From Siphonodentalium dalli (taxonomy: Eukaryota; Mollusca; Scaphopoda; Gadilida; Siphonodentaliidae), in assembly GCA_032622095.1 (NCBI GenBank), contig CP136064.1:7497512-7561511 (forward strand): a stretch of DNA of 64,000 nucleotides. The letters run 5' to 3'. The translations under genes and the position numbers were made by a program. Positions 1 through 64,000 of the stretch are shown in pieces. Every line of letters begins with the position of its first letter. The first letter of the stretch is position 1. The notes beneath the pieces were generated by a model, which had not been told where the DNA came from, did not search any database, and saw only the letters and a program-made list of their open reading frames with translations.

Positions 1-72
1 CAATGCATTCTCTTATATATGCAAGGCGACCTATGGTCGACTCGCATATATAAGAGAATGCATTGGCACAGG
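1..72. mobile_element. End fragment of a hairpin MITE
   Basis: The first 66 bases fold back on themselves: the arm beginning CAATGCATTCTCTTATATAT is repeated as its reverse complement up to base 65, followed by GGCACAGGG. The same hairpin recurs at 8608-8676, 8896-8964, about 20040-20105 and 29728-29796. The CACAGGG at its right edge matches the outward end of the right-hand hairpin of the 8556-9015 element, so this is the right end of a copy cut by the window edge. Confidence 0.75.
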
Positions 73-75
73 GCA

Positions 76-1190
76 TAACTGTAACTATCACAATGTGGTC
101 AATGAGCCGGTTCCAATGATATCCATATTTGTATGGTGTTATTGAGACAGACCGAAGATATTTTAGGCTGTTGAAGCTTTATTTGGGCGTTTTTGGCCGG
201 TTTGTTGGGTAAAGGGTTAAACATATATATTCTTGCAAATGGCTCATGCATTATAACACAATTGAGTCTGTCCCATTCAAGATATTTTCCACAAAAAGAT
301 ACTATTTGTCAATAGAGATGGAAGTATATAGACGGCATGTTCAAAAATTGTAGTCAGTGTGCAGTCAAATATAGTTTCTTCTGAGATAAATGAAACAGTC
401 AGTAACATTTTACCAAATGTAGGAAAAGCAATCAAAGCATTTTACCAAAAGTAGGAAAATATGCAAATGTTGGTCTAAAAACAACAAATTCCCCACTAAT
501 AAATTGTTGGAAATTAAAACTACAAGAACGATTTCAACCTATTGCTGGCGTGAAATTTTCAACAAATGTTTATGTCAGATAGGAAATTTCCACCTGTTGA
601 AAAATATTACCAAAGTTGGGGATGCATGAGACACCCCCTATCGTCACGTCGCTGGTGCCTTATCAGCATCGTTGCTCATATACTCAGCTGAGTAGAACCG
701 AGTCTATGAGAAGCAGGCGATAATGAACCCGGCCGCAAAAAGAAAGCGTGGCTGCTTTCGGACAATAAATATTGTCTCAATCGAATGAGGAAAAACTGAC
801 GGAGAAAGCTGCCAGGTGCACATGAGGTGAATCTGGTACCAAAGCACAACATGACCCCACCCACATATGTCAAAGGTTGTGTTGACACATGTTCGTGTGT
901 ATATGGAGAGCACATGTAATGTTCAGACAATTTAATATTATTGATATTATTGCTATATATCACATTCGAAAATAATGGGGTACACGTATATTTGATATGA
1001 GTTTGGTTTTCGACCGCGCATACATGTATATCACAGTCATGGTCTACGTCCATCAATGGGATTATGATTACATAACCACCACCAGGAACGCTTCGTGTGT
1101 GCATTCTAGAGTTATCGTTTTTAGTTTCACTGAAAGTGTTTATATATATGGTACGTCACGTATAATATGTGATATTCTTTTGTGGGGTTT
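76..1190. other. Intergenic, no gene seen
   Basis: No recognisable exon, RNA gene or clear repeat. The open frames here are short, lack similarity to anything I know, and overlap each other on both strands, as expected by chance. Confidence 0.5.
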
Positions 1191-2046
1191 ATGGGGCGCC
1201 ATCCCTGCAAATATTCGTTTTCGGAGATATCTCCTCGTATTTCGGAGATATCTCCTCGGTTTCGAGGAGATATCTCCTTGGAATTGCAATTCCTAGCAGA
1301 TATCTGCTTGGAATATGGTCCATTATGGAGATATCTCCTTGGATCCAAGAAGATATCTGCTTGGATTATGGAGATATCTCCTTGGATCCTAGGAGATATC
1401 TCCTCACAACTACGAGATATCTGCTTGAAATATTTCCAACGAGATATCTCCTTGAAACCGGGGAGATATCTCCATAATCCAAGCAGATATCTGCTCGGAT
1501 TATGGAGATATCTCCTTGAAATAGTTTTCAACGAGATATCTCCTTGGACCCACGGAGATATCTCCATATTCCAAGCAGATATCTCCTTGAAAATATTCCA
1601 AGCAGATATCTGCTTGGATTATGGAGATATCTCCTTGGAAAACCGCGGCCATGAAATATTAATGATTTCTCAGTACATATACTTACTATGATCGAAATAC
1701 TCCAAGCAGATATCTGCTCGGAATATGGAGATATCTCCTTGAAATATTTTTCAAGCAGATATCTCCATAATCCGAGCAGATATCTGCTTGGATCCAAGGA
1801 GATATCTCCTTGAACATATTTCAAGGAGATATCTCCATAATGCGAGCAGATATCTGCTCGCATTATGGAGATATCTCCTCGGTTTCAAGGAGATATCTCC
1901 TTGAAAATATTTCCGAGGAGATATCTCCATATTCCAAGCAGACATCTCCTTGAAACCGAGAAGATATCTCCATAATGCGAGCAGATATCTGCTTGGATCC
2001 AAGGAGATACATCCGAAAATGAATATTTGCAGGGATGGCGCCCCAT
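1191..2046. mobile_element. Foldback element built of GATATC palindromes
   Basis: Terminal inverted repeats of about 40 bp: the left end starts ATGGGGCGCCATCCCTGCAA and the right end is its near-perfect reverse complement ending at 2046. The interior holds about 30 copies (by eye) of a self-complementary 12-mer, GGAGATATCTCC, or the variant GCAGATATCTGC, spaced roughly 20-30 bp apart with variable linkers such as CTTGGATCCAAG. Because the unit reads the same on both strands and has no stop, all frames stay open and show repeated Arg-Tyr-Leu-Leu or Glu-Ile-Ser-Pro. These frames are a by-product of the repeat and not genes. No transposase is present. Confidence 0.75.
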
Positions 2047-2152
2047 AGGGGTTAACCAATTTCCATTGTTTGTGTTTGTCTGTAAACCCCCTCCATGTGT
2101 AGCTCACGAATTTATCCTCATGTTTATTCGGTATACGCGATGATAGCATGTC

Positions 2153-2996
2153 TACGGCAGCGTAGAACCGCCACACCATTGTATATTTCAACAGATTACT
2201 AATCTGTTTTTACAGATTACTAATATGTTGAAACAGATTAGTAATCTGTTTAAACAGAATAATTAAATACCCCCTAGAAACACCCCGACCCCCACCCATC
2301 ACCTCCGGTGGGGGTACCGCACCGAGGGGGTGTAAATGGGGTATGGACCATTTTCGAGAAAGGTAAGGATTTCGAACGAGTTGACGGCATGGGTGGGTGG
2401 CCCGCCCCCAAATATCCCCTAGAAACATCCCGACCCCCCCCCCCCCACCCATCACCTCGGGGGGTACCACCCGAGGGGGTGAAAATGGGGTGTGGACCAT
2501 TTTCGAGAACGGAAATGATTTAGACCGATTTAACAGCATGGGTGGGTGGCGAGCCCCAAATACCCCCCTCCCAGAAACACTCCGACCCCCCCCCCCCCCC
2601 CAACCTATCACACGTGGGGTGAAAATGTGGTATGGACCATTTTCGGAAACGGTAAGAATTTCGGTCAATTTGATGGCAGGAGTGTGTGTCCCGCCCTAAA
2701 TACTCACTAGAAACGCCTCAAACCTCACACCCGCGGGTACCATCCGAAGGGAGTGAAAATCTGGTTTGGATCTTTTTATTCCTTGTTTATTTGGGATGAG
2801 GGTGATGGGGGGGGGGTCTAGGTGGTATTTGGTGCGGGTCACCCACCCATGCTGTCAAATTGACCGAAAAAGACATGTTTTTTTCGAATAAGGAAAAACA
2901 ACAAAAAACAGATTAGTTAAACAGATTACTAATCTGTTTAAACAGATTACTAATCTGTTGAAATATACAATGGTGTGGCGGTTCTACGCTGCCGTA
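2153..2996. mobile_element. TIR element with GC-rich tandem core
   Basis: The ends are ~100-bp inverted repeats: TACGGCAGCGTAGAACCGCC at the left and its complement at 2977-2996, followed inward by repeated AACAGATTAGTAATCTGTT palindromes. The core is a GC-rich tandem array (see 2268-2870). There is no coding capacity. It is directly followed by tandem copies of its own right end. Confidence 0.7.
2268..2870. repeat. ~145-bp GC-rich tandem repeat, 4 direct copies plus an inverted partial
   Basis: Units start near 2268, 2413, 2560 and 2698. Each contains CCTAGAAACA, a C-run, a GGGGTACC-like palindrome, GTGGACCATTTTCGAGAA or similar, and CATGGGTGGGTGGC. From about 2795 to 2880 a partial copy runs in the opposite direction. 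C- and G-runs of 9-13 bases occur in several units. Confidence 0.7.
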
Positions 2997-3388
2997 CTAG
3001 ATATGGCACCATGTAAACATTACTAAATATACAATGGTGTGGCGGTTCTACGTTGCCGTAGTATATGGCACCATGTAAACATTACTAAATATACAATGGT
3101 GTGGCGGTTCTACGTTGCCGTAGTATATGTCACCATGTAAACATTACTAAATATACCATGGTGTGGCGGTTCTACGCTGCCGTAGTATATGGCACCATGC
3201 CAGTGACCATGTAAACATTACTAAATATACAATGGTGTGGCGGTTCTACGCTGCCGTAGTATATATGACCCAATGTAAACATTACTAAATATACCATGGT
3301 GTGGCGGTTCTACGCTGCCGTATAGTATGTGGCGAAATGTAAACATTACTAAATATACAATGGTGTGGCGGTTCTACGTTGCCGTACA
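2966..3388. repeat. Tandem amplification of a transposon end, 7 copies of 60-74 bp
   Basis: Seven copies of ATACAATGGTGTGGCGGTTC followed by TACG(C/T)TGCCGTA start near 2966, 3029, 3091, 3153, 3227, 3291 and 3353. They are separated by ATGTAAACATTACTAAAT linkers. The shared block is the right terminal inverted repeat of the 2153-2996 element. Confidence 0.8.
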
Positions 3389-5807
3389 TTTCACAAAATG
3401 TGTTGTATGATGCCTTTAGTTTGTTTTAATCTTTAGATTCATAAATATGCAAAATCGTCCCAGATGTTTGCTGGGCCCTATACCAAGTACTTAAATGTGA
3501 TCACCTTCGCGAACCATATGATGTCAGGATTAGCTGATTACGTGGGTTTATCTGACAAAGATTAAGCACATGTGCACCAGCCCGAGTAATGATTAATCAA
3601 ATCCGATTTGCCTGTCGCAATGCCTCGGTGTTGACCCTTACTTACAAGAAAACCATAGTCAGAAATGGTAACGCGCTCAAGATCATATATTATATACCCA
3701 TGGCCGTCTCCGACACAACCATCAGTGGGCTGCAGAACGAAACATATCTATAAAAGTTGAAATATAAGACTTACAAATTATCTTTTAAATTTCCTTTATT
3801 GGTAATAGACATAGCTTGTCACAAACCAAAAATCAACATTATTGACTTAATAATGTAAAGGACAATAAACGAAATTGAAATTCCCAACTACACCTTTTAC
3901 CGGACTAGGCCTCCTGGTCGCGCAGTTCGACTTTTAAACCGGAAAAAACAATTATCTATAAATAAAATGCCCATAGGACCACAGCTATCAATAAATTGCA
4001 GAACAGTATACACGCGGTGCGCGCTAATAACTGATACGACTTTTGCTCAAACGACCGATTACACTTTTCTGTATATGTGGATTTCTGTATCTGCCCGCCC
4101 ACACTGGTGTATATGTAGAAATGTACACAGATCTAGACCAATGTAAACGCACCCTAAATCAAGCAGACTCGTTCGTGGACACATCGTTTCGTATAATCAA
4201 TACGCATGTATGATAAATAACATTAGGTGGAGAGAAAGTTGTCTCCCATGTGAAAAATTGAACTGCGTTTCCATTCGTATACTCAGTTTCATTTGGCATA
4301 TGGCTAGACAGTGCGTGCCCTAAAGATACGGGCGGACTTCGCTGTGGGCATACCTTATCAAATAGTCGCATCCGCTAAAATTGCGATAAACAGAAAGAAT
4401 ATTATATAATAGACAGATGTTGTTCTTATACCAATCATAAATATGGCATGAATTGCAAGTTGTTGTCATGTTTGAACGCTTTGTTGTGTAAACAAACATC
4501 AAAAACGTTACAGAACCGTTTGTTTATAGACAAACACTTGGAACTACCCGATCGTCCAATGGAAATTTTCGATGCGCTGTCGTATTTTCTTCTAACCTAT
4601 ATATGTGAGTTGTAAGTTATAGACACACCAAATTAGGGGTTTTACAACTGACGTATAATGCGCGCGAATCTATATAAGAAAATGAAACAATATCGTGACT
4701 CTGCTTATAAACAATCCACTGCGCTTTTTGCGAGAAACTTAACAACACTCGACCTAAATTTTCTCGGACACAAATCGTGTTTTGTGAATAATATCGCATT
4801 GATATCATCATTATGCAATACTATTAGTATATTCTTGAGGAAATTATCATAATTTGATAAATGTTATTTCTAAATTATAACCTTTAATTTGGCATATTTG
4901 CATGTTAGAGGCATCTTTTGTAGCAATGTAATGCTGTTATCCACGACTTGTGGTGGATATAGGTTTAAATTTGATTTTAAATGTTTCATTGGCACATACG
5001 GAAATGAAGTGACAAAGCACGTCTAGAAAAAGTAAAAGTCGACTAATCGTTGAATATGTATAGTAATGTTTGCATACAAATTCAATGATTAGTCGACCAT
5101 GGTGTCGTGTATTGATTGAAGAGTGGCGTGTGGGTAATATAACTTATGGGGTGGAGTTATTATTTTTTTGGTCCTAAATATTCTATATTCCTCCACTATA
5201 ATATTCTGAATTAATTTGATCACATGAAAACGAATCAGACTCGATTTGATGGCATAGTTGCTCGGGTTAGATAATAGCATACAATCCTAAAACAAATCTT
5301 TTTTGTGGGGGGGGGGGGGGCGGTAGGGTTAAAGACATATTATGGATTTGATTGGGTGCGTGAAACTGATAAGTTGGCACTCAGGTACGATGGCAACTAG
5401 GGGAATGTATATAGCATTGTACTACCATCGCCGAAAATTTCCAACAAATCGACCGTACCACTCCATAGAAAACATAGTCTGAACTACGCTCAATTGTAAA
5501 TATTTACACAAGGATTCGGGACGCAACTATCGGCGATAAACAAACGCAAATAATTCACCACCGAGAGTAACTGCATTTAATTAATATATAGGAATGACGG
5601 TGTGTGTTGTCAATTTGGATATAATATTTGTAAAAATACCTACTTTGAGCAAGATTATTCTCCATTTCTATTTGATCACCCTGCCGGAGTGTTTCATATC
5701 ACTTTAAGTTTTACTCGATATTTCAAACTTATCACAGCTTCGTAAAGTGTAGACAATGGTGATGTTTTCAGTTTAATTATCAACCTCATATAATCTGGAT
5801 AGTAGGC
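3389..5807. other. Intergenic, no gene seen
   Basis: No exon with protein similarity, RNA gene or long repeat recognised. A 13-base G-run lies near 5308-5320. The short open frames here look like chance. Confidence 0.45.
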
Positions 5808-5849
5808 CTGTATACATACCAAATTTGAGTCGGATCGGTCGAGCAGGTA

Positions 5850-7913
5850 CACTCTTAGAACCAGAAGTCCTTCCGAGAACCCAAAAAGGTTCTTCACCTT
5901 GTCACAATAGGAGCACCTTATTTGGTGCGTCGAAGAACCATATCATAAGGTTCAACAGAAGAACCCCAAGATGGTTCTTAAGGGAACCATAATATGAACA
6001 TGGTTCTTCTGTTCAGGGAACCTTTATAAGAACCCCAGATGGTACTTCGGAGGACACAATCATAAGGGTCACACGAGGTTTCTCCAGAAAACCGTTCATA
6101 TATCAGAACAGGGTTCGTAAGGGATCCATAATCTACCCCAACAGAGAACTTCAGAGAATCTGTAAGATGGAATAGCGTACGATGATAATATAGTATGGTT
6201 GCGCTCTTACGTATATCCAGTGTTCGCGCTGGACCGAAAAAAACTTTAGCCAAAAGTTTAGCCAAATGAAAATTTTATTAGCCAAATGAAAAAAACTTTA
6301 GCCAAATGTTTTTTGGTCAAATTAAATCATCGTTTTCTGGCCGGTTCACAATTAATGATTAAAACAGACACAGGTAAAATACACAATAATTTAACTAATT
6401 TTGATGAACTAGTAATATATTTATATATATCATTTATTAAAAATTTATTAATCTTAATGTGAAAGAGTGATTTGGAAGGGGGGGGGGGGTAACCCGGGAT
6501 TTTTATTCTTAATGTCATTATTTTTTTGGTTTTATATCAATATATTTTTTCAAATCATTAAATATTAATTATTCTTGCGAAAATATCTAAGTGACATCTG
6601 GAAACTAATAACTTACATGTAATATTGTTACGCCATTATCAAATTACAATCTGTCATAGAAGCAAGCATATTATTATGAATGTATCGGTATTGAGGACAA
6701 ATAGCCACAAAATATCTGTCGTGATTCACATTTGGCTGATTAAGCTATTGTCTTACACTTGGTCCTCATAAACCTTGACCGTCATAAATACAATGTCATC
6801 ATAAACAATAATTGTGCAGGACCCCGTGAGTGACCAGACATACAATGGGGGATTAGCGGATTAAATGTAAAAGAATGACCTTTTGCTGTTTTGGACAGAG
6901 TGACGGGTTTCCCTTTGTATTGTCCGCGATCGGGTTTCCCTTTGTACAGTCGGCGATATATTCCCACTTACGATATTTCGGACTAGATCGTTCACATCAC
7001 AGAATTGAAAACCCACTTGCCAAAAATTGATGCTTTCAGTCTCCATTTGGGGTAAAAAAAAGTTTAGCCAAAATTTTAGCCAAATGAAATTTTTATTAGC
7101 CAAATTTGAAAAAGATTAGCCATTGGCTAATTTGGCTACCGACAGCGCGAACACTGCGTATATCGCGACGTTCAGTGCACTTTGAGGTGTTTTATAATAA
7201 CTGATAGATTGTCATAATATTGAAGCATTTGGGGAATGATATATACAAGGCAGCTTATACCTACACGTTCCATATACAATTCGCTTAATTTTGGTGTGAT
7301 TCATATTCTTGAATACCCGAAGATGGTGAATTAGTCTGCACTTTAACATATATTTATGTGTATTTTACGATTATCACACGAGGGTTCTTCAGAGAACCTA
7401 TCATATATCAGAGCATGGTTCTTAAGGGAACCTTTATAAGAACTCCAGATGGAATAGCGTACGATGATAATATAGTATGTTTTCTTCTTGCGTATATCGC
7501 GACATTCCTTAAACTATAATGGTCTGAGTGCACTGCCTGTGGTTTTTACCCTTAGATAGCAAGTTTTGGCTCAATTGGTCAAGCTGTTTTTGAGTTTATA
7601 AAGGACACACACACGAAAGTATCGAAATATATAGTAGAGTACAATTACTATTATACATTACTATTCCCCAACCCTGCGAACAAACACATACTCCTCCTTT
7701 CTCTCTGGTTGATGTTTTATTCATGTTCATCACTCAATTCGGCTCCATGGTACATGTAACAACTGCATTATTGTTTGGTCATGAACCCTTCAGCATCCAA
7801 AAGAACCCTAGTCAAACACCGACGAACCCTATCGATTACAGAGAACCTTTTCTGACACCGAGGAACCTATGGGTTCTTAAGAGAACCACAAAGAACCCTT
7901 ATTTCTTAGAGTG
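5850..7913. mobile_element. TA-flanked TIR element (Tc1/mariner-style MITE)
   Basis: It begins CACTCTTAGAA and ends TTCTTAGAGTG, flanked by TA on both sides. The interior is rich in GGTTCTT/AAGAACC inverted motifs. A ~370-bp segment is duplicated (about 6067-6217 plus 7157-7190, against 7375-7530). The element has no transposase and is itself split by the hAT-like element at 6218-7156. Confidence 0.7.
6218..7156. mobile_element. Non-autonomous hAT-like element, 939 bp
   Basis: The 14-bp terminal inverted repeats are perfect: CAGTGTTCGCGCTG at 6218 and CAGCGCGAACACTG ending at 7156. An 8-bp target duplication, CGTATATC, sits at 6210-6217 and 7157-7164. An 8-bp duplication with CAGTG-type ends is the hallmark of hAT elements. 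Inside are repeated TTAGCCAAA motifs near both ends. No transposase ORF is seen. The uninterrupted paralogous site, with a single CGTATATC, is readable near 7490-7500. Confidence 0.88.
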
Positions 7914-8010
7914 TATCGAGTCTATTACACACAGACAGACAGACAGAAGTTCCAAAATATATAATATACTAGCTGATGTGCCCGACTTCGTCTGGGCTAT
8001 TTAGGGATTT

Positions 8011-8555
8011 CTTTGTGATTGCCTCCGTCTGGGCAGAATATACAGTGTCTGGATAGTTTTATATAGTCATGGTGTAAAATTTCATAAAAAAATTATTTTG
8101 CAATTGTTTTGCACCAATTCTACAATTTGAATGACTTTTTTTCCGAAAAATTGTAGAACATGTCAGTAAATTATATATAGTTTCGTAGATTATCGTATTT
8201 TGAACGACATGTATCAATTTTAGACCAGTCGTCCTTCATTTACTGCCACCGTGGGCGGTAGATCATACTTGGTTAAATCCTATATTTTAATAGGGCAGGA
8301 GTTATCTCCCGTAATTGTCGCCATGTTTGGACATTTTGCCAGCCTAGCACCATGTATTTCTGGTGCGGGAGATAATAACCTTCAATTTGTTATATAGAAA
8401 CCTTTGTTCGGTCAAAGTGGAGCAAAAGTTATATGTTTTTGTTTTGGCCAATGGACTACATGTATATATGACATGTTGTTTCAGGACGCCATTCTTAATT
8501 TTCAACGAAGCGGCAAACGTTCATCTTAATCATAATTTTTACTGTTTACTATATA
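8011..8555. other. Intergenic, no gene seen
   Basis: AT-rich sequence without recognisable exons or repeats. Confidence 0.45.
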
Positions 8556-9015
8556 TGTGACCCGCCATATCAAATCCAGTCGGAAGTCGGGATTTTTTTT
8601 ACCCTGTGCCAATGCATTCTCTTATATATGCGAGTCGACCATAGGTAGCCTCGCATATATAAGAGAATGCATTGGCCTAACAATTTTTTATCATTTTTTT
8701 TAAATAAATGTTTCTTACAGTTTTTAGGAAATAAAATAAAAAAACTTCCATTACCCTGCAGGGAGCCCCACACATATATAGAAGCATATAGAAGAGTGTC
8801 GTCTGCTCATGTTTGTCTGGGGCTCTGTATGGGTGAAATTATAAAATTGTTAAAGAATACAAGAACAAATTATTAAAATTGTAAAAAATTGTTAGGCCAA
8901 TGCATTCTCTTATATATGCGAGGCGACCTATGGTCGACTCGCATATATAAGAGAATGGATTGGCACAGGGTAGAAAAATCCCGACTTCCGACTGGATTTG
9001 ATCTGGCGGGTCACA
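8556..9015. mobile_element. Hairpin-ended MITE, 460 bp
   Basis: The terminal inverted repeats start TGTGACCCGCC and end GGCGGGTCACA. They continue inward through CCAGTCGGAAGTCGGGAT and CCCTGTGCC. Each end then contains a ~69-bp hairpin (8608-8676 and 8896-8964) whose arms begin GCCAATGCATTCTCTTATAT. The TIR therefore includes a complete palindrome and spans about 120 bp per side. The 220-bp AT-rich middle has no coding potential. Flanks are TATA-rich, consistent with TA target choice. Confidence 0.85.
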
Positions 9016-9424
9016 TGTATATATGGAGCGTGTCGCAAGTACAAGAGTGGCTGGCAGAATATGCTGCTTTTCTGTTAGAGATAAATCTAATCTGATATGC
9101 AAATATCCGACCTTGGTTCATATCATGGGACTTTCACATGCACATGATTTAAATTACTCTTCAAGGGTGGAGCAATTTATAAAAGAGAGTTTGTTGTGTA
9201 ATTGGTAATATCTCTGTTTGTAAGCCATATAATTGGTCCACTTGTCTCATATATTTATCATTTGCTATTCAGGGAGTTTCAATAAATAATCACGTGGTTC
9301 TTCATTTCGTTCTATGAATCAGGGAGCTAAATGTGTTCTAGAGTCGGGGAGCGAGTACACCGTGGAATGCTAAAGGTGAAGGTAACTGAAGAATGACATT
9401 CACCTGATACATGCGACACGTTAT
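9016..9424. other. Intergenic, no gene seen
   Basis: No exon or repeat recognised. Confidence 0.45.
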
Positions 9425-9593
9425 TAATAGTAGAGCGGACAAACTCAAAAAGCTCACTAGAAGTAGGAGTTTAGTCCATCGGCACCACACATGGGCTTGT
9501 GATACATCATTTTGAACGTTATGACATTCCGCATAGGATAGGACCCGGTGTGAAATATACAAATGATGCAAAAGATGATTTTTAGCTGATTAA

Positions 9594-10087
9594 AGGTACG
9601 GTTGGCCTTGGCCGTGGGTATCCTGTGAAAATATTTCCACCCGTCAAAAACCGCCACAAACAAGAGGAACAACAAAATGTAGATAGACTTTGTCCGTATA
9701 AAAATAAGAAATATCGCATAAACAGTATGTTATTGTCATATATTTGACCATTGTTATGTAAACAAGAGCATAAAAAGTTACTTTTCTGGTGTTTGTTTAT
9801 ATTATGATGGTAAATATAAAGAGCGTTCTTTGTTGGTGAATTCCTGATATGGAACGAATAAAGAGCGTTTATGCCATTTGTGGGTGATTAGCCAGCAGCA
9901 TTGTGCTGTCTTCTGTAACACAATCAGGCTCTTGCTTAGGTAAAATATAGTAAATCTTTATGATAACATGCTGTTTACGCGATGGTCATGGTATATATGA
10001 ACGAAACTATATGCGTTTTAATGTTTTTCTGTTTACGGTGATTGGAACAAATATAAATATTTTCGACAACTAAGGCCTCACGTGCCT
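9594..10087. mobile_element. TTAA-flanked non-autonomous element (piggyBac-like)
   Basis: It is inserted in the left arm between two TTAA copies (9590-9593 and 10088-10091). The ends are imperfect inverted repeats, AGGTACG and CGTGCCT. The right arm retains the empty site, GGCACTTAATCAGC near 15757-15770, with one TTAA, which proves insertion. TTAA specificity is typical of piggyBac-type transposases. No transposase is encoded. Confidence 0.8.
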
Positions 10088-10091
10088 TTAA

Positions 10092-11096
10092 GTGCCAAAA
10101 TTCAGCAAAAATCCCTGTTTTTGTAAAATTCGGCAAAATGAGAAATAAAAGTATAGAAACGCGAACATTTTGCGCTAAAATATTGTAGTCTACATATCTC
10201 TAGATATATACTATGATAATGGTACGATTTCTCTGATATAACGAAGATTTTTTTAAGATTTATTGTAAAAATAGTCAAAACAGCGCAATTTTTCAATTTT
10301 GTTGCCTCACTTAATGGGCGATAGATCAATATTGTTTTGACCGGGGATATCGTATATAGTCTAGAAAAGTGCGTATATATATACCGCATACGACAGTATG
10401 CTGAATATATCATCATATTTAACACGTGATGTGTTATGTGAGATTATTTCAACCCTCACCCCAAAATTCATCAAAAAGTCACCGTTTTAGGGAAATTCGG
10501 CACGAATGAATACAAAAGCACAGGTATTCGGGATATGTTTGTGCTACGATATAGCAGGTTACACACTTATAAATACAAAGTAATGCAATGCCATGATTGC
10601 GGTGATAAATGTGAAAAATTCTTTAAAAAAATTTACGTGGAAAATAGACAAAAAATCATTCATTTTCAGTTGTTTCGCCCCTCTTAATAGGCGATTATTC
10701 AGTATTGCATTGAATGGAAATCCGTATATAATATAGAAACTTGTGGAAATATATACTGCATATGGTTGTAGGATAAGGATGTCATTCTTTGCCATAGATG
10801 CTATGTGGTGGTAGATTGTGTTACCCCCACCCCAAATTTCAGAAGAAACAAAATCAGTTTTAGAAATTTCGGTATGGCAGAATACAAAAGCACAACTCCG
10901 ATTATTTTGTGCTATTATATTGAAGTCTACCCACTTCGAGATATAGATTATGATAACGACATGGTATAATTTACAGATGTCAACATTTCGGAGTTTTCTG
11001 ATGAAAGTAGACCGAAAATCGTGAAATATAAACTTGTTTTGCCCATCTAGATGGGGGATAATTCAATTCCATTTTGAACAATAATCCAGGACAAAC
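10092..11096. repeat. Ancient ~365-bp tandem triplication inside the arm
   Basis: Three diverged units start near 10092, 10455 and 10831. Each opens with a CCAAAATTCA-like string, then TTTCGG(C/T), AATACAAAAGCACA or a relative, and a block ending TATATACTGCATA or similar. The same trimer is present in inverted order in the right arm. Open frames across these units are conserved only because the DNA is, and show no known domain. Confidence 0.6.
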
Positions 11097-11107
11097 TCTC
11101 AAGAGTT

Positions 11108-11360
11108 TTTTTTTTTTTTTTTTTTTAAATGTTTATTGAAGAAACAATCACATTGAGGCATGTCAAATATAGAATGTTCAATGGCATTGATATGTGTATA
11201 CAGATATGGCATTCCTCGCGTTCACACATATCTCTTTCTTACTGCACGCACTCGCCTGGCTCACAGCATTCGCACACCAGTGGTATAAAGTTATATAATA
11301 CATAAATATATGCATATGCATAGAATATATAGTAAATGTATTATAAATATGTCGGATGTT
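11108..11360 (-). pseudogene. Retrocopied mRNA 3' end, minus strand
   Basis: A run of more than 20 T follows TCTCAAGAGTT at 11097-11107, and the same 11 bases recur at 11361-11371. This is a target duplication around a poly(A)-tailed insertion reading on the minus strand. On that strand an AATAAA signal lies just upstream of the poly(A). The right arm of the inverted repeat has the site without the insert (about 14762-14780). The body is AT-rich with no ORF I recognise, so it could be a 5'-truncated transcript or a SINE. Confidence 0.75.
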
Positions 11361-11659
11361 TCTCAAGAGTTGACGAGACACATAATGCATATGAATGTTT
11401 TCGGATTGTATCATCTTCTGTCACATTTGTTTGGTTACGTTATTGCACCCATCGCCCCAACAGTACAATACATTGCAAGATGAGACAAACACGGAATATT
11501 CCTATACACATTTATGCATTATACACATACCTTATCAAGCTGAGGCGTTTGATAGCTACTTGAGTTGAAGAAATTACATCATTGTATATGTTTACTTCGC
11601 ATAATATAGCTTCACAGTTGTATAAGATTATACATATTTGTAGGTTTAGTGTTTGTTAA

Positions 11660-11879
11660 TAACCAGGTCCAGCCACAGTACATGCATGTAACTTGTAACA
11701 CGTGTTGCCATTACCAACGAAATCACCTGACTCACATGACCATTTCGCTTACACGTACACCATCAAACAACCTTTTAGACGTTTTGTGTCAAATGTGCAG
11801 CATTGCAAAATGTGTATCAGAGGGGTGTCCAATCTTTATATCAATCGACGAACATATGTGCTTAGTGAACTTTTGTTAA
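11660..11879. mobile_element. 220-bp insertion in the left arm, type unknown
   Basis: It is absent from the right arm (compare 14465-14485) and is flanked by the 8-bp direct repeat TTTGTTAA at 11652-11659 and 11872-11879. No clear terminal inverted repeats or poly(A). Confidence 0.5.
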
Positions 11880-12479
11880 ATTCTTCAGTAGCGGTGACAA
11901 CGTCGTTACTTTTCCCAAATGGGTTGTTGGTACGAACTACCATTATAGTAGTACTATACATATAGGAATTACGAGTATAGCTTATAGTAGGCGTATGTGT
12001 TTCGTACGGTCTAAACACATTTTTACAGAAGTGACGATTGCGAGTCCATTTGGGAGAAAATAGTGCCGTTCATTGCATTCAATCTTCTTGCCACACACAG
12101 TATTGTGATATAGTTATGTTTGTATTTAATTATGTTGTTTACATGATAAATAATGTTAGTTGTATACACTAGATGAATGCAAGCAAAACTCGCGTGCCCG
12201 TATACTTGGGTTTCTCGAATCCGTAATCGTAACTACAGCTATTGAAAATCGACAACTGATAGAAAGAACACATTTCTAGTGATGTACATGTAGCACCATA
12301 TATGCGTAATTCGTGCGTGCAGTAGGTTATTATGCGGAAGTTGTCAAGTTCCAACACAGCAAATAATGATTTACGGTAGGCATCCATTGTAATGCATTGC
12401 GCTAAATATCGCCCGAATCAAAAAAATTCTAGAAAATCCGGTGAAAAACGGAAACAGACTGACCAGATGGTACAATTGC

Positions 12480-13420
12480 GTGCACTACGACAAAGGACAA
12501 GGGGGGGGGGGGTTACCGACGCCTGACCAATATATTATATCATACTGCAACACATGAATTGAGAGACACCTTGGCAAAGGACCAATTCATTGGTGGGTTG
12601 TGTGATCCAGATATATATACGGCTCATTGTACAACAAGCACGACTGGGCTCTCTTGGTGAGAGCATAAGACATGCATTTGAATTAGAGGCTTTTGCCAAG
12701 TCTGAAAACATAGGGCTAAACACTATGATAGGGTAGTAAATGAAGCAGACACAACACAAAGCAAAAATATAGAGTTTGAAGAACTAAAAAAGATAAGAGA
12801 TGAACTGAAGCCCCAAACTGGTTCTAATGGAAAAGCTCAAAATAGCTCACAACCGTCCGAGACATCACAGTCCATCTCTGAGATGAAGGACATAAAACAA
12901 ATATTGACTGATGTGAAGAGGTGTAAAGGGGAAATTAACAAAGAATGACAAACTTGGAGAAAAAGGGTAACACAAATGAGTCCTGGAGGGACTGTCGTGA
13001 CGATAGACAATGGAGACATAATTATAATGATAATCCTGATTATAACACGAACGGATACAAAGAACGCACCAGATGCAGAACTTCTCACAATCCACGCGAC
13101 ATGTGCCATAATGCATATCGTGGTAGGGGAGACCAGCAGAACACAAGTGGACATCGTAACTCCAACGAGTTTTTTTAGATACAGCTCTTCTGAAGAGGGG
13201 ATCTGTATTTAGATTGCAATCTGTATGTGCAGCCAGTGAGGTTTCTGATTGGTACTGGAGCAACAGTTTCCATGCTCTCAAGAAACTGTATGACTACTTA
13301 TCGGAAGATAAATACCATATGTTACATAAATGATGTAGCACACGAGCTGTTGATCATTGAGTCCAACGAAACGAACAAGGCATACCGAGTTGTATCATCT
13401 GACTCATCGTAAACTCTGCC
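12480..13420 (+). pseudogene. Decayed LTR-retrotransposon gag and protease remnant
   Basis: In the frame at about 12515-12660 a peptide containing ELRDTLAKDQFIGGLCDPD resembles the conserved C-terminal part of Ty3/gypsy (Mag-type) gag. The similarity continues in another frame as ARLGSLGESIRHAFELEAF, so a frameshift lies near 12617. Further on, at about 13235-13290, FLIGTGATVSMLS resembles a retropepsin active site in which the catalytic Asp of the D-T-G-A motif has become Gly. Several stops separate these islands. No reverse transcriptase is visible downstream, and no LTRs were found around it. It lies in the loop of the large inverted repeat. Confidence 0.7.
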
Positions 13421-14394
13421 AGAGATATTATCTTCTCGTCACTTGTCAGAGCACATCAACAAAATTCCCCAGAAGGAATTGGAACTATTGAAACTGATGA
13501 TCACGAGCCCACTTATACCTCGATAAGCAGCATGGATCAGGCACCAGCTATGGTAGAGAACACAGATATTGGCAGAATATACCATATGTGACTCCTGGAA
13601 GGTCTGGAAATTCACAAATGCTCAGAAAGCTTAACGAACCTATTATGGGTCTATACGATCACATGACAATACAACAGTACTTTCTGCTACCATATAATCA
13701 ATGAGGATGGGTTTCAAAGAGCTGAACCAAAACCACTCTATCCTGAAGTGAAACCAAATGCACAGGAGAAATATATTCTTCCTGACACATTGGCAGACAT
13801 ACATGGTCAGATAAATTCGACATGTAATGACCAAGGCCTTGGAGATATTACGGCATCTGTTCCTCATCATATTCCAAGAAATATGGCCCAACCCAAAAAC
13901 GGCGCCATGGTACCCCAAGGGGGATTCAAGGACGATATACAGAATTAAAGAACATCACATGGTTGATGACAAGGATCGATTTGATGGCTGTGACCAAGAG
14001 GATCGTGACGCATTAAAACCCCAAATACTGTGGGAAGGTCCACATAGCGCAAAGTCGTGGATGATGACTCCCAGATAGGAGAGCCACAGAAATACAGAAT
14101 ATATATATTCTATTATATGATTAAAGGGAAATGGCAGTCATGGGGGAACATCAAGTCCCGGGTGGTCCAAACACGACCCCTTGGCTTAACTTGCAGGGTT
14201 GAGCCACGAATAGATGTGGTGAGATCGCGAGCTCACCTTAATGACTGTGCCGTCTCGTGGGTAGTTCATGCCCATTGGTCGCTAAAAACCCTCTATGTGT
14301 GTCAAAGAATAGTAGGCTATGCGACCGCATTGGAGAACATTTCTGCACCCAGATACAAACAAACTTTGGCTTCCATCGGTTCCATGTTGCAGAC
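13421..14394. other. Inverted-repeat loop, unassigned
   Basis: Between the gag/protease remnant and the right arm there are short open frames with some protein-like composition (for example around 13480-13550 and 13750-14078) but frequent stops and no domain I can name. Probably more decayed mobile-element or retrocopied sequence. Confidence 0.35.
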
Positions 14395-15925
14395 GACCTA
14401 CGGTGTAAAGGAAGTCGTACCAACGACCCATTTGGGAAAAGTAACGGGGTGGTCACCGCTGCTGAAGAATTTATTAACAAACACTAAACCTACAAATATA
14501 TATAATCTTATACAACTGTGAAGCTATATTATGCGAAGTAAACATATACAATGATGTAATTTCTTCAACTCAAGTAACTATCAAAAGCCTCAGCTTGATA
14601 AGGTATGTGTATAATGCATAAATGTGTATAGGAATATTCCGTGTTTGTCTCACCTTGCAATGTATTGTACTGTTGTGGCGATGGGTGCAATACCGTAACC
14701 AAACAAATGCGACAGAAGATGATACAATCCGAAAACATTCATATACATTATGTGTCTCGTCAACTCTTGAGAGTTTGTCCTGGATTATTGTTCAAAATGG
14801 AATTGAATTATCACCCATGTATATAGAGGGGCAAAACAAGTTTATATTTCACGATTTTCGGTCTACTTTCATCAGAAAACTCCGAAATGTTGCCATCTGT
14901 AAATTATACCATGGCGTTATCATAATGTATATCTTGAAGTGGGTACACTTCAATATAATAGCACAAAATAATCGGAGTTGTGCTTTTGTATTCTGCCATA
15001 CCGAAATTTCTAAAACTGATTTTGTTTCTTCTGAATTTCGGGGTGGGGGTGACACAATCTACCACCACATAGCATCTATGGCAAAGAATGACATCCTTAT
15101 CCTACAATCATATGCAGTATATATTTCCACAAGTTTCTATATTATATACGGGATTTCCATTCAGTGCAATACTGAATAATCGCCTATTAAGTGGGGCGAA
15201 ACAACTGAAAATGAAAGATTTTGTGTCTATTTTCCACGTAAATTTAAGAACTTTTTACATCTATCACCGCAATCATGGCATTGCATTACTTTGTATTTAT
15301 AAGTGTGTAACCTGCTATATCGTAGCACAAACATATCCCGAATACCTGTTCTTTTGTGTTCATTTGTGCCGAATTTTCCTAAAACGGTTACTTTTTGCTG
15401 AATTTTGGGGTGAGGGTTGAAATAATCTTACATAACACATCACGTGAAAAAATATGATGACATATTCAGCATACTGCGTATGTGGTATATATATACGCAC
15501 TTTTCTAGACTATATACGATATTGATCTATCGCCCATTAAGTGAGGCAAAAAAATTGAAAAATTGCGCTGTTTTGTCTATTTTTACAATAAATCTAAAAA
15601 ATATCTTCGTTATATCAGAGAAATCGTACCACTATCATAGTAAATATCTAGAGATATGTAGACTACAATATTTTAGCGCAAAATGTTCGCGTTTCTATAC
15701 TTTTATTTCTCATTTTGCCGAATTTTACAAAAACAGGGATTTTTGCTGAATTTTGGCACTTAATCAGCTAAAAATCATCTTTTGCATCATTTGTATATTT
15801 TACACCGGGTCCTATCCGATGCGGAATGTCATAACCTTCAAAATGATGTATCACAAGCCCGTGTGTGGTACCGATGGACTAAACTTTCTGAAATCGGTTC
15901 CGTCCGCTCCACTATAAAGGATGAC
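14395..15925. repeat. Right arm of the 6.5-kb inverted repeat
   Basis: Reverse complement of the left arm and lacking its three insertions, so it preserves the ancestral, uninterrupted sequence. It includes the inverted version of the ~365-bp triplication. The outer edge near 15925 pairs with 9425; the inner edge near 14405 pairs with 11938. Confidence 0.85.
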
Positions 15926-16900
15926 ATCGCGTTTATTTGATTTGTACATCATATCTAAATAATTTAAACTGGTGAATGAATTTTTGTGAGCGGTAAATTT
16001 ATTTAACTAGCTGCTGTAGGTCTGGGTTTTTCCAGATCAAATTTGGCTGTGTGATAGCCCTGTCGTACACTTGGGGATTTATTTTTTAAAAGTAAACAAT
16101 CTAGCTAGGTAAGCATCACTGGTATGGCCTGTAGGCTTCAATTCAGTGAATTTGGCCGAAACGTTAATACTGTCGCCTATGGGAAACCATTTAGTTCAGT
16201 GATTCCTCTAAAGGATGACCAAGATGGTCGCTGGCAGCCATGTTTTTAACAGAATTCAGAAAAATTGTAAACACCATCTAGAGGTCACCCCAAGGATCCA
16301 TATGAAGTTTGGTGATGATCGGATGGGGGATATTCCTTGTAGGGTGTGCTAAAGGATTTAGTGATATAAAGAGTAAAATTCAAGATGGCTGCCGGTTCAC
16401 CTTTCATGATTATACAATATCTCCCTGTATACATATTCACCTCACATATGACCACACGTCACTACATGGCTGCCACTTGAACATACACCATGTATCACTT
16501 TGATACCAATGGACGATCGTAGCCGTATAATACGGTCCCTCTCAGTTCCGTATTGAGGTTCTGCCATTTCCGTTCAAAAACAGGGCCAGAATACCAAAAA
16601 AAAGGGGTTTTTTTGGGCTACAGTCCATACTGCATCTTTTTTTAGATGAATTTGTTATTCCTCCTTATAAGTTCTGGGACAACCAGAATAAACATTTAGT
16701 TGTCAGTTGATTATGTAACATGGTTAATATCCAAGTGAGTCACAATTTGCTACATTTCCGGAACAGCAAAGAATAATGTTCTGGATAATTATATGCGAAA
16801 AATCCACCTTTTTTGTTTACCAAATTTGGTTGTCATTTTGCAAGCCATCTTGAGTAATTTAAAAACAAAATACATCAGTGTGACACATAGAAGACAGATA
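15926..16900. other. Intergenic with a dispersed repeat fragment
   Basis: No gene seen. The segment 16205-16400 carries motifs (GAAGTTTGGTGATGATCGGA, GTAGGGTGTGC, AAGATGGCTGCC) that also occur in both orientations at 39290-39780, so it is a fragment of a dispersed repeat family. Confidence 0.5.
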
Positions 16901-17330
16901 AAAACGATAAACACATTTGATACCAAAGATATTTGTATTTTACTGGTACAATCATGGTACTTTACCATAGTAATTTACCATGATACTTTACAATATGGGA
17001 AGTCAGAAAAACGATAAACACATTTGATACCAAAGATATTTGTATTTTACTGGTACAACCATGGTACTTTACCATAATATTTTACCATGGTACTTTACAA
17101 TATGGGAAGTCAGAAAAACGATAAACACATTTGATACCAAAGATATCTGTATTTTACTGGTACAACCATGGTACTTTAATACCATAGTATTTTACCATGA
17201 TACTTTACAATATGGGAAGTCAGAAAAACGATAAACACATTTGATACCAAAGATATTTGTATTTTACTGGTACAACCATGGTACTTTACCATAATATTTT
17301 ACTATGGTACTTTACAATATTATTATAGCG
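16901..17330. repeat. ~108-bp minisatellite, 4 copies
   Basis: Units begin AAAACGATAAACACATTTGA at 16901, 17007, 17115 and 17225. Each contains ACTGGTACAA(C/T)CATGGTAC and several overlapping TACCATGGTA-like palindromes. Frames read across it repeat the same peptide and are not genes. Confidence 0.85.
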
Positions 17331-17984
17331 GCCAATGTGATATATACTTTACCATGGTGCTTTTTTATATGGGTTTCGCCAAGGCAGAAATTTAATTTAA
17401 TTTTCATTTCAATAGTACATGCCTGAAATTGAAATTGAAATATACATGAATGTGAGAAAGATGCGTGAAAGTTGTTTCATTATAATGTGTGTACCGGTTA
17501 TTGTTTCTCGAATAAACAACTTAAAATTGATGCCAAAAAAATATTAATTGACCTTTTGGGTGTGGTAATTATATAACAACATTGGAAAACCTTCCAGGAT
17601 GGACACACAATTAATCTTCGCTAAAAAGTTGTTAGAGCTGCATAGCATTGAATTCATTGGGTCACATGACACATATATAGTGTTTTAAGATGGAAAATTT
17701 CACGATAATCGTGATTTTTATCGGTGGGGGGCCGGGGGGGGGGGGGGTAGGCCTACCTATCGACACACAGAAACACGACATATAAACCATGCATAACTAA
17801 ACAAAGCAACCAAAGAAACCGGTATAGTTGACAACATAAAAATTAGATCAATTGAATAAAATAAGGTTTGAAATCATTTTCCCCCGAAGTTATGAATAGT
17901 ATATTCTGGTACGAAACGACTGATTATTACATTTCGTCTTTGTACGAAACATCCAAGGTACGAAAAGTCCAGAAACTGGGAAAT
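17331..17984. other. RAD1 upstream region
   Basis: No divergent gene recognised on the minus strand. Two G-runs (17726-17747) are present. Sequence just upstream of 17985 probably contains the RAD1 promoter, but no TATA box or initiator could be fixed. Confidence 0.4.
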
Positions 17985-17994
17985 CACTTCCGGT
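17985..17994 (+). promoter_or_regulatory. ETS-type site in the likely RAD1 promoter
   Basis: CACTTCCGGT is an exact ETS-family (GABP/ELK-like) consensus and lies 52 bp upstream of the RAD1 ATG. ETS sites next to the start are typical of TATA-less housekeeping and DNA-repair promoters. Function is inferred from sequence and position only. Confidence 0.5.
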
Positions 17995-18045
17995 TTTCGT
18001 TAGCGCGAAACTTGATTTTGTTTATTTTGAATACAGAAATAATCT

Positions 18046-18156
18046 ATGGCACTGTCAACACAAGATGGACCATCAGATAGTCAATACGTTATGGTTGCCA
18101 AGCTTGATAATGTCCGGAGTTTGTCTACAATACTCAAAGCTGTCCACTTCAAAGAT
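18046..18156 (+). CDS. RAD1: RAD1 exon 1 (residues 1-37)
   Basis: The exon codes for the N-terminus, with the conserved block LDNVRSLSTILKAVHF at residues 21-36, which opens the first PCNA-like domain. The start is well fixed: an in-frame TAA lies two codons upstream (18040-18042), no other ATG is available, and the first residues before QYVMVAKLDN are the short variable leader seen in the family. The donor is GAT|GTATGA, phase 0, and exon 2 continues the alignment without a missing residue. The +4 base is G but -3 is T, so the start context is only moderate. Confidence 0.93.
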
Positions 18157-19994
18157 GTATGAATTAACAGGCCTTCGATTCTGTAAAATGCAGGAGTGTG
18201 GTTGGTCACTCGCCTAACCTGAAACCCAGGCGTGTGATTTTCGTGGATATTTCGGGGGTATAAAATGACAAACGAAGACTCAAAATTAAATCAATTTTAT
18301 CACCATTGTGATTCATCTTGTACACATGTATTCTCCACATTGAAGTAATTAAAACTCCATTCTCGAATTGCGTCGTAATGCTTCCGTTGGATGTAAGTTG
18401 TTATGAAATGCGGTCAGAGACCATGTATTGATGTAACCACGTGAGAGTTTCCTGTTGTGTGAACTCTATCGATATTTTAAAAAATAATGTTTGATTGCCC
18501 CGAACTCAAGTTTCAATTTCTATTCATCCTCACCGCCCATCGGGGCGGCTTCATTTAGAACGCAACACAATCATGGTACCAAAATTACGTTGCATTGGTG
18601 ATGGGGTGCACGGTGGGATTAATTTAAATATGTCATGTTGGTAACAATATCTAGCCGAGAATTACTCAGACCTGCATACGAATGCGACGACATCGCTAAA
18701 CGCACCTGACTATAATAATGTTCTAGCGCATGCGCAAAACTTAAAACAATTACTTCCGTCGTATACGGCATGTCTGTCAGTCTTCTCCAGCAAACAAGGT
18801 TGATCGTTATTATAAACCCTTTTTCAATCGTGTGCCGAATATCGCCGAGGAGTGTGATTAATTACTCGCCAAGATTTAATTTCAGGCGTGCTATGGTGCG
18901 CGAGCGCGATCGCACGCCTCATAATCGAAGGCCTGAATTAAAACAATACAAATGTTGTAATGGGGGAAAGAAATCAATGATCTTGAATGAGAGCTACGTC
19001 TCGGATACTGACTTCCCATAATTAATCGACTAACCTTCAACAGGTGTGGTCGTCGATGGTGTGGTAGTCGATAGTTATTTACTTTCATCGACGTTTGTAT
19101 GTTGTTTTTCGTTACATATTTTAATATAGTGTGTCAAATTATTCCGCAGTAACTGCATGGGCAGTAAACGTGACTACATCCCTGTTACCGGCCCCACAGA
19201 AGCTCCAATATCTGCCACTGTCTACATATGTCCTTGTTAACTTTTCGTCGCAGTTTCGCTCCTAATATCCTACTTAATGCGAAGCACGTGCATATTTAGA
19301 AACTTTCCCATCTCTGTTAAATTATGGGTTAAGCTGCATGGACATAGATCTATCCCACAATGACACTTTGTTCGAGTAAAACCTAACTTATGATTATATT
19401 ACAGGCGCAATTACCCCATGTCTTCTGAATAAGTGCTCTCGCTGTGTTTTCCCTTAAAACACTGAACACTGACAGTTTATAACTGTGTTCAGAGTGGATG
19501 TAAAGTAGTCATCTTAATTTCACATTTATCACTTGTTTACCTGAATGTTTTAGGGCACATATGAGCGATTAATCGCCTAACCGAGAATATAATGGTCCAT
19601 AAGTCGATTCTGAAAACTAATAGTCATGGCAACCCTAAAAAAGAATCTCAAGACAAAATTTTGAAAAACACTTGTGTACTGGGCAAATTTCGTACCTCTG
19701 CTCTTCTACATACGGTGTCATGTCCAGGGATTACACTGTGCTAGGCACACCATCGGATCGGGAGCCGATGTTAATGGCTTTCCTGTGTGCAACAATGTGC
19801 ATGCAACAATCTGCACACATTAAAGAACCCTACCGTCGTGATGAAGTCATGGGTTATTCGGTTAATTGACAAAATTACCTGATCAAAATTCAAGTCATCA
19901 GACTCATGGGGCCACAGTGGAAATAAGGCGCTTCTATGAGCCTTTCCTGTGCTATTCCGGGCATCGGACCGAATAACTTCTCACTCAATCACAC
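18157..19994. other. Intron 1, 5' part
   Basis: No repeat of note until 19995. It contains an NRF1/ETS-like site pair at 18726-18758 and a hairpin around 18878-18940 (TTTCAGGC pairing with GCCTGAA). An 83-codon open frame at 18770-19021 has no recognised similarity. Confidence 0.45.
18726..18758 (+). promoter_or_regulatory. NRF1-like palindrome plus ETS-like site in intron 1
   Basis: GCGCATGCGC at 18726-18735 is the exact NRF1 palindrome, and TACTTCCG at 18751-18758 is an ETS-like core 16 bp further on. This pairing is common in CpG-type promoters. It lies 570 bp inside intron 1, so it could be an alternative RAD1 promoter, an enhancer, or chance. Confidence 0.35.
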
Positions 19995-20244
19995 TCACGA
20001 TGATTGGAGCTTCCTGAAATTTTGTGAAAACCCTGTGCCAATGCATTCTCTTATATATTGAGTCACCGATAGGGTGCCTCGCATATATAAAAGAATGCAT
20101 TTGCCTAAAAATATTTACTTTGACCTTGTAAGCCAGTTCATTTTCTCATATGTGAGGCTCCCTGTGGGAGACTCGCATATATAAGTGAATGCACTGCCAC
20201 AGGGTCTTTAATGCTGCACCAGCGCAGCTCCCATCATCAAAGGG
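19995..20244. mobile_element. Degenerate hairpin MITE (TTAA/CCCTT type)
   Basis: Two decayed copies of the shared hairpin (about 20038-20105 and 20140-20200) lie inside ends related to the 28087-28620 element: GGAGCTTCCTGAAATTTTGT at the left and CAGCGCAGCTCCCATCATCA followed by AAGGG at the right. The expected TTAA at the right edge is TTAG. Confidence 0.65.
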
Positions 20245-20287
20245 TTAGTATATAATAGCTGTACAAACTGAGGGTTCTGACTTCAAT

Positions 20288-20357
20288 ACAGTAATTCCCA
20301 AAATAATTGACTCCTTAACCACAGCAGAATTACCGAGAGCTTTCCGATGAATGGCAA
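20288..20357. mobile_element. Fragment of the ACAGTAAT palindromic MITE
   Basis: It begins ACAGTAATTCCCAAAATAAT and includes CTTAACCACAGCAGAATTA and CGAGAGCTTTCCGATGAATG. The latter string is also found, inverted, in the centre of the 27296-27481 copy, so this is about half of that longer variant. Confidence 0.7.
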
Positions 20358-20362
20358 CAAAG

Positions 20363-20520
20363 ACACAAATCGAGGGTTCAATAGTTCGAGGGTTCAATAG
20401 TCTGAGGGTTTAATAGTCCAAGGGTTAATCTAAACCGGCACAAACCGAGTGTTCAATAGTCTGAGGGTTCGATATTGCGAGGGTACAATAGACTGAATGG
20501 TTCGATATTCCGAGGGAACT
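20363..20520. repeat. ~16-bp degenerate tandem repeat
   Basis: Around nine variants of CGAGGGTTCAATAGTC in series (for example TCTGAGGGTTTAATAGTC, GCGAGGGTACAATAGAC). Confidence 0.75.
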
Positions 20521-21705
20521 AATACTACTATAGAATGGACAGCATGGTTTTGGGTCACACTCACAACCATGGTCAACATTTTCAACAGCTGAATGACAGT
20601 ATATAAGGGTTGTGGAATCACCTTTGTGCATGTGTATATATGAAAATAAACACTTATTACATTTCAAGCTTTTAAAACACGTTGCGTTCTGCATGGCCGC
20701 TTTCAAATAGGTCACTAGAGTCTAGATCATGCCATGATCTTACTGTTTGTCAGGCATGAATTGTGATAGCATTTGGCAAATTTGACCCATGGCAGTTGCC
20801 AGCACGATCCATGGTATTGCAACACTCTGTCACATACGTTAAATGAGTATCTGTTGACCTGACCTAATCCTGATATGGACATTAACTCTTTTGATGCCAA
20901 ACGCACATTATTGCGAATTATATGGTCGACGTCAAACGTACATAATTGCAAAAAATTTCCAGCTTATTCTAATATTGTGGCACTGGGACGGACATCCAGT
21001 AACTCCAGTAAGAGTCCAGTTATGGTGCTGGAGTGGATAGCATCAAAAGAGTTACACGTACTCAATCCGATCAGACGGTCCCAATATCATCAAGTTACAA
21101 CAACAACAACATTTTTTCAAAATACGCTTTAGTTATCAGAATCGATTTATTGCAACAAAATAATTATAACCGCTGTCAACTATGGTATAAAATTTCCCAA
21201 AACGTGTTATTTGTCAACATGTTGTTCAATGAAATATGGCTGTATTATCATGAAAGTTGGCCATATTACCATTTGATTTTAGTGTTATCCATCTTCATCC
21301 ACAATTTGTCCAAGACCGTAGGTTTGATGACTTTTTTCCAGGCCAAAAATAAGTACACATCTTGAGATATAAAATATTTCAAAAATCGATATCTATCTGA
21401 TCACTCTGAACTTTGATGGGTGGGTTCCTCGACTCGAATCAAATATTTTTTACCCACGAATCCAAAGAAATAGTCATTTGGTAGCATTAATTTGGAGTAT
21501 CTTTAAGCTCTTGCAGCTGGCATTGCTTCTTGTTTGAGGATAGGACAGCTAAATAATCTCTGTAGTCAGGGTAATAACTGACATAAAATATACAAGAAAC
21601 AGATAATTAACTTTGTGTGGCCTAATAATGATTTTATTTATTATGCCACATGTGGTGTATCTAGTTTCGGTGATTTTGATATTGTGTGGTGGACAGGACG
21701 AATGT
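20521..21705. other. Intron 1, no feature seen
   Basis: No exon-like or repeated sequence recognised apart from short AT-rich stretches. Confidence 0.4.
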
Positions 21706-22175
21706 ATTCTTGGAGATTTTTTGTACCTTACTCAATCGTACCAATAGAATCACGTATATGCTGAAATTGTAAAGTTAACGGCACCGGTGTATAATATGTT
21801 TTTGAAAATATGATAAATCGTATCCATAGGGTCAGGACAGGCTGAAATTGTGAACTTAAAGTCACCGGTGTAATAATATGTTGTTGAAAATATAAATAAT
21901 CTGATAGCCTGAAAATAATATATCACCCATTGGGAGTCCCATGGTGTATTCTTGGCTATTTTTATTTGTACCTTACTCAATCGTACCGATAGAATCACGT
22001 AGATGCTTAAATTGTAAAGTTAACGTCACCGGTGTATAATATGTTTTTGAAAATGTGATAAATCGTATCGATAGAGTCAGGACAGGCTGAAATTGTAAAC
22101 TTAAAGTCACTTGTTGTTGAAAATATAAATAATCTGATAGACTGAAAATAATGTGTAACCCATTGGGAACCCCTG
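21706..22175. repeat. 243-bp tandem duplication
   Basis: The block starting near TTTTTGTACCTTACTCAATC occurs at 21718 and again about 243 bp later. Both copies run through CACCGGTGTA, TCAGGACAGGCTGAAATTGT and CCCATTGGGA. A smaller internal similarity (CTGAAATTGTAAAGTTAACG and CTGAAATTGTGAACTTAAAG) suggests an older ~115-bp doubling. Confidence 0.8.
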
Positions 22176-22739
22176 GTTTAGTGAAGTGCATTGTGGGAAG
22201 TTTAATTGTGATTCTCCTCCATCTTTATTTTATGGAATTATCACCAAGATTTCTCCACTCGATTCTCTTAAAATGTACCCTGATCGGTCAAATTCTTTTG
22301 ATAATTCTATCTAAATACATCTTAGCTACTATTCGGATCTGCTGTCCCGGTTGAAAAGGGTTTAGTTTGACCAAAATGGCTATTGTCAATTTGACAAAAG
22401 CTTGTTTACAAACTGCGTCTACTAGATGACCCGGCCGTCCACTCCACGCTGTAATTAGTGTAAATTTATTATCGAAAACAAATTCAATTTCTTCCATCTA
22501 AAACATAATTACGCGCTGAACTCTGTCATTTTAAGAATATAGTAGTATTACACAAATACACACCAAGTTTCAGCTCAAAATTTTGAAAAATGACAGTTTT
22601 ATAGACATAAATCGATTTTAATGGGAAATCCTGTGAGGCTGTGTTAAATTTTATCATCGGAAAAAAAAAATCATTTCTTCGATCTAAGAAATAATTACGT
22701 GCTGTACCCTGTCATATTTGACCGGTTCTACCTGATAAT

Positions 22740-23460
22740 TGTGTGACAGTACAGTCGCGTTACTTTATACGTCAACATTGGTCATTATCACTCGACAAAT
22801 TTATTTCGGTCTATCGTATCAACCCCTATTTCCCCCGCGTAGCCTGACTAAGTGTCTTTATCGCTCCACTAATTTGTATCGTTTCATCGGTATGAATTCC
22901 ATATCCAATTATCCACATATAACCAACCCAACCTCTAATCCCGGTCCAATTTATTTATTTCTTTCATCGGTATATAGTCATGTTAGTTATATTTTATCTC
23001 GTGATACTTGTACTTATATGTCTATGGTATTACTATAGTATACCGTATATGTATATCAATTGCTATTCCTTTCTATATAATCCTGGTGCAATTATAGTGA
23101 TAATTTCAGACCCCCCCCCCAATTTTATATAATTGCTGCTTTAGTACAGTCACGATGCATTACATGGCAACATCGATCCACTAATTTATGTCAGTTCATC
23201 GGTACAAACCCCTTTTTTCTCCGAGTCCATATAACCAACCCAACATCTTATAGAACTCCATAAATGACTATTCTGGCACTATATAGAGATGACACCCCCC
23301 TATTTTATAGCCTTGTTGCAACAGTAGAGTTGATATGCATAATATGTCAACATTGGTCGTTATCGCTCTACAAATTTATATCGGTTCAACCCTTAGTTCC
23401 CTGTATCGCCCACCCCTCCCTCAATTTATTTTTTTCATTTGTATTATAGTCTCGTCACAT
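22740..23460. repeat. Diverged tandem repeat, about 3 copies
   Basis: Starts near 22745, 23150 and 23325. Each copy has GTCAACATTGGTC(A/G)TTATC or a relative, then ACAAATTTAT, a CGGT(T/C)CA string and a pyrimidine-rich CCCCTATTTCCCC-like block. CATATAACCAACCCAAC occurs twice. A C-run lies at about 23110. Confidence 0.55.
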
Positions 23461-23699
23461 ACACATTTTATCTTTTATAACTTTTGCTTCAACGCGTCGA
23501 GATCCGCTGCAGACAATACAAAACTGACAACATTTTGAAATGTAAGCAGGCTTCAAACTCATCTTATCCAAGAAAAACTCTGGTTACATAAGAAATTTGT
23601 GTATAAGGTGTACGCGCATTTGTTGCGTTAAAAACCAAAGGTCCCAAGTCAAGGTCCAAATCCCCAACACACTGATGTGAGGTTTAACTCCATCTACAT

Positions 23700-24180
23700 A
23701 CAGTAATGTCCAAAGTAATTGATCACTTAACCACAGCAAAATTGTGTGTATTATTTCATGATTCTAAATCCTGAAAAATTACCCATAATTATGCTGTGGT
23801 TAAAGGGTCAATTACTTTGGGCATTACTGTAACCAATATAAGGATTTGAGGTTTAATGATAACTCAATCATCATACAGTAATGTTCAAAGCAATTGACCA
23901 CTTAACCACAGCAGAATAATGGGTAATTTGAGGATTGTAAATGCTGAAAAAATACCCATAATTCTGCTGTGGTTAAGTGGTCAATTACTTTGGGCATTAC
24001 TGTAACCAATATAAGGATTTGAGGTTTAATGATAACTCAATCCTCATACAGTAATGTCCAAAGTAATTGACCACTTGACCACAGCAAAATTATTGGTAAA
24101 TTTTCAGGATTTCAAATCCTGAAAAATTACCAATAATTCTGATGTGGTTAATTGGTCAATTACTTTGGGCATTACTGTAA
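23700..24180. mobile_element. Three tandem copies of a palindromic MITE
   Basis: Copies at 23700-23831, 23875-24004 and 24048-24180. Each is almost entirely an inverted repeat, opening ACAGTAATGTCCAAAGTAAT and closing with its complement, through CTTAACCACAGCA. They are joined by the same ~43-bp linker (AACCAATATAAGGATTTGAG...), so the unit amplified is MITE plus flank, period ~174 bp. TA flanks fit a Tc1/mariner-type target. Confidence 0.85.
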
Positions 24181-24599
24181 CCAATACAAGGATGTGAGGT
24201 TTAATGAGAACTCCATCCACATAACTAATAATTATGTGTGAAAATTAAAAAAAACAAAATAAATTCCATGATGGCGTCCAATATGGACTGCCTAATTCTG
24301 CTCCAAAAAATGTATATTCAATATATGGATGTTTATTGGGGGAAACCGATTATTTCAATGATATTTTCATTAACTGGGATCCAAAACCCGACTTACAGGA
24401 GCGTGCGACTGTATCTTAAGCATATGTGCATATTTAATGAGCCAACAATTGGAATCCCAACAGAGAAGATTGGCGTGGGTCCCTTGCGCGATCTGTCCAT
24501 CGAAAACTATTTAGACATCTCAAGACGCGTAAGACCCAATAACTTAATATACAGAATAGATACATCTATTGCCTGAGTGACTAATATTTATATTTGTTA
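24181..24599. other. Intron 1, unassigned ORF region
   Basis: A 112-codon open frame (24238-24576, + strand) has protein-like composition and segments in another frame look equally protein-like, which would suit a frameshifted retrocopied or transposon gene. I do not recognise the family. Confidence 0.3.
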
Positions 24600-24834
24600 C
24601 AATGAGGTCAAATAGTTGCGAAGCCAGCACCACAATTCTTTCCCTCCATAGTAAATCTTAAAACAACTTCTAAAGAATTATTAATTCACTATATTTGGTA
24701 TGAAGCGTCCTTGATTAACTGAAGTTCAGATTTGTTAACATCACGTCACCAAGTTAATTACTTGCAAAGCCACAGCCATAACTATTTCCCTCCATAGTAA
24801 TTCTCAAAACAACTTCTTAAGAACAATTGACCAG
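24600..24834. repeat. ~143-bp tandem duplication
   Basis: GCGAAGCCAGCACCACAATT and TTTCCCTCCATAGTAAATCT recur about 143 bp later as GCAAAGCCACAGCCATAACT and TTTCCCTCCATAGTAATTCT, followed in both by AAAACAACTTCT. Confidence 0.7.
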
Positions 24835-25196
24835 GTCAGTCGCGCAATTATTGGAAGAGCCATGGTCAATCATTTTTTAAAAACCAAATGTTACATTTAA
24901 ATTATTGCTTTATTTAAGCAAAAAAAAAAAAAATGAGAAAATTAACTTTTACTACTTGCTAAATTTTATCTTTTAATTATTTCATTTAAATTTTAGTATT
25001 TACAGTATACTATGTCCAAGTCTTTATAATCTGTTGAGTGACCCCACAGTCGTTTACTTTGTTAGTAATAATTTGAAGGATTACTTGTTTAAACGCAATT
25101 GTTATCAAAATATTTTATGTATTTTTTATAATTTCTATTTATATGTAATACTATAATCTTAGTTACCATTTCTGACTATGGTTTTCTTGTTTTCAG
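24835..25196. other. Intron 1, 3' end with splice acceptor
   Basis: AT-rich. It ends with a pyrimidine tract, GTTTTCTTGTTTTCAG, directly before exon 2. Confidence 0.6.
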
Positions 25197-25352
25197 ATTG
25201 CTACAGTGTTTGTCAGTCCTATGGGATTCAAGGTAACAGTTGAAGACTCAAAATGCATGCAGGCTAATGCTTTTATTCAAGAAGCTATATTTCATGACTT
25301 TACACTGGATGAAGAACAGATAAGCTTCAAGATCAATCTCACTGTACTGTTG
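25197..25352 (+). CDS. RAD1: RAD1 exon 2 (residues 38-89)
   Basis: The acceptor is TTTTCAG|ATT and the donor TTG|GTAAGT, both strong, phase 0 at each end. The exon codes the rest of the first strand-helix unit of the clamp domain. Visible conserved strings are GFKVTVEDSKCMQANAFIQ (residues 47-65) and FKINLTVLL (81-89). These align residue for residue with the vertebrate protein across both junctions. Confidence 0.95.
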
Positions 25353-25405
25353 GTAAGTAGCAGAAACATTTAAAGAGACCCAACGAACTCGCAGTAGGTA
25401 AATGT

Positions 25406-26466
25406 TAGTGATGTTCCGATAATCCGTCGGCCGATAATAGCCCATCAGATATTAATCGTACCTCACAGTTGAACATCGGCTTTTACCGATTGTCAAAACA
25501 ATCAGAAACGTTATAGTATCTAAGCGCAATAAGCACGCTTTAATAAATGTACGCAATACAACCCTAGAATTGAATGTAAAAAGCAGTTGTAACAAACTAA
25601 AAAGAAGCTATTGGCATCGTCCAAACAGTCTGATATGATTATATATAAACATGGCAATACACATGCCAGACATATCCCGTGTAATATGAAGTTATTGGTT
25701 CAATCGAGTTGACACGAAATAGATTCAAAGAAAGCTTTAAACGGCTGATCTCAATACCGTGTAGTTTCCTGTTGAGCACTTGCCATGTGACGTCACATGC
25801 TATGTCAATAATTTGAAGCACACACTGAATGAATTAGTACAGTTGCGATCAGAACTGTCTCCAATAACAATCAACATGAAGAGGGGCTTAATTAGCTTTT
25901 TCGTCTGTACAGCGTACGCAATGAAATATGCATAGCTCCGCGTTGAACAAAAATTTAGTAGGCGGAACTATAAAAGCTTTCCAGTTGTTAAAAGACAAAG
26001 GGTGTGACCAATGGGAATTGGGAAATCTCAGACAAATATGACAGCAATTATTATCCATCAATCTAAATTTAGTTAATAATCATCGCCATATTCCATACAT
26101 TGTCGCAACTTACAAGTATGCAATCAAGACTTTTACACCGCATGCAAATGTTCCACACATGGTCATAACGTTACTCTGAGTCGGCACCTTTGATCTTTTT
26201 GTTTAAATCACGACCGGTATACATCAAAGGCAGTGCACAACTGACGTCGGTGGAAATACTTGCACAATAGTGTGAATATATTTCTTTGATGTATTTGGCT
26301 TTGAAACTATACCAGGATAGTGAGTGCAATGAGTGTATATAGGTCCATTATGGGAGCAAACGCATAATATATATAAACATCGGAATCGGAATCTGAAATC
26401 AGCCGATTGTGCCTCCAGTTATCGGAAATTGGTCCGATGGGCTTTTTCATTATCGGAACATCACTA
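25406..26466. mobile_element. Non-autonomous hAT-like element, 1,061 bp
   Basis: Ends TAGTGATGTTCCGATAAT and ATTATCGGAACATCACTA are perfect 18-bp inverted repeats. An 8-bp target duplication, GTAAATGT, lies at 25398-25405 and 26467-26474. These are hAT hallmarks. Further in, TAGCCCATC and GATGGGCT extend the inverted pairing. No transposase ORF. Confidence 0.9.
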
Positions 26467-26575
26467 GTAAATGTGCTAAAAATATAAAAGTCTGTAAAAA
26501 CATCATCAATAAAGGGATCCAAGGCACTCACAGTGGGTAAATGTGCTAAAAATATAAAAGTCTGTAATAACTTCG
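26467..26575. repeat. 70-bp tandem duplication
   Basis: GTAAATGTGCTAAAAATATA with AAAAGTCTGTAA follow-on occurs at 26467 and again at 26537. Confidence 0.8.
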
Positions 26576-26643
26576 CCATAAAGAAGAACATGGAGAAATA
26601 GATCATCTTTGTTCTTAGACTAGAATTCATTATTGATAGTTTT

Positions 26644-27109
26644 GAACAAGCCTGAATTTAGTGTGCCTGTCATTTGCAGAATGAGGTCCCCAGAGGATGA
26701 GTTTAGTGACACTATTCCGCATAACAGGGTAGCATCACCAAATGCACCCTCTGGGGACCTCATTCTGCATGGCTAATCTGCTATGGGAGACATAGACTCA
26801 GATTGAAGTTCCCAAATGGTGAATATTGTGATGTACACCTATTGGGAACCTTGATTATGCAATGTGTCGTCTGTCAATTTGGGGATATAGAGAAAGTAAA
26901 CTAAAAAAGAAATAGAATCTATGGGAAGAAGTTTCTATAGAAATTTGATAATAAAGAAACTTTCCAGAGAAGATGAGTCCTAAGCAGAATTCAAGTCCCC
27001 AGATGGTGAATTTAGTGATGCTAGCCCACTATGCGGGATAGTATCACTAAATTCATCCTCTGGGGACCTCATTCTGCAAATGACAGGCACCTTATAGTCA
27101 GGCTTGTTC
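26644..27109. mobile_element. Composite palindromic MITE (CCCCAGAGG family)
   Basis: Outer ends GAACAAGCCTGAATTTAG and CAGGCTTGTTC are inverted and continue through TGCCTGTCATTTGCAGAATG. Within are near-perfect ~90-bp palindromes built on GAGGTCCCCAGAGG...CCTCTGGGGACCTC (26677-26771 and 26990-27078), plus a second palindrome type GTTCCCAAATGGTGAATATT (about 26790-26865). No coding capacity. Relatives lie at 38588-38910, 59649-59739, 60763-60860 and 62040-62190. Confidence 0.8.
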
Positions 27110-27295
27110 TTGAGTAATGAAATAATGACAGTGATTTGTCAACAAACATCTATAATCATGCAGCTTGTTCATATATTTATGTCTGGATATGATTTTCAGA
27201 ATATCTTTCAATGCTTTGACTTTTTCCAATATTTACCATCAAGTTTTGATAAACTTTGGTATCTTATTGGACTAAATTGTCTTCATTGACGAACT

Positions 27296-27481
27296 ACAGT
27301 AATGCCCTAAGTAATCGACCCCTTAACCACAGCAGAATTATGGGTAAATTTTCAGGATTTAGTTGGAAATATGGCTTTTTGCCATTCATCGGAAAGCTCT
27401 CGCCATATTTCTGACTAAATCCTGAAAAGTTACCCATAATTCTGCTGTGGTTAAGGAGTCGATTAATTAAAGCATTACTGT
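27296..27481. mobile_element. ACAGTAAT palindromic MITE
   Basis: ACAGTAATGCCCTAAGTAAT at the left and its complement at the right, with CTTAACCACAGCAGAATTA inside both arms. The central loop contains CCATTCATCGGAAAGCTCTC. Flanked by TA on each side. Confidence 0.85.
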
Positions 27482-27608
27482 ATCAATGATGAACATAAGA
27501 ATTTTTTTTATCTTTTTCTCCATGTTCTAAGATTTTTCATGGTGGTGTTTTTATTGACTTTCATATTTTTGCACATTTACCTCCTGCAACTGCATTGGGT
27601 CCCTTTAA

Positions 27609-27975
27609 TACTTGGCCCAGTGAACACTTTTTAACATATTAAAAGTCTTATACTGTGTCTGTGATACTATGAAAAATACTATCTTAAAAAGTATCTCTTA
27701 TTTTATGTAAACTTTTCTCTGTGAAAATTGAAACCGACTATATTCAAAGCCCCACTCACTGCACAGGCACATGTAATACAATTAGAATAAAAGTACAGGA
27801 TATTTGTTATATCATTTAGAGCTGCCCAGAAGCTCTCCCGCATCTTCAAACTTATAAACCTGGTAACCAGAACTACTGTGTATTTTGCTATCACAGATTC
27901 ATAGATTAATCTGTTAAAAAAAACCATCTTGGATTGAAAAGATCTCGACATTATAAATTATTATGTTGTTTTCAG
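27609..27975. other. Intron 2, 3' end
   Basis: AT-rich, no repeat seen. Ends TTATGTTGTTTTCAG before exon 3. Confidence 0.6.
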
Positions 27976-28070
27976 GAATGTCTTACAATATTTGGTTCTG
28001 GTCCTGCCCAGGGGCAAACCACAAGCCTTAAAATGTGCTATGGCAGTTATGGGTCACCTCTGATTCTCAC
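27976..28070 (+). CDS. RAD1: RAD1 exon 3 (residues 90-121)
   Basis: The acceptor is GTTTTCAG|GAA and the donor CTCAC|GTAAGT. It ends two bases into codon 121, and exon 4 supplies the third base. Coded residues include ECLTIFGSGPAQGQTTSLKM (90-109), matching the conserved C-L-x-I-F-G-S block and the following interdomain strand. The last ~45 bases and the donor are duplicated downstream at 28621-28680. Confidence 0.94.
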
Positions 28071-28086
28071 GTAAGTCAATGATTAA

Positions 28087-28620
28087 CCCTTCCATGTCTG
28101 GAGCTTTCTTAAATTTTGCGAAAACCCTGTGCCAATGCATTCTCTTATATATGCGAATGTGCTTCAAACTTCATTGATCTCCATGTTGGGGGTTGGCGGT
28201 TATACGAGCAGTGTAGTTTCCAGTAATTATTTTGGGACACCTGTTTATATGCCAAAGTCATATCTGAAGGCCGCAGCCCTAAGTTGGGGAGGGTATGGGG
28301 TGACCTCCCCCTTGAACTACATGTACATACTGCCATAAAATGACATTTTATTACTTTATTTGATGATTTAGTGTTAGTTGTGTTTGTTTTCTAGTAATAA
28401 TGGTCAAAAAACAAATTATCTGAGGAATAAAACAAATTATCTGAGGAATTTTTCTTCTTTCTAACTGTTTTTTGGGCGCCTGGAGTTTGGGCGCCCATAC
28501 CTGTTACAGGTACCAAAACTGGCCTGGAAATTACCCTGTATACGAGTCTTGCATATATAAGAGAATGCACTGGCACAGGATCTTTAATGTTGCACCAGTG
28601 CAGCTCCCGTCATGAAAGGG
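28087..28620. mobile_element. TTAA-flanked hairpin MITE, 534 bp
   Basis: TTAA at 28083-28086 and 28621-28624 brackets inverted ends CCCTTCCATG and CATGAAAGGG. CCC-starting ends at TTAA are what piggyBac-type elements have. Inside the left end is the shared GCCAATGCATTCTCTTATAT arm (its hairpin partner is lost); the right end keeps TATATAAGAGAATGCACTGG. The element starts 16 bp after the exon 3 donor. Confidence 0.75.
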
Positions 28621-28680
28621 TTAAAATGTGCTATGGCATATATGGGACTCCTCTCATTCTCGCGTAAGTCTGTCAATGAT
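28621..28680 (+). pseudogene. Partial duplicate of RAD1 exon 3 end and donor
   Basis: TTAAAATGTGCTATGGCA and then CTCCTCTCATTCTCGCGTAAGT copy 28027-28082 with several substitutions. The copy includes an intact GTAAGT donor but has no upstream splice acceptor of its own. A tandem duplication with TTAA at the junction, later split by the MITE at 28087-28620, explains the layout. Confidence 0.85.
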
Positions 28681-28802
28681 AAGATTTGATATTTTGCTGT
28701 GAACCATAATGATTGTTGTGACTAGAACTTGTCACTGTTAGCTGTGATGTATCATAGCATGTAATTTTTGTCAGATCTTCGGTGTTTTGATAATGTTTTT
28801 CT

Positions 28803-29534
28803 TAGGGCCCTGCAAATCGGAGATTTTCATTTCGAATCGAATCTGGTAAGAGATTCGAAATCGCAACGAATCTCAAATCGAATCGTTATTTCGAGTGTAT
28901 CAACAGTGAAAAGGTGGAACAGTTCGATAAATACAAATTGGCAGCTGTAACAAACCTAAAACCTATTAATAACTGATCGCCAATGGATTGTTAACCATAT
29001 AATGCTTCTTCTGCGCAATCTGCATGCATCTCATTTTCCTCATAAATACTGATGGATGTGAATCATTGAATGCGATGAGTAGTGGATGGGGAGTAACTCT
29101 TCATTATGTGCTTTCAAACTTCATTGATCTCCATGTTGTATTGAAATCTGCCATTTGAATTGTATCATGATGAACTCCTTGACCTATGGCAGTATACAGT
29201 GTATGGGATGCAGACTTGTGAGATTTGCCAAATGAGTTTGGTGGCAATTCGCTTGTGACATTCAACTCCTGGAATCCCAGAGTCATGTTGGGTTTTCGTC
29301 ATTCTTACTGAGATTATAATGAATTAAATTATTTGGAGGTCTATCTAAAGATAATTTTTGACAGTGTTATCTGTATGTGCATGTGTTTGCTAGTATGCAA
29401 AGTTTTTTAGTACAAGAGCAATGTTGTAAGTACTCTAGCTGTAGTCTATAGAAACCATGGGAATGCAGTGAATGCAATCGAATCAGACAAAAGATTCCGA
29501 ATCACATCGAATTGATTTGCGGGCCCGGGCCCTA
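28803..29534. mobile_element. Non-autonomous hAT-like element, 732 bp
   Basis: Inverted ends TAGGGCCCTGCAAATCG and TTTGCGGGCCCGGGCCCTA. Flanking 8-mers GTTTTTCT (28795-28802) and GTCTTTCT (29535-29542) match at 7 of 8 positions, consistent with a hAT-type duplication. The interior near the ends is rich in GAATCGAAT motifs. At 29107-29135 it shares TCAAACTTCATTGATCTCCA with 28157-28180. No transposase. Confidence 0.8.
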
Positions 29535-29677
29535 GTCTTTCTACAACTTTTCAAAATTCACTGGATTGACAGTCTCTAGTGGGGGGTTAGTTATTTATGT
29601 TGCTAGCAATTGGATGTTTTTAAAATGATTGTGTCAGGCTGATAAGGGCTTGAGCTCAAGAATATAGATTTATTTAA

Positions 29678-30167
29678 CCCTTTCAGTGCCAGGTCCGATT
29701 TTTGTATCAACCCATATACCCTTTGCCAATGCATTCTCTTATATATGCGAGTCGACCATAGGTCGCCTCGCATATATAAGAGAATGCATTGACCTAACAA
29801 TTTTTCATCATTTGTTATTATTTTTTACAATTTTTTACAATTTTAATAATTTTTTCTTATATTCTTTAACAGACTTATTTTGTAGGTTTAATGCCAGGGA
29901 ATCTTACATTTTTCATGGGCATCAAAATTATTACTATGAATACTTGGTGATAGTTTTGAGTTATAACATGCCCCTAAGGTTTTAACCAGTTTGTTTTTAA
30001 ATTCGCTATAGCATGCTTAAGCATACCCAGAAAAAACTCGACCAAAAAAAAAACCAATAAAAAATAAAGGGTTTTTTTTGTTTTGTTTTTTATTTTAAAA
30101 TTTTTTAGGGCCGATTTTACAGACCGTAAATTAGGGCCGATAAGATCGGCCCGTGGCACTGAAAGGG
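29678..30167. mobile_element. TTAA-flanked MITE carrying the shared hairpin
   Basis: TTAA at 29674-29677 and 30168-30171. Ends CCCTTTCAGTGCCAGG and GTGGCACTGAAAGGG are inverted. A complete ~69-bp hairpin with GCCAATGCATTCTCTTATAT arms lies only at the left (29726-29796). The right half has A-rich and T-rich runs instead. Confidence 0.85.
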
Positions 30168-30171
30168 TTAA

Positions 30172-31244
30172 ACACAGTTCTTATGGAGGAAACCATCTTA
30201 TATATTTTGGAGCATATATACACATATTCCTAAAACACAGATTTTCAACAAAACATTTGAATTTGAATGCAAAATAATTTCTGAAAAACTGGACATCTTG
30301 CTCCAGGTTGATTTTATGATGGGTCGGCTCATTCGATGAAGAAAGCTTGAGGAATCTATACAAAATATGGATTTTTACAGTGTCTTAGCATTGGGGGTTT
30401 CGCTTGTGACAAGTGCGTCTGAGACTGAATCCACAGTCTGCTCTACCAGGGTTACCGCTGGGCCGGTTGGGTGTCCATAAAACGGTGCAAATAAAATAAA
30501 ATACAATCAATATAAAAATAATTGTTTTGTACATGTAACCATATGCCATGAAAATTAACTTAGATAAATAGTGCCCTTGACAATTTCATAAATATTAATT
30601 CCGCGTTCAGGATTATACTGATCTGATAATACCATGACATCTATATGGGTGACCAGTGTTGTATTTTGTTCATAGATGATAAATTCACTGAAATATTTAT
30701 GGAAATAACATGTACATGTAGTCGGGTGTAACACTGTGATTTTCAATATAGCCCAATACAACCGCCCAGCACTATTCTCTGGTACAAGGAAACAAGGGAT
30801 TTTTTAGCATGGAATTTCAAAATTTGCATACAAGTGCCAAACCATGGTTGGCCATCCTATCCTAGGTTCTACGGACGCTACATTTTAATTCTAGTGGAAA
30901 CCGTGGCTCTACATCCAGATATTTTCTAACTGTTTGTTACTTCATATTTACTGTAACACACATCAGTCTAATTTTTCATTAAATTGTGATGACAAATTAG
31001 AATTCCAGTAGCGACATATTGATTAATCGAACAATAGTTTGGACGTGCTACTAGTAAATGTCGATATTGAAGAATTATTAATCAAAATGAAATTAAAACT
31101 GTATTCAAATGTTGTTGTTGGTTTCTATAGTGTCTGAGTCATAGAATAAGGTAACCAGATTTCCATTATTTGAAAGTCTGTTGAGTGCGAAGTAATATTA
31201 TGGATGGCAGATTAGCCGGAATGCAAAAATACAAATTGTCGTTG
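30172..31244. other. Intron 3, no feature seen
   Basis: No exon-like or repeated sequence recognised between the MITE and the retrotransposon. Confidence 0.45.
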
Positions 31245-31434
31245 TGTTAGAGTAAGAGTACAACTGAGTTTGACTGACGTATTCTTGCAATGAATGGGCG
31301 GTACCTACAGAGTATTTGTTGGAGTATAATTGATGTGAGAAAAGCGGGAATCTGGGAGTGTGTGATAGCCGTCATGAGATGATAATAAAATACTGTATAC
31401 TTTAACATATACCTTGACTCGAGCATCCCGAACA
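31245..31434 (+). repeat. 5' LTR
   Basis: 190 bp, begins TGTTAGAG and ends CCGAACA. It contains AATAAAATACTGTATAC, a possible polyadenylation/TATA region. Confidence 0.9.
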
Positions 31435-31451
31435 TGGTGTCAGAAGTAAAC
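31435..31451 (+). promoter_or_regulatory. Primer-binding site
   Basis: TGGTGTCAGAAGTAAAC directly follows the 5' LTR. The TGG start pairs with the CCA end of a tRNA. The tRNA used was not identified. Confidence 0.7.
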
Positions 31452-31492
31452 TTTACCTAAGTGAACGATATTGGACTATTATCTGCTGCATT

Positions 31493-32640
31493 ATGCCGTT
31501 TCAACCACCAGAATCGTTTGATTTTACTTGTCCTATGGCTTGGTCGGAATGGAAAGCTCGTTTTTCCCCGATACAGGACTGCTTCTAAGTTGGACGCAGA
31601 GAGCGGGAAAGTGCAAGTCTCATCGTTGATCTATTCGATGGGACGTGAGGCAGAGAACATTTTTCAATCGTTTACTTTAACAAATAGGGAAAAAGATACT
31701 TTCGATATTGTATTATCAAAGTTTGATGCACACTTCATTCCGAAACGGAATATTATTCATGAACGGGCTAGATTCTACAATCGATCACAGCAGTTAGGTG
31801 AATCTGTGGAAAAATATATTCAAAGTTTGTATGAACTTTCGGAGCATTGTGATTTCAAGGACAGAAAATCTGAACATATCCGGGACCGGATAGTGATCGG
31901 GATTGTAGACAAAGAACTGTCGGAGAAAATGCAGCTGGAGGCCGACTTAACCCTGGACAACGCTGTAGCGATGACTCGCCAAAGTGAACTCGTGAAGGGT
32001 CAGATCAAAGATTTGTCAAGAAATATCGAGGAAGTGCGTGGTAAATACCAGAAATCGAAACCGTTTGTTCGCACTCAGAGACAGGCAGATAATAAATACT
32101 ATCCTCAACATGGAAATCAACCTGGTAATAAAAGGTGTGGTTTGTGTAATCGGTTTCACGGAAAGGATCAAGTTTGCGCGGCAAAAGGAAAAATATGTCG
32201 AATCTGTCATCTGTTTAACCACTTCGCTGTTTGCTGTCGGAATAAGCGACGGAATGTTAGAGAGGTTACTGAAACTCACGAGGAGCCCGATGAAGCAACA
32301 GACGAGAACTATTATTTGGGAACTGTTACATGTAATTGTGATTCTAGAGAGAGTGAGCCGTGGATTACACAGTTGAGAATATGCGATACGAATGTGAGTT
32401 TTAAGATTGATACGGAGGCAGATGCCACGGTCATGTCTGAGCTTACTTACTCGAAATTGAAAAACAAGCCCAAACTTAAGCCAGTGTCTTCTGTCTTGAA
32501 GAGTCCCGGGGGTGAGGTTATTTGTCGAGGCCAATTTACCGCGGAGGTTTTCCGGGAGGGTAAACGTTACACATTCAGGGTTTTTGTAGTGAAAGGAGAG
32601 CACCAGAGTAATTTGCTTGCTAGGGGTGCTGCTTTACACA
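31493..32640 (+). pseudogene. Retrotransposon gag-protease region, frameshifted
   Basis: The likely gag start is the ATG at 31493. Its frame runs only to about 31560, after which gag continues in the frame that stays open to 32675, so one frameshift separates them. Two CCHC zinc knuckles lie at 32136-32235 (C-x2-C-x3-H-x5-C, then C-x2-C-x4-H-x4-C). The protease active site at 32408-32419 reads Asp-Thr-Glu-Ala where Asp-Thr/Ser-Gly-Ala is required, which should abolish activity. The frame changes again near 32615-32640 at the entry to reverse transcriptase. Confidence 0.9.
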
Positions 32641-34290
32641 TTAAACCTTGTGAAACGGGCCGAAGAAGTTCATGAGGAGGTATTTGGTACCAGTAGGTTG
32701 GTGAACTGCTCTCCTGTGAGGATTGAACTAGAACCCGGTGCCATACCATATAGCGTAGCCACACCCCGCCGGATTCCATTTCCGCTGATGGAAAAGGTGA
32801 AGGAAGAACTTGATCGTCTGGTTGAAACTAAGGTAATTATTCCAATTACTGAGCCGACTGATTGGTGCGCTCCCATGGTTCCAGTTTTGAAACCGTCAGG
32901 TAAGGTTCGAATATGTGTTGACGTTAAACGTCTTAATGAGTCAATCAAACGGGAAAGGTACATGATGCCAAATCTGGATGATATTTCACCTAAGCTGGTA
33001 GGTATGACTGTTTTCAGCCGTCTAGACGCAAGCGGAGGTTTTACTCAGATTCCTCTGGATCCAGACAGCGTCCCCTTGACGACATTCATCAGTCCCTTCG
33101 GTAGGTTCGCTTGGCGTCGCGTCCCCCTAGGAATCACGTCGGCGCCAGAAAATTTTCAGCGCAAGATGGTCGAAATGCTCGCTGGCTTGGAAGGGGTGGA
33201 TTGTCTTATAGACGACTGCAGCGTATACGGTAAGGATCAAAGTCAACACGACGAACACCTGGCCAAGGTGATGGAGCGTATGAAAGAATCGGGGTTAAAG
33301 CTGAACAGAGAAAAATGTGAGTTTAGTAAATCTCAGATAAAATTCTTTGGGCACATTTTAGATAAAGTTGGAATTACCCCAAATCCAGAGCGAGTTCAAG
33401 CAGTTATGGATTTGAAGCCGCCGGAAACGGTTTCTGAGCTGCAAAGAATGCTGGGAATGATAAACTACTTGGGCAGGTATGTTCCAAATTTGTCTGACAT
33501 GCTGGCTCCAGTCACTAATCTTTTAAAAGGTGAGATTGCGTGGTTCTGGGGGCCCGAACAGGAGAGAGCATTCGAAGTGGTGAAACTAAAATTAACTACC
33601 GCTCCGACATTAACTTACTATGACCAGAGTAAACCTGTGGTGGTGAGTGCGGACTCCTCAAGCTATGGTCTGGGTGGAGCTCTTTTCATCAAAATTGGGT
33701 CCAAGTTAGCGCCAGTGGCTTTTTGCTCACGAACGCTGACTAATTCGGAACAAAAGTGGGCTCAGATCGAGAAAGAATGCTTAGCCGGAGTTTGGGCATG
33801 TGAAATATTCGCCAGGTATCTTGTCGGCTTGCCTTCATTTACCTTACTAACGGATCATAGGCCGTTAGTACCAATTATCAATAAGACTGATATCGATAAA
33901 GCCCCACTTCGATGTCAGCGATTGCTATTGAGGCTCAGGCGATTTAGCGCCAAAGCAGAGTATGTTCCGGGCAAAGACATGGCCGTGTCTGATTGTCTCT
34001 CGAGAGCGCCTGTTATGACCGAAAATTGTGAGATCGATGAGTGCATGGAAGAGGTAAATTTCTATGTGAATTCTATTCAACAAAATTTGCCTGTCAATGA
34101 CTTGATGTTAACACGAATAAAGGAATCTGTGGCGAAAGACATTGACATTCAGGGAGTTATTCGCCTTGTAACTGACGGCTGGCCAGAAAGTGCGAAAACT
34201 GTGCCAAAATCACTTAGAGGATACTTCACTGCACACGGTGAACTCTCGTTTGCGACCGAACTACTCATGTATCGTTATTCCACATGCAAT
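32617..34290 (+). pseudogene. Retrotransposon reverse transcriptase and RNase H
   Basis: One open frame of ~555 codons. The catalytic first Asp is in SRLDASGGF (33025-33027) and the Asp-Asp pair is in CLIDDCSVYG (33211-33216), which belongs to elements where the usual Tyr is replaced. RNase H shows VVSADSSSYGLGGALF (Asp at 33652) and LTDHRPL (Asp at 33853). This domain pair itself looks intact. The frame breaks at the RNase H-integrase linker near 34265-34275. Confidence 0.92.
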
Positions 34291-35334
34291 GCGAGCTGAA
34301 GTTTTCACAAACCTGCACAGCAGGCATCAAGGAGTTACAAAATGTAAGGACCGTGCAGCCACGTGCGTATGGTGGCCAGACATTAACTCACAAATTAAAA
34401 CACTCGTGGAAACATGTGCCGATTGTCAGAAACACAAACCAGCACAACAAAAGGAACCATTGATAACAAACCAACTACCGAACCTACCATGGCAGAAAAT
34501 TGGAGCAGATGTGTGCTACGTGGGAGGCAAGATATATCTCGTCGTCATTGACTATTTTTCTCGTTACCTGGAAATAGCAATGGTAACCAACGAGTCGTCA
34601 AGCCAAATAATTGGGCGACTGCAGAACATGTTTTCTCATTGGGGTAACACCCAAATACTAAGAACAGACAACGCCAGTTATTTCACATCGAAAGAATTCA
34701 AGGACTTTATCAATTCCCGATCAATTCAACTCATTACATCATCTCCCCATTTCCCTCAATCAAATGGAGAATCGGAAAGTGGTGTTAAACTGGCAAAACA
34801 CATATACTAAATCAGAAGGACATCTTCACTGCATTGGTGGCTTATCACACAACGCCACTCAAATCAACTGGATTTACACCTTGTCAACTAATTATGGGAC
34901 GTAACATTCGCACAAACATCCCATGTGCACCAGAAACATTAACACCTATGTGGCCTTCTCCTGAAAAAGTTAAAGAGCGAGATAAGCAATACAAGGAAAG
35001 TTATAAAAGAACATATGACAAAGGGGCATCACCATTGCCCGAATTACATGCAGGTGACAAAGTTTGAATTCGCACCGCGAACGATAAACAATGGAGCGAG
35101 CCTGGTGTAATCAGCTATAATGTATCCACACCAGAGACACATGGTAGGAGTTATCTTGTTAAAACAAATAAAGGAATTCTGAGGCAAAACCGCAGGCATT
35201 TACAAAATATACCTAACAACGGAAGTGACTCTGATGGAAATGACTCTGATCAAAACAGCGATAACGGATCTTTGAGTCGAACCAGAAGTGGGAGACTGGT
35301 GTTAAGCACCAAACGTTTAATCGAATCTATGTGA
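34270..35334 (+). pseudogene. Retrotransposon integrase, frameshift and stop
   Basis: The N-terminal zinc-binding His-His-Cys-Cys set is visible (34316-34427). The catalytic triad is Asp at 34508, Asp at 34667 and Glu at 34775, with D-x35-E spacing kept. A small frameshift at 34800-34810 creates a TAA, and downstream the frame changes. A TGA at 35065-35067 interrupts the C-terminal domain where a Trp codon is usual. Coding similarity ends at the TGA near 35334. Confidence 0.9.
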
Positions 35335-37260
35335 AATATAAACAACACATTGTGATCAGCTATAATGTATCTACACATGTATTCTTTATAATCAGTTAAT
35401 CTTTGTAATCATTTTTATGTGTACCCATACCATGTATGGTACACATAATGCCGACGTCCGGATCAACCATCCGTCGTTCGTCCGTCCGTCTGTCCGTCTG
35501 TCCGTCTGTCTGTCTGTCTGTCCGTCTGTCCGTCTGTCCGTAGACACTTGCTATCCGATTCATTTACTCGAATATTTTTTATCGGATCGTGTTCAAATTT
35601 TATGTGCATGTTTATGATGACACACTCCTCACCTGTATAGTTTTTGGTATCGATCGGTTGATCGGTTTAGAAATTATTAACACTTTCCATCCATACCTGG
35701 TCATGTTCTATCCGATGCCATAACTCATGTATTTTTTGTCCGATTGTGTTCATATTTTATATGCAGGTTTATGATGACACATGGCTCACCTGTATAGTTT
35801 TTGGTATCGATTGGTTGATTGGTTTAGAAAATAATTAACCCTTTCACAAACATGCCATCCAAAGCAATAAAAAAAATACGTTTCTTCTTATTTACCTCAT
35901 ATTTTGTAAGGTACCTAGGTTTTTCTTAGCACTCCCTTCATCTGTATGAATTTTGGTTTTGATTAATTAACCCTTATACTCTTGAACCAGGGTTATTCAA
36001 TGAACACTATTTGATAGTTTTATACATGTACATTAATTAGATGTGATGTCCTGTATGAAGATCTTATTGTAATAGTTGCATTTAATATAATGCTATCAAT
36101 AAATTATCATGTGAGTATCCAATATGTAAAGTTGAAACTACATTTGTTTTACATATAACTGTAAGCCCAAAGCCATTAGTGGTGGACAACTCTATAAGAA
36201 ATATAATGATAACATTCCCTCTTTATGTCATTTCACATGAAAATCTTTAGCCAATGCTAGTTGGAGACAGACAAATAACACTAAGTGAATAATTGAGCTG
36301 TACTCTGGAGAAGCCTGTCAGCATCTGGGTTGTGTGCAGTGTTTGTTTATTTAAGTCTCACATTCCTATAATCTGATCTCAAGCCTCACCCTACTGCATA
36401 AATAAAATGAAATGACAGTGATGGCCAGAGGTCATTAACTTCCACATAGGTGTCTGCTGTCTATAGACTTGTTGTAATAGGTTCATGACATTAGGGACTG
36501 GCTTATTGTATGGGTTTTGCTAAATCCAATGACATGCTTTTATAGACTTTTTTGTGTTTATCAGTTCATTAGTTTGGATAAGATTAACCCCATTCTATCC
36601 GATTTCATAACTCAAATATTTCCAATTATTATGTTTATAGTTCTTGGCATAGTTTATGATAACACACCCCTAACCTGCATAGTGAGGGTCATTTGGTTTA
36701 TTTGCTTAAATATATTAACATCTCCACCAATCCTGTTGACACAATGTGATACTAGTAACTAGATATTCTTCACATGATCACTATATATATAATTGCATCC
36801 ATGTTAATGATGATGCATTCTTCACTTGTATAGATTTTGGGATCGATTGGTTTGAAGATATTAACCATAACTTTAATTATATTTCCGATGTTTACATACA
36901 TTACATCTTTCCAATGTTCAGCTTAAAAGAAAATTAACCCTACCCATTCCAATCCATGGTCATACAGTATGCTATCCAATGTAATGAATCTTATTTTCAA
37001 TCTGACCAATCTCATACTAGTACATATACTTCTAGCTATCTAAAAATTCAGCATTAAAATATTTTATATCCAATCGTTATCAATAATTTATATCCAGGTC
37101 TATACATCCCTCACTTGTACAGTTGTTCATTTTTTAAATGGGAAATATTAACCCTTTTCTCCCATCTAAATGATCCCATGAATTTTTAATATGCAACTAA
37201 CAAAAAACATAATAAAAACAGCTATGGTGCATCTTTCTGACTATGGATTTAGCTTAATTA
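35335..37260. repeat. Foreign tandem repeats inside the retrotransposon 3' region
   Basis: A palindrome (GTGTACCATACATGG relatives) at about 35415-35455 is followed by a CTGTCCGT microsatellite at 35476-35542. After it come about eight diverged ~150-170-bp units with GTTTATGATGACACA, CACCTGTATAGTTTTTGG and TAATTAACCC strings (35580-37160). Nothing here is coding. Its resemblance to the terminal repeats of this window (63740-64000) suggests a host tandem family inserted into the element. Confidence 0.6.
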
Positions 37261-37620
37261 GCTTTATCACTCTATAAGACATATCTGGTTGAAATCGAAT
37301 GCCACATCCATGTTCCTATTGTGCATATGTGAGCAAGGTGCCCAGTAAGTCTGATTCCACTTGTGACCTCAATAGTAAGGTGTGAATTGTTGATTCTTTT
37401 GCACTCATGAAAAGGTTGGTGTAAGAATCTATTAAAATAGCTAATCGGTATCGCCAAGGTATGGGTTAAACATCTGCCGATCGTGATCGGCCTCTCGTTT
37501 AATCTTTTGGATATAAGTCGGTACCCGTGAGATTGTGACCTAGCTAGTATGACATATAATGATATACGATAGCATTATGACCGAGTTGTTTGCACGTGTA
37601 AATGATACGAGAACTTGTGT

Positions 37621-37633
37621 GTGAAGGGGGAGG
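37621..37633 (+). promoter_or_regulatory. Polypurine tract
   Basis: GTGAAGGGGGAGG immediately precedes the 3' LTR, as expected for the plus-strand primer. Confidence 0.75.
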
Positions 37634-37811
37634 TGTTAGAGTAAGAGTACAACTGAGTTTGACTGACGTATTCTTGCAATGAATGGGCGGTACCTACAGA
37701 GTATTTGTTGGAGTATAATTGATGTGAGAAAAGCGGGAATCTGAGAGTGTGTGATAGCCGTCATGAGATGATAATAAAATACTATATACTTTGACTCGAG
37801 CATCCCGAACA
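37634..37811 (+). repeat. 3' LTR
   Basis: 178 bp, TGTTAGAG to CCGAACA. It lacks 12 bp present in the 5' LTR near its right end and carries two base differences. Confidence 0.9.
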
Positions 37812-38587
37812 TCGTTGTCAAGTAATATTTGTACAGTTTTCAAGCAAATGTATCAAATAAATGTTATATTATATGATGCTTGTCTCATTTAAGTTATTGT
37901 ATAGTCACTAGTCAGTGAGTGGCTTGATTTTACGCCCTGTACCAACATATTTTTAATATGACCATGTGTGCCATGCATTGCACAATCCACTATCCGTCAA
38001 TTAAATTGATTACGTCTTGTGCACGGAAATTCGTAATTTAATTTATGGCTCTAGCCATAAATTAAATTGATAACAAATTATGTACTTTGATTTTAAGATA
38101 ACCAATGAACCTGAACGTTTACAAAATACATCTTCGACTCAAATTACTTATTTTTCTATATATTATAAAAATCAGATCGTTGTTATTGTCGGAAATTTAT
38201 TGAAAATGGCTTACAGTACCCCTTTAATCTATTTTTATCAGATAATTTGTCCATATAAAAAGCAGTTTTATAATTATCGGTAAGACACACGTTTAATATC
38301 AGCGCATGTGATGATGTCACACCGTTCTTCAAATGACTTTCGATCGCTGCAGTTTATGATTGTTGTAGTCAATGAGTGCTTTGCGTTGCTTCGCATATAT
38401 TTGATCATGTGATAAAAGGTATCTCACACTCGTCCTATTTTATATGTAATTTATCAACCTCATCCACTAAATTCTATTTGAGCCTCGGTAAACCTCTGCT
38501 CAAATCGAAGCTGAACTAAGCTGATAAATTCCGTATAAATTATTTATATGTACTTGTTGATGACGATGTTTTACAAACGTTCATTAC
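37812..38587. other. Intron 3, short palindrome, otherwise empty
   Basis: A near-perfect hairpin centred on CTCTAG lies at about 38032-38073 (AATTTAATTTATGG arms). No other feature seen. Confidence 0.5.
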
Positions 38588-38910
38588 CAAGTCTGAGTTT
38601 AGTGTGCCTGTCGTTTGCAGAATGAGGTCCCCAGAGGGTGAATTTAGTGACGATATCCTGCATAGTGGGCTGGCATCACTAAATTCAGCCTCTGGGGACC
38701 TCATTCTACTTAGGCCTCATCTTTGGAATGTTTTTTATCATCAAATTTCTATAGATGAGGCCATGCATCTATAGAGGCCATGCAGAATGAGGTCCCCAGA
38801 GGGTGAATTTGGTGATGCTAGCTCGCTATGCGGGATAGCGTCACTAAATTCACCCTCTGGGGACCTCATTCTGCAAGTGACAGGCACACTAAACTCACTC
38901 AGGCTTGTTC
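38588..38910. mobile_element. Composite palindromic MITE (CCCCAGAGG family)
   Basis: Ends CAAGTCTGAGTTTAGTGTG and CACTAAACTCACTCAGGCTT are inverted. Two ~90-bp palindromes with GAGGTCCCCAGAGGGTGAA arms (38617-38709 and 38781-38876) are joined by a spacer. Same design as 26644-27109 but lacking the second palindrome type. Confidence 0.85.
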
Positions 38911-38995
38911 CTTACCTTTTCACAACTGTGAAGATATAAATGAGTCCCTTTAAAACTCAGCAGTATGAAAATTGTGAATAATTTTTTATTTCCAG
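38911..38995. other. Intron 3 acceptor region
   Basis: Ends AATTTTTTATTTCCAG directly before exon 4. Confidence 0.7.
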
Positions 38996-39107
38996 CCTTG
39001 AAGAAGAAGGTGTCCTAACAGACTGCAGTGTGAAGACGATGGAACCTGATGAGATCTTAGATTTTGATTTTTGCAGCTCAAATGTCCTGAATAAAATTAT
39101 ACTTAAG
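38996..39107 (+). CDS. RAD1: RAD1 exon 4 (residues 121-158)
   Basis: The first base completes codon 121 and the exon ends in phase 0. Residues LEEEGVLTDCSVKT (122-135) and LDFDFCSSNVLNKIIL (142-157) are diagnostic of RAD1 and cover the interdomain connector and entry to the second PCNA-like domain. The donor AAG|GTTTGT is weak. A consensus-like GTAAGT four bases downstream (39112) would shift the frame, so the upstream one must be used for the full protein. Confidence 0.94.
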
Positions 39108-39225
39108 GTTTGTAAGTTGATCAGCCACATGATAATACTTAAAGAATACTGAATGCTACTCTCATGCTGAGTTACTAAATATGTGGCAGTCGGTCTCATA
39201 TTGATAAATATTTACTGATGTCTTC

Positions 39226-39586
39226 TATTAATTACTATTAATATATATGTTGAAGTAAGTGCATGCATTTTTAGCTCAACTTTACAAAGTAAAGTTTGAG
39301 CTATTGCCATGGGTTGGTGTCTGTCGTGCGTGTGTCGGCATGCCCTACAGGCCGCATCCTTCATCCGATCTTCACCAAACTTCAAATGTAGCTCTTTCCG
39401 AATTTTGATGAAAAACATGGCCGCCAGCAGCCATCTTGAATTTCAAATTTGAATCTATCAGCACACCCTACAGCCCATATTTATGGCTGGATCATGATGG
39501 GCACCAACCCATGGCAATAGTTCAAACTCTACTTTGTAAAAATGCATGCACTTAATACTTCAATATATATAATTAATAGATTTACT
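39226..39586. mobile_element. TIR MITE, ~360 bp
   Basis: ~85-bp inverted ends run from CTATTAATTA through TATATGTTGAAGTAAGTGCA, TGCATGCATTTTTA and AGCTATTGCCATGGGTTGGT on the left, with the complement on the right to 39586. The interior contains AACATGGCCGCCAGCAGCCA and CATCCGATCTTCACCAAACT strings, which belong to the same dispersed family as 16205-16400. Confidence 0.8.
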
Positions 39587-40410
39587 CTTTGTATGACTAA
39601 ATCCTTTGGCACACCCTACAGACCACATCCCTCATCCGATCATTACCAAACTTCATATTGATCTTCGGTGTGACCTCTAGATGGGAACCTCCTATTTTGA
39701 CCGAAATTTGTTAAAAAACATGGCTGCCAGCAGCCATCTTGGATTTCAAATTTGAATCCATCCGCACACCCTCCAGCCCACATTTATTGGTGAAATGTTT
39801 TAAATGAAAATAATTTCATCTACACAATACGAGACCTTGCTGTAACTTTTTCTCTTTCCTTCTTTATCATTCTATGTGTTGCTCAGCAAAAAATAAATTC
39901 TTCCCAAGTTGAGCTACAGTGTCATTGACACTTTCATTTAAACTTTCACTTACATGTCAAAATACATACTAATCGTGTATAAATAACAAAATAAAAAAGA
40001 AGATGAAGTTTCAACATGACTTAAATGACATGCCCAAACGTCCAAGTGCCAAAAACACTGGTGCCGAAACATCCTGAAAACCAGGGGACCAAACATCCAG
40101 CCAGATGTGCTCATATTGTCGTCCATACACTAGTATAGCCACATTACCTTCACCACAGCCTTTTAGTGCAATCATTATTTCTAATTTACTTATGACTACT
40201 TAATCACTACCCCTTGCCTGGGTGATCATTTAGGCAGGAGTTGTACTTTTTTAAAGATGATGACCCACTTAAAACATGGCCACTAACCTACTTAACTGGT
40301 TTTTTGACATGAAATAATGTATCTGATATACTCATGGTCTAATTACATTGAAGCTATATGCAATTAATTAATTGATTTGTACATCAGTTTTAAATTTCTT
40401 TCTACTAATA
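39587..40410. other. Intron 4, before the satellite
   Basis: 39595-39790 is a second, partial copy of the interior of the preceding MITE (ACATGGCTGCCAGCAGCCAT). At 40025-40100 there is a run of CCAAACGTCC/GCCGAAACATCC-type motifs. Sequence at 40400-40415 (CTACTAATATTTCAG) resembles a branch point plus splice acceptor and abuts the array. Confidence 0.5.
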
Positions 40411-40650
40411 TTTCAGCAGCCAGACCCTTACAGCATCCAACCCCTTACAGTAGCGAGCCCCTTACAGTAGCGAGCCCCTTACAGTAGCGAGCCCCTTACA
40501 GCAGCGAGCCCCTTACAGCAGCGAGCCCCTTACAGTAGCGAGCCCCTTACAGTAGCGAGCCCCTTACAGTAGCGAGCCCCTTACAGTAGCGAGCCCCTTA
40601 CAGCAGCGAGCCCCTTACAGTAGCGAGCCCCTTACAGTAGCGAGCCCCAG

Positions 40651-43600
40651 TAGTGAGCCCCTTACAGTAGCGAGCCCCTTACAGTAGCGAGCCCCAGTAG
40701 TGAGCCCCTTACAGTAGCGAGCCCCTTACAGTAGCGAGCCCCTTACAGTAGCGAGCCCCAGTAGTGAGCCCCTTACAGTAGCGAGCCCCTTACAGTAGCG
40801 AGCCCCAGTAGTGAGCCCCTTACAGTAGCGAGCCCCTTACAGTAGCGAGCCCCTTACAGTAGCGAGCCCCAGTAGTGAGCCCCTTACAGTAGCGAGCCCC
40901 TTACAGTAGCGAGCCCCTTACAGTAGCGAGCCCCTTACAGTAGCGAGCCCCTTACAGTAGCGAGCCCCTTACAGTAGCGAGCCCCTTACAGTAGCGAGCC
41001 CCTTACAGCAGCGAGCCCCTTACAGTAGCGAGCCCCTTACAGTAGCGAGCCCCTTACAGTAGCGAGCCCCTTATAGTAGCGAGCCCCTTACAGTAGCGAG
41101 CCCCTTACAGTAGCGAGCCCCTTACAGTAGCGAGCCCCTTATAGTAGCGAGCCCCTTACAGTAGCGAGCCCCTTACAGTAGCGAGCCCCTTACAGTAGCG
41201 AACCCCTTACAGTAGCGAGCCCCTTACAGCATCCAGACCCTTACAGTAGCGAGCCCCTTACAGTAGCGAGCCCCTTACAGTAGCGAACCCCTTACAGTAG
41301 CGAGCCCCTTACAGCATCCAGACCCTTACAGTAGCGAGCCCCTTACAGTAGCGAGCCCCTTACAGTAGCGAGCCCCTTACAGTAGCGAGCCCCTTACAGT
41401 AGCGAGCCCCTTACAGTAGGAGCCCCTTAAAGTAGCGAGCCCCTTACAGTAGGAGCCCCTTACAGTAGCGAGCCCCTTACAGTAGCGAGCCCCTTACAGT
41501 AGCGAGCCCCTTACAGTAGCGAACCCCTTACAGTAGCGAGCCCCTTACAGCATCCAGACCCTTACAGTAGCGAGCCCCTTACAGTAGCGAGCCCCTTACA
41601 GTAGCGAACCCCTTACAGTAGCGAGCCCCTTACAGCATCCAGACCCTTACAGTAGCGAACCCCTTACAGTAGCGAGCCCCTTACAGTAGCGAGCCCCTTA
41701 CAGTAGCGAGCCCCTTACAGTAGCGAGCCCCTTACAGTAGCGAGCCCCTTACAGTAGGAGCCCCTTACAGTAGCGAGCCCCTTACAGTAGCGAGCCCCTT
41801 ACAGTAGCGAGCCCCTTACAGTAGCGAGCCCCAGTAGTGAGCCCCTTACAGTAGCGAGCCCCTTACAGTAGCGAGCCCCTTACAGTAGCGAGCCCCTTAC
41901 AGTAGCGAGCCCCTTACAGTAGCGAGCCCCTTACAGTAGCGAGCCCCTTACAGTAGCGAGCCCCTTACAGCAGCGAGCCCCTTACAGCAGCGAGCCCCTT
42001 ACAGTAGCGAGCCCCTTACAGTAGCGAGCCCCTTACAGTAGCGAGCCCCTTACAGTAGCGAGCCCCTTACAGTAGCGAGCCCCTTATAGTAGCGAGCCCC
42101 TTACAGTAGCGAGCCCCTTACAGTAGCGAGCCCCTTACAGTAGCGAGCCCCTTACAGTAGCGAGCCCCTTATAGTAGCGAGCCCCTTACAGTAGCGAGCC
42201 CCTTACAGTAGCGAGCCCCTTACAGTAGCGAGCCCCTTACAGTAGCGAGCCCCTTACAGCATCCAGACCCTTACAGTAGCGAGCCCCTTACAGTAGCGAG
42301 CCCCTTACAGTAGCGAACCCCTTACAGTAGCGAGCCCCTTACAGCATCCAGACCCTTACAGTAGCGAGCCCCTTACAGTAGCGAGCCCCTTACAGTAGCG
42401 AGCCCCTTACAGTAGCGAGCCCCTTACAGTAGCGAGCCCCTTACAGTAGCGAGCCCCTTACAGTAGCGAGCCCCTTACAGTAGGAGCCCCTTACAGTAGC
42501 GAGCCCCTTACAGTAGCGAGCCCCTTACAGTAGCGAGCCCCTTACAGCATCCATCCCCTTACAGTAGCGAGCCCCTTACAGTAGCGAGCCCCTTACAGTA
42601 GCGAGCCCCTTACAGTAGCGAGCCCCTTACAGCATCCAACCCCTTACAGTAGCGAGCCCCTTACAGTAGCGAGCCCCTTACAGTAGCGAGCCCCTTACAG
42701 CATCCAACCCCTTACAGTAGCGAGCCCCTTACAGTAGCGAGCCCCTTACAGTAGCGAGCCCCTTACAGTAGCGAGCCCCTTACAGCAGCGAGCCCCTTAC
42801 AGTAGCGAGCCCCTTACAGTAGCGAGCCCCTTACAGCATCCATCCCCTTACAGTAGCGAGCCCCTTACAGTAGCGAGCCCCTTACAGTAGCGAGCCCCTT
42901 ACAGTAGCGAGCCCCTTACAGTAGCGAGCCCCTTACAGTAGCGAGCCCCTTACAGTAGCGAGCCCATTACAGCAGCGAGCCCCTTACAGTAGCGAGCCCA
43001 TTACAGCAGCGAGCCCCTTACAGTAGCGAGCCCCTTACAGCAGTGAGCCCCTTACAGTAGTGAGCCCCTTACAGTAGTGAGCCCCTTACAGTAGTGAGCC
43101 CCTCACAGTAGCGAGCCCCTTACAGTAGCGAGCCCCTTACAGTAGTGAGCCCCTTACAGTAGTGAGCCCCTTACAGTAGCGAGCCCCTTACAGTAGCGAG
43201 CCCCTTACAGCAGCGAGCCCCTTACAGCAGCGAGCCCCTTACAGCAGCGAGCCCCTTACAGTAGCGAGCCCCTTACAGTAGCGAGCCCCTTACAGTAGCG
43301 AGCCCCTTACAGTAGCGAGCCCCTTACAGTAGTGAGCCCCTTACAGTAGTGAGCCCCTTACAGTAGCGAGCCCCTTACAGTAGCGAGCCCCTTACAGTAG
43401 CGAGCCCCTTACAGTAGCGAGCCCATTACAGCAGCGAGCCCCTTACAGTAGCGAGCCCCTTACAGTAGTGAGCCCCTTACAGTAGCGAGCCCCTTACAGC
43501 AGCGAGCCCCTTACAGCAGCGAGCCCCTTACAGTAGCGAGCCCCTTACAGTAGCGAGCCCCTTACAGTAGCGAGCCCCTTACAGTAGCGAGCCCCTTACA

Positions 43601-46600
43601 GTAGTGAGCCCCTTACAGTAGTGAGCCCCTTACAGTAGCGAGCCCCTTACAGTAGCGAGCCCCTTACAGTAGCGAGCCCCTTACAGTAGCGAGCCCATTA
43701 CAGCAGCGAGCCCCTTACAGTAGTGAGCCCCTTACAGTAGCGAGCCCCTTACAGCAGCGAGCCCCTTACAGCAGCGAGCCCCTTACAGCAGCGAGCCCCT
43801 TACAGCAGCGAGCCCCTTACAGTAGCGAGCCCCTTACAGTAGCGAGCCCCTTACAGTAGCGAGCCCCTTACAGCAGCGAGCCCCTTACAGTAGCGAGCCC
43901 CTTACAGCAGCGAGCCCCTTACAGTAGCGAGCCCCTTACAGTAGCGAGCCCCTTACAGTAGCGAGCCCCTTACAGCAGCGAGCCCCTTACAGCAGCGAGC
44001 CCCTTACAGCAGCGAGCCCCTTACAGCAGCGAGCCCCTTACAGTAGCGAGCCCCTTACAGTAGCGAGCCCCTTACAGCAGCGAGCCCCTTACAGTAGCGA
44101 GCCCCTTACAGCAGCGAGCCCCTTACAGTAGCGAGCCCCTTACAGTAGGGAGCCCCTTACAGTAGCGAGCCCCTTACAGTAGCGAGCCCCTTACAGCAGC
44201 GAGCCCCTTACAGCAGCGAGCCCCTTACAGCAGCGAGCCCCTTACAGCAGCTAGCCCCTTACAGTAGCGAGCCCCTTACAGTAGCGAGCCCCTTACAGTA
44301 GCGAGCCCCTTACAGCAGCGAGCCCCTTACAGCAGCGAGCCCCTTACAGTAGCGAGCCCCTTACAGCAGCGAGCCCCTTACAGCAGCGAGCCCCTTACAG
44401 TAGCGAGCCCCTTACAGCAGCGAGCCCCTTACAGTAGCGAGCCCCTTACAGTAGCGAGCCCCTTACAGTAGCGAGCCCCTTACAGTAGCGAGCCCCTTAC
44501 AGTAGCGAGCCCCTTACAGTAGCGAGCCCCTTACAGTAGCGAGCCCCTTACAGTAGTGAGCCCCTTACAGCAGCGAGCCCCTTACAGCAGCGAGCCCCTT
44601 ACAGCAGCGAGCCCCTTACAGCATCCAACCCCTTACAGTAGCGAGCCCCTTACAGTAGCGAGCCCCTTACAGTAGCGAGCCCCTTACAGTAGCGAGCCCC
44701 TTACAGTAGTGAGCCCCTTACAGCAGCGAGCCCCTTACAGTAGCGAGCCCCTTACAGTAGCGAGCCCCTTACAGCAGCGAGCCCCTTACAGTAGCGAGCC
44801 CCTTACAGTAGCGAGCCCCTTACAGTAGCGAGCCCCTTACAGCATCCATCCCCTTACAGCAGCGAGCCCCTTACAGCAGCGAGCCCCTTACAGTAGCGAG
44901 CCCCTTACAGTAACGAGCCCCTTACAGTAGCGAGCCCCTTACAGCATCCAACCCCTTACAGTAGCGAGCCCCTTACAGTAGCGAGCCCCTTACAGCAGCG
45001 AGCCCCTTACAGTAGCGAGCCCCTTACAGTAGCGAGCCCCTTACAGCAGTGAGCCCCTTACAGCAGCGAGCCCCTTACAGTAGCGAGCCCCTTACAGTAG
45101 CGAGCCCCTTACAGTAGCGAGCCCCTTACAGCATCCATCCCCTTACAGCAGCGAGCCCCTTACAGCAGCGAGCCCCTTACAGCATCCATCCCCTTACAGC
45201 ATCCATCCCCTTACAGCAGCGAGCCCCTTACAGTAGCGAGCCCCTTACAGTAGCGAGCCCCTTACAGCAGCGAGCCCCTTACAGTAGTGAGCCCCTTACA
45301 GTAGTGAGCTCCTTACAGTAGTGAGCCCCTTACAGCAGCGAGCCCCTTACAGCAGCGAGCCCCTTACAGCAGCGAGCCCCTTACAGTAGCGAGCCCCTTA
45401 CAGCAGCGAGCCCCTTACAGCAGCGAGCCCCTTACAGCAGCGAGCCCCTTACAGTAGCGAGCCCCTTACAGTAGCGAGCCCCTTACAGTAGTGGGCCCCT
45501 TACAGTAGCGAGCCCCTTACAGCAGCGAGCCCCTTACAGCAGCGAGCCCCTAACAGTAGCGAGCCCCTTACAGTAGCGAGCCCCTTACAGTAGCGAGCCC
45601 CTTACAGTAGCGAGCCCCTTACAGCATCCATCCCCTTACAGCAGCGAGCCCCTTACAGCAGCGAGCCCCTTACAGCATCCATCCCCTTACAGCAGCGAGC
45701 CCCTTACAGCATCCAACCCCTTACAGCATCCATCCCCTTACAGCAGCGAGCCCCTTACAGTAGAGAGCCCCTTACAGTAGCGAGCCCCTTACAGCATCCA
45801 TCCCCTTACAGTAGCGAGCCCCTTACAGCATCCATCCCCTTACAGTAGCGAGCCCCTTACAGTAGCGAGCCCCTTACAGCATCCATCCCCTTACAGTAGC
45901 GAGCCCCTTACAGCATCCATCCCCTTACAGCAGCGAGCCCCTTACAGTAGCGAGCCCCTTACAGCATCCATCCCCTTACAGTAGCGAGCCCCTTACAGCA
46001 TCCATCCCCTTACAGTAGCGAGCCCCTTACAGTAGCGAGCCCCTTACAGCAGCGAGCCCCTTACAGTAGCGAGCCCCTTACAGCATCCATCCCCTTACAG
46101 CAGCGAGCCCCTTACAGCATCCAACCCCTTACAGCATCCATCCCCTTACAGCAGCGAGCCCCTTACAGTAGAGAGCCCCTTACAGTAGCGAGCCCCTTAC
46201 AGCAGCGAGCCCCTTACAGTAGCGAGCCCCTTACAGCAGCGAGCCCCTTACAGCAGCGAGCCCCTTACAGCATCCAACCCCTTACAGCATCCATCCCCTT
46301 ACAGTAGCGAGCCCCTTACAGCATCCATCCCCTTACAGTAGCGAGCCCCTTACAGTAGCGAGCCCCTTACAGCAGCGAGCCCCTTACAGTAGCGAGCCCC
46401 TTACAGCATCCATCCCCTTACAGCAGCGAGCCCCTTACAGCATCCATCCCCTTACAGTAGCGAGCCCCTTACAGTAGAGAGCCCCTTACAGTAGCGAGCC
46501 CCTTACAGTAGCGAGCCCCTTACAGCAGCGAGCCCCTTACAGTAGCGAGCCCCTTACAGCAGCGAGCCCCTTACAGTAGCGAGCCCCTTACAGCAGCGAG

Positions 46601-47818
46601 CCCCTTACAGCAGCGAGCCCCTTACAGCAGCGAGCCCCTTACAGTAGCGAGCCCCTTACAGTAGCGAGCCCCTTACAGTAGCGAGCCCCTTACAGTAGCG
46701 AGCCCCTTACAGCATCCATCCCCTTACAGCAGCGAGCCCCTTACAGCAGCGAGCCCCTTACAGTAGCGAGCCCCTTACAGTAGTGAGCCCCTTACAGTAG
46801 CGAGCCCCTTACAGTAGCGAGCCCCTTACAGCATCCATCCCCTTACAGTAGCGAGCCCCTTACAGCAGCGAGCCCCTTACAGTAGCGAGCCCCTTACAGT
46901 AGCGAGCCCCTTACAGTAGCGAGCCCCTTACAGTAGTGAGCCCCTTACAGTAGCGAGCCCCTTACAGCAGCGAGCCCCTTACAGCAGCGAGCCCCTTACA
47001 GTAGCGAGCCCCTTACAGCAGCGAGCCCCTTACAGTAGTGAGCCCCTTACAGTAGTGAGCCCCTTACAGCAGCGAGCCCCTTACAGTAGCGAGCCCCTTA
47101 CAGTAGCGAGCCCCTTACAGTAGCGAGCCCCTTACAGTAGCGAGCCCCTTACAGTAGTGAGCCCCTTACAGCAGCGAGCCCCTTACAGTAGCGAGCCCCT
47201 TACAGTAGCGAGCCCCTTACAGTAGCGAGCCCCTTACAGTAGCGAGCCCCTTACAGCAGCGAGCCCCTTACAGTAGCGAGCCCCTTACAGTAGCGAGCCC
47301 CTTACAGTAGCGAGCCCCTTACAGTAGCGAGCCCCTTACAGTAGCGAGCCCCTTACAGTAGCGAGCCCCTTACAGTAGCGAGCCCCTTACAGTAGTGAGC
47401 CCCTTACAGTAGCGAGCCCCTTACAGTAGCGAGCCCCTTACAGTAGCGAGCCCCTTACAGCAGCGAGCCCCTTACAGCAGTGAGCCCCTTACAGTAGTGA
47501 GCCCCTTACAGTAGCGAGCCCCTTACAGTAGCGAGCCCCTTACAGTAGCGAGCCCCTTACAGTAGCGAGCCCATTACAGCAGCGAGCCCCTTACAGTAGC
47601 GAGCCCCTTACAGTAGCGAGCCCCTTACAGTAGCGAGCCCCTTACAGTAGCGAGCCCCTTACAGTAGTGAGCCCCTTACAGTAGTGAGCCCCTTACAGTA
47701 GTGAGCCCCTTACAGTAGCGAGCCCCTTACAGTAGCGAGCCCCTTACAGTAGCGAGCCCCTTACAGTAGCGAGCCCCTTACAGTAGTGAGCCCCTTACAG
47801 TAGCGAGCCCCTTACAGA
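40651..47818. repeat. Higher-order copy A of the satellite
   Basis: The order of rare variant units here is repeated in copy B at offsets of 7175, 7192, 7260, 7277 and finally 7396 bp, each step a whole number of units. Markers used: short GAGCCCCAGTAG units, CCTCACAG (43101), CAGCAGCTAG (about 44246), GTGAGCTCC (45304), GTGGGCC (45491), CCCCTAACAG (45547). It ends in CTTACAGATTCCGTGT. Confidence 0.9.
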
Positions 47819-47825
47819 TTCCGTG

Positions 47826-50800
47826 TAGTGAGCCCCTTACAGTAGCGAGCCCCTTACAGTAGCGAGCCCCAGTAGTGAGCCCCTTACAGTAGCGAGCCCC
47901 TTACAGTAGCGAGCCCCTTACAGTAGCGAGCCCCAGTAGTGAGCCCCTTACAGTAGCGAGCCCCTTACAGTAGCGAGCCCCAGTAGTGAGCCCCTTACAG
48001 TAGCGAGCCCCTTACAGTAGCGAGCCCCTTACAGTAGCGAGCCCCAGTAGTGAGCCCCTTACAGTAGCGAGCCCCTTACAGTAGCGAGCCCCTTACAGTA
48101 GCGAGCCCCTTACAGTAGCGAGCCCCTTACAGTAGCGAGCCCCTTACAGTAGCGAGCCCCTTACAGTAGCGAGCCCCTTACAGCAGCGAGCCCCTTACAG
48201 TAGCGAGCCCCTTACAGTAGCGAGCCCCTTACAGTAGCGAGCCCCTTACAGTAGCGAGCCCCTTATAGTAGCGAGCCCCTTACAGTAGCGAGCCCCTTAC
48301 AGTAGCGAGCCCCTTACAGTAGCGAGCCCCTTATAGTAGCGAGCCCCTTACAGTAGCGAGCCCCTTACAGTAGCGAGCCCCTTACAGTAGCGAACCCCTT
48401 ACAGTAGCGAGCCCCTTACAGCATCCAGACCCTTACAGTAGCGAGCCCCTTACAGTAGCGAGCCCCTTACAGTAGCGAACCCCTTACAGTAGCGAGCCCC
48501 TTACAGCATCCAGACCCTTACAGTAGCGAGCCCCTTACAGTAGCGAGCCCCTTACAGTAGCGAGCCCCTTACAGTAGCGAGCCCCTTACAGTAGCGAGCC
48601 CCTTACAGTAGGAGCCCCTTAAAGTAGCGAGCCCCTTACAGTAGGAGCCCCTTACAGTAGCGAGCCCCTTACAGTAGCGAGCCCCTTACAGTAGCGAGCC
48701 CCTTACAGTAGCGAACCCCTTACAGTAGCGAGCCCCTTACAGCATCCAGACCCTTACAGTAGCGAGCCCCTTACAGTAGCGAGCCCCTTACAGTAGCGAA
48801 CCCCTTACAGTAGCGAGCCCCTTACAGCATCCAGACCCTTACAGTAGCGAACCCCTTACAGTAGCGAGCCCCTTACAGTAGCGAGCCCCTTACAGTAGCG
48901 AGCCCCTTACAGTAGCGAGCCCCTTACAGTAGCGAGCCCCTTACAGTAGGAGCCCCTTACAGTAGCGAGCCCCTTACAGTAGCGAGCCCCTTACAGTAGC
49001 GAGCCCCTTACAGTAGCGAGCCCCAGTAGTGAGCCCCTTACAGTAGCGAGCCCCTTACAGTAGCGAGCCCCTTACAGTAGCGAGCCCCTTACAGTAGCGA
49101 GCCCCTTACAGTAGCGAGCCCCTTACAGTAGCGAGCCCCTTACAGTAGCGAGCCCCTTACAGCAGCGAGCCCCTTACAGCAGCGAGCCCCTTACAGTAGC
49201 GAGCCCCTTACAGTAGCGAGCCCCTTACAGTAGCGAGCCCCTTACAGTAGCGAGCCCCTTACAGTAGCGAGCCCCTTATAGTAGCGAGCCCCTTACAGTA
49301 GCGAGCCCCTTACAGTAGCGAGCCCCTTACAGTAGCGAGCCCCTTACAGTAGCGAGCCCCTTATAGTAGCGAGCCCCTTACAGTAGCGAGCCCCTTACAG
49401 TAGCGAGCCCCTTACAGTAGCGAGCCCCTTACAGTAGCGAGCCCCTTACAGCATCCAGACCCTTACAGTAGCGAGCCCCTTACAGTAGCGAGCCCCTTAC
49501 AGTAGCGAACCCCTTACAGTAGCGAGCCCCTTACAGCATCCAGACCCTTACAGTAGCGAGCCCCTTACAGTAGCGAGCCCCTTACAGTAGCGAGCCCCTT
49601 ACAGTAGCGAGCCCCTTACAGTAGCGAGCCCCTTACAGTAGCGAGCCCCTTACAGTAGCGAGCCCCTTACAGTAGCGAGCCCCTTACAGTAGGAGCCCCT
49701 TACAGTAGCGAGCCCCTTACAGTAGCGAGCCCCTTACAGTAGCGAGCCCCTTACAGCATCCATCCCCTTACAGTAGCGAGCCCCTTACAGTAGCGAGCCC
49801 CTTACAGTAGCGAGCCCCTTACAGTAGCGAGCCCCTTACAGCATCCAACCCCTTACAGTAGCGAGCCCCTTACAGTAGCGAGCCCCTTACAGTAGCGAGC
49901 CCCTTACAGCATCCAACCCCTTACAGTAGCGAGCCCCTTACAGTAGCGAGCCCCTTACAGTAGCGAGCCCCTTACAGTAGCGAGCCCCTTACAGCAGCGA
50001 GCCCCTTACAGTAGCGAGCCCCTTACAGTAGCGAGCCCCTTACAGTAGCGAGCCCCTTACAGCATCCATCCCCTTACAGTAGCGAGCCCCTTACAGTAGC
50101 GAGCCCCTTACAGTAGCGAGCCCCTTACAGTAGCGAGCCCCTTACAGTAGCGAGCCCCTTACAGTAGCGAGCCCCTTACAGTAGCGAGCCCATTACAGCA
50201 GCGAGCCCCTTACAGTAGCGAGCCCATTACAGCAGCGAGCCCCTTACAGTAGCGAGCCCCTTACAGCAGTGAGCCCCTTACAGTAGTGAGCCCCTTACAG
50301 TAGCGAGCCCCTTACAGTAGCGAGCCCCTTACAGTAGTGAGCCCCTTACAGTAGTGAGCCCCTCACAGTAGCGAGCCCCTTACAGTAGCGAGCCCCTTAC
50401 AGTAGTGAGCCCCTTACAGTAGTGAGCCCCTTACAGTAGCGAGCCCCTTACAGTAGCGAGCCCCTTACAGCAGCGAGCCCCTTACAGCAGCGAGCCCCTT
50501 ACAGCAGCGAGCCCCTTACAGTAGCGAGCCCCTTACAGTAGCGAGCCCCTTACAGTAGCGAGCCCCTTACAGTAGCGAGCCCCTTACAGTAGTGAGCCCC
50601 TTACAGTAGTGAGCCCCTTACAGTAGCGAGCCCCTTACAGTAGCGAGCCCCTTACAGTAGCGAGCCCCTTACAGTAGCGAGCCCATTACAGCAGCGAGCC
50701 CCTTACAGTAGCGAGCCCCTTACAGTAGTGAGCCCCTTACAGTAGCGAGCCCCTTACAGCAGCGAGCCCCTTACAGCAGCGAGCCCCTTACAGTAGCGAG

Positions 50801-53800
50801 CCCCTTACAGTAGCGAGCCCCTTACAGTAGCGAGCCCCTTACAGTAGCGAGCCCCTTACAGTAGTGAGCCCCTTACAGTAGTGAGCCCCTTACAGTAGCG
50901 AGCCCCTTACAGTAGCGAGCCCCTTACAGTAGCGAGCCCCTTACAGTAGCGAGCCCATTACAGCAGCGAGCCCCTTACAGTAGTGAGCCCCTTACAGTAG
51001 CGAGCCCCTTACAGCAGCGAGCCCCTTACAGCAGCGAGCCCCTTACAGCAGCGAGCCCCTTACAGCAGCGAGCCCCTTACAGTAGCGAGCCCCTTACAGT
51101 AGCGAGCCCCTTACAGTAGCGAGCCCCTTACAGCAGCGAGCCCCTTACAGCAGCGAGCCCCTTACAGTAGCGAGCCCCTTACAGCAGCGAGCCCCTTACA
51201 GTAGCGAGCCCCTTACAGTAGCGAGCCCCTTACAGTAGCGAGCCCCTTACAGCAGCGAGCCCCTTACAGCAGCGAGCCCCTTACAGCAGCGAGCCCCTTA
51301 CAGCAGCGAGCCCCTTACAGTAGCGAGCCCCTTACAGTAGCGAGCCCCTTACAGCAGCGAGCCCCTTACAGTAGCGAGCCCCTTACAGCAGCGAGCCCCT
51401 TACAGTAGCGAGCCCCTTACAGTAGGGAGCCCCTTACAGTAGCGAGCCCCTTACAGTAGCGAGCCCCTTACAGCAGCGAGCCCCTTACAGCAGCGAGCCC
51501 CTTACAGCAGCGAGCCCCTTACAGCAGCTAGCCCCTTACAGTAGCGAGCCCCTTACAGTAGCGAGCCCCTTACAGTAGCGAGCCCCTTACAGCAGCGAGC
51601 CCCTTACAGCAGCGAGCCCCTTACAGTAGCGAGCCCCTTACAGCAGCGAGCCCCTTACAGCAGCGAGCCCCTTACAGTAGCGAGCCCCTTACAGCAGCGA
51701 GCCCCTTACAGTAGCGAGCCCCTTACAGTAGCGAGCCCCTTACAGTAGCGAGCCCCTTACAGTAGCGAGCCCCTTACAGTAGCGAGCCCCTTACAGTAGC
51801 GAGCCCCTTACAGTAGTGAGCCCCTTACAGCAGCGAGCCCCTTACAGCAGCGAGCCCCTTACAGCAGCGAGCCCCTTACAGCATCCAACCCCTTACAGTA
51901 GCGAGCCCCTTACAGTAGCGAGCCCCTTACAGTAGCGAGCCCCTTACAGTAGCGAGCCCCTTACAGTAGTGAGCCCCTTACAGCAGCGAGCCCCTTACAG
52001 TAGCGAGCCCCTTACAGTAGCGAGCCCCTTACAGCAGCGAGCCCCTTACAGTAGCGAGCCCCTTACAGTAGCGAGCCCCTTACAGTAGCGAGCCCCTTAC
52101 AGTAGCGAGCCCCTTACAGCATCCATCCCCTTACAGCAGCGAGCCCCTTACAGCAGCGAGCCCCTTACAGTAGCGAGCCCCTTACAGTAACGAGCCCCTT
52201 ACAGTAGCGAGCCCCTTACAGCATCCAACCCCTTACAGTAGCGAGCCCCTTACAGTAGCGAGCCCCTTACAGCAGCGAGCCCCTTACAGTAGCGAGCCCC
52301 TTACAGTAGCGAGCCCCTTACAGCAGTGAGCCCCTTACAGCAGCGAGCCCCTTACAGTAGCGAGCCCCTTACAGTAGCGAGCCCCTTACAGTAGCGAGCC
52401 CCTTACAGCATCCATCCCCTTACAGCAGCGAGCCCCTTACAGCAGCGAGCCCCTTACAGCATCCATCCCCTTACAGCATCCATCCCCTTACAGCAGCGAG
52501 CCCCTTACAGTAGCGAGCCCCTTACAGTAGCGAGCCCCTTACAGCAGCGAGCCCCTTACAGTAGTGAGCCCCTTACAGTAGTGAGCTCCTTACAGTAGTG
52601 AGCCCCTTACAGCAGCGAGCCCCTTACAGCAGCGAGCCCCTTACAGCAGCGAGCCCCTTACAGTAGCGAGCCCCTTACAGCAGCGAGCCCCTTACAGCAG
52701 CGAGCCCCTTACAGCAGCGAGCCCCTTACAGTAGCGAGCCCCTTACAGTAGCGAGCCCCTTACAGTAGTGGGCCCCTTACAGTAGCGAGCCCCTTACAGC
52801 AGCGAGCCCCTTACAGCAGCGAGCCCCTAACAGTAGCGAGCCCCTTACAGTAGCGAGCCCCTTACAGTAGCGAGCCCCTTACAGTAGCGAGCCCCTTACA
52901 GCATCCATCCCCTTACAGCAGCGAGCCCCTTACAGCAGCGAGCCCCTTACAGCATCCATCCCCTTACAGCAGCGAGCCCCTTACAGCATCCAACCCCTTA
53001 CAGCATCCATCCCCTTACAGCAGCGAGCCCCTTACAGTAGAGAGCCCCTTACAGTAGCGAGCCCCTTACAGCATCCATCCCCTTACAGTAGCGAGCCCCT
53101 TACAGCATCCATCCCCTTACAGTAGCGAGCCCCTTACAGTAGCGAGCCCCTTACAGCATCCATCCCCTTACAGTAGCGAGCCCCTTACAGCATCCATCCC
53201 CTTACAGCAGCGAGCCCCTTACAGTAGCGAGCCCCTTACAGCATCCATCCCCTTACAGTAGCGAGCCCCTTACAGCATCCATCCCCTTACAGTAGCGAGC
53301 CCCTTACAGTAGCGAGCCCCTTACAGCAGCGAGCCCCTTACAGTAGCGAGCCCCTTACAGCATCCATCCCCTTACAGCAGCGAGCCCCTTACAGCATCCA
53401 ACCCCTTACAGCATCCATCCCCTTACAGCAGCGAGCCCCTTACAGTAGAGAGCCCCTTACAGTAGCGAGCCCCTTACAGCAGCGAGCCCCTTACAGTAGC
53501 GAGCCCCTTACAGCAGCGAGCCCCTTACAGCAGCGAGCCCCTTACAGCATCCAACCCCTTACAGCATCCATCCCCTTACAGTAGCGAGCCCCTTACAGCA
53601 TCCATCCCCTTACAGTAGCGAGCCCCTTACAGTAGCGAGCCCCTTACAGCAGCGAGCCCCTTACAGTAGCGAGCCCCTTACAGCATCCATCCCCTTACAG
53701 CAGCGAGCCCCTTACAGCATCCATCCCCTTACAGTAGCGAGCCCCTTACAGTAGAGAGCCCCTTACAGTAGCGAGCCCCTTACAGTAGCGAGCCCCTTAC

Positions 53801-56080
53801 AGCAGCGAGCCCCTTACAGTAGCGAGCCCCTTACAGCAGCGAGCCCCTTACAGTAGCGAGCCCCTTACAGCAGCGAGCCCCTTACAGCAGCGAGCCCCTT
53901 ACAGCAGCGAGCCCCTTACAGTAGCGAGCCCCTTACAGTAGCGAGCCCCTTACAGTAGCGAGCCCCTTACAGTAGCGAGCCCCTTACAGCATCCATCCCC
54001 TTACAGCAGCGAGCCCCTTACAGCAGCGAGCCCCTTACAGTAGCGAGCCCCTTACAGTAGTGAGCCCCTTACAGTAGCGAGCCCCTTACAGTAGCGAGCC
54101 CCTTACAGCATCCATCCCCTTACAGCAGCGAGCCCCTTACAGCAGCGAGCCCCTTACAGTAGCGAGCCCCTTACAGTAGTGAGCCCCTTACAGTAGCGAG
54201 CCCCTTACAGTAGCGAGCCCCTTACAGCATCCATCCCCTTACAGTAGCGAGCCCCTTACAGCAGCGAGCCCCTTACAGTAGCGAGCCCCTTACAGTAGCG
54301 AGCCCCTTACAGTAGCGAGCCCCTTACAGTAGTGAGCCCCTTACAGTAGCGAGCCCCTTACAGCAGCGAGCCCCTTACAGCAGCGAGCCCCTTACAGTAG
54401 CGAGCCCCTTACAGCAGCGAGCCCCTTACAGTAGTGAGCCCCTTACAGTAGTGAGCCCCTTACAGCAGCGAGCCCCTTACAGTAGCGAGCCCCTTACAGT
54501 AGCGAGCCCCTTACAGTAGCGAGCCCCTTACAGTAGCGAGCCCCTTACAGTAGTGAGCCCCTTACAGCAGCGAGCCCCTTACAGTAGCGAGCCCCTTACA
54601 GTAGCGAGCCCCTTACAGTAGCGAGCCCCTTACAGTAGCGAGCCCCTTACAGCAGCGAGCCCCTTACAGTAGCGAGCCCCTTACAGTAGCGAGCCCCTTA
54701 CAGTAGCGAGCCCCTTACAGTAGCGAGCCCCTTACAGTAGCGAGCCCCTTACAGTAGCGAGCCCCTTACAGTAGCGAGCCCCTTACAGTAGTGAGCCCCT
54801 TACAGTAGCGAGCCCCTTACAGTAGCGAGCCCCTTACAGTAGCGAGCCCCTTACAGCAGCGAGCCCCTTACAGCAGTGAGCCCCTTACAGTAGTGAGCCC
54901 CTTACAGTAGCGAGCCCCTTACAGTAGCGAGCCCCTTACAGTAGCGAGCCCCTTACAGTAGCGAGCCCATTACAGCAGCGAGCCCCTTACAGTAGCGAGC
55001 CCCTTACAGTAGCGAGCCCCTTACAGTAGCGAGCCCCTTACAGTAGCGAGCCCCTTACAGTAGTGAGCCCCTTACAGTAGTGAGCCCCTTACAGTAGTGA
55101 GCCCCTTACAGTAGCGAGCCCCTTACAGTAGCGAGCCCCTTACAGTAGCGAGCCCCTTACAGTAGCGAGCCCCTTACAGTAGTGAGCCCCTTACAGTAGC
55201 GAGCCCCTTACAGTAGTGAGCCCCTTACAGTAGCGAGCCCCTTACAGTAGGGAGCCCCTTACAGTAGCGAGCCCCTTACAGTAGTGAGCCCCTTACAGTA
55301 GCGAGCCCCTTACAGTAGCGAGCCCCTTACAGTAGCGAGCCCATTACAGTAGCGAGCCCCTTACAGTAGCGAGCCCCTTACAGTAGCGAGCCCCTTACAG
55401 TAGCGAGCCCCTTACAGTAGCGAGCCCCTTACAGTAGCGAGCCCCTTACAGTAGCGAGCCCCTTACAGTAGTGAGCCCCTTACAGTAGCGAGCCCCTTAC
55501 AGTAGCGAGCCCCTTACAGTAGCGAGCCCCTTACAGCAGCGAGCCCCTTACAGCAGTGAGCCCCTTACAGTAGTGAGCCCCTTACAGTAGCGAGCCCCTT
55601 ACAGTAGCGAGCCCCTTACAGTAGCGAGCCCCTTACAGTAGCGAGCCCATTACAGCAGCGAGCCCCTTACAGTAGCGAGCCCCTTACAGTAGCGAGCCCC
55701 TTACAGTAGCGAGCCCCTTACAGTAGCGAGCCCCTTACAGTAGTGAGCCCCTTACAGTAGTGAGCCCCTTACAGTAGTGAGCCCCTTACAGTAGCGAGCC
55801 CCTTACAGTAGCGAGCCCCTTACAGTAGCGAGCCCCTTACAGTAGCGAGCCCCTTACAGTAGTGAGCCCCTTACAGTAGCGAGCCCCTTACAGTAGTGAG
55901 CCCCTTACAGTAGCGAGCCCCTTACAGTAGGGAGCCCCTTACAGTAGCGAGCCCCTTACAGTAGCGAGCCCCTTACAGTAGCGAGCCCCTTACAGTAGCG
56001 AGCCCATTACAGTAGCGAGCCCCTTACAGTAGCGAGCCCCTTACAGTAGCGAGCCCCTTACAGTAGCGAGCCCCTTACAG
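47826..56080. repeat. Higher-order copy B plus terminal expansion
   Basis: Copy B repeats the variant order of copy A to about 55214 (markers at 50361, about 51523, 52581, 52768 and 52824). It carries one 119-bp (7-unit) local duplication near 53985-54240. About 867 bp (51 units) follow that have no counterpart at the end of copy A. They include a 680-bp (40-unit) repeat marked by CAGTAGGGAG at 55246 and 55926. Confidence 0.88.
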
Positions 56081-56319
56081 ATTCCGTGTTTTTAATTTTG
56101 ATCCATTTCTGACTTTACCAAAATAATTTTCAATTTTATATATTCCATATTGATGGTATAAACTTTACTTTTGATACCTACTGTTCAATCTGGATGGGTA
56201 GCAATGGGAAACAAAGTGTTTGGTTGCCACAATGTTGAAATCATCTATATATTTGCCACAATGTTGAAATCATCCATATATTTGCCACAATGTTGAAATC
56301 ATCTATATAACTATTTCAG
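56081..56319. other. Intron 4, 3' end with triplicated 29-mer
   Basis: After the satellite, GCCACAATGTTGAAATCATC and the following nine bases are repeated three times (56226, 56255, 56284). The last copy runs into ACTATTTCAG, the exon 5 acceptor. The repeat therefore covers the branch-point window. Confidence 0.85.
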
Positions 56320-56442
56320 TCTGAGTGTCTGAAAGAAGCATTTAATGAGCTTGATATGACAAGTGAGGTGTTAGAAATTGTGTTGTCACCAGATGCACCC
56401 TATTTCCGCCTTTCTACGTTTGGTAACTCTGGGAGCGTACAT
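56320..56442 (+). CDS. RAD1: RAD1 exon 5 (residues 159-199)
   Basis: The acceptor is ATTTCAG|TCT and the donor CAT|GTGAGT, phase 0 at both ends. It codes KEAFNELDMTSEVLEIVLSP (163-182) and PYFRLSTFGNSGSVH (185-199), the most conserved part of the second clamp domain. It lies 239 bp downstream of the satellite. Confidence 0.96.
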
Positions 56443-56471
56443 GTGAGTATAGTTGATTGTTTTCACACAAA

Positions 56472-56523
56472 TACCCATAATTCTGCTGTGGTTAAGGAGT
56501 CGATTATTTAGAGCATTACTGTA
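56472..56523. mobile_element. Half copy of the ACAGTAAT MITE
   Basis: ACCCATAATTCTGCTGTGGT through GAGCATTACTGTA is the right arm of the family at 27296-27481. The left arm is missing. The 23-bp satellite starts exactly at its outer TA. Confidence 0.75.
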
Positions 56524-57907
56524 TATGATATCTAAATAACCAAATTATATGATATCTATATAACCAAATATATTATATCTAAGTAACTATATATGATATC
56601 TAAATAACCAAATATATGATATCTAAATAACCATATATGATATTGAAATAACCAAATATATGATATCTAAATAACCACATATATGATATTGAAATAGCCA
56701 AATATATGATATCTAAATAACCAAATATATGATATCTAAATAACCAAATATATGATATCTAAATAACCATATATATGATATCTAAATAACCAAATATATG
56801 ATATCTAAATAACCAAATGTATGATAACTAAATAACCAAATATATGATATCTAAATAACCAAAAATATGATATCTAAATAACCAAATATATGATATCGAA
56901 ATAACCAAATATATGATATCTAAATAACCAAAAATATGATATCTAAATAACCAAATATATGATATCGAAATAACCAAATATATGATATCTGAATAACCAA
57001 ACATATGATATCAAAATAACCAAATATATGACATCGAAATAACCAAATATATGATATCGAAATAACCAAATATATGATATCTAAATAACCAAATATATGA
57101 TATCTAAATAACCAAATATATGACATCTATATAACCAAATATATGACATCTAAATAACCAAATATATGATATCTAAATAACCAAATATATGACATCAAAA
57201 TAACCAAATATATGACATCGAAATAACCAAATATATGACATCTAAATAACCAAATATATGATATCTAAATAACCAAATATATGATATCTAAATAACCAAA
57301 TATATGATATCTAAATAACCAAATATATGATATCTAAATAACCAAATATATGATATCGAAATAACCAAATATATGATATCGAAATAACCAAATATATTAT
57401 ATCTAAATACCAAATATATGATATCTAAATGACCAAATATATGATATCGAAATAACCAAATATATGATATCGAAATAACCGAATATATGATATCGAAATA
57501 ACCAAATATATGACATCTAAATAACCAAATATATGATATCTAAATAACCAAATATATGATATCTAAATAACCAAATATATGATATCTAAATAACCAAATA
57601 TATGATATCTGAATAACCAAATATATGATATCTAAATAACCAAATATATGATATCTAAATAACCAAATATATGATATCGAAATAACCAAATATATGATAT
57701 CGAAATAACCAAATATATTATATCTAAATACCAAATATATGATATCTAAATGACCAAATATATGATATCGAAATAACCAAATATATGATATCGAAATAAC
57801 CAAATATATGATATCGAAATAACCAAATATATGATATCGAAATAACCAAATATATGATTTCGAAATAACCAAATATATGATATCGAAATAACCAAATATA
57901 TGATATC
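56524..57907. repeat. 23-bp satellite in intron 5, about 60 copies
   Basis: The core is ATGATATCTAAATAACCAAA plus TAT; frequent variants have TCGAAATAACC, GACATC, or CAAAATAACC. Because the unit lacks minus-strand stops, long minus-strand frames repeating Tyr-Ile-Trp-Leu-Phe appear. They have no start context or domain and are repeat artefacts. Confidence 0.95.
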
Positions 57908-57914
57908 AACAACA

Positions 57915-58405
57915 TTGTTGAACTTATTATCTGAACATTTCCGGCCAATTAATAGGACTCCTTTTGTACTTGTATTATTCGTCTGCTTATTTTTCCTGAA
58001 ATCCCCTCCAGATGAATAATATACCAACCTAATGTATGTTTATAATATACCAACCTAATGTATGTTTATAATATACCAACCTAATGTATGTTAATAATAT
58101 ACCAACCTAATGTATGTTTATAATGGATTTGTGAAACCTGAAAAGGTGATACTGATGATGGGGGGGAAAACATAACCCAAACCAAATATACTAAATACTC
58201 ATTGAGAAGTACTTCCCTTAGGAAATGTTTAGATAATAAGTTCAGCATACGACCATAGGTCTTTTGTTGCACTTATTATCTGAACATTTCCCGCTAATGA
58301 ATATGTATGCTTCTGCACTTCTATTCTCTTTTCCCCTGCATGTTGTCTGCTTTTATTACCTTCAAATCCCTCCAAATGAATAATAGACCAACCCAATGTA
58401 TACAT
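57915..58405. repeat. Direct duplication with a 26-bp tandem array
   Basis: TTGTTGAACTTATTATCTGA (57915) and TTGTTGCACTTATTATCTGA (58264) start two diverged ~140-bp copies that both end in GAATAATA(T/G)ACCAACC. At 58017-58124 four copies of a 26-bp unit with ATACCAACCTAATGTATG follow the first copy. Confidence 0.8.
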
Positions 58406-58553
58406 TTATAACTGAGTTGGAGAATCCATTTAGTTTAGAAAGAGTTCATTACAATCTATATCAATAAACCAGAAGTGCTGCTCATGTCTATCAGACCTGA
58501 CATATATCTTTATCAATGGAAATATACAGACATCGTGATTAATTCTTCTTCAG

Positions 58554-58618
58554 TCAGACTTCCCAAAGGATTCTGATATGGTTGAACAGTTCCAGTGTAC
58601 AGAGACACAGATTAACAG
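58554..58618 (+). CDS. RAD1: RAD1 exon 6 (residues 200-221, partial gene end)
   Basis: The acceptor is TTCTTCAG|TCA and the donor AACAG|GTAAAT. It ends two bases into the codon for Arg221. It codes SDFPKDSDMVEQFQC and TETQINR, corresponding to the conserved P-K-D-S-D block and the N-R that precedes the final strands. No exon for the remaining ~60 residues was found down to 64000. Confidence 0.94.
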
Positions 58619-58645
58619 GTAAATCTAATAGAAATATACTGATTA

Positions 58646-59526
58646 GGGGTCATCTCAAAACTAAAATCGGTAAAATAGGCAAAAATACCAATTTACCCGA
58701 TTGACGACGCATTGTGGAAGTCATTTCTACCGATAAAATACCGATTACAACGTAGAAATGACGTTTTTGAACAACGCGTCAATGAAATCTGTACCGATTT
58801 TTCCGATTATGCCAATTTGTGACGGTCACAATCGGTACCGAATCTACTTATCAGAACGTTACTCAAATATAACGTCGCTAATGGTCGCAGCACCTGAGTA
58901 ATTGCATTCAAATAACGCTAATAACTCAATAAATTAGTCATCAAAGTTGGAAATAATAACACATACACATAGCATGGACATCCACGCACCCACAAATCCA
59001 ATTTCACCCTTCTATTCCACTTTTTCGACTTGTGTTCGTTTGTGTTCATTGTTTAGTAGGACCGCAAAGTAAAAGTAGTGCGCAGAGTTGATCCAGGATT
59101 GTCCCATTGTTGTAAATGTGTAGGGGTCATAGCCTAGTACAGGATTTTTTCCGGGGGAATCCCCCAATGATCTATGTTCTGGGGTAAACAACGACAGGTG
59201 CGTGTTGCTTTCATACAATGACGATACAATGTAAAACGTCTCAATTAGTACCGATTTCACCGATTGTCTTACCGACTGCAGCATTCATTCTTTCATGCAA
59301 CAAAAATAGAACGTTAAACGTCTCAATTGGTACCGATTTCACCGATTGTCTTACCAACTGGCCTTCACTCTTGTGCATTGATCGGTAGAATCGGTACCGA
59401 TTGTTCCGTTCATGACGCTCTAAATATAATTACGCTATCCGACTTACCGATTGTTTTCCAATTCAAAAGGCTTGATTACAATCGTTAAATGACAATCGGT
59501 ACCGATTAGAGTTTTGAGATGACCCC
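58646..59526. mobile_element. TIR MITE with TTA duplication (PIF/Harbinger-like), 881 bp
   Basis: Ends GGGGTCATCTCAAAAC and GTTTTGAGATGACCCC are perfect inverted repeats flanked by TTA (58643-58645 and 59527-59529). A 3-bp TWA duplication points to PIF/Harbinger, but the family is inferred. The interior is full of ATCGGTACCGATT-type palindromes. It begins 27 bp after the exon 6 donor. Confidence 0.8.
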
Positions 59527-59648
59527 TTAGTACCTCTAACCCGATTTACCTTCCTGTAAAGACTCTCTACAAACCTACAGTTTGCTGGCACTTGACACTA
59601 ACCAGGCATGGCAGTTGCACTATTGAATTGGAAAGATACCAAGTGGAC

Positions 59649-59739
59649 ATTTGCAAAATGAGATTCCCAGATGGTGAATTTAGTGATGCAAGCAGGCTAA
59701 CATCACTAAATTCACCCTCTGGGGACCTCATTCTGCAAA
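59649..59739. mobile_element. CCCCAGAGG-family palindrome
   Basis: A single ~90-bp palindrome, GCAAAATGAGATTCCCAGAT to CTCTGGGGACCTCATTCTGC. It stands alone before the next copy begins at about 59772. Confidence 0.75.
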
Positions 59740-59802
59740 TGTATTTGGAGGCCTGAAAGATACCTTCATATCAAGCCTGAGTTTAGTGTGCCTGTAATTT
59801 AC

Positions 59803-60755
59803 CAGGGATTCCGCTATACCGGCAGGGGGTCCCTTTGACGGCCCCGTTCCCCTAGCCATGTTTTCCCCTAGCCAAGTTTTCCTGAGTTTTCCCCTGACGC
59901 ATTCCCCTCCCAGGGCCCTTGAACCCATTGTTTTAATGCAAACTCCTTGAAAACCCTGGAATTTCGTGTAACCGTAAAAACCCTCAGTATATCGATTCGT
60001 AATATATAGCCGGCGTAATATATAGCCGGAAACGATATATTTTGTGTACGATGCGAATGCGATATTTGTGACGTAACTCTACCAATGAAGCGTCATATAG
60101 CTTCGTTGGTTACCAAGTATATATCTTTCCCGCCGATAGCAATACTCTCGAGTCAATTTCAATTGTGTGACCCCCCCCCCCGCCCAATGAAGCATCATAG
60201 CTAACACTTTCCCGCCGATAGCAGCAATTCTCTCGAGGTAATTTCAATTGTGCGACCCCCAAATGATTGAATGCGACAACAAAATAGTTCCAATCTTTTT
60301 AAACCAGTGTTTAATTTTTAAAAGACGAGTGAATGTTACTGTTGGTCATGAACTTCCCTTGATGACTTGGCGAGGCACCTCCTCATGCGAAGAGTATAGT
60401 TGAATTTTAACTGGTACGAAATATCATAGTACATTTAATTATTCTACCCACCGGAAATAAAAAATAAATCTGAAGCTAGTCTCAGTTAAAAGTTCGTTTT
60501 TATTTCACTCAGTTCAATCACAATAATGTGGTTAATTGACTGACTGTTGTATCACATAAACGATGTAAATTGTTACATTTCTTGTTTTAATTTTGAGAAT
60601 GTATACATACCAGAATTATAATCGTAATTCGCGTTCTGTGCGTGCTGGACAATGCATTTCTAGTGTTGCACTTTTCTAAATTTTCGAAGCAGGTGTTCGT
60701 GTTTTCCCCTATCTACAAACAGGCCCCATTCCCCTACCCCCTAGCGGAAACCCTG
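59803..60755. mobile_element. hAT-like element inserted in a CCCCAGAGG MITE
   Basis: Ends CAGGGATTCCGCTA and TAGCGGAAACCCTG are inverted with one mismatch. It splits a CCCCAGAGG MITE: GTTTAGTGTGCCTGTAATTTAC to the left should join CATTTACAGAATGAGGTCC on the right (see 26644-27109 for the intact order). The duplicated flank is imperfect (AATTTAC and CATTTAC). Inside are repeated CCCCTAGCC motifs and a duplicated ~90-bp block with CTTTCCCGCCGATAGCA (60126 and 60207). No transposase. Confidence 0.7.
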
Positions 60756-60870
60756 CATTTACAGAATGAGGTCCCCAGAGGGTGAATGTAGTGAAGCTAC
60801 ATGCATCCCACAGTCTGGCATCACTAAATTCAACCATTGGGGACCTCATTCTGCTTAGGCCTCATCATCT
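60756..60870. mobile_element. CCCCAGAGG-family palindrome (resumed copy)
   Basis: ACAGAATGAGGTCCCCAGAG to GGGGACCTCATTCTGC, the continuation of the MITE interrupted at 59803. Confidence 0.75.
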
Positions 60871-62036
60871 TTGGAGTGTTTCTTTATCATAAAATTTCTA
60901 TATCGATTTCTTCACATAGATTATAGCAACCACAACACGCCGCAGTTGCTTTTCATGTTTAGGCGTGAATGACGTCATTTATTCTTACAATACCATGAAA
61001 CAGAATTTCAATGCGATCTGCTGAGGCACATAAAATAGGGGTGAAAAATCACGTCACTTCCGGTGATGTATTGCTCTTGAATTAGTATGCCCTCTTGGAG
61101 CAATTGATCACCCAAAGAAATGGTCAAAGCACGGAATCGGCAGTGGAAGAACAGGATGAATATTACAAAATTGGCAACTTCAGCTTTTCCGACCAATTCC
61201 TTTGTGATTTAGGCCTATAAATTAGTTTCATTTTGACCAATTTCGTTGGTTAGCTGAATGAAAATCAGCGAAGACGTCATGACATAGTCCATGACGTCAT
61301 TTGGCTTTGTGGCCCAGAATCTTGACAAGATTGCACCTATGTGGACTGTGAAGGGAACACTGATTTCACATCACTAGACCAGTCATAATTATATATACAT
61401 AGACACGCTTTAATTACCATACTCACAATTGACATTCATGGAGGCTCTGTCAGCACTGCATATAATCGCTTTTGTAAGAAATTCGGAAACAGCTCATTTG
61501 ATGTATAAGACTTTGATAAGTCCTTTCAGAATATGAAATATATATATATAGTATTTTCTGCATGCACCGATCTATTTTAGTCACCTGTACGTGACAAACG
61601 TCGGAAATTGGTAGGTTTAATTTGAGCATTGAAGTGTGTGAGTTGCTTTAATGAGAGACATCGTGGCAGGGAGGTGGGCTGTAGTGTTCGGCGGAATCCG
61701 CCCCTCCAACTTTGGGGAAAATATTCAACATTTGGAAATTCCATGCCTGATGCAGCAACAGTTTGAAATTGCAAACCACACGTAGGTTGAAATTGTTGTG
61801 ATAGTTTGATTTTCCAACATGTATCGGTATTTTATTGTGATGATAATACAAAAAAGTAGGCCTATGTATCCTTGAGTGGTATACTAATAGTGGAATGTAA
61901 GTTATTAATTGTGGTACTACACCTAATTATCCCCATATAATTATTGTAATATTGAATCGCGGCCTGTGTAGTTGCTCCACTACATGTCACGTGCGATCAT
62001 ATTATTTCTTTTTTAGTTTAGTTTCTCCACATCCCA
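60871..62036. other. Intron 6, no gene seen
   Basis: No RAD1 exon, other exon or strong repeat recognised. A TA microsatellite lies near 61540. Confidence 0.45.
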
Positions 62037-62039
62037 AAA

Positions 62040-62190
62040 TTGGCAGACGACATAATCAAGGTTCCCACTGGGTGTACATCACAATATTCACCATTTGGGA
62101 ACTTCAATCTGATTTTGCGTCTCCCATAGCAGATGAGGCCATGCAGATTGATGTCCCCAGAGGGTGAATTTGGTGATGCTAGCCTGCTAT
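62040..62190. mobile_element. Two palindrome modules of the CCCCAGAGG family, inverted order
   Basis: GGTTCCCACTGGGTGTACAT with TTGGGAACTTCAATCTGA is the reverse complement of 26790-26865, and is followed by ATGTCCCCAGAGGGTGAATT. The second palindrome is truncated. Confidence 0.7.
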
Positions 62191-62518
62191 GCAAACCTGG
62201 TTTTGTAAAGGATCCATATTCCAACCAAATATGAATAAAAGGTTGGCTGACCGCAGTGTCCCCCGACAACGTGGCAAGTCGATGCCGCTTTGTTAAAGAA
62301 ATTAAAAAATGTTGAAATGTTCCAAGTCAAAAGGGTTAATAATTCTGTAAAAAAATAATTTTTCGGTCATCTATATACATGTTGCACATCTCCAATATAT
62401 CGGTAACAATACTCTGATGTTTCAAATACCTACGATCAAAACTGTAGGAGTAGTTAATTACACCATGAAGGTACCCTCATACAGAAAATTAAAAAAAATG
62501 TTTTTCAAAGTCGAAAGG
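62191..62518. other. Intron 6, no feature seen
   Basis: No exon or repeat recognised. Confidence 0.4.
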
Positions 62519-62745
62519 CCCATAACTTTGGGAAAATCATTGGATCAAACTCAAATTCGAACTTGACCTGTATTTTGATATCAATGACGCACAACAAAAA
62601 TGGAATTTTAAATTGAACAGTCCAAACTTGAGTCCATATTCTAGGAAAAATCATCGGATCAAACTCAAATTCGAACTCAACCTGTATCTTAATATGACTG
62701 ATCCACATAAAAACGGTATTTGCAATTAAAGGATCCAAACTTGAG
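62519..62745. repeat. ~115-bp tandem duplication
   Basis: GGATCAAACTCAAATTCGAA occurs at 62542 and 62656, each followed by CCTGTAT and, later, TCCAAACTTGAG. Confidence 0.8.
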
Positions 62746-62845
62746 ATATCATCCGGAAACCGAAAAAGTTAAAAAAAGTTGAACAAGGGGTACCCATCTA
62801 AAATGCTTTTGTCAAGTTTTTTGGCAGTCGAACCAAACTTCGGCC

Positions 62846-63660
62846 AATAAGGTGAACAACTCTGGGAAAAAAAGTAGGACGGTGGTATATTATTGCAATA
62901 TACCAAATATCAATTGAATCCATTAATATTTCATTGAGTTATCGCACTAAAAGTGATAAAATTGTTATTAAAATAGACAAACTAAGACCCATAACTCCGG
63001 AAAAAAATTCGGACAAACCAGGTTTTCGAACTCGTCCGAGATATTGTTGCAAGAGACTCATATACCAAATATTGTTTAAATCAGTTAATATTTCATTGAG
63101 TTATCGCGCTAACGGTGATAACATTGCTAAAAATAGACAAACTAAGACCCATAACTCTGGAAAAAAATTCGGACAAACCAGGTTTTCAAACTCGTCCGAG
63201 ATATTGTTGCAAGAGACTCATATACCAAATATTGTTTAAATCAGTTAATATTTCATTGAGTTATCGCGCTAACGGTGATAACATTGCTAAAAATAGACAA
63301 ACTAAGACCCATAACTCTGTGAAAAAAATTCTGACAAACCTGGTTTTCGAACTCGTCCGAGATATTGTTCCAAGAGTCTCATATACCAAATAGTGTTGAA
63401 ATCGGTTAATACATGTATTTCATCGAGTTATCGCGCTAACGGTGATAAAATTGCTAAAAATAGACAAACTAAGACCCATAACTCCGGAAAAAATATTCGG
63501 ACAAACCTGGTTTTCGAATATGTTCGAGATATTGTTGCAAGAGTCTCATATATACCGAATATTGTTGAAATTGGTTAATATTTGCGTGAGTTATCGCGCT
63601 AACAGTGAAAAACTAAAAAAAAAGTCATCAAAGATGGATAACTCTTGTCAAAAAGTTCGG
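62846..63660. repeat. ~160-bp tandem repeat, about 6 copies
   Basis: ATAACTC(T/C)GGAAAAAA recurs at about 62993, 63151, 63312 and 63480, with diverged first and last units. Each unit continues through TTCGGACAAACC, CGTCCGAGATATTGTTGCAA, ATACCAAATATTGTT and GAGTTATCGCGCTAACGGTG. Frames across it repeat the same peptide and are not genes. Confidence 0.9.
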
Positions 63661-63739
63661 ACGTGACCCATTTTCTACAGGCAGTAAATAGTCATTGGGA
63701 GCAACTCACATACCAAAATTTTTTTGGATTCCGTTTACA

Positions 63740-64000
63740 AATGTCAAAGTTATCAGGCATTCTTTAGGTCCGCCCGCCCGCCAACCGTCCCTCGTTAAAC
63801 CATAAGGGAAATAACTCCATAAAAGAACATCGATCAAACCCAGAATTGCAGAGCAACTGTGTTCTCGGTTGAGACACCTACATACCAAGTTTCAATCAAA
63901 TCGGATGATCATTACTGGAGTTATAACTCCTTACACATGGACGCACGGACGGGATGCAGACGGATGCACGGACGGGGCTGATTACAAAGAAATCGTTACT
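63740..64000. repeat. Related dispersed repeat ending in GGACG motifs
   Basis: It contains CATACCAAGTTTCAATCAAA and GGAGTTATAACTCC. A CCGCCCGCCCGCC block (63770) and a GGACG-rich stretch (63939-63975) flank it. The style matches 35476-35870 within the retrotransposon. Confidence 0.55.

Follow-up and report, generated by a model that had tools for sequence, protein, structure and literature searches.

A 15.7-kb intronic minisatellite in RAD1 that has probably undergone one recent doubling

Minisatellites (VNTRs) are head-to-tail arrays whose unit measures about 7-100 bp, sited at one or a few loci and differing in length among alleles, classical satellite DNA forms very long heterochromatic arrays that usually occupy several genomic places, and arrays carried by Helentron/HINE elements have repeated conserved element ends on either side. 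The HSP70 introns of Mytilus galloprovincialis reportedly contain satellites too, as another case of satellite sequence inside invertebrate introns. The TRACT array of CACNA1C is a human intronic VNTR of kilobase scale (3-30+ kb), with a short unit and many variants, whose expansion has been ascribed to perfect repeat tracts and whose length variation between persons has been measured (PMC13131567). ABCA7 also contains a tandem array within an intron of a coding gene, and the length of this VNTR correlates with expression and with skipping of exon 19 (PMC5954066). In Drosophila, the introns of kl-3 and kl-5 consist mostly of tandem repeat DNA, amounting to megabases of simple satellite whose transcription has been demonstrated (PMC6508621). 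In Crassostrea gigas, satellite-like tandem arrays in Helentron-type elements are scattered through gene-bearing DNA; they are short, with monomers averaging 140-180 bp and repeated element flanks (PMC7492417).

The array described here lies within RAD1, in a window of 64 kb (the whole stretch of DNA that was analysed) where the following parts of the gene were located:

18046-18156, + strand, RAD1 coding exon 1, beginning at the ATG
25197-25352, + strand, RAD1 coding exon 2
27976-28070, + strand, RAD1 coding exon 3
38996-39107, + strand, RAD1 coding exon 4, with its donor at 39108
39108-56319, + strand, RAD1 intron 4 (17,212 bp, 91% array)
56320-56442, + strand, RAD1 coding exon 5, starting after CAG, with an acceptor that is weak on a rough matrix
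58554-58618, + strand, RAD1 coding exon 6

All six donors read GT and all five acceptors AG. Translation of the six exons gives a product that hits Pfam Rad1 (7e-69) and solved RAD1 chains (5.4e-93). The gene had been called otherwise intact in the earlier note, a description that can be applied to the six coding exons located here; the last one (human residues about 223-282), sought 3' of exon 6 up to the window end, was not found there. The array is placed between exons 4 and 5 of this one gene, on the + strand and inside GT/AG borders, and is divided as follows:

40414-56080, + strand, the whole array of 17-bp units in tandem (consensus CAGTAGCGAGCCCCTTA; 925 pieces; 58.8% G+C)
40414-40664, + strand, left end, 15 units beyond the duplicated part, the two outermost being variants
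40665-47814, + strand, copy 1 from the doubling, 422 units in 7,150 bp
47815-47839, + strand, duplication junction, CAG and ATTCCGTGT joined to AGTGAGCCCCTTA
47840-55210, + strand, copy 2 from the doubling, 435 units in 7,371 bp
54667-56080, + strand, right end with an extra tandem duplication of 680 bp (40 units)

TRF reports period 17, 924.2 copies and 93% matches over 40414-56080, and wraparound alignment divides the same segment into pieces of 17 bp (904/925), 13 bp (11) and 16 bp (8), together with one of 25 bp and one final CAG; the exact consensus occurs in 522 of the 925. At up to 3 mismatches the unit has 842 matches, where 100 shuffles give a mean of 0.21; all 842 fall inside the array, with none elsewhere in the 64-kb window. 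The array thus exists with the 17-bp unit, the size (about 15.7 kb) and the placement between exons 4 and 5 of RAD1 that had been proposed, and it takes up 91% of the 17.2-kb intron. Its units do run head to tail, although the description spacer-free is not entirely exact, because 9 flank-derived bp (ATTCCGTGT, 47818-47826) sit in the middle of the array.

The window shows one 15.7-kb array of the unit, inside a gene. The array is a large case of a known kind of repeat and not a new kind of element. The earlier claim that no satellite with this unit has been described is weakly favoured by the failure of sub-strings of the unit to find a match in the literature searched and of two-unit probes to find one in collections of prokaryote genomes and viral contigs; the kilobase-scale intronic minisatellite had already been described as a kind. 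In the accounts cited, the unit of the CACNA1C array is of 30 bp and unrelated to that of RAD1, and the arrays of Crassostrea gigas differ from the RAD1 array, with its 17-bp unit, about 925 pieces and no repeated flank within the window. Set beside the megabases of transcribed simple satellite in kl-3 and kl-5, RAD1 has 15.7 kb of a 17-mer whose transcription is predicted.

Judged from its internal alignment, the array is a single array of ~7.2 kb present in two copies, a feature that the earlier note overlooked. The two copies align over 421 units (7,133 identical bp) with no substitutions, the only gaps being eight whole-unit events of 1, 1, 1, 2, 1, 1, 1 and 7 units, and their longest common exact run is of 121 units, against 15 or fewer in 100 unit shuffles of copy 2. 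At the junction, CAGATTCCGTGT (47815-47826) corresponds to the right edge of the array plus 9 bp of right flank, and it is found exactly twice in the window, here and at the true right edge; its ATTCCGTGT equals the right flank at 56081-56089. The AGTGAGCCCCTTA that follows matches the left end of the array at 40652-40664, a GT is common to both parents (2-bp overlap), and the junction is out of the 17-bp register. The near identity of the halves together with the flank-bearing junction thus points to a recent en bloc doubling, in contrast to the CACNA1C array with its expansion ascribed to perfect repeat tracts. Since the doubling, the array appears to have been altered by whole units, and the eight differences between the halves indicate that unit number does change. 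Additional duplications are found within the array at offsets of 680, 408, 323 and 272 bp.

The locus is best explained, with good though not full confidence, as an intronic minisatellite of the VNTR type in RAD1 intron 4, which would have built up in place from a 17-bp unit before a single recent doubling. The doubling may have occurred by a replication template switch or by end-joining, in either case with a 2-bp overlap, and copying would have run nine bases beyond the right edge of the array and then returned to its left end. Slippage and small tandem duplications would afterwards have shifted unit numbers faster than point mutation shifted bases. The position of the array implies that it would be transcribed with RAD1 and would have to be removed by splicing, and as a part of the pre-mRNA it would leave with intron 4 by ordinary splicing, probably without a function in its own right. 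The species may still carry the doubled allele as a polymorphism. In seven of the eight gap events copy 2 is the longer, which counts against this explanation and for which it offers no account; copy 1 also lacks the last 11 units present before the true right edge, so that at least one further event is required.

Repeats are a known cause of assembly errors, and the doubling of an otherwise real array could be an artefact, with a chimeric read or a misjoin stacking one ~7.2-kb array, or two near-identical alleles, on itself. The absence of substitutions over 7,133 bp is what one molecule read twice would give, but the overlap at the junction (2 bp, with 9 bp of flank) is insufficient for an assembler, and the halves are set apart by the eight gaps of whole units and by unlike right ends, making an artefact unlikely. 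Somewhat less likely still is that a dispersed mobile element (Helentron/HINE-like or MITE) carries the array, in which case the 17-mer would be present at numerous loci and the array in RAD1 intron 4 would mark one insertion. Oyster elements of this type do contain satellite-like arrays, and a second minisatellite in the window adjoins a repeated element end (56469-56521); against this, the unit is confined to the array within the 64 kb, the array flanks (39800-40413 and 56081-56319) have no second copy in the window at E 1e-5, and the oyster monomers, 140-180 bp on average, form arrays of no more than 29 in the clusters that were studied (PMC7492417).

It is also conceivable, with little probability, that the array acts on RAD1, its many acceptor-like sites competing with a weak acceptor at exon 5 and its length tuning splicing or expression. 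On the rough matrix, which ignores branch points, the exon 5 acceptor scores 2.08 and is surpassed by most AG sites of the array (1,738/2,622, with 1,064 of these above 4), and among the 752 GT sites of the array 83 exceed 5 and are thus stronger than the exon 4 donor (4.93). A precedent could be seen in ABCA7, where VNTR length tracks exon skipping in the account cited (PMC5954066). However, 511 of the 2,237 AG sites outside the array likewise beat the exon 5 acceptor, so that the matrix may just under-rate it, and exon 5 has a strong donor (8.9, rank 20 of 3,453), which favours exon definition. A narrower version, fainter again, would make the array a length-dependent brake on RAD1, with hundreds of acceptor-like CCCCTTACAG sites, higher in score than the exon 5 acceptor, competing with it and the doubling lowering or re-routing splicing as a segregating allele; if so, a checkpoint-clamp gene would bear a self-inflicted, segregating allele of splice competition. 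Doubling by unequal homologous crossing-over between repeats, which is the usual mechanism of array length change and with which the smaller whole-unit duplications in the array agree, is the least probable of all, since the junction is out of register with the 17-bp units and contains right-flank bases, while a repeat-to-repeat event leaves no internal flank, so that it is contradicted for the mid-array junction unless this junction is an artefact.

If the intronic minisatellite doubled as proposed, its two halves, identical at the outset, would form a natural clock of minisatellite change, with no base changes in 7.1 kb against eight changes of unit number. The flank caught at the junction suggests that an array this large can double in one step without crossing-over between repeats, and the junction pinpoints the exact spot at which the assembly can be tested. 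Should the doubled allele still segregate, the ~8-kb and ~16-kb alleles would allow a comparison of how RAD1 is spliced and expressed.

The array had also been regarded as a likely source of replication stress, a view that finds no support here. The - strand has 896 runs of at least 4 G, and no canonical G-quadruplex motif was found on either strand. Hairpins were considered and rejected, the single 171-nt stretch tested folding more weakly than most shuffles, whether taken as sense RNA (z 1.42; equalled or bettered by 188/200 shuffles) or as G-rich strand DNA (z 2.07; by 198/200). GC skew of the + strand is negative (-0.18 to -0.36 in 1-kb windows over 41001-56000), so that the RAD1 transcript across the array would be C-rich, an orientation that disfavours R-loops. 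The fragility general to long tandem arrays may still apply here.

A coding array was discarded, 17 not being a multiple of 3, a TAG lying within the unit and the longest stop-to-stop frames being of 118 codons. An exon starting at the left edge of the array is not favoured: the acceptor-like string at 40399-40416 has a matrix score of 3.13 (rank 1,982 of 4,859), and AATAAA/ATTAAA is present in intron 4 only at 39892 and 39990, both upstream of the array. The array does contain weak donor-like sites. Searches of the window gave no Rfam matches at gathering thresholds and no tRNA or tmRNA. In prokaryote genomes, 22 stretches fitted a pattern from the RAD1 product, and none of them was confirmed. 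Among the 13 ORFs scanned against Pfam (of 63 with at least 85 residues), ten had no match and three contained retrotransposon domains.

The coding exons of RAD1 were searched for in the window with a human RAD1 sequence as the probe, and six were found:

18046-18156, + strand, RAD1 coding exon 1, GT after
25197-25352, + strand, RAD1 coding exon 2, AG before, GT after
27976-28070, + strand, RAD1 coding exon 3, AG before, GT after
38996-39107, + strand, RAD1 coding exon 4, AG before, GT after
56320-56442, + strand, RAD1 coding exon 5, AG before, GT after
58554-58618, + strand, RAD1 coding exon 6, AG before, GT after

All six are thus followed by GT, and exons 2-6 are preceded by AG. The 220-residue product of the spliced exons hits the Pfam family Rad1 (PF02144) at 7e-69, and solved RAD1 chains match its residues 6-220 at 5.4e-93. 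The gene, called intact in the earlier note, is so only as far as it is seen, for the six exons in view but not for completeness, because the last coding exon (human residues ~223-282) was not found within the window with this probe. In intron 3, a 50-bp stretch (28621-28670) matches the 3' part of exon 3 together with its donor (GTAAGT at 28664) at 88%; it lacks the 5' part, in whose place stands a repeat also present at 20168-20247, and looks like a truncated exon 3 duplicate. The same intron contains Ty3/gypsy-like retrotransposon pieces (31461-34810) in three overlapping open frames, with reverse transcriptase, RNase H and integrase domains and a weak gag-like match.

The 17-bp array proposed to lie between exons 4 and 5 is borne out by exon mapping, Tandem Repeats Finder (40414-56080, period 17 bp, 924.2 copies, 93% matches) and wraparound alignment to CAGTAGCGAGCCCCTTA, and makes up 91% of the 17,212-bp intron 4. 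By length, the 925 pieces into which the alignment divides the array are 17 bp (904), 13 bp (11), 16 bp (8) and 25 bp (one), plus a terminal CAG. The exact consensus accounts for 522 of them; the next commonest units are CAGCAGCGAGCCCCTTA (n=172), CAGTAGTGAGCCCCTTA (n=71) and CAGCATCCATCCCCTTA (n=47). At up to 3 mismatches the unit has 842 matches in the window (shuffles average 0.21), all within the array and none in the window outside it. The G+C content is 58.8%, against mostly 32-48% in the surroundings.

Self-comparison of the array revealed 1,000-bp stretches that are 100% identical at offsets of 7,192, 7,277 and 7,396 bp. When every unit was coded as one letter and the two halves were aligned, copy 1 (40665-47814, 422 units) and copy 2 (47840-55210, 435 units) shared 421 identical units, none being substituted, and differed by eight gap events (1, 1, 1, 2, 1, 1, 1 and 7 units). 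The longest exact run in common is 121 units, with a maximum of 15 in 100 shuffles of the copy 2 units. Since there are no changes in 7,133 bp of identical sequence, which bounds per-site divergence at about 4 in 10,000 (upper 95% bound, rule of three), the doubling is, judged from the two halves, recent, and may well be polymorphic in the species.

The halves are separated by a 25-bp piece, CAGATTCCGTGTAGTGAGCCCCTTA (47815-47839). Its first 12 bases, CAGATTCCGTGT, occur once more in the window, at 56078, where the true right edge of the array gives way to nine bases of unique flank; the remaining bases, AGTGAGCCCCTTA, are identical to 40652-40664, the units downstream match those after 40664, and the GT at the joint is common to both parent sequences. 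Because this composition matches both sites, the first copy would have crossed the right edge, continued into the flank for nine bases and restarted inside the left end. On its composition, the junction is that of a tandem duplication with a two-base joint, the kind that template switching or end-joining would leave. The doubling may also be due to a chimeric read. A simple assembly overlap is spoken against by a two-base joint that carries nine bases of flank, and crossing-over between repeats is not expected to leave two shared bases and flank sequence at the joint.

The array, its intron position, the doubling, the junction and the changes in unit number can be read from the sequence itself. 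Local slippage and small duplications would have grown the array to about 7.4 kb, a single template switch or end-joining event would then have doubled it, and splicing would take it out together with intron 4. Where the halves differ, five of the eight changes are one consensus unit gained or lost in a consensus run, the others being a single variant unit doubled, two units added and seven units duplicated; in seven cases the longer version lies in copy 2. One more event is needed, because copy 1 lacks eleven units present just before the true right edge. The right end holds a 680-bp (40-unit) tandem duplication, unit groups recur at 272, 323 and 408 bp, and unit variants, judged by eye, are zoned along the array.

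The array had also been presented as a likely source of replication stress. It contains no canonical quadruplex motif, the single 171-nt stretch examined showed no special folding (weaker than most shuffles), and the sense strand is C-rich; therefore, the sole backing left for this idea is that tandem arrays are generally fragile.

Splice sites were scored with rough matrices, which ignore branch points and exon definition. Among the window's 4,859 AG sites, four of the five acceptors in view rank 2, 4, 14 and 136, and the fifth, that of exon 5 (2.08), ranks 2,250; it is outscored by 1,738 of the 2,622 array AG sites, 1,064 of which exceed 4. As 511 of 2,237 AG sites outside the array likewise outscore it, the excess is partly due to a weak matrix or a weak exon 5 acceptor. 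Among array GT sites, 83 of 752 score above 5, exceeding the exon 4 donor (4.93) yet staying below the exon 5 donor (8.9). Use of these predicted decoys in competition with the exon 5 acceptor, although conceivable, is very improbable, given what the matrices ignore, and the control outside the array made it slightly more so. Adjoining the left edge of the array, TTTCTACTAATATTTCAG (40399-40416) is branch-point-like and acceptor-like. A 29-bp x 3 tandem repeat (56224-56309) ends ten bases 5' of exon 5, so that repeats extend into its acceptor region.

The array belongs to an already known class, the kilobase-scale intronic VNTR, although its doubling junction is informative in its own right. 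Such VNTRs are established, as in the CACNA1C TRACT, which is likewise intronic (3-30+ kb) but has a 30-bp unit (PMC13131567); exon 19 skipping correlates with length of the ABCA7 VNTR (PMC5954066), and Drosophila has introns with megabase satellite (PMC6508621). The satellite-like arrays of oyster Helentron-type elements have monomers averaging 140-180 bp and, within the clusters examined, no more than 29 copies, in contrast to 17 bp and 925 pieces here (PMC7492417). Four sub-strings of the 17-bp unit were not found in the literature searched, and the titles and abstract starts of the matches listed on bivalve intron minisatellites, 17-bp mollusc satellites, VNTRs with microhomology and Mytilus HSP70 introns described no such array or doubling.

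Other repeats occur in the window. Intron 5 of RAD1 contains a second, AT-rich minisatellite (56522-57907, 23 bp x 60.5), adjoining a repeated element end (56469-56521) also found within 23685-24217 and 27295-27483. A 1-kb inverted repeat (10088-11107 and 14762-15763, 94% identity) has more inverted matches close by, and no Pfam family was found in the ORFs scanned there. A degenerate array of several periods (1215-2009) is based on the palindromic GGAGATATCTCC, and a tandem repeat of ~160 bp x 4.4 (62898-63717) resembles the oyster satellite-like repeats in monomer length (PMC7492417).
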